A stretch of 37,531 bases of DNA from Methanomassiliicoccaceae archaeon (GTDB lineage: Archaea; Thermoplasmatota; Thermoplasmata; Methanomassiliicoccales; Methanomethylophilaceae), in contig PWNH01000102.1 of assembly GCA_003557905.1 (NCBI GenBank), positions 1-37,531 of the forward strand. Reading direction: 5' to 3'. The notes under the pieces were generated by a model that did not search any database, was not told the origin of the DNA, and saw nothing but the letters and a program-made list of their open reading frames with translations. The position numbers were made by a program, and so were the translations under genes. This document shows, one piece after another, positions 1-37,531 of the stretch. The number at the start of each line of letters is the position of its first letter. Position 1 is the first letter of the stretch.

Positions 1-2526
1 GAACAGAGTCTGGCCGATGCCCATGGTAAAATGGTATCCATGTTCGATTCAATTACGGATCCGATATATGTCTCTGATATGGATGACCATGAGATACTCT
101 ATGCCAACAAGGCGTTGCTGAATCTATTCGACCAAGACATAACTGGCAGGAAGTGTTATGAGGTCCTTCAAGGGAAGGAGTCGCCCTGTGACTTCTGTAC
201 CAATCCGATCATCCGTGAAGAGTCCAACAGACCTCACATATGGGAACACCACAACACGAATCTCGACCATTATTACCGGGTCATCGACAATGTCGTCAAA
301 TGGCCTGACGGGCGCGATGTCCGTTTCGAGATGACCTTTGACATAACTGATATGAAGATCGCTGAAATGAAGGCCGAGGAAACGGGAAGAAGGTTCAAGG
401 CCATTCTGAATACGATCCCAGATACGCTGTTCACCATCGACAGGGATGGCATAATTACCGATTTCAAACCTCGGTCTGCAAGTGTCGGTACCTTGACCAG
501 GGAGGATGCTAAGGGATCGGATATCAGAAGATTGTTGGGTGCTGAGCATTCCTCCATCATCCTAAAAACCATGCAGAAGGCATTCGATTCGGGAATGGTT
601 GAGACCTGCCACTACAGTTCAGAGGACGAAAGCGGGCCGGTACATTATACTGCGAGACTGACCCGGTTGGATGATGATGAGGTGTTGGCCGTCATCAGCG
701 ATGTCACAGCAATGAGACGAACGATTGAAAAACTGAAAGAAAGCGAGAATCTGCATCGCGCCCTCTTCGATAACTCCCCTGTCGCGGTAAAGGTCCATGA
801 GCTCCATAATCTCGACGTCGTCTATGCGAACCCCCAAGCTTTGGAGTACCTTGGTTTTGAAAAACCATCAGACCTTGTGGCGGATGGAATGCCCTGGGCG
901 CCCTCACCGTTCTCAAAGGAGGAGGCCATGGAGAAGGTCCTAGAACTCCTTGTGAAGAAAAACATCGAATTCGACTGGTTGACGGCCAGAAAGGATGGGA
1001 GTACATTCTGGGAACGTATCAACCTCGTTGTTCTGCCGTATGAGGGTAGGATGAGGCTGTTGAACTTCTCCTCTGACATCACGGCGACCAAGGAGTCTTT
1101 CGATGAGTTGTTCAGGTCTCAGGAGCGGTACCGGGCATTGATATCCTCCTCCAACACCGGCGCTTGGGAATACGACAATTTGAACGATGTGCTGTGGACG
1201 AGTGACGAGTATTTCACCATGCTGGGCCATGATCCCAAGGATTTCTGTGAGGATGGCGGCAGGAACGCTCGTTGGTTGGACCTCATCCATCCGGAGGAAC
1301 GTGGTTCCGCGGACAGTGTATTCCGCGATTATTTCAATGATCCGGGCGACAGGACTTATGAGAACGTGTTCCGTCTGCAACGAAAGGACGGGTCCTGGTC
1401 TTGGATATTGTCACGCGGCAAGGCCCTGAAAGACAACGCCGGCGATTACACCGGTATTGTCGTTGGAACCCATATAGACATCACGCCTTTGAGGGAAATG
1501 GAGGAAAAACTCAAGGAAAGTAACCATAGGTACCGTACTCTGGCCAACATAGGTAAGGCCCTCGTTTACACCACTGACCCTGAGGGGAATCTCACATTCG
1601 TCAATGATGTTGTGAACGATTTCACTGGTATATCCCTCAAACAACGCCTTCAAGAAGGGTGGATGGAGCTGATACATCCTGAGGAACGCGAAATAATGCG
1701 GGTACGATTTGAGTCCGGTATCTCCTCCCGGGATCCTTACACAATAAAATACCGGTTGAAGAGGTTCGACGGCTCTTATCGCTGGATGATCGACGAGGGC
1801 GTACCCCGCTTTGACTCTGATGGGGGTTACATAGGTTACATCGGACATTGCATGGATGTCGATGACATCATCGGTTTGGAAAAAACCCTCAATCTGATGA
1901 ATGAGAAACTGAAACTGATGTCCAGCGTTACACGCCATGACATTCTGAACCAGCTGGTGGTGTTATCCGGTTTCATAGAACTCTCCCGTGATTCGGTATG
2001 CAGCGATGATGTTCTTTACAATCTGAACATGATGGAGAAGGCTGTTAACGCCATTCAGAATCTGATAGAATTCACGCGTGACTATGAGGCGTTGGGGGAA
2101 AGGGAAGCGGAGTGGCAACCATTCTGTGCAATGATCGAAACCTCTGGAAAAATTGCTGTTGAGGCTGTCGATGATATGCAAGGGTTGGAGATCCTCGGAG
2201 ACCCGTTGTTGCATAGGGCAGTTCACAACCTCATCGACAACGCCATGAGACATGGGGTGGAGGCCACCAGGGTGGTATTCGACCAAAGGATGACTGATGA
2301 AGGCTCACTGATAATAGGCATCGAGGACGATGGCATCGGAATACTTCCGGAGGATAAGGAAAGGATATTCCTGAAGGGATATGGTAGGAACCACGGAATG
2401 GGGTTGTTCCTGATACGCCAGATCCTTTCCATAACCGGCATGACGATAGAAGAGGTGGGTGAATACGGTAACGGAGCCAGGTTCGAGATCACCGTGCCGT
2501 TCGAGTCCTACAGATTCAGAATATGA
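1..2526 (+). CDS. Multi-PAS sensor histidine kinase, 5' end cut off by the window
   Basis: The frame is open from base 1, so the N-terminus lies outside the window; the first ATG inside it is at 31. Numbering from that ATG, five PAS-like units follow each other (about residues 4-110, 120-230, 240-355, 365-490 and 500-615). The first carries a C-x(n)-C-x2-C cluster (CYEV...SPCDFC) that could bind a ligand or metal. The transmitter has an RHDILNQL H-box with the phospho-accepting His at 636, an N-box (HNLIDNAMRHG) and G-boxes (EDDGIGI, HGMGLFL). This H-box is typical of soluble archaeal PAS kinases. No membrane segment is visible in this part, so sensing is probably cytoplasmic. The signal and partner are unknown. 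A response-regulator start lies at the other end of the window, but nothing here links the two. Confidence 0.93.
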   Translation, partial: EQSLADAHGKMVSMFDSITDPIYVSDMDDHEILYANKALLNLFDQDITGRKCYEVLQGKESPCDFCTNPIIREESNRPHIWEHHNTNLDHYYRVIDNVVKWPDGRDVRFEMTFDITDMKIAEMKAEETGRRFKAILNTIPDTLFTIDRDGIITDFKPRSASVGTLTREDAKGSDIRRLLGAEHSSIILKTMQKAFDSGMVETCHYSSEDESGPVHYTARLTRLDDDEVLAVISDVTAMRRTIEKLKESENLHRALFDNSPVAVKVHELHNLDVVYANPQALEYLGFEKPSDLVADGMPWAPSPFSKEEAMEKVLELLVKKNIEFDWLTARKDGSTFWERINLVVLPYEGRMRLLNFSSDITATKESFDELFRSQERYRALISSSNTGAWEYDNLNDVLWTSDEYFTMLGHDPKDFCEDGGRNARWLDLIHPEERGSADSVFRDYFNDPGDRTYENVFRLQRKDGSWSWILSRGKALKDNAGDYTGIVVGTHIDITPLREMEEKLKESNHRYRTLANIGKALVYTTDPEGNLTFVNDVVNDFTGISLKQRLQEGWMELIHPEEREIMRVRFESGISSRDPYTIKYRLKRFDGSYRWMIDEGVPRFDSDGGYIGYIGHCMDVDDIIGLEKTLNLMNEKLKLMSSVTRHDILNQLVVLSGFIELSRDSVCSDDVLYNLNMMEKAVNAIQNLIEFTRDYEALGEREAEWQPFCAMIETSGKIAVEAVDDMQGLEILGDPLLHRAVHNLIDNAMRHGVEATRVVFDQRMTDEGSLIIGIEDDGIGILPEDKERIFLKGYGRNHGMGLFLIRQILSITGMTIEEVGEYGNGARFEITVPFESYRFRI

Positions 2527-2630
2527 ACGGACATGGCACCAATATTGCATAACGTGTTATAGAGGGCCTTACCATCATATCAATGTCATACCACGATGGT
2601 TGTCAATACTGTCGCCAACGGACGAAACCT

Positions 2631-2638
2631 TTTATTAA
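2631..2638 (+). promoter_or_regulatory. TATA box for the marC-like gene
   Basis: TTTATTAA lies about 26 bp upstream of the GTG at 2660. This spacing puts transcription start at or next to the start codon, so the mRNA is probably leaderless. It is one of the clearest examples of a pattern repeated across the window. Confidence 0.55.
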
Positions 2639-2659
2639 GATGCCCTCATCGTCGATTAA

Positions 2660-3334
2660 GTGGCTTTGAACATGTTTGATATGGCGATTATGCCTACGAT
2701 GGGACCAGCAGAGTACATGCTGTTCTTCATAACACTATTGACTCTGTTCAGTCCGCCTGCCGCGATAGCAGCTTTCGCCACCATAACGGAGAGGTTCCCA
2801 CAGGATATCCAGAGGAAGGTCGCTAAACGGGTGGCCCGCAATTACATAATCGTCATGTTCATATCCATAACCATCGGTGAATACATCCTCTTATTGTTGG
2901 GTATCACCACCCCTGCCCTCATGATAACCGGTGGCATCGCAGTATTCATCGCCGGAATCCCCATGATGACATATGGACAGAAATTGAACGTTGTCGTCAA
3001 AGAGGATGATTATCAATCTGTTCCGCGTTCCGAGTGGGAGCAGGTTGTTTCAGTTCCGATGACCTTCCCGATGGCGGTGGGGGGTGCTACCGTTGCCATC
3101 GCCATATCCACATCCAGTCAGACCAACGCCCTTCTTGATTATGTGGTCTTAGGAGGGATCGTACTGTTAATGGCCTTCATCATTTATCTGATAACGATGG
3201 CAGCCTCATCCCTGGCAAAAAGATTGGGGGGCAGTATAGACATTCTTACGCGTGTATCAGGCATAATCATCGTCGCCATAGCGATCCAGATTCTCGCCAG
3301 TGGGATATCCGGTCTCATCAGCATATACGGCTGA
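2660..3334 (+). CDS. MarC family integral membrane protein
   Basis: A 224-aa very hydrophobic protein with about six predicted membrane segments. The N-terminal part (FFITLLTLFSPPAAIAAFATI) and the first-half loop with charged residues followed by a Gly-rich helix (MITGGIAVFIAGIPMM) match the MarC/UPF0056 family, whose transport role is still unclear; the old link to multiple antibiotic resistance was withdrawn. Length is normal for the family. The start is GTG at 2660, placed by the TATA box at 2631-2638; ATG at 2672 is the alternative. It stands alone between the kinase and a hypothetical gene on the same strand. Confidence 0.85.
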   Translation: MALNMFDMAIMPTMGPAEYMLFFITLLTLFSPPAAIAAFATITERFPQDIQRKVAKRVARNYIIVMFISITIGEYILLLLGITTPALMITGGIAVFIAGIPMMTYGQKLNVVVKEDDYQSVPRSEWEQVVSVPMTFPMAVGGATVAIAISTSSQTNALLDYVVLGGIVLLMAFIIYLITMAASSLAKRLGGSIDILTRVSGIIIVAIAIQILASGISGLISIYG

Positions 3335-3468
3335 ACAGATGATTTCGATCGACGTTGTCGTTTCAAATCCCCTTTGTCTATCGCGATCATGCCAACCATC
3401 TGATCATCCCAACCCTGTTTAGCAAAAGTGTTTTAAGCCTTGTTAACCAAGTTGGTATAGGTGTTCGT

Positions 3469-4023
3469 ATGTCCCCTGTGTGTGACAGGACTATCGAAGA
3501 GGTTCATGATATCGTTGGTCGCTTTGTTTACGACAAGTACCACGGGAAGGACCGCCTCGTCGTCAAGGTAAAAGGGATGGGGTCCATCGGCGACTCCGGT
3601 CCTTTCGCCTTCTACAGTGATGTTGGCAACCGCATAGGTTATCGATACTCCGAACCGGACATCGTTCTCATAAGGGATGGAGAGGTACGCACCGTCATTG
3701 AGATCGACTCCATTCATCTGAAACCTGAAGCCTATGTTGGCAAAGCGATCATGCCCATAATATCCAAGAAGATGGTGCGCGGAGACGATGAGATACCAAT
3801 TGCAGAGAATGTCAAGGTGGTGCAGCTGGTATGTTATCACGGTCACCCCGGTGACGATGTCCATGAGATGGAACTCAGACTGCGGCAGATATCCGAAGAC
3901 ATATCCATGCTCTTCCGGAACACCGGCAGGGGATGCACATATTCACTCGTCATCCCAATGAGGAAATCCGACGACACGGTGGAAGCGGTCCTGAGCAAAT
4001 ATCTTGATGACAAGGTATGGTGA
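3469..4023 (+). CDS. Hypothetical protein, possible PD-(D/E)XK-like fold
   Basis: A 184-aa protein I do not recognise. The open frame extends upstream to 3355, but the ATG at 3469 fits a TATA-like TTTTAAG at 3431-3437 and starts where the sequence becomes protein-like. The middle reads EPDIVLIRDGEVRTVIEID followed by a Lys-containing helix (AYVGKAI). That spacing resembles the PD...(D/E)-x-(D/E/K) core of restriction-type nucleases, but the last catalytic Lys is not in the usual place. Other parts alternate beta-rich and helical stretches, with no membrane segment. The nuclease idea is inference only. It could equally be a non-catalytic member of that fold or something unrelated. Confidence 0.6.
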   Translation: MSPVCDRTIEEVHDIVGRFVYDKYHGKDRLVVKVKGMGSIGDSGPFAFYSDVGNRIGYRYSEPDIVLIRDGEVRTVIEIDSIHLKPEAYVGKAIMPIISKKMVRGDDEIPIAENVKVVQLVCYHGHPGDDVHEMELRLRQISEDISMLFRNTGRGCTYSLVIPMRKSDDTVEAVLSKYLDDKVW

Positions 4024-4089
4024 TCGGGCAATCTAAGCCGGTCATCACCAAAAACTATTTATGTACATTATTATTCGGCGGAAATCTAT

Positions 4090-4104
4090 TAGACCATCGG
4101 TCTA
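4090..4104. promoter_or_regulatory. Palindromic TetR-type operator
   Basis: TAGACC-ATC-GGTCTA is a perfect 6-bp inverted repeat around a 3-bp spacer, with further partial symmetry outside (ATTAGACC / GGTCTAGTAAT). It lies just downstream of TATA-like sequences (CTATTTATG 4055-4063 and ATTATTATT 4068-4076) and 18 bp before the TetR start codon. A repressor bound here would overlap the transcription start. GACC/GGTC half-sites are common for TetR-family proteins, so autoregulation of the tetR-exporter operon is the natural reading. Confidence 0.7.
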
Positions 4105-4122
4105 GTAATCATGTGATCGGAA

Positions 4123-4701
4123 ATGACGGAAAGATTCTCAGCGACTAAGGAACACATCCTGGCGCGGGCGACCGAACTATTCATGGAGAAGGGGTACGGT
4201 GCAACGACCGTTAACGAGATACTCCTGGCATCGGACATCGCAAAAGGAACGTTCTATCATCATTTCTCCTCCAAGGAGGACCTCCTCTCCGAGGTGGCCG
4301 ACAGGATCAAGGAGAAATTCATGAGCATCCTCGATTCCGTTGCAGCTGACCCAGGATTGTGTGCCGATGAGAAGTTCGCTTTGATCGGGAAGGGCATAGC
4401 CGATGTTGAGGAGACACATTGGATACACCGTGAGCTGCACCAAGGGGATGTGGAACCGGCGCTTCTTTTCAATGTGCTCCGACAGAGTTTCGAGGAGGCC
4501 CTCCCAAAATATGCGATGATAATGGAGCAGGGGATGGAAGACGGCACCGTGAGGACCCCATATCCATTCACAGCCTCCATCCTCCTTCTCATCCTTAACA
4601 TAATCTCATTGCATATGGATGATGGCTCAATCCATGAATTGACCCATTTCCGTAAGGCACTGTTGCGATACACTGACGATTCAATTCAAAAGGAAGATTA
4701 A
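4123..4701 (+). CDS. TetR/AcrR family transcriptional regulator
   Basis: A 192-aa protein with a classic TetR N-terminal helix-turn-helix at about residues 8-55 (ARATELFMEKGYGATTVNEIL...AKGTFYHHFSSKEDLL). The C-terminal two thirds is the variable ligand-binding and dimerisation domain, so the ligand cannot be read from sequence. It is followed after 2 bp by the RND-type exporter and preceded by a palindromic operator at 4090-4104. It therefore probably represses itself and the exporter until a substrate of the pump binds. The ATG at 4123 is the only sensible start. Confidence 0.93.
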   Translation: MTERFSATKEHILARATELFMEKGYGATTVNEILLASDIAKGTFYHHFSSKEDLLSEVADRIKEKFMSILDSVAADPGLCADEKFALIGKGIADVEETHWIHRELHQGDVEPALLFNVLRQSFEEALPKYAMIMEQGMEDGTVRTPYPFTASILLLILNIISLHMDDGSIHELTHFRKALLRYTDDSIQKED

Positions 4702-4703
4702 AA

Positions 4704-7199
4704 ATGAAAACGATGGAGAGATTGGGAAGACGCATAGCATCACGCCCTTGGCTATGCATAATGGTGGTCCTGATGATCACCGTAGTGGCGTTCGGTGCGA
4801 TTTCCACCAACGGTATAAGTTTCGACCTCGACGAGGACGACATGGCGCCTCAGACCGACGCCTACGATGCTGACAAGTTGCTCCGGGACGTGTTCCGTTT
4901 CGAGATGCAGTCATTCAGTCTCGTACGTTCCGACAACGCGTTGAGCAAGGAGACTTTCATAGCCGCAGTCGAGTACGAGAAGGCACTGTTCAATGACCCC
5001 GTGATCAACACATATCTGTTGAATCCCAATGTGAGCTCGGTCAGCTTCGTCAACCCTTACACTGCGTTGATGACGGTCATTGCAAACTCCACAGACTACG
5101 ATGCTCAACTGACCACACTTGAATCGATGTCCGTTTCCGAACTGAGGGATAATGTGTCCTTCTATCTCAGCCTTCCACAGTTTTCCAGTTTGAAAGGACT
5201 CTTCACAACAGACCTCGATGTGAACGAGACCACAGCCAAGGGTGCGATGATCGTCATCGTACTGAACCGGAACAACATATTGAACAATGATTCACTGGAC
5301 ATGCTGGTCTACGAGGAGAACGCAGTGGCCATCGCCGCCAACATAACCTCTGAGTTCATGACCGGGTCCAACAAGATCCAGGCCTTCGATGAGTACACCA
5401 TCATAATGAGTATGGCCGATGTCGCGGACAGCGATCTCGGCACACTCTTCCCGCTGGCACTGCTCCTGATGGTCGCCCTATTGTTGCTGATGTACCGTGA
5501 TTTCGTGGATATGATCGTTGCCATCCTCTGTCTCATATTCGCCATCATATGGACCTTCGGTGCCGCTGTGATATTCGATATCGGTGTGAGCACCATCTCC
5601 ATCGCGGTTCCCATACTGGTGTTGGGCCTAGGTATCGATTACGCGCTACATCTCGTGTTCAGGTACCGTGACGAGCGAGGGGACGGGGTGGATAACGAGG
5701 AGGCCTGCTCCAATGCTGTGGGCTCTGTCGGTGAGGCCCTGCTCCTGGCCACCATAACCACAATGATCGCGTTCCTGTCCAATATCAGCTCATCTATGAG
5801 CATGATTGCTGATTTCGGACTGTTGTCAGCCATCGGGATCCTTTGCAGTTTCATCATAATGATACTTGTCATCCCTTCGGCACAGTCCATAAGGGACCGC
5901 AGGGCATTGAACAAGGGAATCCCCAAGGCAAGAATCAAGCGTTATTCGAAGAGGAGCGTTGTGAGCAATGACTCCATCGGCCGCATAGCCATGATAGGAG
6001 GCAGGCTGGCCATAACCAAACCCTTGGTGGTACTCATCGCTGGAGCCTTGACCCTCGGCGGTTTCGGATACGCCGCGGCGAACGTCTCCTATCAGTTCGA
6101 TGTGTTCGACTTCCTGCCCGAGGAGAGTGATGCATATGACATGCTGACCTTCCTGTTCGATGAGTTCGCTGAGACCGGACAGTTCACCGCTGAGGTCCTG
6201 GTCTACGGTAATGCCACCGACCCTGATGTGATAAGAGGCATCGAGGGTTCTGTGGATAACATGAAGGACGCCAGGCATGTGACGTTGAACAACGGGGATG
6301 TGAACGCGATGCACATAGGTTCAGTGTTGTTCAGTATCTATTCTGAGAGTGACAACGCCACCTACAACGACACCTATGCCCTGTTCTTCGACACCGAAGA
6401 CGGCAGCATCCTCAACGGCACCACACAGGGCAACGTCACGGAGTTGGTAGGGATCCTGATGATGATGGACGATGATGTCATAAGTCTGAAGCTCGCCAAT
6501 GTAATCGGCGTCGCACCCAATGGCGACCCCATAACCCGCATTCAGATACCCATACAGGACGGGCTTTCCGACCCTCAGGCCCTGGCTCTGCGTGATGACC
6601 TCAACACTGCCTTGATACCGTTGAAGGATGCCGGTTTTGAAGCCGTCCCGACCGGTAACGTGATCGCCAACGCGGTGATAATGGATGAGATGCAAAGGGA
6701 TCAGATGACATCGTTGTTGATCACTCTTGCATTCACCCTGGTGATATTGACCGTGGCGATGTTCCACCTGACCCGTTCATTGGTGTTGGGCACTCTCGCC
6801 ACCCTGCCCACCATGTTGTCGGTGGTCATGGTGTGGGGCTCGATGTACCTCATGGACATATCGCTTAACGTGATGACCCTCACCATTGCGGCTTTGACCG
6901 TGGGTATAGGGGTCACATACGGCATCCATATAGTCCACCGTTTCGCCAGCGAGATGGCCAGGGGCTTCAGTGCCGAGGACGCTGTCATGATCACCACCGG
7001 CGCCACCGGAAGGGGCGTTCTAGGTGCGGCGCTCACGACAGCGGTTGGTTTCGGTGTGCTCATGTTCTCGAGCATGGTGCCCATGGCACAGTTCGGGATG
7101 ATAACGGCCATGGCGATAGCCTACGCGTACATCGGCGCCACTGTGGCGCTGCCCACGCTACTGGTGATATGGGGCAGGCATGTAAGGAGGACTGCCTGA
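4704..7199 (+). CDS. MMPL/RND superfamily exporter
   Basis: An 831-aa membrane protein with the two-fold repeat of the RND superfamily. Each half has one N-terminal membrane helix (about residues 12-32 and 435-455), a large external domain and a block of five helices (about 245-395 and 670-825). Both blocks contain the sterol-sensing/MMPL-like signature (GLGIDYALHLVFRYRDE in the first, GIGVTYGIHIVHRF in the second). Archaeal members are predicted to export hydrophobic compounds or lipids using the ion gradient. The Asp in the first-half motif is replaced by Thr in the second (GIGVTYG), so the two halves may not both carry protons. It is the second gene of a tetR operon; the stop of tetR and this ATG are 2 bp apart. 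Confidence 0.9.
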   Translation: MKTMERLGRRIASRPWLCIMVVLMITVVAFGAISTNGISFDLDEDDMAPQTDAYDADKLLRDVFRFEMQSFSLVRSDNALSKETFIAAVEYEKALFNDPVINTYLLNPNVSSVSFVNPYTALMTVIANSTDYDAQLTTLESMSVSELRDNVSFYLSLPQFSSLKGLFTTDLDVNETTAKGAMIVIVLNRNNILNNDSLDMLVYEENAVAIAANITSEFMTGSNKIQAFDEYTIIMSMADVADSDLGTLFPLALLLMVALLLLMYRDFVDMIVAILCLIFAIIWTFGAAVIFDIGVSTISIAVPILVLGLGIDYALHLVFRYRDERGDGVDNEEACSNAVGSVGEALLLATITTMIAFLSNISSSMSMIADFGLLSAIGILCSFIIMILVIPSAQSIRDRRALNKGIPKARIKRYSKRSVVSNDSIGRIAMIGGRLAITKPLVVLIAGALTLGGFGYAAANVSYQFDVFDFLPEESDAYDMLTFLFDEFAETGQFTAEVLVYGNATDPDVIRGIEGSVDNMKDARHVTLNNGDVNAMHIGSVLFSIYSESDNATYNDTYALFFDTEDGSILNGTTQGNVTELVGILMMMDDDVISLKLANVIGVAPNGDPITRIQIPIQDGLSDPQALALRDDLNTALIPLKDAGFEAVPTGNVIANAVIMDEMQRDQMTSLLITLAFTLVILTVAMFHLTRSLVLGTLATLPTMLSVVMVWGSMYLMDISLNVMTLTIAALTVGIGVTYGIHIVHRFASEMARGFSAEDAVMITTGATGRGVLGAALTTAVGFGVLMFSSMVPMAQFGMITAMAIAYAYIGATVALPTLLVIWGRHVRRTA

Positions 7200-7231
7200 T
7201 AGTCCCAAAAAAACCCTTTACCAAATTTTCC

Positions 7232-8080
7232 TTATGTTCCAATATTCAAGGTGGCGATGTACTCGTACTCCTGATTCGGTGTTTTGAGTCCGGGGTCATC
7301 GAATGTCCATGTCCCATCTTCACCGCAAATGGCCTCCAGGTGGGCCATGGCAATCCCCATGTCGAGATACTGCATATCGAAACCATGGCGTTCTGATGCA
7401 TAGGCGGTTACCCTTTCGATGTAAAGATGTATGCCTTTCTCGAAGACCAATGCCCTCCATGGCTGTTTGTTCTCACCCGATGGTGCCATTCTGACCGATT
7501 CCAGACAATGGTCTATGCAGATGTCCTCAACCTCGGTGAGCGGAGTCGAAAAATCATCTTTGAAGAAAAGTGATTTCCAAGGTAGTCTCGTCCCGCTCTT
7601 CGTCATCCTGCTGGCAACCCAGTCGTACAGTGATGGGCGACTTCTCGGATATCCATAGGCTATGATCGCGGCGATTAACTCTCCCTCTTTTAGCTCGATA
7701 CGGTCGGTGAATGCGGAACGCTTGAAGGAGGACACCATCCAACATGTGCCTATCCCTTCCAGGGTCAGATCGAGGACTATCTGTTCCATTGCATGACCCA
7801 GGTCGATGAGCGGTCTCGGCTTCCTCTTGCATATCCCAATAAGAAAACCCTGTTGTCCAGTAATGAATCCATAACTACCGACTTTGAGACGGTCCCGTTC
7901 CAAGGCGGTGAGGATGATGTGGTCCAATCTCCTTTCGGCCTTGAATGGTCCTTGGGTAGAGTTCATCCTTTCCACCAAGGAATCGAGAAGGCCTCCGTGC
8001 TCTGGAGTGAGGGGTTTGTTTTCAAAAGACCTGACCGAACGCCTACGCTTGATGATATCTAATTTTTCGCCTTCGTTCAA
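7232..8080 (-). CDS. Nitroreductase-fold protein (TM1586-like)
   Basis: A 282-aa protein made of two half-nitroreductase repeats, as in the TM1586 nitroreductase-like family. It begins with the FMN-phosphate-binding style IIKRRRSVRSFENKPL. The middle has the family's hydrophobic core (LGHAMEQIVLDLTLEGIGTCWM), and the second half has ESVRMAPSGENKQPWRALVF and a late DMGIAMAHLEAI helix. Such proteins bind flavin and reduce small organic or nitro compounds with NAD(P)H; the substrate here is unknown. The start is TTG at 8080, supported by a Shine-Dalgarno-like GAGGT about 6 nt upstream; no in-frame ATG or GTG is near. It lies 27 bp downstream of the methyltransferase-like gene on the same strand, probably in one operon. 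Confidence 0.82.
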   Translation of the reverse strand: MNEGEKLDIIKRRRSVRSFENKPLTPEHGGLLDSLVERMNSTQGPFKAERRLDHIILTALERDRLKVGSYGFITGQQGFLIGICKRKPRPLIDLGHAMEQIVLDLTLEGIGTCWMVSSFKRSAFTDRIELKEGELIAAIIAYGYPRSRPSLYDWVASRMTKSGTRLPWKSLFFKDDFSTPLTEVEDICIDHCLESVRMAPSGENKQPWRALVFEKGIHLYIERVTAYASERHGFDMQYLDMGIAMAHLEAICGEDGTWTFDDPGLKTPNQEYEYIATLNIGT

Positions 8081-8107
8081 ATCATTACCTCATTGGATGT
8101 CGTTAAT

Positions 8108-9133
8108 TTATTTTGATAGTATTTCATAATATTGATTAGTAGTACTACCGTTGTTGACGATTTCATGCCAGACCGATACGTTCCCCAGCTGGGTGCTGGG
8201 GGATATGTCGCAGGAGGCGCTGAGTATGAAACGTTCCTGATTCCCCTCTATCGACCCCATGGCATAAATGATGTCGTTAATGGTTTGATCAGGAGTGTCG
8301 TTCAATAGTGAAGAAACTGTGGATATGCCGCCTGATATGCAACAATCGAATGATTCCATTGATTCTTCCAAGGATGGATCGTGTATCGATAGCAAATCCA
8401 ATCCATATGTGCGGATATCAGGCAATAACTGAGTTACATCACCACAATTGTGGAGCATCCTACAACCTTCAACGACATTGAACAGCTCGGAGTTGATTGG
8501 AACCACGTCACTCCTTAATGAAATGGGATCCATCAATGTTGGTGATCCTGTCGATTCACATACCATAATGCCGTCTGCTACGTCATCGTAGAATGCGATG
8601 TATCCCTTCAGCACCTGATTGGTACGCTTCAGGATGTCCCGATAGACATCCCTTTCCAGAATGCTGTCCATCATGAGCTGTTCCAGTCCCCGGAGTTCAG
8701 CGGAAAGTGTGAACACGCCCGGAACCGTGGCGTAAATGAACTTGTCTCCCGCGAGCAGTATGCTGATGGTGTTTTTGTTCGCTACCGCCCTAGGGTCCTC
8801 ATCAGGGCTCACCTCAATCGTTGCATCGGGTTCAGCGGATAGGACATGAGAAACGGTCACCGCCCCCATTCCAGGCCTTATTTCAACGGCACAACCCATG
8901 GCCTCGACCATCGAGAGCCAATCCCACATACCTTCGAATCCGTCAAAACCACAGATATCCGATATCACGGATTGGATATGGGCATTTGTTTCGGGGCTTT
9001 TCATCGTGTCTTGGGGCGTGACGCCCATCATCTCCAGAGCCCAGGTTCCTTGAAAAGGCGGTATTATCGGGACCCGTCCCCCATTCCGCCCTTCAATTGC
9101 GGCAAGCACGGATTCCCTTCCACTGTGAACCAT
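8108..9133 (-). CDS. Uroporphyrinogen decarboxylase/MtaA-type methylcobamide:CoM methyltransferase-like protein
   Basis: A 341-aa protein of the URO-D/MtaA-CmuA superfamily, normal length. The zinc-binding H-x-C...C pattern of methylcobamide:coenzyme M methyltransferases is present as H228-N-C230 (MLHNCGD) and C308 (SASCD). The N-terminus (ESVLAAIEGRNGGRVPIIPPF) is typical of the family. In methylotrophic methanogens such enzymes move a methyl group from a corrinoid protein to coenzyme M. No methyl-substrate:corrinoid methyltransferase or corrinoid protein gene is next to it, so the methyl donor is unknown and another thiol acceptor is possible. A TATA element on this strand at 9155-9168 sits about 27 bp before the ATG, indicating a leaderless mRNA. 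The nitroreductase follows in the same operon. Confidence 0.82.
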   Translation of the reverse strand: MVHSGRESVLAAIEGRNGGRVPIIPPFQGTWALEMMGVTPQDTMKSPETNAHIQSVISDICGFDGFEGMWDWLSMVEAMGCAVEIRPGMGAVTVSHVLSAEPDATIEVSPDEDPRAVANKNTISILLAGDKFIYATVPGVFTLSAELRGLEQLMMDSILERDVYRDILKRTNQVLKGYIAFYDDVADGIMVCESTGSPTLMDPISLRSDVVPINSELFNVVEGCRMLHNCGDVTQLLPDIRTYGLDLLSIHDPSLEESMESFDCCISGGISTVSSLLNDTPDQTINDIIYAMGSIEGNQERFILSASCDISPSTQLGNVSVWHEIVNNGSTTNQYYEILSK

Positions 9134-9154
9134 GTAACTAACGTTTATGGGTCT

Positions 9155-9168
9155 GAATTATATAGAAT
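9155..9168 (-). promoter_or_regulatory. TATA box of the MtaA-like gene
   Basis: The minus strand reads ATTCTATATAATTC, centred about 27 bp upstream of the ATG at 9133. This is a strong archaeal TATA match with leaderless spacing. Confidence 0.6.
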
Positions 9169-9244
9169 TTTTTGATGGACTTCAAAGTGATATCCGTTGA
9201 AACGTTTCATTCATTTTTGACAACGTTTATTTGATAAATCTTTA

Positions 9245-9424
9245 TCAGAAACGCAGTATCCCATCATCCTCGATTGTGAAATACTCCTTTTTTGAACCGC
9301 ACCGGGGACAACGCCAACCAGGAGGTATCTGACCGAAAGGCGTCCCGGGTGGGATATGGTTCTCGGAGTCACCTACCCTTTCTACATATCTGTAAGGACA
9401 GCCTCCGCATCTCCAAATCAACAT
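9245..9424 (-). CDS. Rubredoxin-type small iron protein (59 aa)
   Basis: A short gene found by reading the minus strand of an otherwise empty gap. The protein starts MLIWRCGGCPYRYVE and contains HIPPGTPF, then GWRCPRCGSKKEY. The two Cys pairs (C6-x2-C9 and C39-x2-C42) and the conserved IPPGTP loop are the hallmarks of rubredoxin, which binds one Fe with four Cys and carries single electrons in the cytoplasm. A near-perfect Shine-Dalgarno AGGAGG lies 6 nt before the ATG, and a TATA-like ATATATC at 9488-9494 allows a leader of about 40 nt. The length is normal for rubredoxin. It lies between the MtaA-like gene and the rubredoxin-glutamate synthase fusion, so it may serve redox enzymes encoded nearby. 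Confidence 0.88.
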   Translation of the reverse strand: MLIWRCGGCPYRYVERVGDSENHIPPGTPFGQIPPGWRCPRCGSKKEYFTIEDDGILRF

Positions 9425-9650
9425 CTGCAGCCTCCTGGTTCCCCGCGTTGAAAATTAATGACGATCCCGATTGAAATAAGTTTGAGGATATATCGACAAA
9501 CATGTTCTTTAGGATATGTTACAACGTTTTGGTTCAATCACTCACCTTTCTATGAAATTGAAATGATATATCTATAATGTAAGAAATGGATGTCGTCATA
9601 AATCTGTTGTCTGCTCATGATCCTAAAGGAAACCCACCGAGGCGAAATCC

Positions 9651-11102
9651 ATGACCACCTTTGTATGTGAGATCTGTTACGTATACCAATATGAACCGGC
9701 CCACGGGGATAAGGGTACAAACATCCCCCCTGGCACTCATCCAAAGGATTTTCCTAAGGACTGGGAGTGTCCGTTCTGCGGATCATCTGCCGATCGCCTC
9801 ATGCCGGAGGAGGCTGAAGCGCCCATCAAGACCGAGGACCTTCCTCACTTTGCCGAATATCTGTCTAAATGGACGCGACACAGGGACGATATGGAAAAGG
9901 ACATGGAGACCATCCACAGCATGGCCATACATGCCGAGAGCGTGTTCTCATCCATGCGCACAAAGATCGGTACACCGTCCTGGAATTCCCTCCTTCTACT
10001 CGGAGCTCAGATGGCCACCCTCCCTCTCAACGAGGATGAGGATGTCAATCTCAAGACGATCATCGGCCCCAATGCGGAAAAACCTCTGGAACTCTCGATG
10101 CCAGTATACGTCAGTCATATGAGTTTCGGTGCCCTATCAAAGGAGGCGAAGCTGTCTTTGGCCCGGGGAAGCGCCAAGGTGGGTACCGCCATAGGTTCAG
10201 GTGAGGGCGGTGTGCTTGAGGAGGAGTTGGAAGCATCTGGCAATTACATATACGAATATGTTCCAAACCGCTACTCCTACTCTGCCGAGAATATGGCAAA
10301 GGTGCAAGCAATCGAAGTGAAGATAGGTCAATCCACCAAACCGGGCATGGGAGGTCACCTCCCACGGGAGAAGGTGACAGCTGAAGTGGCGGCATTGAGG
10401 GGTTTTCCGGAAAAGACGGATATAATCTCACCAGCCAGATTCCCGGGGATACAAGGTGTCGATGGTTTCCGGGATCTAGTGGACGAATTGAGATCTGTCG
10501 GGAAGGGAGTACCCATCGGACTGAAGATCGCAGCCGGACACATCGAAGACGATTTGGATGTGATAATGGAGACCGGGGCTGATTACGTTACGATCGACGG
10601 AAGACCGGGCGGCACCGCATCCACACTGAATTATGTGAAGGACAGTACCAGCGTACCAACCATTGTCGCCCTTGACAGGGCAAGGAGACACCTTGACGAT
10701 GCGGGTTCCGAGCTTAGCCTTGTCATAACTGGAGGATTGCGTTCCAGTGCCGATGTCGCCAAGGCTTTGGCCTTGGGCGCGGATGCGGTCGCCCTCGGAA
10801 CAGCCTGTCTGATGGCCATAGGTTGTCAGCAATATAGGTTGTGTAACACCGGCAAATGTCCTACAGGAGTCACCACTCAGGATCCAGAATTGAGATTGAG
10901 ATTGGTAGCTGACTACTCAACTAAGAGGTTGGCCAATTTCCTCAATACGATGGCGTCGGAATTGAAGGACTTCGCACGTCTCACAGGAAGGCGTGATGTC
11001 CATCAGCTTTCTCGTGATGACCTTGTCTGTTCAGACCTCGATCTGTCACAAAGTGTTTTCATCAGGCACATGGATGGGCGATATCATTATCTGAAGGACT
11101 GA
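9651..11102 (+). CDS. Rubredoxin-domain glutamate synthase (FMN/Fe-S domain) protein
   Basis: A 483-aa protein with an N-terminal rubredoxin-like domain (residues about 1-45: CEICYVYQYEP, NIPPGTHP, WECPFCGSS; both C-x2-C pairs present), then the FMN-binding (beta/alpha)8 domain of glutamate synthase. The latter shows SFGALSKEAK, GEGGV, KPGMGGHLP, GGTASTLNYV and GLRSSADVAKALALGADAVALGT. The 3Fe-4S-type Cys cluster C-x5-C-x4-C of GltB is intact (GCQQYRLCNTGKCPTG). The N-terminal glutaminase and C-terminal GXGXG domains of bacterial GltB are absent, as in archaeal split GltS-like proteins. It may make glutamate from 2-oxoglutarate with ammonia supplied by another subunit, or be a related flavin oxidoreductase. 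The ATG at 9651 has a GAGG 8 nt upstream; TATA-like ATATAT lies at 9566-9573. The next gene begins 7 bp after its stop. Confidence 0.88.
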   Translation: MTTFVCEICYVYQYEPAHGDKGTNIPPGTHPKDFPKDWECPFCGSSADRLMPEEAEAPIKTEDLPHFAEYLSKWTRHRDDMEKDMETIHSMAIHAESVFSSMRTKIGTPSWNSLLLLGAQMATLPLNEDEDVNLKTIIGPNAEKPLELSMPVYVSHMSFGALSKEAKLSLARGSAKVGTAIGSGEGGVLEEELEASGNYIYEYVPNRYSYSAENMAKVQAIEVKIGQSTKPGMGGHLPREKVTAEVAALRGFPEKTDIISPARFPGIQGVDGFRDLVDELRSVGKGVPIGLKIAAGHIEDDLDVIMETGADYVTIDGRPGGTASTLNYVKDSTSVPTIVALDRARRHLDDAGSELSLVITGGLRSSADVAKALALGADAVALGTACLMAIGCQQYRLCNTGKCPTGVTTQDPELRLRLVADYSTKRLANFLNTMASELKDFARLTGRRDVHQLSRDDLVCSDLDLSQSVFIRHMDGRYHYLKD

Positions 11103-11109
11103 GAGTGAG

Positions 11110-12018
11110 ATGCAGCAATACAGCCTAGCGGAACTGGAGGAGATCTACCGTGAGCAGAGGATAGTCCTCAAGAAACTGGAATCGAAGTATGATTTCGCCA
11201 TGGCTGTGATGAAGGCTGCACCATATTTCCTGATATCCTTGATAACCATCTCTGTCACGCTATCACTCTATGCACCGGAGATGTTCTTCGTCCCACTTGT
11301 GGTGTTGAGCTTCATCATCATTCTTATGGTCCTGCTGTACATATTCGTGAATAGGTTCGATGACACCATAACACTCACACAATTCGAACTTGACAAGATT
11401 AAGGAGGGGATGGACTTCCGTCAGAAGTTCCTCATATCGTCCTTCGTCACCTATCATCAGGCGATGGCCGCCCTGCCATCGAAGATCGAGGATATAGATC
11501 CCAACCGTTACGCCCGTGAGGCTATGACCATCAATGTCAGGGGCATGTTCGGACCCATGCGGGTGGAGGACATGGAATACCGGCATCCGAACATATTCCG
11601 TTCCATGCTGCAGTTCGAATCGGCCTATGAGAGTTTCCGTGACTCGATGGTTTCCCTCTCATTTCAGATCAAGGAGTTCAACTCCCGTCTGGAGTCCTTT
11701 CTGGGCGACAAGCTCATGGATGAGAACATAGCCGAAGATGAACGTGCGGTCATCAAGGAGTTTGTCGATATACAAACGCATGAGAGGGCCCGGATAATAT
11801 TGAACCATTCCATGGGAAATCACGATTACTACTCCCAGATACCGTACAATCGATTCAATTACATACTCGACTCATTGGAAAGCGAACTGCTGGAGAGGAT
11901 GGAGAACATCAATCGCAAGGGAGACAGCCTCCTTCCTTACTTCCGCCAGTTTGAATCATACCATTCCTCACTCAGCAGCGACCTTGTGTATCGCTTCGGG
12001 ACTCTTGAAAATGCATAG
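11110..12018 (+). CDS. Membrane-anchored coiled-coil protein of unknown function
   Basis: A 302-aa protein I do not recognise. Residues 1-30 form a charged helix (LAELEEIYREQRIVLKKLESK). Two membrane helices follow at about 37-54 and 58-80 with only a short turn between them, so most of the protein is on one side, probably the cytoplasm. The rest is predicted helical with many charged residues and no catalytic motif. It starts 7 bp after the glutamate synthase-like gene with a GAGTGAG immediately upstream, so the two are probably co-transcribed, although no functional link is obvious. It ends tail-to-tail with the RNA element at 12.04-12.49 kb. Confidence 0.75.
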   Translation: MQQYSLAELEEIYREQRIVLKKLESKYDFAMAVMKAAPYFLISLITISVTLSLYAPEMFFVPLVVLSFIIILMVLLYIFVNRFDDTITLTQFELDKIKEGMDFRQKFLISSFVTYHQAMAALPSKIEDIDPNRYAREAMTINVRGMFGPMRVEDMEYRHPNIFRSMLQFESAYESFRDSMVSLSFQIKEFNSRLESFLGDKLMDENIAEDERAVIKEFVDIQTHERARIILNHSMGNHDYYSQIPYNRFNYILDSLESELLERMENINRKGDSLLPYFRQFESYHSSLSSDLVYRFGTLENA

Positions 12019-12038
12019 AGATAAGGAATGAGAAATGG

Positions 12039-12208
12039 ATGGAAGAGGGTTGGCTCCGAAGGATTGCCGAAGCAGGGTGGTTTTATCGACCTTAGATCGA
12101 GGTAGTTTAATCCCGAAAGATCATCCTTGATCCATCAGCGGCAACTCCTACGAATTTTGTCTCGCAGGTAGGTCTACGCCACCGTGCCTTTTCGGTCCTT
12201 TCGTGCAA
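12039..12208 (-). ncRNA. Structured RNA element, copy B (class not recognised)
   Basis: Left and right ends are nearly identical to copy A, offset by exactly 280 bp. The ends pair with each other: 12057-12063 with 12196-12203 (one bulge), 12067-12071 with 12191-12195, and 12072-12080 with 12179-12187 (one mismatch). Inside, GACCT 12088-12092 can pair with AGGTC 12170-12174. A hairpin with a 5-bp stem lies at 12118-12131 (GATCA...TGATC), and a small hairpin at about 12152-12161. No open reading frame is shared by the copies. Minus-strand transcription is suggested by a TATA-like box at 12231-12240, which places the start near 12208, and by a pyrimidine-rich tail below 12039. It does not look like RNase P, SRP, tRNA, or C/D or H/ACA guide RNA. 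Confidence 0.62.
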
Positions 12209-12230
12209 ATTATGTATTTCTCGTGTGGAT

Positions 12231-12240
12231 TATTTAATAA
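12231..12240 (-). promoter_or_regulatory. TATA-like box for RNA copy B
   Basis: The minus strand reads TTATTAAATA, preceded by a purine-rich GGGAAA that could be a BRE. It is about 27 bp from the right edge of copy B. The matching element for copy A sits exactly 280 bp away, although the sequence around it is not conserved. Confidence 0.5.
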
Positions 12241-12303
12241 TTTCCCATGACCGTTGAAAGTGAGGAAAGGATCGTCAATCAAAATAAGAACGGGATCCCC
12301 ATG

Positions 12304-12313
12304 AAATAAAAAA
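12304..12313 (-). terminator. Oligo-T terminator after RNA copy A
   Basis: The minus strand reads TTTTTTATTT immediately after the conserved end of copy A. Archaeal transcription commonly stops at such T-runs without a hairpin. Its position supports minus-strand transcription of the element. Confidence 0.5.
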
Positions 12314-12488
12314 CCATAATGGAAGAGGTTTGGCTCCGAAGGATTGCCGAAGCAGGGTGGGCATAGCGACCTTAGACAACAAATTCTGACCTTTGGGGGA
12401 CAGTTTGAGGTCCATTAGCGGCAACTCCTACAAATTTTATTTCGCAGGGAGGTCTATACCACCGCGCCTTTTCGGTCCGTTCGTGCAA
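12305..12488 (-). ncRNA. Structured RNA element, copy A (class not recognised)
   Basis: This is the promoter-proximal copy if transcribed on the minus strand. The end-to-end helix is kept: 12337-12343 with 12476-12483, 12347-12351 with 12471-12475, and 12352-12360 with 12459-12467. One pair that is A-U in copy B becomes A-C on the plus strand but G-U on the minus strand, which favours the minus strand. The pair 12152/12161 (G-C) of copy B is A-U here (12432/12441), a compensatory change. The central segment folds differently (CAAA..CTG 12380-12388 with CAG-TTTG 12401-12407). A TATA-like box at 12511-12520 and an oligo-T at 12304-12313 frame a transcript of about 180 nt. SRAP is the upstream gene on this strand. 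Confidence 0.64.
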
Positions 12489-12510
12489 TATATGATGTGT
12501 CAATGCCGAT

Positions 12511-12520
12511 TATAAAATGA
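12511..12520 (-). promoter_or_regulatory. TATA-like box for RNA copy A
   Basis: The minus strand reads TCATTTTATA, about 27 bp before the right edge of copy A and exactly 280 bp from the matching box of copy B. On the plus strand it would have to drive a transcript starting near 12540, where nothing lies. Confidence 0.5.
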
Positions 12521-12579
12521 TGTTGATAACAGATTGAAATTACCCCTAGGGGGAATTCATTGACCTGTTTTTCAATGGA

Positions 12580-13179
12580 TCAGAACGAATCCAGAGTGTT
12601 CACCGGCCTGATGAGATCCGGACCTTCATTCTTGACGTCGTTCACCGCTTTACCTACCGCCAACCTCTCCAATGGAGGGCTCGATCCAATCGATGAAAGC
12701 GCATCGTCCACGGAGGAGTTGAACCATTCCGATTCCCTTTCCCTCTCAATTATGCATGGCATCCTGGGATGGATGTCCTTCACAGGATCCTCAGACTCTC
12801 GGGTCAGTATGATGACCTCCTTCCTGTCCGTGTATAGCGCGGCCATGGAGAACACCTCGCCGTCATTGACATGGAAAAGATGTGGATGCTTCTTACTATC
12901 CCATTCATAGAATCCGGTTGCAGGCACGAGACAGCGCCTGTCCTCCACCAGACGGGAGAACATCGCCTTTTCCTTGACCGTCTCGATACGGGCATTGATG
13001 AGTGACCGCCCGTACGGCCTCACGCCCCAGAACATATTCTCGAATCGTCCATCGGGCAGTATGCATAGGACATCCTGAGCGGGGGATATGTTGTACCTTG
13101 GTTCAGGTTGCGGCAGCCCCGGAATGGAATACCTTCCAGCAAGGTCCTCGTAAGGTGCTAAGCTGAATCTTCCGCACAT
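12580..13179 (-). CDS. SRAP family abasic-site DNA-protein crosslink protein (HMCES/YedK type)
   Basis: A 199-aa SRAP (SOS response-associated peptidase) protein. After removal of Met1, Cys2 of the MCGRF start forms a thiazolidine crosslink with abasic sites in single-stranded DNA and shields them at replication forks. The other active-site residues are visible: Asn62 in INARIET, Glu92 in GFYEWD and His137 in DIHPRMP. Length is slightly short but normal for microbial members. A TATA-like ATTTTAAA (minus strand, around 13208-13216) sits near 30 bp before the ATG, in a 58-bp divergent promoter shared with the purine permease. Its neighbours downstream on the same strand are the two RNA elements. 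Confidence 0.92.
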   Translation of the reverse strand: MCGRFSLAPYEDLAGRYSIPGLPQPEPRYNISPAQDVLCILPDGRFENMFWGVRPYGRSLINARIETVKEKAMFSRLVEDRRCLVPATGFYEWDSKKHPHLFHVNDGEVFSMAALYTDRKEVIILTRESEDPVKDIHPRMPCIIERERESEWFNSSVDDALSSIGSSPPLERLAVGKAVNDVKNEGPDLIRPVNTLDSF

Positions 13180-13237
13180 GATATCGATTAATTCAATGGT
13201 GTTCCCCTTTAAAATAATCGTTAGTCACTAATGATTT

Positions 13238-14551
13238 TTGTTGAACCCCATTGCCGAATGGTTGGACAGACGTTTCTTGGTCAGTGAAAGAGGCTCCACT
13301 TTAAAGCAAGAGACTCTAGGCGGGGCCGTCACGTTCATGACTATGGCTTACATAGTTGTGGTCAACCCTACAATCCTACAGGATGCGGGTATGCCTTTCG
13401 GACCTGCCATGGTCGCCACGGCATTGACGGCCATGTTCGGCTGCTTGTTGATGGGGGTGCTTGCGAACCGACCATATGCCATCGCCCCCTATATGGGTCA
13501 GAATGCATTTGTGGCCTACACCGTCACCGGCACCATGGGCTACTCCTGGGAGACGGCGCTGTTCACCATATTCATATCCGGTGTACTGCTGTTGTTGTTG
13601 ACATTGTCCGGAGGGCGAAAGGCATTGGGGGATGCAGTGCCGATGACCCTCAAGATCAGTTTCTCAGTGGGTATCGGCCTTTTCATAGCCTTTGTGGGGG
13701 CGGTGTCCTCCGGCATAATTGTAAGCGGTACCGAGACGCCACTGGCCATCGGTGACCTGACCCAGACCGAAAGCATGTTGGCCATACTTTGCCTGTTGAC
13801 CATATCCGCACTCACAGTTCGTGGTTTCAGAGGCTCCATACTCGTTGGAATGCTGGTATGCACCGCCATCGGACTTTTCGTCGGTGTTGTGGAAGCTCCA
13901 GCCGCATTGATATCCAGTCCGCCCCCGCTGTCGCCTGTGTTCCTGCAATGGGAGGTCTCACTCACATTCGGCATCCTATCCGTATTGATGACGGTCTTCA
14001 TTCTTGACGTCGTGGACACCATGGGCACCCTAGTGGCCCTTGGCAGTGAGACGGGTCAGATTGACGAAGAAGGACGACTTATCGACATTCAGAGGCCATT
14101 CACTGCCGACTCTCTCACGATAATGTTCGCAGGTATTGTGGGGACGACATCCAGCGGTGTTTTCGTGGAATCCGCTTCCGGTATCAAGAGCGGAGCCCGC
14201 ACCGGCATATCCTCTATTTTCGTTGGGCTTCTGTTCGGAGCGTCCCTTCTCTTCACACCGATTGTCACGATGATCCCGTCTGCAGTCACCGGTCCGGCCA
14301 TGATGGTGATAGGTATGATGATGTTCGCCTCCACACGGATGTTGGACTTCCATGAACCGACCGATTTCTTCCCTGCCGTGGTGACGGTCTCCCTGATGGT
14401 GTTCACATACAACATAGGGATCGGGATATGTGCTGGCTTCATCGTCTATGTCGTAGGGAAGGTGTTCAGCGGAAAGGGTGAGGAGGTCACTCCCCTGATG
14501 TGGGTTCTGATGGCCATGAGCTTGCTGTTCTTCATATTCTATCCGTATTGA
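13238..14551 (+). CDS. NCS2/AzgA family purine (guanine/hypoxanthine) permease
   Basis: A 437-aa transporter with about 12-14 membrane segments. AzgA-type signatures are present: GGAVTFMTMAYIVVVNPTIL near the N-terminus, PYMGQNAFVAYTV (family motif around the first half-helix), DTMGTLVALG, and ESASGIKSGARTG in the substrate-site region. Members import adenine, guanine or hypoxanthine with protons; which base is not readable here. There is no in-frame ATG at the beginning, and a stop lies at 13232-13234. Start must therefore be TTG 13238 or the next TTG 13241. A TATA-like TTTAAAATAA at 13208-13217 is about 26 bp upstream, giving a leaderless TTG start. Confidence 0.9.
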   Translation: MLNPIAEWLDRRFLVSERGSTLKQETLGGAVTFMTMAYIVVVNPTILQDAGMPFGPAMVATALTAMFGCLLMGVLANRPYAIAPYMGQNAFVAYTVTGTMGYSWETALFTIFISGVLLLLLTLSGGRKALGDAVPMTLKISFSVGIGLFIAFVGAVSSGIIVSGTETPLAIGDLTQTESMLAILCLLTISALTVRGFRGSILVGMLVCTAIGLFVGVVEAPAALISSPPPLSPVFLQWEVSLTFGILSVLMTVFILDVVDTMGTLVALGSETGQIDEEGRLIDIQRPFTADSLTIMFAGIVGTTSSGVFVESASGIKSGARTGISSIFVGLLFGASLLFTPIVTMIPSAVTGPAMMVIGMMMFASTRMLDFHEPTDFFPAVVTVSLMVFTYNIGIGICAGFIVYVVGKVFSGKGEEVTPLMWVLMAMSLLFFIFYPY

Positions 14552-14645
14552 TGAGGGTTCATCATATCCTTTGGAGTACGGACGGGCACCTGCAACGATA
14601 ACCGTTCCTGAGCATATCAATGCCCTTACCTCGAGGATTGTAACA

Positions 14646-15293
14646 TCAAAAAAGGAAGTCTTCCCTACCGCGGAACCAGGCCTTCGTCCTTTCACCCTCA
14701 CGCAGAAGGAGCATAGGTTCCACGAATCCTATCCAGTCCTCACCTCTGAAGCACATGCCCAAAGCATACCCAGCCAATGACGCCACGAAAAAATCATGCG
14801 TGACGACGAGTGTGAGTTCACCCCATTCATGGGAGTGGAGGTCATCAACAAGAGGCTTGAGGCCAGTCATTATATCCTTGAACCCGGGGACCAAATCACC
14901 ATCGAGGAGGCCGTTGCAAATGTCCCTCATATGCATCAAACGGAACGTGATCTCCGCCGCCTCCTCGTCATCGATGAAGGGATCGATCTTTCCGAGGAGG
15001 TTTACGGTGCGTATGTCCATCTCCGTACCATATCCTTGCAGGATTAGCTCTGCCGTCTCCTCACAACGACGGACCGGACTGGCCATGCAGGAAGTTATGT
15101 TGAACCCGTTTGCCGCTAGCCATGAGCCCAAGGTCAAGCTGCAATCCTTCCCCTCTTCGGTCAACATCGCCAACTCATGTTGGAACGTGTCGGTTATCGG
15201 ATGACGGTGAGCATGCCTGAGGATTATCATCGCTTCACCATCGTGACGCATCAGACGGGATATTGCTGCAGAGTACCAGTCCTTTACATTCAT
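14646..15293 (-). CDS. Histidine phosphatase superfamily protein
   Basis: A 215-aa protein of the phosphoglycerate mutase-like (histidine phosphatase) superfamily. The RHxxR catalytic motif is R26-H27-A-H-R30 (ILRHAHRHP), with His27 the expected phospho-acceptor. SPVRRCEETAELI gives the second phosphate-pocket Arg, and VVTHDFFVASL the second catalytic His. The substrate could be a phospho-sugar, a phospho-protein or other small ester; sequence does not decide. It starts 6 bp after the HEAT-like zinc-ribbon gene and runs in the same direction, so the two are very probably co-transcribed. It converges with the purine permease. Confidence 0.87.
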   Translation of the reverse strand: MNVKDWYSAAISRLMRHDGEAMIILRHAHRHPITDTFQHELAMLTEEGKDCSLTLGSWLAANGFNITSCMASPVRRCEETAELILQGYGTEMDIRTVNLLGKIDPFIDDEEAAEITFRLMHMRDICNGLLDGDLVPGFKDIMTGLKPLVDDLHSHEWGELTLVVTHDFFVASLAGYALGMCFRGEDWIGFVEPMLLLREGERTKAWFRGREDFLF

Positions 15294-15299
15294 GTGTCC

Positions 15300-16235
15300 T
15301 CACTCCTTGCGCGTACCGCAACCGGGGCAGTACCATTGTGATTTGTACATCCTCATGGGGGATTCGCAACCGGGACAGAGCGGGTCGGACCTCTTCACAA
15401 CTCCTGTCCTTTCCTTGCTCCACAGGTCATCCGAGCACCATTGGATGAGGGCTCCGAGGGCCTGATGTTCGTAGCGCAGGTCATCAGAGTATTCCTCCAT
15501 GTTCGCCGCCTCGAGATAATGACGTGCTGCAATGGCTCGCAAGGCCTTGTTCACGTTGGAACGGGTCTTTCCGTCTATCGTCCTACTGGGATGGATGTTT
15601 TTCCTATAGCGGACATCAAGGTAATCGAACGCCTTGTCCAGGAAGGAATTGTAAGAATCGGCATCCGGTTCGATGGGAAGTGACATTATCCCCTCTCTCA
15701 CATCCTCCAATTCAGGGTTTCGGCATATGATGCCGTCCAAAATTTCCCTTATCATCTCGCGACGACCGCTGTCCAGCTCACCCATGATCCTCCTCAGTTC
15801 AGACAGATCCTCCTTGGCGGCAACGGGGACCATGGCCTTGGCGGCTTGTTTGAACTCTTCCCCATAGCCCGTACGTAGCTCTTCCATCAGCTCGTCAATC
15901 AATCTCCTGCGGGATTCGAAACCGGCGAGATAACCGACGCAGGCAGCGGCCACGGTGTCGATGTCTTCTCGACGCATGGATGCTATCTTCTCAACATGAG
16001 ATGGGTCGGCTATCCTTGTCAACAGCACAATCACCTCGGTTCTTACACGGGATGAGCCGTGGTCCAGATGCCGGGCGAGTATGTCTGTGAACTCTGGGCG
16101 GTGATTCCATTGCAACCACTTGTCGTCCGCTATGGCGCCCGCCTTTCCGGCCTGTGCGGAATCCACGGCATCCAGGAATCTTCCTAGATAGTCCATCCTG
16201 GTCACGCTGGAACTCATCGCCCTGACATAATTCAT
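15300..16235 (-). CDS. HEAT-like helical protein with C-terminal zinc ribbon
   Basis: A 311-aa protein of unknown function. Residues about 40-180 are helix pairs resembling HEAT repeats (for example TEVIVLLTRIADPSHVEKIASM and EEFKQAAKAMVPVAAKEDLSELRRI), a scaffold for protein contacts. The last 25 residues hold a zinc ribbon with two C-x2-C pairs (LCPGCES...WYCPGCGT). No catalytic motif is visible. The longest frame starts at ATG 16235, but a TATA-like TAATTAAC around 16241-16248 fits ATG 16217 (MSSSVTRMDYL) better. It precedes the histidine phosphatase by 6 bp, so it may regulate or target that enzyme, but this is inference from order alone. Confidence 0.72.
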   Translation of the reverse strand: MNYVRAMSSSVTRMDYLGRFLDAVDSAQAGKAGAIADDKWLQWNHRPEFTDILARHLDHGSSRVRTEVIVLLTRIADPSHVEKIASMRREDIDTVAAACVGYLAGFESRRRLIDELMEELRTGYGEEFKQAAKAMVPVAAKEDLSELRRIMGELDSGRREMIREILDGIICRNPELEDVREGIMSLPIEPDADSYNSFLDKAFDYLDVRYRKNIHPSRTIDGKTRSNVNKALRAIAARHYLEAANMEEYSDDLRYEHQALGALIQWCSDDLWSKERTGVVKRSDPLCPGCESPMRMYKSQWYCPGCGTRKE

Positions 16236-16322
16236 CTTGTTAATTACCGTTACTGCCTTACAGCGTGTGTTGCTTGGACACGATAGCTATTTGACCACGA
16301 TGGATGATTTCCGAAGGTGAAC

Positions 16323-16904
16323 ATGTTCGACAAGGACCTCGAGATTTACGTCCTTGACACTGAGACCACCGGGCTAGACGGATTTCCCAACGACCATGTT
16401 GTGGATGTCGCGGTCTGCCGTGTACGGCCGCATCGTGATACGGTCGAGCCCCTTCTTTCAACAGTCGTCGGCCATGATGTCAAATCCTGGTCCAAGACCC
16501 AACGCGAAGCCTGGATATTCCAGAACACTGATTTGACGGTGGAACAGGTCTCCAGGGCGACCCCGGTGACATTCGTCGCCGCCGAACTGCACTCACTGTT
16601 GCGGGGAAGGATGGTCACCAGTTTCAACGTCGGTTTCGATTTCGACAAGTTCCTCTATCATGATCCGTGGAGACTGCGGGAAGCAGTCCATACCACTCCG
16701 TGCATCATGTTGAAGGCTATGCCGGTCTGCAAGCTGCCCGGCACCTATGACGTTTACAAATGGCCCCGATTACAGCAGGCATACGATATGCTCGTGGACG
16801 GTGACCCCGCCGACATCGGTGACGAGCAGAAGCACCGGGCCATGGAGGATGCCTTGATGGCATCACATGTTCTTTTGGAACTCATCAGGCGCGGAGTTTA
16901 CTGA
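16323..16904 (+). CDS. DnaQ-like 3'-5' exonuclease (DEDDh), active-site intact
   Basis: A 193-aa RNase H-fold exonuclease. All five DEDDh residues are present: D12 and E14 (VLDTETTG), D106 (FNVGFDFDKF), H171 and D176 (KHRAMEDA). It should remove nucleotides from 3' ends of DNA or RNA using two metal ions; it has no polymerase or helicase domain. The start is ATG 16323; GTG 16317 in the same frame is possible. A TATA-like TAGCTATTT at 16283-16291 suits either. Its last 7 bp overlap the 3' end of the convergent P-type ATPase gene. A paralogue without the catalytic residues lies at 25095-25655 on the other side of the addAB block. Confidence 0.88.
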   Translation: MFDKDLEIYVLDTETTGLDGFPNDHVVDVAVCRVRPHRDTVEPLLSTVVGHDVKSWSKTQREAWIFQNTDLTVEQVSRATPVTFVAAELHSLLRGRMVTSFNVGFDFDKFLYHDPWRLREAVHTTPCIMLKAMPVCKLPGTYDVYKWPRLQQAYDMLVDGDPADIGDEQKHRAMEDALMASHVLLELIRRGVY

Positions 16905-19447
16905 TCGCGCATCTTCATGAAACGCTCATGGATGAACGGACTGTTCTTGTCCAAACGTAATATGACCGCCCCAGTGAAACGGCTGAAGATATCCTCTCTC
17001 AGCACCTTGCGGGTGAAGAGGAACCACAGTGACACCATCCCGGTTATGAAGAACATGTCGATGAAACGCAACGGTGTCAGATTGGCGAGGTACATTATCT
17101 CATCCACCATGAACACCGAGCCGACTATCGCATACAACAAAATAACGAGGATGAAGGGCCTTATGTCCTTGTGGATGGAGCCGTCGACGGAGAACCACTT
17201 GTTCAATGGCGCAACGAGAAGCACCAGGGTTATGCCTGCCAGTGTGACGAAGTAGGTCAACGCCATGCGGGCTGCCAGTTCGGCAGTCTGTTCAAGTACG
17301 GTCGGTGGTGAGGAGCCGCGATACTCAAGGTTCCAGGAACCGGCGAGCTGCTCGGGTGTGAACGTTATGTGTATGATGCTACCGACAACGCCGAGATAAT
17401 AGATGGAGTAGACGATGCATGCGAATATCGCTATCGTGATCGAGGCCGGGATGGCAAAGCGGAGAACTATCGGCAGTATGTCCCCCTTATGCTCACGAGG
17501 CTTTGCCCAGACGGTCATCAGGAATGCCGGTATAGACAGTGACACCAGTGCGTAGAAAGCGTTGTTCTGAGGGAGGACCGGCAGTGTCTGGAAGAATATC
17601 AGGGTGAACAGGATTATGAATGCCACAACGAAGTTCCTAGCCAGGTAAATACGCAGTATGCTGCGCATGCCGGTGGTTATGCGCCTACCTTCCAACAACG
17701 CATTGGGGAGGGCGGAGAACTTGTCATCAAGTAGGACCATGTCAGCGACACCGCGGGCGGCGCCGGAACCGCTCTGCAGGGCAACTCCCACATTGGCGGC
17801 CTTGAGGGAACGTACATCGTTCACACCGTCCCCTATCATGGCAACATATCGCCCCTGGGCCTTCAGGGATTCAACGATGCGTTCCTTATGGTCGGGACGC
17901 ATTCGACCGAAAATGTTGGTCTCCGCAGCCACCCGTGCCAGTTCGGAAGGGTCCAGGTTATCGAGTTCTTCACCGGAGATCTTTTTGCGGGTACCTGGAA
18001 TGCCAGCCAGGCTGAAGAGTGCATCCACGGTGACCGGGTCGTCACCGGAGATCACCTTGATGTCCATGTTGTTGTCGAGGAAGGCCTGGATGGTCTCCGC
18101 ACAATCGGCCCGTATCTCGTCACGCACGGATATGAGGGCCAATGGTTTCAATCTGGGCACGACCTCGTTGTCACCCTCCCAAAGCTCGGTGTCGGGGGCC
18201 CCGGTTAGAATCATTACGCGAAGGCCCTGTTCCGCGAGTTCGGTTACCTGGTCGCTTATGTCGACCTTCCAGTCGCAGTGCTTCCTCAACGCATCATAGG
18301 CGCCGAAGAAAAGGACGCGGCTCTCCTCACCGTCACGGTAACGTATGGCACTGTATTTCCTGCCGGAGGTGAAAGGTATCTCCTCTATGAGCCAACCCCT
18401 TCCAGCGGGTATCTTCTGCGATATGGAACGGATGGTGCGGTTCTTCGAACCGGTGAGCGCGGCGAAGTTGGCCAATGCTGCTGATGGGTCCTCGTCACTC
18501 AGCGGCCTGACCTCCTCCAATATGAGATTGTTGGTGGTGATTGTGCCTGTCTTATCCATGCACACGGTATCCACATGGCTCATGGACTCGACGGCGTTGG
18601 CTCTCTGCATCAATGCTCCGGAACCCGCCATACGTACCGCGCCCAGACCATAGGCGATGATTATCAGAAGGAAAAGTGCGATAGGTATGATGTCCAGGGT
18701 GATGACTATCATCTGGGTGGTCATCAGAGGGTTTATCCCCATCACGATGGCGGCGATGAGTATCAAGGTGGAGTAGATGACCGCTATACCGATGAGCAGT
18801 GACATCACCCTGCTGGTCTGGTATTGGAGAGGGGTCGATTTACGGTCGAACTTCTTGGCCTCGGAGAGGAGGCGGTTCACATATGTGTCATCAGCAACGG
18901 CATTGACGCGGAAGCATCCTGAACCAGCGACACAATAGGACCCGGAATACACCGTATCGCCCCTCTTCTTGCGGCGGGGACTTGACTCCCCGGTGATCAG
19001 GGATTCATCCATCTCAAGGGACTGACTGGTCAACACCGCACCGTCCACCAGGGCCTGGTCGCCGACGGACAGGATCACAATATCGTCCATCACGATCCCA
19101 TCGGGAAGGACGGTCATCTGTTGACCGTTGCGGTAAACAGTTGCTTCGGGACGGTGGAGCAAAGCTATCTTATCCAGACGTCTCTTCGCCCTCACCTCTT
19201 GCGTGGTTCCGACGATGACGTTGAAGAATATTATACTGGTTGCTGCCAGGGCCTCCAATTCATTGCCTAGTGTGAACAGTATCCCGCCCAGTGAGAACAG
19301 TATGAGGTTGAACAGGTTGAAGAAGTTCGTCTTGACAATCTCCTTATAGGTTCTGGATACCTTGACCTCGTAGCTGTTACGCAGGCCTTTGTCGGTGCGT
19401 TCCTGCACCTCTTCGGCAGTCAGACCCGCGGGAATATTCTCCACCAT
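16898..19447 (-). CDS. P-type cation-transporting ATPase
   Basis: An 849-aa P-type ATPase. The phosphorylated Asp is D298 in DKTGTIT; the actuator loop is TGES at 152-155, and the hinge is GDGVND. About ten membrane segments are visible: two pairs before the P-domain and six helices at the C-terminus. The N-terminus (GLTAEEVQERTDKGLRN) resembles the CtpE/MgtA-like cation pumps. The metal-site helix M4, which usually reads PEGL or PEGLP, is IPIAL here (255-258 PIAL), so the usual Glu ligand is missing and the transported ion cannot be predicted. The gene starts 25 bp after addA on the same strand and is probably partly co-transcribed. A TATA-like TTGAATAAG at about 19468-19476 could also give it its own start. 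Confidence 0.85.
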   Translation of the reverse strand: MVENIPAGLTAEEVQERTDKGLRNSYEVKVSRTYKEIVKTNFFNLFNLILFSLGGILFTLGNELEALAATSIIFFNVIVGTTQEVRAKRRLDKIALLHRPEATVYRNGQQMTVLPDGIVMDDIVILSVGDQALVDGAVLTSQSLEMDESLITGESSPRRKKRGDTVYSGSYCVAGSGCFRVNAVADDTYVNRLLSEAKKFDRKSTPLQYQTSRVMSLLIGIAVIYSTLILIAAIVMGINPLMTTQMIVITLDIIPIALFLLIIIAYGLGAVRMAGSGALMQRANAVESMSHVDTVCMDKTGTITTNNLILEEVRPLSDEDPSAALANFAALTGSKNRTIRSISQKIPAGRGWLIEEIPFTSGRKYSAIRYRDGEESRVLFFGAYDALRKHCDWKVDISDQVTELAEQGLRVMILTGAPDTELWEGDNEVVPRLKPLALISVRDEIRADCAETIQAFLDNNMDIKVISGDDPVTVDALFSLAGIPGTRKKISGEELDNLDPSELARVAAETNIFGRMRPDHKERIVESLKAQGRYVAMIGDGVNDVRSLKAANVGVALQSGSGAARGVADMVLLDDKFSALPNALLEGRRITTGMRSILRIYLARNFVVAFIILFTLIFFQTLPVLPQNNAFYALVSLSIPAFLMTVWAKPREHKGDILPIVLRFAIPASITIAIFACIVYSIYYLGVVGSIIHITFTPEQLAGSWNLEYRGSSPPTVLEQTAELAARMALTYFVTLAGITLVLLVAPLNKWFSVDGSIHKDIRPFILVILLYAIVGSVFMVDEIMYLANLTPLRFIDMFFITGMVSLWFLFTRKVLREDIFSRFTGAVILRLDKNSPFIHERFMKMRDQ

Positions 19448-19472
19448 CGTATCAGTATAATATTCAGCTTAT

Positions 19473-22322
19473 TCAAGAACCTATCGAGGATGATTCCGCC
19501 AAACGGTCACTGACGACCTGCATCAGTTGCTTCATCGGCATTGGCTCGAATGCCCTCCTCGTACCCAATTCCAAGAAATGAACGATACACTCGACCTCCT
19601 TCCCCAGAACGGCCGCGGCATGGGCGTAGACCGAGAGTTGTATCACATACTCGGATAGATTCGTCTCACTCATATCTGTCTTCCAATCGTGTATCTCGAC
19701 CTTGTCATCATGTTCCACCAAAAGATCTATCCTGCCTTCCAGTGAAACGTCACCCATCGGCAGGAGACAATCGACCTCGGTCGTTACCCGGGCCCCTTCC
19801 GCGGAGCTGAGGACCTCCCTCACCGCATCCAGACCCTTGTGCTCCTGCCACGGTGCCATCCCATGGACGAGTCGTTCCGCATCGGCATGGACCTTTGAAC
19901 CATGCTCCGTCCCCTTACCCCCTCCCTCCAGTATCGGTCGCAGGATGCTGTGAACGCCCATGTTCCTCCTCACGACCTCAGCGGTCTCGAGTTCAGGCCT
20001 GGGCACAAGCTTCCTGACATCGGTTTCCAACAGGGAATCGGGGGCGGTGAACTCGACCTCATGCACATGATGGTCGCTCATCCCGGAGATGAAGGGAGAA
20101 GGGTCATGGCAGGTGAACACCAGATGCTGCATCGACCTTGAAACTGCAACGTACAGTAGCCTCCTTTCCTCATCATATTCCTTCTGGGACAAGGCTGCCA
20201 CCAGCGCAGTCCTCCAATCGCGATGCCTCTCCAGCATACCGTCCTCATCAACCAGTTCATAAGCGGCCCTAAGTCCGTAAAGGCGGTCGAAACGCAGGGT
20301 GCCCGCCTCCCCTTTCTTCGATGGCATGTCGTTGGAGTTCAGACCGGCGACGATCACGGCGGGGTACTCCAGCCCTTTGGCGCCATGCATGGTGTGAAGA
20401 TGGACTGAGTCACGGCTGGATATCATATCGGCGGGATAACTGTCCGCCTTGCGGATATTCTCCTCTATGAGTGCGATCATCTCCGCTGTGCCGGTGAGAC
20501 TCCCTTCGTGAAGACCGGAGACCTGGGAGATTATGGCCTGTGAGATGTCGTTGTCGATCCCATAGCGTTGGAATATCGCGGTCATCAGTTGGTTGGGCGT
20601 CCGTTGCTTGGTCAACAGGAGTTCCCTCTGGATCCTGATTTCCTCAGGGAGAGGCGCCAGACCCTCCTTCACCGCCGCGATGGCATCGTGTGGATGGCCC
20701 TCGTGGTCCATGATCGCAGCGATCCCCCGTTGGTCCTCGGCATCGGATATCATCCGCAACCATGCCAGGACGATCTTTCCCTCCCTACTGAGGAATATCT
20801 CCATATCCCCATCCATCAACAGGGGCATGCCCAATTCCCGGGCTCTGCGTTCCAACATGTGCAACAGGTTCCTCTTACGGCTGAGCACGGCTATGTCCCC
20901 ATAACCGAGGGGTCTTCGGACATAGCCATCACCATCCCATTCAGTGACGGTGATGCCTTCCGAGACCATCTTCTGCGCCTCATGAAGTATCAGGTCCACC
21001 TCATCCTTCTGGCCGGCTGCTTTCAGGAAACGGACCCTGCAGTCCCCGTCCTCCAAGGATGATTTGGCGGAGTTCAGAGTGACGAGTTTGGAACGTATGT
21101 AGATGGGGTCGAGCACCTCGTCCTTTGTTGCATTCAGGAAAAGGGTCTTCTCCGAGAGGCGTATGACCCTGTCCGCACTGCGGTAGTTGGTCTTCAGGCT
21201 CTTATGGCGGGGGCTCTCCAAAGGCACCTTGCACCTCCTCCCCAGCTCATCGGTCAGTTCATCGATTCGGGTATCGAACTCCAATAGGTTCTCGATGTCA
21301 GCGTAACGGAATCCGTAAATGCCCTGTTTCCAGTCCCCGACCACACAGAGGTTGGGTTCCTTCAGTATCAAAAGGGATATCAGGAACTGCAGTTCGTTGG
21401 TATCCTGGAACTCGTCTATCATCACGTAACGGTAGCTTTCAGCATCCCGTACCGACCTGTCGTTGTACAAGGAAAGGAAGGCGAAGAAGGCCACCATCTG
21501 GAAGGTAAGTCTGTTCTCGCTGATGCTTCTGCGGAGATACTCCAGGAACACGTGGTGGATGAACCGGAACAGAGGAGTCCTGTCATGCCTGATGGCATCG
21601 TTGATTGCGTTGTCATCAACGACCGGGCCTGACCAGGTATCCACTGTGCCGGGCTGGTAGTCCTTGTTGCTGTTGATCTTGTTGAACAGTCCGCCCTTCC
21701 CCTCGGAATTCATCTCGTTGGCCTTGACCAACATGGCATCCACCTCGCCTTCCAGGATCGACAGGCCGTTGCGGAACCACCCTCCCACGGTGGGGCATGT
21801 GCCCAATGTGAGAAGGCGCGATATTATGGTGCTGATCTCATCAGCCTTGTCCCAGAGCAGCAGTGCGATGTCACCGTGCTTCGACCCATGACGGTCCAGG
21901 AAACGGTCGTAGAACTCCTGGAAATAGCGACGGTTCATGGCGGCGTTCTCTATCAGTCTGACCTGACGGGACAGCCTCTCCTCAATGCCGAGATACCGGT
22001 GTATGGATGATGTGTCGCGCATGAGGACACTGGAACAGAACGAATCGAATGTCGACGCCCTCACGGAGTTGACGTCCACATCCTTCATCCCACGACGGTA
22101 CAGTTCGTTCACCACCCTCTCCTTCATCTCATCCGCGGCGTTGTGGGTGAATGTGAGGAGCAGGACCTCTTGGGGATCGACATCATCCTTGGTTATGATG
22201 TTGATGTAGCGGTTCATGATGGTGAATGTCTTACCAGTTCCCGGACCGGCATCCACTACCACTATCCCTTCGGTGGTCTCCGCGATATCGCGTTGCTCAT
22301 CGTTCATACCGTCGCAGTTCAT
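19473..22322 (-). CDS. addA: AddA-like UvrD-family helicase/nuclease
   Basis: A 949-aa superfamily 1A helicase with a C-terminal RecB-type nuclease. Helicase motifs in order: Q-motif NDEQRDIAE, Walker A GPGTGKT (26-32), Ia TFTHNAADEM, Walker B IDEFQDTNE, III GDWKQGIYGFR, IV KTNYRS, V HLHTMHGAKGLEYP and VI LLYVAVSRS. The nuclease has GRIDLL and HDWKTD followed by QLSVYAHA, a typical PD-(D/E)XK exonuclease core. It should unwind and degrade DNA from double-strand ends with AddB and so start recombination repair or destroy linear foreign DNA. It is shorter than Bacillus AddA (about 1230 aa). Its ATG overlaps the addB stop by 4 bp (ATGA), a sign of translational coupling. The symbol is by family resemblance. 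Confidence 0.85.
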   Translation of the reverse strand: MNCDGMNDEQRDIAETTEGIVVVDAGPGTGKTFTIMNRYINIITKDDVDPQEVLLLTFTHNAADEMKERVVNELYRRGMKDVDVNSVRASTFDSFCSSVLMRDTSSIHRYLGIEERLSRQVRLIENAAMNRRYFQEFYDRFLDRHGSKHGDIALLLWDKADEISTIISRLLTLGTCPTVGGWFRNGLSILEGEVDAMLVKANEMNSEGKGGLFNKINSNKDYQPGTVDTWSGPVVDDNAINDAIRHDRTPLFRFIHHVFLEYLRRSISENRLTFQMVAFFAFLSLYNDRSVRDAESYRYVMIDEFQDTNELQFLISLLILKEPNLCVVGDWKQGIYGFRYADIENLLEFDTRIDELTDELGRRCKVPLESPRHKSLKTNYRSADRVIRLSEKTLFLNATKDEVLDPIYIRSKLVTLNSAKSSLEDGDCRVRFLKAAGQKDEVDLILHEAQKMVSEGITVTEWDGDGYVRRPLGYGDIAVLSRKRNLLHMLERRARELGMPLLMDGDMEIFLSREGKIVLAWLRMISDAEDQRGIAAIMDHEGHPHDAIAAVKEGLAPLPEEIRIQRELLLTKQRTPNQLMTAIFQRYGIDNDISQAIISQVSGLHEGSLTGTAEMIALIEENIRKADSYPADMISSRDSVHLHTMHGAKGLEYPAVIVAGLNSNDMPSKKGEAGTLRFDRLYGLRAAYELVDEDGMLERHRDWRTALVAALSQKEYDEERRLLYVAVSRSMQHLVFTCHDPSPFISGMSDHHVHEVEFTAPDSLLETDVRKLVPRPELETAEVVRRNMGVHSILRPILEGGGKGTEHGSKVHADAERLVHGMAPWQEHKGLDAVREVLSSAEGARVTTEVDCLLPMGDVSLEGRIDLLVEHDDKVEIHDWKTDMSETNLSEYVIQLSVYAHAAAVLGKEVECIVHFLELGTRRAFEPMPMKQLMQVVSDRLAESSSIGS

Positions 22323-24949
22323 TCCAAGGCCTCCATGCAGATGTCGAGGAACTCACACTTGGAACAATAATTCTCCTTACGGGGTTCGGCCGGGAATCCT
22401 GATATCTTGTACATCTTGATTTTTGAATGGCATTCGGTGACCTTCCCCAGGAACTTTTCCATGGTCTCGCTTGTGATCAGGACGGTGTCCTTGGTGTGGG
22501 GCACCTCGTCCCTCAACTTCTCCAGGGCCTTGGTGAAAACCTTTTTACCGACCGCTTTTTTGCGGCTCTTCCCCTTCAGGAACAAGATGAAATTATCCAA
22601 AGCCTCAGGCTCTTCATCCAACGGCAGCTCCCATGCCCTTATGGAAACCAGGTGGTCGCAGAACTCCTTCTCCCCCACCTCCTCAAGGAAGGGGGCGAAA
22701 TCCTTCGGCCCCTGACGCAGTATCCGTATTATCCACGGGTCGTCCCCTCTCAACATGTCGGCACGCCCGGTGCCGGTGTAGGTGACCTTGTTGATATGGT
22801 TGGACAGGTCGTAAGCCTTCCTGTCAGCCGGGACTGGTTTCAGATAGTTGTAGTGCAGTGAGATCTCCCGCCTCTTCTCCCCCATCGAACGCAGCAGTGC
22901 CATGTAGGCCAAGGGCTGAGTGTCGGGATCCCCTTCCCCCCATATCGAGGCGATGCTCTTCGCTCGGGTACTAGCGGCTATGGGTGCACCTGTCTTATGG
23001 TCGACGGCCAGGGTCTGGTCGGCCATCAGGTCCACCAGCCCTCTGAGGAGGATCTGCCGGTCCTCTAGGAATATCTCCGTATTGCCTATGCGTGGCTTCT
23101 CACCGAGTGCGGTAAACAGGGGGTTCCCCCGACCGCCCCTGACCGGCATCTCCTCGATCCGATAACGGGAAGCGAATTCAGCGGCATTCCTAATCAGTGC
23201 CCGGAGGGCGGTCCGCTCGAAGCGGTCACGCCCTTTGTGGCTCAATGAGACGTAATCCCTCTGTAGGATCTCCAGACATCTCTCCTGGCCTTCAGGTGAT
23301 GCATAGGATGGATGATGGGCGATGAATTCCGCGTAACGATGTACAAGGGTGCCTCGGAACGCGGGGCCTGAATCGGGCGATTCACAGAGCCTACCGAAGT
23401 GGTACTTGCGGGGACATTTGAGCAATTGGTTCAAAGCAGACGGGGAGAGGGAAGCGGGCATCCGCGGCTCTTCCATATTCTGAGTGGAGAACTCCATTGC
23501 CACCGGGTCGGGCAGCCAACATCCGTTGGCGAATCCCCCCTCTTCAGTAAGATCGTCGAAATCCCTGACCGGTCGGTCCATTGCGCGGTTGAAGTATACA
23601 CAGGGTATGACCTTGCGACCCTTGGCGACCTTCGAGGTCATGTATATCCGTTGCTCGCCTTGTTGCAAAAGTATCTCGAAACGGGACTGGTCCTTCTCCA
23701 ATTCGGCTTCTGAATCTATGTGTTTGCGTCTTTGGATACGACGGGCCCACTCGTTCCCGAGGCCGAGATGGAACACTATGGGCCGGTCAACATAGGCTGA
23801 GGAGTGGCAGTCCACAAGCACCACACCCTCCTTCTCATCCTCATCCCTCAACATCTCCTCGCTGAGCTGGTCGATGCCGTAGCGGAGGTCTTCAAGCGTA
23901 TCATTGCGAAGAGGTGATGATGCCAATCCCAACTCCCTCAGGAGTCTGATAGTCATCGTCAATTCATCTCCCTTTAGCAACGACATGCTGGCCTGGGACA
24001 GGTTCATTGCCGATATGGATTCCATGCGCTCTTTCAGATCGATCAATGCCGCATCCTGGGACTCGAGCGCATGGACGGTGAAAAGTCGGGCATCATTCCG
24101 GATGTTGAAAGGCAAAGATGCAGGGTCCAGGTCTTTGAGGTCTACAGAACGCACAAGTCTTTTTATATCCCCCATCCTCGCCGTCGGAAGTCCTAGACAC
24201 AACTCCAGGAACCTCAACATGTCACGGATGCCAGGGAGGTCCCTCATGGACCTGACGCTCTGAAAAGGCAAGCCTTTGGCGTAAAGAGAGGTTCGCACCG
24301 AATCGGCCATTGAACCCCCGGTGTCCATGACAATTGCGGTGGCATTCATGTTTGCTCTGTCGATGAGGTCGGCCACATGCCGGCCTATCAATCGTTCGTT
24401 CCCCATATCCGAAATCCTCGGTATGGTGAACGAGCCTGAAGCCCACGGGCTGACCTCGGTGAATGAACCAGGCGGCGGAAGCACATGTTTATCGAGTTCA
24501 TCGAAAAGGTCAAGGGCGATGACCCCCACATCTATGCCCTCGAAGAAATCGAGCGGGAATCTTTCCATGGCCCGCTCCAATGTGGGGAGACGTGAGAGGT
24601 TCTTCCACACCAATTCCGAGTCCCTGCCCTCCAGATGCCTTTCCACCTGAGCGGTGTGTCTGCGTATCTCCCTGAGGTTCTCCACCTCACCATGAACATA
24701 ACGCAACTCCAGTCCAGTGGATTCTGCTATCTGGGTGATTATCCTGGCATCGGACCATGCCTCCTCCCCGATTATGCTCAAAGACAATCTCTTGGCCAAT
24801 TGTCTCGGGGTGACTGAGAACCTGCCCACCATAGGACGGTCCGCTATACGGTTCAATGCCGTTGCCAGAGGGGCCTGGCTCGTCAACGCCATGTCGAAGT
24901 CCTTCAGCAAACCGTACAGATCGTTGATAGAATGTGCCTTCCTCATCAC
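22319..24949 (-). CDS. addB: AddB-like nuclease subunit with Fe-S cluster cysteines
   Basis: An 876-aa partner of AddA. The N-terminal 450 residues follow the AddB/RecC-like helicase fold but show no Walker A, so this half is probably an inactive, structural helicase. From about residue 500 there is a RecB-type nuclease: LSPSALNQLLKCPRKYHF, then GLVDLMADQTLAVDHKTGAP with the Asp and D-x-K catalytic residues. The first Cys (LLKC) and the C-terminal C-x2-C-x5-C (YCSKCEFLDIC) form the four-Cys pattern of the AddB 4Fe-4S staple. The start is ATG 24949, with ATG 24946 next to it and a GGGAG-like Shine-Dalgarno upstream. It is first in the addB-addA-ATPase operon and divergent from the DnaQ-fold paralogue. 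AddB from Bacillus keeps a Walker A; its absence here resembles other reduced subunits. Confidence 0.82.
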   Translation of the reverse strand: MMRKAHSINDLYGLLKDFDMALTSQAPLATALNRIADRPMVGRFSVTPRQLAKRLSLSIIGEEAWSDARIITQIAESTGLELRYVHGEVENLREIRRHTAQVERHLEGRDSELVWKNLSRLPTLERAMERFPLDFFEGIDVGVIALDLFDELDKHVLPPPGSFTEVSPWASGSFTIPRISDMGNERLIGRHVADLIDRANMNATAIVMDTGGSMADSVRTSLYAKGLPFQSVRSMRDLPGIRDMLRFLELCLGLPTARMGDIKRLVRSVDLKDLDPASLPFNIRNDARLFTVHALESQDAALIDLKERMESISAMNLSQASMSLLKGDELTMTIRLLRELGLASSPLRNDTLEDLRYGIDQLSEEMLRDEDEKEGVVLVDCHSSAYVDRPIVFHLGLGNEWARRIQRRKHIDSEAELEKDQSRFEILLQQGEQRIYMTSKVAKGRKVIPCVYFNRAMDRPVRDFDDLTEEGGFANGCWLPDPVAMEFSTQNMEEPRMPASLSPSALNQLLKCPRKYHFGRLCESPDSGPAFRGTLVHRYAEFIAHHPSYASPEGQERCLEILQRDYVSLSHKGRDRFERTALRALIRNAAEFASRYRIEEMPVRGGRGNPLFTALGEKPRIGNTEIFLEDRQILLRGLVDLMADQTLAVDHKTGAPIAASTRAKSIASIWGEGDPDTQPLAYMALLRSMGEKRREISLHYNYLKPVPADRKAYDLSNHINKVTYTGTGRADMLRGDDPWIIRILRQGPKDFAPFLEEVGEKEFCDHLVSIRAWELPLDEEPEALDNFILFLKGKSRKKAVGKKVFTKALEKLRDEVPHTKDTVLITSETMEKFLGKVTECHSKIKMYKISGFPAEPRKENYCSKCEFLDICMEALE

Positions 24950-25094
24950 AACTCTCCCTAAGCGACCCGTTCATCAACGGAAGAAATCCACGTGGACGAT
25001 GGCCCCCAGTAATACTCTAGTGTGTAATGGGAACAAAATTGTTTCCCTGTGACGGATGAAAACATTTTTATCCGAGAGCGTGGACTTTGTGGTG

Positions 25095-25655
25095 ATGTCG
25101 GACAACATTCACGTACTGGCCGTATCAAAGACCGGGGACAACGGTTATCCCATTGACCAGGTGGTCGAGGTTGCCGTCTTCAAGGTCGATCTTTCGGCCA
25201 ATATGATGGAGTCTGTCTATGATAAGGTGGTCAAACAGGACACCTCCGTTTGGTCGGATGAGGTGAAGGACCGCGTCAAGGATCTTTATGGCATCAGTCC
25301 GGAGGATGTCGAGGAGGGCTGCAATGAGGATGCTGTTGCCCAAGACCTTCGTGAGTTGCTTCAGGACAAGACCATAACCGCCTTCGACGTCAAGGGCGAT
25401 TTCATGGGGCATCTCAAGAATGAGCCTTATGCACTGGCGAGGAAGGTGGAGGTCAGCTCCGCAATATCGTCCCGATCCTCGTTCGTTTACAGGCTGCCGT
25501 CCAAACAGACTCCGGGACCGGAGGGGTTGAGGATGAGTTATAAGGCGATCCTACCGGACGATCCCGCCGGAATCGGTGAGTCGGCCGGTGCCTATGAGGA
25601 CGCTGCCCGGGCATCGGCCATACTGCTGGAGCTGCACCAGCGTGGTCTTTACTGA
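25095..25655 (+). CDS. Catalytically degenerate DnaQ-fold protein, paralogue of the exonuclease at 16.3 kb
   Basis: A 186-aa protein that aligns over its whole length with the exonuclease at 16323-16904 (shared VVxVAVxxV, W-S near residue 50, FDV/FNV, and a C-terminal LLEL-RRG/HQRG-Y ending). Three of the five DEDDh residues are gone: Asp12 is Ala9 and Glu14 is Ser11 in HVLAVSKTG, and the His is Ala in SAGAYEDA. The middle Asp and the final Asp remain. It probably cannot cut and may act as a binding or regulatory subunit. The frame is open from ATG 25056, but ATG 25095 matches the paralogue's start and lies about 27 bp after a TATA-like TTTTTATC (25064-25071). It is divergent from addB. Confidence 0.83.
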   Translation: MSDNIHVLAVSKTGDNGYPIDQVVEVAVFKVDLSANMMESVYDKVVKQDTSVWSDEVKDRVKDLYGISPEDVEEGCNEDAVAQDLRELLQDKTITAFDVKGDFMGHLKNEPYALARKVEVSSAISSRSSFVYRLPSKQTPGPEGLRMSYKAILPDDPAGIGESAGAYEDAARASAILLELHQRGLY

Positions 25656-25692
25656 AACCTGCGAACATCTATATATGCACCAGAAGGGATAC

Positions 25693-26091
25693 ATGTCCAT
25701 GGAAGCAGCGCAGTTCCGTTTCTCCCGGGTTGTGGCGATAAGATTCCTCAGTCTGTTCATGGGGGGCGTGCTGGTTTTGACCGGCGTAATCCATCAATTC
25801 AACCCCGGACTCCTAAGTCTGGACCACGGTCTTGGGCTGGGTTTCCTGGCGGTGTTGCTGCCGATGCTGCTTGGACTTCTGATGGTAATATACGGTGTGG
25901 GCATCTGGATGGGATTCATTGAGGGAAGGCCTGAGATGTTCTACGTCGGCATCGCCCTCTACGCCCTGATGGCCGTACTCGGAATGTTGGCCTATTACGA
26001 GGGCCTGATACTTACCGCGGTCGGGGTCTTCGTGGTGTTCGGTTTCCTGAACTGCAACCAGTTAAAGGGTTATTTCGGTGTTTCCAAGTAG
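25693..26091 (+). CDS. Small four-helix membrane protein, first of three
   Basis: About 132 aa with four predicted membrane helices and a short polar tail ending in GYFGVSK. The family is not recognised. The frame is open upstream into the preceding gene, but ATG 25693 (or 25699) is about 24-27 bp after a strong TATA, CTATATATG at 25669-25677, and begins MSMEAAQF. The helices are rich in Gly and Leu with no channel or enzyme motif. It resembles the next two genes in size, topology and C-terminal tail (NQLKGYFG against RPQVKKFF and RPQVKEHYG), so the three probably arose by duplication. Confidence 0.7.
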   Translation: MSMEAAQFRFSRVVAIRFLSLFMGGVLVLTGVIHQFNPGLLSLDHGLGLGFLAVLLPMLLGLLMVIYGVGIWMGFIEGRPEMFYVGIALYALMAVLGMLAYYEGLILTAVGVFVVFGFLNCNQLKGYFGVSK

Positions 26092-26144
26092 ACTGGCGGA
26101 AATCATAATAATATATTTATATATTCAATTGCGGTATTAACGTC

Positions 26145-26507
26145 ATGGCTAAAAGACCATTTCTCATAACCCTGATAGGTGCCTTGTACCTGTTGATGGG
26201 ACTATCTATGGTGGCAGCAGGGATAGGCGTAGCGTTCCTGGACTTCTCTGTTTTCGACCCCGACATGGCAGGCGCAGGAGCCGTCATAGGGGGAGGGGTT
26301 CTGGTATTCGGGATCGTACTGCTGATAATCGCATACGGTTTCCTGAAAGGTTGGTCGATCATGTGGTACCTTGGCGTCATATTCTCCGCCCTGGGAGCCC
26401 TGGGCTCATTGTTCGCCCTGCCTGAGGCCGTGTTCATGCTGGTGATAAACGCCGTCATCCTCTACTACCTGTTCCGTCCCCAGGTGAAGAAATTTTTCAA
26501 GGTCTAG
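26145..26507 (+). CDS. Small four-helix membrane protein, second of three
   Basis: A 120-aa protein beginning MAKRPFLITLIGALYLLMG and ending RPQVKKFFKV, with four membrane helices. The KRP/ERP-(F/I)-L-(I/V)-TL-(I/V)-G start and RPQVK tail are shared with the following gene (26572-26955). A TATA-like run (ATATATTTATATATTC, about 26110-26125) lies close upstream. No function can be assigned. Confidence 0.72.
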   Translation: MAKRPFLITLIGALYLLMGLSMVAAGIGVAFLDFSVFDPDMAGAGAVIGGGVLVFGIVLLIIAYGFLKGWSIMWYLGVIFSALGALGSLFALPEAVFMLVINAVILYYLFRPQVKKFFKV

Positions 26508-26571
26508 CGGTTATTCCATTTTTAGGTAATCGCTCAGAAACCTTTTTCTCTTTCACCACCCAATCATCACC

Positions 26572-26955
26572 GTGGACGAAAGACCGATCTTGGTGACTTT
26601 GGTGGGCACGCTTCTGCTCGTTATAGGATTCTTGAGCATCCTGGAGGGGTATATGACCATCGAGAACGAGACCACCTTGCTCGGCATGGATCCTTTCTCC
26701 CTCGGGGTCTTCAGTCTGTTGGTCGGTCTGGCACTGATGATCTGCGGACTTGCCGCATTCTACGGCAACATATTATTCTGGTATCTGACCTTGGCCGTCT
26801 GTTTTGTTGCTCTGATAAACTCTGTACTGATGGTACCGGAGGGGTTGGTGCGTTTCGTATTGATCCTTATAGTGCTGAGCTATCTGACCAGACCTCAGGT
26901 GAAAGAGCATTACGGCATCGGTGACAAAGGCTCAACGAAACCTTATTCCCGATGA
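26572..26955 (+). CDS. Small four-helix membrane protein, third of three
   Basis: A 127-aa protein with GTG start (residues 1-16: MDERPILVTLVGTLLL), four membrane helices and a tail with RPQVKEHYGIGDKG. It is clearly related to the gene before it. Its last 24 bp overlap, tail-to-tail, the 3' end of the zinc-ribbon/membrane gene on the opposite strand. A weak CTTTTTCTC at 26542-26550 is the best TATA candidate. Function unknown. Confidence 0.7.
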   Translation: MDERPILVTLVGTLLLVIGFLSILEGYMTIENETTLLGMDPFSLGVFSLLVGLALMICGLAAFYGNILFWYLTLAVCFVALINSVLMVPEGLVRFVLILIVLSYLTRPQVKEHYGIGDKGSTKPYSR

Positions 26956-27366
26956 CCATTCGATGGTGCCGAGATTTGCCAGCATCCACATCTCCAACGC
27001 CTGCATCGCGAATCCGGCCAGCCATATTATTGACATCATGACGAGACACACAATGGTGAGGATCAAGAACCAGCCGTAAGCCAATGCGACCATTATCGAT
27101 GTCAGCAGTAAGCCTATAGCCATGAGATAGATCCCACGTTCAGTGAGGCCCATGTAGATGTGGCCGACGCCCCAGAGTCCGATGATACCGGGGAACAGGG
27201 CGAGGATCATCCCTATCTTGGGATCCCTCACCGGAGCGTCCTTCTTGGCCGCCGGCGGTGCACGTGGGATCTCACGGTAGCATTTGGGACAGGTGATGGA
27301 GTTATCGGGAACCGGGGACATGCAATGGCGGCATCTCTTGGTCATGGGTCTCAGCCTCATCATCAT
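26932..27366 (-). CDS. Zinc-ribbon protein with C-terminal membrane helices
   Basis: A 144-aa protein with an N-terminal zinc ribbon (RCRHCMSP and TCPKCYRE, two C-x2-C pairs), a Pro/Ala-rich linker, and three or four membrane helices from about residue 52. The segment GIIGLWGVGHIYMGLTERGIYLMAIG resembles the TM2-type helix-turn-helix found in many small zinc-ribbon membrane proteins. Several Met codons lie at the start; MTKRCRHC at residue 8 is an alternative. It overlaps the thioesterase by 4 bp on the same strand, so they share an operon. Role unknown. Confidence 0.75.
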   Translation of the reverse strand: MMMRLRPMTKRCRHCMSPVPDNSITCPKCYREIPRAPPAAKKDAPVRDPKIGMILALFPGIIGLWGVGHIYMGLTERGIYLMAIGLLLTSIMVALAYGWFLILTIVCLVMMSIIWLAGFAMQALEMWMLANLGTIEWSSGIRFR

Positions 27367-27794
27367 CTCTTTCTATCAGGGTCCAACCTGACCGCCAATC
27401 CTTGGAAGGTGGCGACATGCCTGTCGTTGTCATGGATGAGCACCTCATACAACGCATGGTTGCGGGTCGAGTTGATCTGCCTCGAAGTGGCGGTGATCCT
27501 GTCCCCCAATGCAGGACGATGATATGAGATGTTACAACTGAGGGCCACCCAGACATCATTTCCCAAATTGGATGACAATGCAAAGGCCTCATCGGCCAGG
27601 GTGAATATCGCGCCTCCATGTCCGGTCTCGATGCTGTTCCGCCTACCCTTCAGAGGCATGGAAACCACTGCGCTCTCGGGGGACAGGCTCTCAAGCTCTA
27701 TCCCCGTGGTGACCACGAACTCGCTTGACATGAGCTTCCTGGCGCGTTTACGACTGATCTCGGGGAGATCGGGATGGAAGCACTCCTCGTTCAT
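27363..27794 (-). CDS. Hotdog-fold thioesterase (PaaI-like)
   Basis: About 143 aa with a PaaI/4-hydroxybenzoyl-CoA thioesterase-like hotdog fold. SIETGHGGAIFTLADEAFALSSN matches the catalytic helix region of the family, with the Gly-His-Gly-Gly turn and the acidic residue (D/E) on the helix. It probably hydrolyses acyl- or aryl-CoA thioesters; the substrate is unknown. The open frame begins at 27806, but the second Met at 27794 (MNEECFHPD) is nearer the spacing expected from a TATA-like CTTTTATATG (minus strand, about 27814-27823). It is first of a two-gene unit with the zinc-ribbon protein, divergent from xseA. Confidence 0.82.
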   Translation of the reverse strand: MNEECFHPDLPEISRKRARKLMSSEFVVTTGIELESLSPESAVVSMPLKGRRNSIETGHGGAIFTLADEAFALSSNLGNDVWVALSCNISYHRPALGDRITATSRQINSTRNHALYEVLIHDNDRHVATFQGLAVRLDPDRKR

Positions 27795-27872
27795 GTTGCA
27801 TGCCATGTATTATCCCCATATAAAAGTTTGAATGAAAGGGTTTAACATTCTCTAAAACCTTGACCGTTCGAG

Positions 27873-29234
27873 ATGGATTCTACACTGGTCAGGGGAAGGG
27901 CCGTTAGCGATCCGGTGAGCGTCACCGATTTCAATTCCATCGCCCGCAGGATCCTGGTCAACTGCGATTCCCTCAATGATGTTTGGGTCCGAGGGGAGAT
28001 ATCCAATCTGATACGCGCATCATCCGGTCATTATTATTTCACCATGAAGGACGGCGGAAGTGAGTTGCGTTGCACACTTTTCCGAGGTGTTGCCCAAAAA
28101 CTGAGCAATCCTCCGCAGGACAAGGAGGAGGTTGTCGCCAAGGGCTCAGCCGACCTCTACATGGCCAGAGGGTCATACCAATTCAACATAACCGACCTGC
28201 GTCCTGTGGGAGTCGGCGACCTCCATGCCAAGTTCGAGGAGTTGAAGAAAAGGTTGATGGAGGAGGGTCTCTTCGAAGAAAGTCGCAAACGTCCGCTTCC
28301 CCGGTATCCGGACACCATAGGAGTCGTGACCTCACCGACCGGTTCTGTGATCCGGGACATAATCAACGTTGCTTCAAGGCGTTACCCCTGTCGCATCATA
28401 CTCGCGCCGGCACAGGTCCAGGGAACGGGATCATCCGAATCCATTGTGAGGGCGATGTCGCTACTGGTCAGGTACGGTGTGGACCTTATGATAGTTGGAA
28501 GGGGGGGTGGTTCTCTCGAGGATCTGTGGCCTTTCAACGAGGAGGCTGTGGCCAGGGCCATATACTCCTGCCCTGTCCCGGTTATTTCCGCGGTAGGCCA
28601 TGAGACCGACTATTCCATATCCGACTTCGTTGCCGACAGACGGGCTGAGACTCCTTCAGCGGCTGCGGAGATGGCGTTGCCAGATCTAGGGCTGGAGAAA
28701 AGACACCTGCTTCAGCTGGTGTCCAAAGGCGACAGGGCTCTGATGCGTTCATCTGAAACAGCCTATCGGGAATTCTTGGCGCTGGACCGCATGTTGGCCC
28801 CGAGGCGTGCCCAGGAGAAGCTGCAACAGCTGATGCAGAGAGTTGACGACCTCGATGATGACATGGTCCGTAGTGTCAAGATGAGAGGGGAGCGGCTAGT
28901 CACCCGGATAGATGGTCTGAGATACCGTCTCTCACCGGTCCATGCCAAACTCATGGTCGATGGGGCCGGGAAGGAGTTGGTTCAGTTGTGTGAGAGGTCG
29001 GATGCCCTTGTGAGCTCCAGATTGAACGAGGCGTTGTCAAGGCTTCAGAATCTGGAAGGATCGATGAACGCCCTCGATCCTCTCAAAGTACTCGACCGCG
29101 GATACTGCATCGTCATCGGAACCGACGGGAAACCGATCTCCAGCATAGAGGACGCGGGCGTGAACGAAATGGTGAGAATGAGGCTTCAAGACGGTTATCT
29201 GAGTGCGGAGATCAAGGACAAGGAGATGTTATGA
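27873..29234 (+). CDS. xseA: Exonuclease VII large subunit
   Basis: A 453-aa protein matching XseA over its full length. The N-terminal OB-fold (about 15-110; VWVRGEISNLIRASSGHYYFTMKD) binds single-stranded DNA. The catalytic domain follows, with IGVVTSPTGSVIRDI, RGGGSLEDLWPFNEEAVARAI, PVISAVGHETDYSISDFVADRRAETPSAAAE. A coiled coil and the C-terminal GYCIV segment complete it. ExoVII cuts single-stranded DNA from both ends without metal and trims mismatched or displaced strands. Its 3' end overlaps xseB by 4 bp. The upstream gap of 66 bp is a divergent promoter with the thioesterase. Confidence 0.96.
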   Translation: MDSTLVRGRAVSDPVSVTDFNSIARRILVNCDSLNDVWVRGEISNLIRASSGHYYFTMKDGGSELRCTLFRGVAQKLSNPPQDKEEVVAKGSADLYMARGSYQFNITDLRPVGVGDLHAKFEELKKRLMEEGLFEESRKRPLPRYPDTIGVVTSPTGSVIRDIINVASRRYPCRIILAPAQVQGTGSSESIVRAMSLLVRYGVDLMIVGRGGGSLEDLWPFNEEAVARAIYSCPVPVISAVGHETDYSISDFVADRRAETPSAAAEMALPDLGLEKRHLLQLVSKGDRALMRSSETAYREFLALDRMLAPRRAQEKLQQLMQRVDDLDDDMVRSVKMRGERLVTRIDGLRYRLSPVHAKLMVDGAGKELVQLCERSDALVSSRLNEALSRLQNLEGSMNALDPLKVLDRGYCIVIGTDGKPISSIEDAGVNEMVRMRLQDGYLSAEIKDKEML

Positions 29235-29461
29235 TGGAAGAGGAGCGGAAGGAGATGGCGTTCGAGGAGGCCTTGGCCGAGCTCGAGGCATTGGTTCAGA
29301 AGCTTGATGATGGCGAATTGGGTCTGGAGGAGAGCCTGAGTGTGTATGAGAGGGCCGTGGAGCTGAGGGACCTTTGCCGTAAACGCCTGGAAGAGTATGA
29401 CCGCCGGGTCAGCAAACTGATGGAGAAGGACGAGGATCTGGTGGTAGAGGATTTCGACTGA
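29231..29461 (+). CDS. xseB: Exonuclease VII small subunit
   Basis: A 76-aa acidic helical protein with the XseB pattern: MAFEEALAELEALVQKLDDGELGLEESLSVYERAVELRDLC. It forms a helical hairpin; several copies bind the XseA coiled coil and are needed for assembly. It starts inside the xseA stop (ATGATG overlap), with the second Met equally possible. Its stop abuts the convergent DUF4435 gene, which ends 1 bp later. Confidence 0.94.
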   Translation: MMEEERKEMAFEEALAELEALVQKLDDGELGLEESLSVYERAVELRDLCRKRLEEYDRRVSKLMEKDEDLVVEDFD

Positions 29462-30355
29462 TCAGTCCCAAAGGTGGAGGCCGTTGTCCTCACCCCATTC
29501 CTTTATGGCGGTGTACAGCCCGGTATCATAGAAATCCTCCCGGGTGTAGGATAGCCTCAGAGTACCGGAGAGCATCCCCTGGTTCATTGAGCGGGCATTG
29601 TAAAGCCCGACAGATTCCCGTAGTGCCAACAACAGGATGCTGACCATGTCGTGTCCCCTGCATATCACCCAGGGGTCGTACTTCTTCTTAAGTTCCGCCT
29701 CCAGGTCCTGTTGGACGTTCTTTTTGTTGGTTGTGCTATGGTCCGAAAGGGAGAAGATATGGTCGACCATCCTCTTGTTGTCGGTGGATATCTTGGCGGT
29801 GTCGACGAAGCTACGGTGGTTTATGTCCCGGAAAGAAAGGTTGTAATCCTTCTTCAGGGAGAGGAACATGAGCATCCCCAATGGAAGGGAGGACTTGATT
29901 ATCGCCTCCTTCACGGAATCCCCTGTCCTCTGCTTGAATCGTGCGATCTCATCCCGGTCACCATACTCCCAAAGGACGGAGTCCAGTGCGGATGAGCGCA
30001 TCAGTGCCGTCTCTAGATCGTGACAATCGGTGACGAAGAGGTGTTCATCGAATTTCTTGCCCAGGAGAAGATCGTAATCCTGGTCCACGATGCCCGAGGT
30101 GAGTCTGTCCCCGCGGTTGTCGACCATCTCCTTAACGGTGATCCTCACATTGTCCTTGGAATGGGCTATGACCACTTGACACTCGGATGGGTTGGTGAAC
30201 TTTCCATACAGACGCGAATCCGTCACCCCTTCGACCACAAGGAATGCACCTCGGTATTTGGATCTCCGCATGGACATCTCATTGGCGACCTCATAAGGCT
30301 GGATGTGCCGCCTCAATTCAGACCACCAGTTCCACAGTGAGGTCCCAACGGTCAT
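29462..30355 (-). CDS. ariB: DUF4435/TOPRIM protein, PARIS AriB-like
   Basis: A 297-aa DUF4435 protein. Counting from the ATG at 30355, a TOPRIM-like acidic set is visible: E42 in LVVEGVTDSRLY and D91, D93, D95 in GIVDQDYDLL; FVTDCHDLETAL follows. In PARIS, AriB is the TOPRIM nuclease effector released by AriA when a phage anti-restriction protein is sensed, after which it cleaves host tRNA and stops growth. Here it directly follows an AAA ATPase and overlaps it by 38 bp, the gene order of PARIS. A TTG at 30361 extends the frame by two codons, but ATG is more likely. The pair assignment is from family architecture, not from a search. Confidence 0.8.
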   Translation of the reverse strand: MTVGTSLWNWWSELRRHIQPYEVANEMSMRRSKYRGAFLVVEGVTDSRLYGKFTNPSECQVVIAHSKDNVRITVKEMVDNRGDRLTSGIVDQDYDLLLGKKFDEHLFVTDCHDLETALMRSSALDSVLWEYGDRDEIARFKQRTGDSVKEAIIKSSLPLGMLMFLSLKKDYNLSFRDINHRSFVDTAKISTDNKRMVDHIFSLSDHSTTNKKNVQQDLEAELKKKYDPWVICRGHDMVSILLLALRESVGLYNARSMNQGMLSGTLRLSYTREDFYDTGLYTAIKEWGEDNGLHLWD

Positions 30356-31358
30356 GGACAACCTGTGGCGAATGGGTTGCCATGATGATCTGCAGATCCC
30401 GGGCCCTTCCGATGCTCAGGAACAGGGAGGCTATGCACTGCTGCCATGTTATGTGCAGGGATATCTCCGGTTCATCGATTATCACCAGGCCTCCAGGGGT
30501 GGCCTCGAACATCATGGCGTACAACAGTAAAAGAAGCTGTTTCTCACCGGACGACAGCTTGGATACCTTGATGACCTTACCTTCGTCGAGGGTGACTTTG
30601 AAACCTTCATGGGAATCGAGACTGAGTGTTTTCCGGAACAACATCGGATTGATGATATCCAGCAGTGCCGCTGCGCTCTCGGCCAAAGGGTATAGGGCAT
30701 CAGCAACCTTGGATAGCCTGTACAGGTCTTTCAGTTGTTTTTCTGACCACTGTGTGGGTTCATTGTCGAGTAGTTCGCCCACTAAGCTGTCATCGATCAT
30801 CTCAGGTATGAGTCCGGCTTCCCTCGCCATGGTCATCCTGGCCCTCACCTCATGGAGTTTCGAATGGGGGTCAGGGAAGGATGCATCACCAAGCTCATCA
30901 TCCTCGGAACCGACCCATATTGTTTCCGCCATGGATATGAACTCCTTGTATGTCTCAGCGATACGTTGTGAATTGGCATCCAAAGCGGATACATATCTTC
31001 CCTCCGATTCCTCTATGAACAGCCGTTGCGGGCCCAGGTAGTAGACGGAATGCAGATCGCCCACCTCATCTTTGGTCATCGGTATGATGTTCCCGGAGTC
31101 GAGCAATGTGACCTCCATCACTTCGTCCTTAAGGAACACAAGTACCATTCCCTCATCGAAACCGAATTCCAACCGCCGGAACGGGATGGCATCCAATTCC
31201 TCCCATTCACCGTTGAAGGCCAAACACACCATCTTCACCAAGGTGCTCTTTCCCAGTCCGTTCGGGGAGTGGACTATGGTCAGACCATCCTCCTTCAGCT
31301 CTATCATGTGGTTGAACCGCGTGAACAGACCATCGACCTTAATCCAATTAAGTTTCAT
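30318..31358 (-). CDS. ariA: ABC/SMC-like AAA ATPase, PARIS AriA-like
   Basis: A 346-aa ABC-type AAA ATPase of the AAA_15/AAA_21 kind. Walker A is HSPNGLGKST near residue 32, the signature is KLSSGEKQLLLL, Walker B is LVIIDEPEISLH, and the switch His is MATHSPQ. Between them is a moderate insertion of helices, shorter than a full SMC coiled coil. With the DUF4435 gene it forms the two-gene PARIS layout, where AriA is the sensor and holds AriB inactive. The start at 31358 has GGGGATA upstream and a TATA-like CTTTTATC (minus strand, about 31388-31395). It is divergent from the TPR-like gene. Confidence 0.82.
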   Translation of the reverse strand: MKLNWIKVDGLFTRFNHMIELKEDGLTIVHSPNGLGKSTLVKMVCLAFNGEWEELDAIPFRRLEFGFDEGMVLVFLKDEVMEVTLLDSGNIIPMTKDEVGDLHSVYYLGPQRLFIEESEGRYVSALDANSQRIAETYKEFISMAETIWVGSEDDELGDASFPDPHSKLHEVRARMTMAREAGLIPEMIDDSLVGELLDNEPTQWSEKQLKDLYRLSKVADALYPLAESAAALLDIINPMLFRKTLSLDSHEGFKVTLDEGKVIKVSKLSSGEKQLLLLLYAMMFEATPGGLVIIDEPEISLHITWQQCIASLFLSIGRARDLQIIMATHSPQVVHDRWDLTVELVV

Positions 31359-31428
31359 CTTATCCCCAGTTGTTTGCCTTTAGGTTGATAAAAGGTTTAT
31401 GCAAGTGATGTGGGAACCGCAGGGCCGG

Positions 31429-32307
31429 ATGAGGATAAGAACAAATACAAGTAAGTTGTCGAAGCGGGTCATGGAGGAGAATGACACCCGTTTCCAAAAG
31501 GTGGGTGCCCTCTTGGGCAAGAAAGAACTGCAGGAAGCCTATATGGAGGTCGAACGCATAATCAATTCTTCCCGTCCCTTCCCTTTCACATTGATGAAAT
31601 GTGCCGCTCTGCTGCTGACGGTTGACAAAAAGGAGAGAAGCGACGAGGTCGCATCCATGGCCTTGGGGTGTCCTCTGAAGGATGATGACGAGATAGTACA
31701 ACTGTCGATTGCGATGAGAGGATTGGGCAGATACGGGGATTCCCTGTCACTTCTAGAGCGAGTCGGCACCGACCTGCCAGGTCTGGATCTGGAAAGGGCG
31801 AGGACATTGATTGCATCCGGTGATGCTGACTCCTGCCTAGAAATTCTGGATTCTATCGCGGGGATCGAGGCCGACCTGATAAGATGCGGGGCGCTTTCTC
31901 GGACCGGGTCCCATGATGAGGCGATCGCACTTGCGAAAAAAATTGTGGAAGACCGGGGTTTGGACTATGAGACTGGGTCACTCCTTCTAGGGTCGATGTT
32001 GAGGGCGGGATTGGTCAAAGAGGCCAAACGTCTGGCGAACTCCATGGTTAAAGATGCAAAGGATGCCGACAGTCTGGCGCTGAAGGCATATGTCATGCGC
32101 ATTAACGGCCGTACCCCCGCGGCGATGAACTATGCCAATCAATCACTCCTCAAGGAACCCTGCCACATCGGTGCCCTTTGGAACCTGGCCCTCTGTCTTT
32201 TAGAGAAGGGCAGGAAGGACGAGGCCAAGCTTCTTGCGGGGGCTATAAACGAAGCCTCCCCGGCAAGCCCTCTGGCCTTGGAGATCCTCGACCTGTGCAA
32301 CAGATGA
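31429..32307 (+). CDS. TPR-like repeat protein
   Basis: About 292 aa of helix pairs resembling tetratricopeptide repeats (LLGKKELQEAYMEVERI, LRGLGRYGDSLSLLERV-like units, and C-terminal LLKEPCHIGALWNLALCLLEKGRKDEAKLL, the most TPR-like repeat). No enzyme motif or membrane segment is visible, so it is probably a cytoplasmic protein-interaction scaffold. The start is uncertain: ATG 31399, 31429 and 31471 share the frame. A TATA-like GATAAAAGG at 31386-31394 makes 31399 too close, and 31429 or 31471 more likely. It ends 1 bp from the convergent trkH gene and is divergent from the PARIS pair, but is not an obvious part of it. Confidence 0.7.
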   Translation: MRIRTNTSKLSKRVMEENDTRFQKVGALLGKKELQEAYMEVERIINSSRPFPFTLMKCAALLLTVDKKERSDEVASMALGCPLKDDDEIVQLSIAMRGLGRYGDSLSLLERVGTDLPGLDLERARTLIASGDADSCLEILDSIAGIEADLIRCGALSRTGSHDEAIALAKKIVEDRGLDYETGSLLLGSMLRAGLVKEAKRLANSMVKDAKDADSLALKAYVMRINGRTPAAMNYANQSLLKEPCHIGALWNLALCLLEKGRKDEAKLLAGAINEASPASPLALEILDLCNR

Positions 32308-32308
32308 A

Positions 32309-33838
32309 CTATTTTCGCATCTTTTTCGACCGGTGACTATGCCTCTGGAACTCCTTCCAGAAGGCAGGCGTCAATAGCACGAAGACCGTTATCAGCTCCA
32401 GACGTCCGGCCCACATCGCGAATATCAATGTGACCTTCGCAACGGGGTTCATCCAGGCATAGTCGCCATACGGACCGACGGCACCCATTCCGGGACCGTG
32501 GTTCGATATGCAGGCCGCCACAGCACTGAACGACTCAGTCACTGGCACCCCTGTGGCCAAGAGTATGAATGTGGCACCTATCAGTGTGGCTATGAACAAC
32601 AAGACCATGGCGATCGTAACGGCGACGGCGTCATCGCTTACCGACTTTCCATCCATCTTCATGGTTATGACGGCGCGGGGGTGTATCTGTCGCAGCATCC
32701 CCTGATAGAGGTATTTCACGGCAACAACCGCACGGGACATCTTCAGACCACCGGCGGTTGAACCACTGCTCGCCCCCACCAACATAATCACCAATATGAT
32801 CATCTGGATGAAGACAGGCCATACGGTATAATCGTCGACGGCGAATCCGGTCGATGTGAATGCAGACATTATGTGGAAGGTGGAATGCCTGAGCGTCTCC
32901 TCACCCTCGTTGAGAAGATTGAAGCCGTCCATGTGGAAATTCAACGCCAGGAAAGAGAATGTAGTCAGTATCAGGACTACAATGGCGAATGTCCTGAACT
33001 CCGTGCTCTCCACATACGCCTTCGGCTCGCGTTGATACAATGCGCGGTAATGGAGATAGAAATTGGTCGCACCGAGGAACATGAACAGTATCACGATCCA
33101 TTGGATCGCAGGACTGAAATGCGCAAGGCTGTCCGAGTGGGGAGAGAAACCTCCTGTGGACATTGTCGAGAACATGATGGTCAATGAATCATAGAGTGAC
33201 TCGCCCATCAGTAGTATCAAGAGCACCAGACAACCAGAGAGGAGGAGGTAGATGTGGTGGAACTCCTTGCCCGCCTCACGTATCCTGAATGTGAAATTGT
33301 GAACGTCCATTCCCGGGAATTCGTTCTTGAATAGGTTCCTGCCCCCTATGCCGAGCATGGGGAGGATTGTCACGAAGACCATGATTATACCGGCACCGCC
33401 CAACCATTGTGTGAAACTCCTCCACAACAGGAGGCTTGCCGGCCAACTCTCGATGTTCGTCATTATTGTAGCGCCGGTGGTTGTGAAACCGCTCATGCTC
33501 TCGAAACAAGCGTCCAGAAACCCCATTCCGGCGATCACATAGGGTATGGAACCGGCGAACATCGCGATTATCCAAGCCCCGGACACCAGGAATATACCCT
33601 CCACAGGTCTCACTGTCTGACTCGGGCTGCAGAATGTAATCAACGGGAGGGCGATGATCAAGCAGATGATCAGTGGCGCCACGAACATCGTGAGGTCTTC
33701 AGCAAAGATGTAGGCGGCAATGAGGGGTATGACGAGGGCTGCTGCCAGATAGAGGAGGATGACCCCTGTAAGATATGCTAGGGTGTTCTCATAGACCGAG
33801 AATCTCGCCATCATACCTTTGTCCCGATCCATCTTCAT
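32309..33838 (-). CDS. trkH: TrkH family potassium uptake channel subunit
   Basis: A 509-aa membrane protein with the four pore-loop repeats of TrkH/KtrB. The filter regions are SGFTTTGAT, STGGFSP, SAFTSTGFA and SNHGPGMG, each with the key Gly. It forms the K+ pathway in the membrane and is gated by TrkA. Its start follows the trkA stop by 4 bp, so the two are translated from one mRNA. Length and topology are normal for the family. Confidence 0.94.
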   Translation of the reverse strand: MKMDRDKGMMARFSVYENTLAYLTGVILLYLAAALVIPLIAAYIFAEDLTMFVAPLIICLIIALPLITFCSPSQTVRPVEGIFLVSGAWIIAMFAGSIPYVIAGMGFLDACFESMSGFTTTGATIMTNIESWPASLLLWRSFTQWLGGAGIIMVFVTILPMLGIGGRNLFKNEFPGMDVHNFTFRIREAGKEFHHIYLLLSGCLVLLILLMGESLYDSLTIMFSTMSTGGFSPHSDSLAHFSPAIQWIVILFMFLGATNFYLHYRALYQREPKAYVESTEFRTFAIVVLILTTFSFLALNFHMDGFNLLNEGEETLRHSTFHIMSAFTSTGFAVDDYTVWPVFIQMIILVIMLVGASSGSTAGGLKMSRAVVAVKYLYQGMLRQIHPRAVITMKMDGKSVSDDAVAVTIAMVLLFIATLIGATFILLATGVPVTESFSAVAACISNHGPGMGAVGPYGDYAWMNPVAKVTLIFAMWAGRLELITVFVLLTPAFWKEFQRHSHRSKKMRK

Positions 33839-33842
33839 CGCC

Positions 33843-35192
33843 TCATGGCTCTACCGGTATGGGGACCAGGAAGAGCTTCTCCAGTTTCGAGATCTTGGTG
33901 TTGTATGCGTAAAGCAGCACCTTGTCTCCAACGTCCAATACCGTATCCAGACGTGGGAATCTGATCACATTGTCCTTGACTACGACGGCGATGTGGGATC
34001 CATCGGGCAGTTTGATATCGCCGAGCGGGACACCTACCATCTTTGACCCGGCCACGATGTTGATGCTAACGAACTCTTCTCCTTGGGAGTGCATCAATAA
34101 GACCGCCTGGGAGTCAGGCACCATCCTCTTGATGATCTCGTTTGCAACAACCCGGTGATACCCGATGGCGCTTGTTATCCCGGTCATCTCGAAGATCTCT
34201 TCGAAATCACGCATCGTATAACGGGAAACCACCTTCTCAACACCGAGTTTCATACCTATCAGGCATGACAAGAGATTCTTCTCATCGCTGTTGGTGCAAC
34301 AGAGCATGACATCGGCTTTGCCCACATTCTCATTCTTGAGGTTGCGGGGATCCACGGCATTGGCGTTTATCACCAGGACATGATCGAACAGCCTCGACAG
34401 CATACGGCACTTTTCCTCATCTGACTCGAACAGACGTATGTAGGTCTTTTCCTTCTCCAATATCTTGGCTATGCCTCTGCCGATGATCCCGCCGCCCATG
34501 ATGACGAAGTCACGCGCCTCATGGTCCATTCCGATAAAACGGTTGAACTCCAACATTGCCGCCGGAGTCCCTATAACGTTGATACGGTCTCCGCTCTCGA
34601 TGACCAATGACTCATCGATGATCTTGATTTCATCTCCGCGATAGAGGGACACTATCGAGCTTTCGTTCGGGATCTTGATCTCATGAAGATACTTACCGAT
34701 AAGATGGATGTGCTTGTCCTTGATCAAAAAACTGACGATCTGTAGGCCCAATGATTTCAACTCATCGAAGTCGACGGCATTCTCTATCATTGCGATGCGG
34801 GCCATCTTATCGGCAGTCAAAAGCTCCGGCGAGATTATGTGGTCCGCACCGATGTAACCATCTGATTTCTTGTCGATGTAGATGTATTCGGGGTCCCTGA
34901 TCCGAGCAACGGTCTTGATGTTGGGGTTGATGACCTTGGCCGCCATACAGGCGAACATGTTTATCTCATCCAACTCGGTGACAGCCAGTATCATGTCTGT
35001 CGAGGGGGTTATCAGTTTTTCAAGGACCTTGGGACTGGCCCCGTTACCGTGATAGGTACCGACATCCAAAGATTCCTTGATGTCGTTCACCTTCTGCTCG
35101 TTCTTCTCCACAACTGTTATCTTGTGGATACGGGACAGGGCGTTAGCGACTGTATAGCCGACATTGCCGGCCCCTACGATGACGACTTCCAT
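33843..35192 (-). CDS. trkA: TrkA potassium uptake regulator (two RCK domains)
   Basis: A 449-aa protein with two RCK units, each with a Rossmann NAD-binding domain and a C-terminal TrkA_C lobe. The dinucleotide motifs are VIVGAGNVGYTVA at residues 4-16 and VIMGGGIIGRGIA at about 228-240. It forms the cytoplasmic ring that gates TrkH in response to nucleotides. It is first in the trkA-trkH operon. A TATA-like TATATATC at 35250-35257 (read on the minus strand) allows a leader of roughly 35 nt with a GGTG-rich site near the ATG. Confidence 0.94.
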   Translation of the reverse strand: MEVVIVGAGNVGYTVANALSRIHKITVVEKNEQKVNDIKESLDVGTYHGNGASPKVLEKLITPSTDMILAVTELDEINMFACMAAKVINPNIKTVARIRDPEYIYIDKKSDGYIGADHIISPELLTADKMARIAMIENAVDFDELKSLGLQIVSFLIKDKHIHLIGKYLHEIKIPNESSIVSLYRGDEIKIIDESLVIESGDRINVIGTPAAMLEFNRFIGMDHEARDFVIMGGGIIGRGIAKILEKEKTYIRLFESDEEKCRMLSRLFDHVLVINANAVDPRNLKNENVGKADVMLCCTNSDEKNLLSCLIGMKLGVEKVVSRYTMRDFEEIFEMTGITSAIGYHRVVANEIIKRMVPDSQAVLLMHSQGEEFVSINIVAGSKMVGVPLGDIKLPDGSHIAVVVKDNVIRFPRLDTVLDVGDKVLLYAYNTKISKLEKLFLVPIPVEP

Positions 35193-35316
35193 TCAAACAC
35201 CACCTTCGAAAATGGGGCTGACCATTGAATTCATTCAAATGGCGATTGGGTATATATCTTGTTTGCGGACAGAAATAAATATGTGTTTTTATTGTGCCGG
35301 CATCATCCCATGACAA

Positions 35317-35697
35317 TCAAGGGTCATTCTTACGGGAACGGAAGACCACCAGAACAACTGAGAACAGATAGACGACACCGACCCCCATCGCCAGGGCGAG
35401 ACCCACCGTGCTTGTCAGCATGTAATCGAGCATCGACTGATAGTCGAAGGACGAGTAGATGTTGGGATTGGCCATGATGAAATCCAACGCATCCATCAAC
35501 ATTGTCTCCAGCATCTCGATGTCGGGGTCGAAATAATTTTGCAATTCACCTAGGCCAGGAGTGCTTTCTGCGGCCACATTGCCTGCGGCTGAGTTCAAAC
35601 CTAGGAATGAAAATCCCAGAACACCGGCTATCTTGCTCCTCAACCTCAGTGTTTCACCCGGACTTAAGTGGATGTAAGCATAGATAAATCCTCGCAT
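35317..35697 (-). CDS. Small membrane protein of unknown function
   Basis: About 126 aa with two hydrophobic segments, a weaker one (GVLGFSFLGLNSAAGNVAA) and a clear C-terminal helix (GLALAMGVGVVYLFSVVLVVF) ending in a basic tail (RSRKNDP). No family is recognised. The open frame runs up to 35751, which would cross the hisD promoter and almost reach its start. The palindromic TTTAAA at 35731-35736 is a TATA box for both strands and fits ATG 35697; ATG 35715 is an alternative. The acidic loop between the segments (about 45 residues) would lie outside. Confidence 0.6.
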   Translation of the reverse strand: MRGFIYAYIHLSPGETLRLRSKIAGVLGFSFLGLNSAAGNVAAESTPGLGELQNYFDPDIEMLETMLMDALDFIMANPNIYSSFDYQSMLDYMLTSTVGLALAMGVGVVYLFSVVLVVFRSRKNDP

Positions 35698-35730
35698 CCC
35701 CAGACGATAATGCATGGATGTTGCATTAAG

Positions 35731-35736
35731 TTTAAA
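35731..35736. promoter_or_regulatory. Shared palindromic TATA box between hisD and the small membrane gene
   Basis: TTTAAA reads the same on both strands. It lies about 27 bp before the hisD ATG at 35761 and about 36 bp before ATG 35697 on the other strand. One TBP site could therefore serve both directions, with orientation set by the flanking BRE. Confidence 0.45.
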
Positions 35737-35760
35737 TCGGGAATCGTTCATCGAATCGTC

Positions 35761-37011
35761 ATGTTGAAGCGGCTTGACATAGAGTCATGGGTATCCTCGA
35801 GGAACAGCGGAGTGGAGAAGGTCGCCGATGACGTCTCCGATATAATCGCCATGGTCGAGAAAGAGGGCGATAAGGCACTGATCGAGCTGACTGAGAAGTT
35901 CGATAGGGTGAAATTGGAAGTACTGATGGTCGATCGTGAGCGTATCGATGAGGCATACGAGGACGTGGACCCGGAACTCGTGGAGGCGCTGGAGGAGGCC
36001 GCATTCAACATCCAGAGGTTCCATGAGCTCCAGAAGAAGGATGACCTGTGGTTGAAGGAGATGGAACCCGGAATAACACTGGGCGTGAAGACCACACCAC
36101 TGAGGACGATCGGCATGTACGTACCCGGGGGAAGGGCCGCATATCCGACATCCGTCCTGATGTGCGGGATACCGGCCCGCGTTGCTGGTGTGGACGAGGT
36201 CATCATGTGCACACCGCCACCCATACACCCCTTGACCCTTGTGGCCGCTGACATCGCAGGTGTGGATGAGATATACTCCGTGGGCGGAGCTCAGGCCATC
36301 GCCGCCATGGCACTGGGCACAGACAGCATTCCCCAAGTGGATAAGATCGTTGGCCCTGGTAACGTGTATGTCACTGCCGCCAAGGCCCTCCTGCGAGGCA
36401 TAGTGGAGATTGATTTCCTAGCGGGTCCGAGTGAGATCGGCATAATCGCTGATGACTCGGCTGTGCCGGAGTATATCGCCGCTGATATCCTGGCCCAATC
36501 CGAGCACGACCCGCAGAGCGCATGTGTTTTGGTGACTGACCGACCTGAACTCGTGGAGAGCGTCAACTCCTTCCTCGTAACGATGCTGAAGGATTGCAAG
36601 CGCTCCAAGATTGCCGAGCAGTCCTTGAAATGGTCCGGATACGTTATCGTGGAGAGCATGGACGATGCGGTCGAGATAATGGACCTTATGGCCCCTGAGC
36701 ACCTGTCCTTGCAGGTCCGGGACCCTCTGGGGATCCTTGCAAAAGTCCGAAATGCCGGTTCGATATTCGTAGGACCGTACGCTGCTGTGGCCCTGGGGGA
36801 TTACGGTTCCGGCACCAATCACGTCCTGCCGACCGGTGGGAACGCCACTTACGATTCAGGACTGAACGTCGCACACTTCACCAAGACCAGCACCATCCAG
36901 ATAATAAACCGTGAAGGGCTGGACAACCTAGCGGAATTCGTCATACCCTTGGCGGAAGCCGAAGGGCTGGACGTCCACGCGATGTCGGTCCGGATAAGAA
37001 GGTCAGGTTAG
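35761..37011 (+). CDS. hisD: Histidinol dehydrogenase
   Basis: A 416-aa HisD that oxidises L-histidinol to histidine in two NAD-dependent steps, the end of the histidine pathway. Family motifs are clear: GMYVPGGRAAYPTSVLM (substrate and NAD region), VDKIVGPGNVYVTAAK, DFLAGPSEIGIIADD, AQSEHDPQS with the zinc-ligand Gln and His, MAPEHLSLQ, and YGSGTNHVLPTGG. The frame is open to 35668, but the conserved N-terminus begins at ATG 35761, 27 bp after the TTTAAA box. No other his genes are next to it, so it is a single-gene unit here. Its last 9 bp overlap crcB tail-to-tail. Confidence 0.96.
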   Translation: MLKRLDIESWVSSRNSGVEKVADDVSDIIAMVEKEGDKALIELTEKFDRVKLEVLMVDRERIDEAYEDVDPELVEALEEAAFNIQRFHELQKKDDLWLKEMEPGITLGVKTTPLRTIGMYVPGGRAAYPTSVLMCGIPARVAGVDEVIMCTPPPIHPLTLVAADIAGVDEIYSVGGAQAIAAMALGTDSIPQVDKIVGPGNVYVTAAKALLRGIVEIDFLAGPSEIGIIADDSAVPEYIAADILAQSEHDPQSACVLVTDRPELVESVNSFLVTMLKDCKRSKIAEQSLKWSGYVIVESMDDAVEIMDLMAPEHLSLQVRDPLGILAKVRNAGSIFVGPYAAVALGDYGSGTNHVLPTGGNATYDSGLNVAHFTKTSTIQIINREGLDNLAEFVIPLAEAEGLDVHAMSVRIRRSG

Positions 37012-37377
37012 AATCAGCACCGAATACATCCCCAGCAGGGCTGCGGATAGGCACAGGAGAACGTTGAGTGCAACGTTGCGAACGGCCGGCCTCAAGCCTC
37101 GTTCCTCATAGAGCGACAGGGTATCGAGACTGAATGAGGAGAATGTCGTGAAAGACCCGAGTACACCGACAGTGACCAGGGGCGACAACGACCAGAGGTC
37201 GTGAGATGGAATGAATAAGGCGACCGAGAGTAGGAAGCTGCCGGTCACATTCACTATCAAAGTCGCCCAGGGGAAATCCCTGCCTCGGAAAGAGAGGAAC
37301 GTGACATAACGCATCATGGCCCCTAACGCACCTCCGAGACCGATCAGAATATAGTTCTCGATTACCAGGGATATCAC
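37003..37377 (-). CDS. crcB: CrcB/Fluc fluoride channel
   Basis: A 124-aa four-helix membrane protein matching CrcB: GGALGAMMRYVTF, LIVNVTGSF and GVLGSFTTFSSFSLDTL are the family's conserved helix and pore segments. Such proteins form dual-topology dimers that let fluoride leave the cell. Only one crcB is present here. It starts with GTG at 37377, about 23 bp after a TATA-like AATTATATTAA at 37394-37404, so the mRNA is leaderless and has no room for a fluoride riboswitch. Confidence 0.93.
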   Translation of the reverse strand: MISLVIENYILIGLGGALGAMMRYVTFLSFRGRDFPWATLIVNVTGSFLLSVALFIPSHDLWSLSPLVTVGVLGSFTTFSSFSLDTLSLYEERGLRPAVRNVALNVLLCLSAALLGMYSVLILT

Positions 37378-37475
37378 GCTTATCGATAGGCTGAATTATA
37401 TTAAGAATCTTTTTTTTGTTTTTCATATTCAGATTTCTTAATAGTAATATTAAATATCATGGATACCACTGTTGA

Positions 37476-37531
37476 ATGCAGATGGCTGGTAGAATTCTTA
37501 TCGTGGAGGATGAGGTCGTTGTGGCAATGTA
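37476..37531 (+). CDS. Response regulator receiver domain, 3' end cut off by the window
   Basis: Only 18 codons are present: MQMAGRILIVEDEVVVAM. The hydrophobic strand followed by E-D-E is the typical first strand and acidic pocket of a CheY-like receiver. The start is ATG 37476 or ATG 37482; TATTAAATAT at 37448-37457 is about 25-30 bp upstream. The output domain, if any, is outside the window. Confidence 0.72.
   Translation, partial: MQMAGRILIVEDEVVVAM

Follow-up and report, generated by a model that had tools for sequence, protein, structure and literature searches.

Our analysis points to a new family of structured RNAs, restricted to one lineage and transcribed independently, which is represented by two tandem copies in a 37,531-nucleotide stretch of a Methanomassiliicoccaceae archaeon genome (hereafter the window). 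Judged from sequence comparison, the status of a new family is likely, and it is very probable that the element is an independent RNA gene on the minus strand. The features of an independent structured non-coding RNA, i.e., an own promoter, a covarying fold and no reading frame, were all found. The original prediction, that of a tandem structured RNA apparently undescribed so far, is upheld by the covarying helices of its homologues and by the complete lack of matches in Rfam.

The two repeat copies occupy positions 12039-12214 and 12319-12494 and are 79% identical. As originally described, they lie 280 bp apart in a gap without genes, which spans 12019-12579 and is bounded by a plus-strand ORF of 302 amino acids (end 12018) and a minus-strand SRAP gene (stop codon at 12580). 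It also holds, on both strands, that the copies share no reading frame. Searches elsewhere in the genome assembly revealed no further copies, and the copy tree resolves too poorly for the duplication to be dated. Their sequence suggests that the copies are probably tandem minus-strand RNA genes, each with its own promoter and producing an RNA of ~170-180 nt. We call D the distal copy and P the copy proximal to SRAP; their predicted features, all on the minus strand, are the following.

12030..12209, RNA gene, distal copy D; predicted 5' end near 12209-12206 and 3' end near 12040-12030; the call is also based on TATA geometry
12048-12204, covariance-model match of copy D, 177 bits, copy D being among the model's own building sequences
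12308..12489, RNA gene, SRAP-proximal copy P; predicted 5' end near 12489-12486 and 3' end at the T6 run
12328-12484, covariance-model match of copy P, 166 bits, copy P being among the model's own building sequences
12231..12238, TATA box of copy D (ATTAAATA), 34 nt upstream of the conserved block
12511..12518, TATA box of copy P (ATTTTATA), 34 nt upstream of the conserved block
12534..12544, conserved upstream element of copy P (GGTAATTTCAA), the single site in the window at one mismatch or fewer
12308..12313, T6 run of copy P, probable terminator
12179..12203, P1 closing helix of copy D, 5' strand, with bulged AAA
12057..12080, P1 closing helix of copy D, 3' strand, with the invariant bulge CAA
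12170..12174, P2 of copy D, 5' strand, pairing with 12088-12092
12088..12092, P2 of copy D, 3' strand
12147..12168, P3 hairpin of copy D, with a conserved A-rich loop
12138..12145, junction strand of copy D (GUUGCCGC), in which UUGCCGC is invariant in 14 of 14 copies
12093..12134, P4/P5 variable arm of copy D, where the bulk of the covariation lies
12459..12483, P1 of copy P, 5' strand, pairing with 12337-12360
12337..12360, P1 of copy P, 3' strand
12427..12448, P3 hairpin of copy P
12418..12425, junction strand of copy P (GUUGCCGC)

A number of arguments favour the minus strand over the plus strand, which the original prediction had assumed. First, all 14 copies known, from 7 genomes, have a TATA-like box ~32-36 nt before the conserved block on the minus strand: a crude scan places the best TATA match at 33-36 nt in 11 of them, and TATA-like sequence can be read by eye at 32-33 nt in the other three. 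The RNase P and SRP RNA genes of the same genome, both stable archaeal RNA genes, have TATA boxes at a similar distance. Second, T-rich sequence or T-runs follow the conserved block at the minus-strand 3' end in all 14 copies, the T-rich end being only weak in copy D of this genome. Third, the consensus fold reaches -40.3 kcal/mol on the minus strand versus -26.6 kcal/mol on the plus strand, and it departs further from column shuffles (z = -10.6 versus z = -5.6). Fourth, the minus-strand helices contain 63 G-U cells versus 5 A-C cells, a count somewhat biased towards this strand because the structure was derived on it, and 94.9% of the cells are paired, versus 84.8% on the plus strand. Transcription of a structured RNA from the plus strand is therefore highly improbable: its consensus does beat the column shuffles, and P1 is nearly palindromic, so that either strand can form it, but the fold is weaker and neither a constant TATA position nor T-runs could be found on that strand in the 14 copies.

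The autonomy of the copies is further suggested by G003, where an ORF separates the two RNA copies and each one thus retains its own unit. This ORF (L045 4278-4964, plus strand) encodes ~130 aa with a signal-like start. The GGTAATTTCAA element is identical or nearly so before the P copies across the genus, and YCTGTTATCAACA follows it in several genomes; it is a possible binding site for a regulator, as far as its sequence can tell.

The fold is organised around P1 (CGAA.GGACCGA...GGCA.GGUGG with CCACC.UGCUUCGGCAAUCCUUCG), which unites both ends of the RNA and carries the bulges AAA and CAA; the pairing of the unit ends with each other, proposed originally, is thus confirmed in the form of a long interrupted helix. 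P2 (GACCU/AGGUC) opens onto a three-way junction with P3, a hairpin of the CCUGCGA/UCGUAGG type with an A-rich loop, and with P4/P5. Covariation backs the closing helix, the hairpin with the A-rich loop and the variable arm at the junction: 10 of the 41 pairs changed on both sides, in 26 cells, a count that overstates the independent events because copies within one genus are closely related. None of 500 shuffles scored as high, and slid controls had at most 51% of their cells paired. Most of the covariation lies in P4, and P5 forms a hairpin in every copy of the hand alignment, with 4-6 pairs and, in six copies, one mismatch. The support for P1 comes mainly from conservation, since most of its pairs are invariant or changed on one side, with one clean G-C to A-U change. 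Some copies depart from this model: most of the P4 pairing is gone from the third copy of G001, and the G014 copy fits the consensus poorly (-34 when forced versus -55 when free), partly because its variable arm is misaligned.

Two point differences between the copies had been given as signs of a maintained structure. The one at the bulge 12199/12479 is sound, as the base is unpaired. The compensatory change at 12152/12161 (against 12432/12441) does not hold up in the covariation-supported model, where the partner of 12161 is 12154 and that of 12152 is 12163; what separates the copies there is a pair of one-sided changes, G-U to A-U and G-C to G-U, by which the helix is preserved on the minus strand only. 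Single copies folded on the plus strand do not outperform shuffles (z -1.1 and +1.25), and the case for a structure consequently rests on the comparison between species.

This comparison reveals strong conservation within a narrow range. Among four species, the RNA is 79-97% identical, the 60 nt containing the promoter 59-85%, and the sequence 60-120 nt upstream 40-64%, with random sequence at 44%. In a DNA search of 61 related genomes, the element turned up in all six examined genomes of the genus, in pairs except for the three copies of G001, and as a single copy in G014, from a second genus of the family. The covariance model built from the 14 copies retrieved the same 7 genomes, and no others, among 102 of the family and 147 of the order, and the genus only among 390 genomes sampled from the phylum; these large searches used strict filters, by which weak homologues may be lost. 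A laxer search of 37 relatives added weak matches only, and the SRAP loci of other genera had no homologue even with filters off. The weak model matches in other genera were rejected: short hairpins account for three of them, and of the two longer ones, the one that was checked falls within coding sequence. Chance matches to the DNA pattern in bacterial and viral contigs do not pass the covariance model. Thermoplasmatota had originally been named as the place to look for homologues with covarying pairs; such homologues exist, but their range is far narrower than the phylum, i.e., one genus plus one genome. The named records bearing copies are Candidatus Methanomethylophilaceae and Methanomassiliicoccaceae MAGs (CSBr16, CSSed10, B1Sed10, T1Sed10) and UBA9915. 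We take the isolate names CSBr16, CSSed10, B1Sed10 and T1Sed10 to denote soda-lake samples.

Tandem copies with palindromic ends could also be expected of a selfish or inactive MITE-like repeat that folds by chance. This is extremely improbable, given that there are no other genomic copies, that the element keeps to one locus throughout the genus, that conservation is strong and includes the promoters, and that plasmids and phages gave no match.

The original failure to match the element to any known class was corroborated by searches with Rfam, tRNA, RNase P and SRP models. None of the 4227 Rfam families matched positions 11950-12620, either at their own thresholds or at E <= 10, and the six homologous loci gave only chance-level Rfam matches, none of them touching the conserved block. 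ARAGORN found 0 tRNA or tmRNA genes in the window. The archaeal RNase P RNA (RF00373) and SRP RNA (RF01857) models have no match in the window, and the genome has its own RNase P RNA at C73 and SRP RNA at C85. A C/D box guide was rejected because conserved boxes C (RUGAUGA) and D (CUGA) are not found near the ends: UGAUGG is internal and restricted to some copies, with UAAUGG in others. The consensus, read by eye for H/ACA features, shows no large pocket, and no tandem G-A pairs come after the 3-nt bulges. With the independent structured small RNAs of archaea the element shares an intergenic position, an own TATA promoter, a T-rich end, a conserved fold and the absence of an ORF; it differs from them in having no covariance-model relation to Rfam 15 families and in its restriction to one genus and one genome of a second. 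The bulged closing stem joining both ends and the GGACCGAA motif presumably recall the lower stem of Y RNAs. The chance of an archaeal Y RNA with a Ro (TROVE) protein bound to it is nevertheless close to nil, since a TROVE protein was found in 0 of 25 genomes (incomplete ones, including all six of the genus), the TROVE-bearing control genome was detected, and Rfam gave no match. Among the papers searched, we found no small-RNA study of Methanomassiliicoccus. SRP RNA, RNase P RNA and a group II intron are among the RNAs that a published genome comparison of the order reports from Rfam searches (PMC4153887); detection of this type would miss the RNA described here.

The locus has a constant gene order where contigs reach: GltS, the 302-aa ORF, the RNA copies, SRAP and a permease, with the RNA directly after the SRAP gene in every case. 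The 302-aa ORF (11110-12018, plus strand) lacks Pfam and NCBIfam matches; five of the six genus members have it, G001 being the one in which it was not found, and G014 retains a broken remnant. A riboswitch or mRNA leader was rejected, as no gene follows in the same direction, the next one being convergent, and copy P has its own end signal. The RNA might instead control a neighbour, be it SRAP, just upstream on the same strand, or the convergent ORF, as an antisense. The invariable position after SRAP would fit the former, as would the fact that, within the family, the RNA-bearing genomes are those with the SRAP most like the one of this genome; read-through of the convergent ORF would include the complement of the RNA. 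We regard such control as unlikely, because the RNA copies have their own conserved promoters and the fold is conserved beyond the needs of a simple antisense. Moreover, G012 has SRAP without detectable RNA alongside, G001 keeps three RNA copies with no ORF found, and G014 keeps the RNA next to the broken one.

Action in trans is the likely alternative to control of a neighbouring gene. Each tandem gene would be transcribed on the minus strand from its own promoter into a folded non-coding RNA, in which P1 would join the ends and P2 would lead to the three-way junction carrying P3 and P4/P5, linked by the almost invariant GUUGCCGC. Such an RNA would be stable, with a protein held on P1, and its junction strand or A-rich loop might touch a partner. 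The near invariance of the P1 sequence and of its bulges AAA and CAA suggests contact with a protein, and that of the junction strand suggests contact with a partner; we give about even chances to an RNA that is bound by protein and makes its contact through the junction strand. Searches for a protein partner or target of the RNA found none, the complement of the junction strand is absent from the RNase P and SRP loci, and the 16S rRNA gene was not found in this assembly. The bulged CGGCAAU of P1 has its complement in GUUGCCGC. Within one molecule, pairing between the junction strand and CGGCAA of P1 was rejected, being several kcal/mol above the best fold in nearly all copies, with a probability near 0. 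One could speculate that the RNAs form a lineage-specific RNA-protein particle in which the tandem RNAs touch each other, or a shared target, via GUUGCCGC, possibly in connection with SRAP, but we consider this quite doubtful. SRAP is a DNA-repair type protein, and its link to the RNA may be one of shared position only.

With its conserved and covarying sequence, promoters of its own and 1-3 copies at one locus across the genus, the RNA offers expression studies and pull-downs a defined target. What we have at present is a sound new RNA family and not a new kind of biology.

Elsewhere in the window, positions 29462-31358 carry two overlapping minus-strand ORFs, for an AAA ATPase and a DUF4435 protein, with matches to AriA (E 3.5e-23) and AriB (E 5.5e-21) of the PARIS anti-phage system. 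Positions 16317-29234 hold a DNA-repair-like run with an RNase_T exonuclease, a UvrD helicase with a PDDEXK nuclease, a second PDDEXK protein and the large subunit of exonuclease VII, the helicase and nuclease pair resembling bacterial AddAB.
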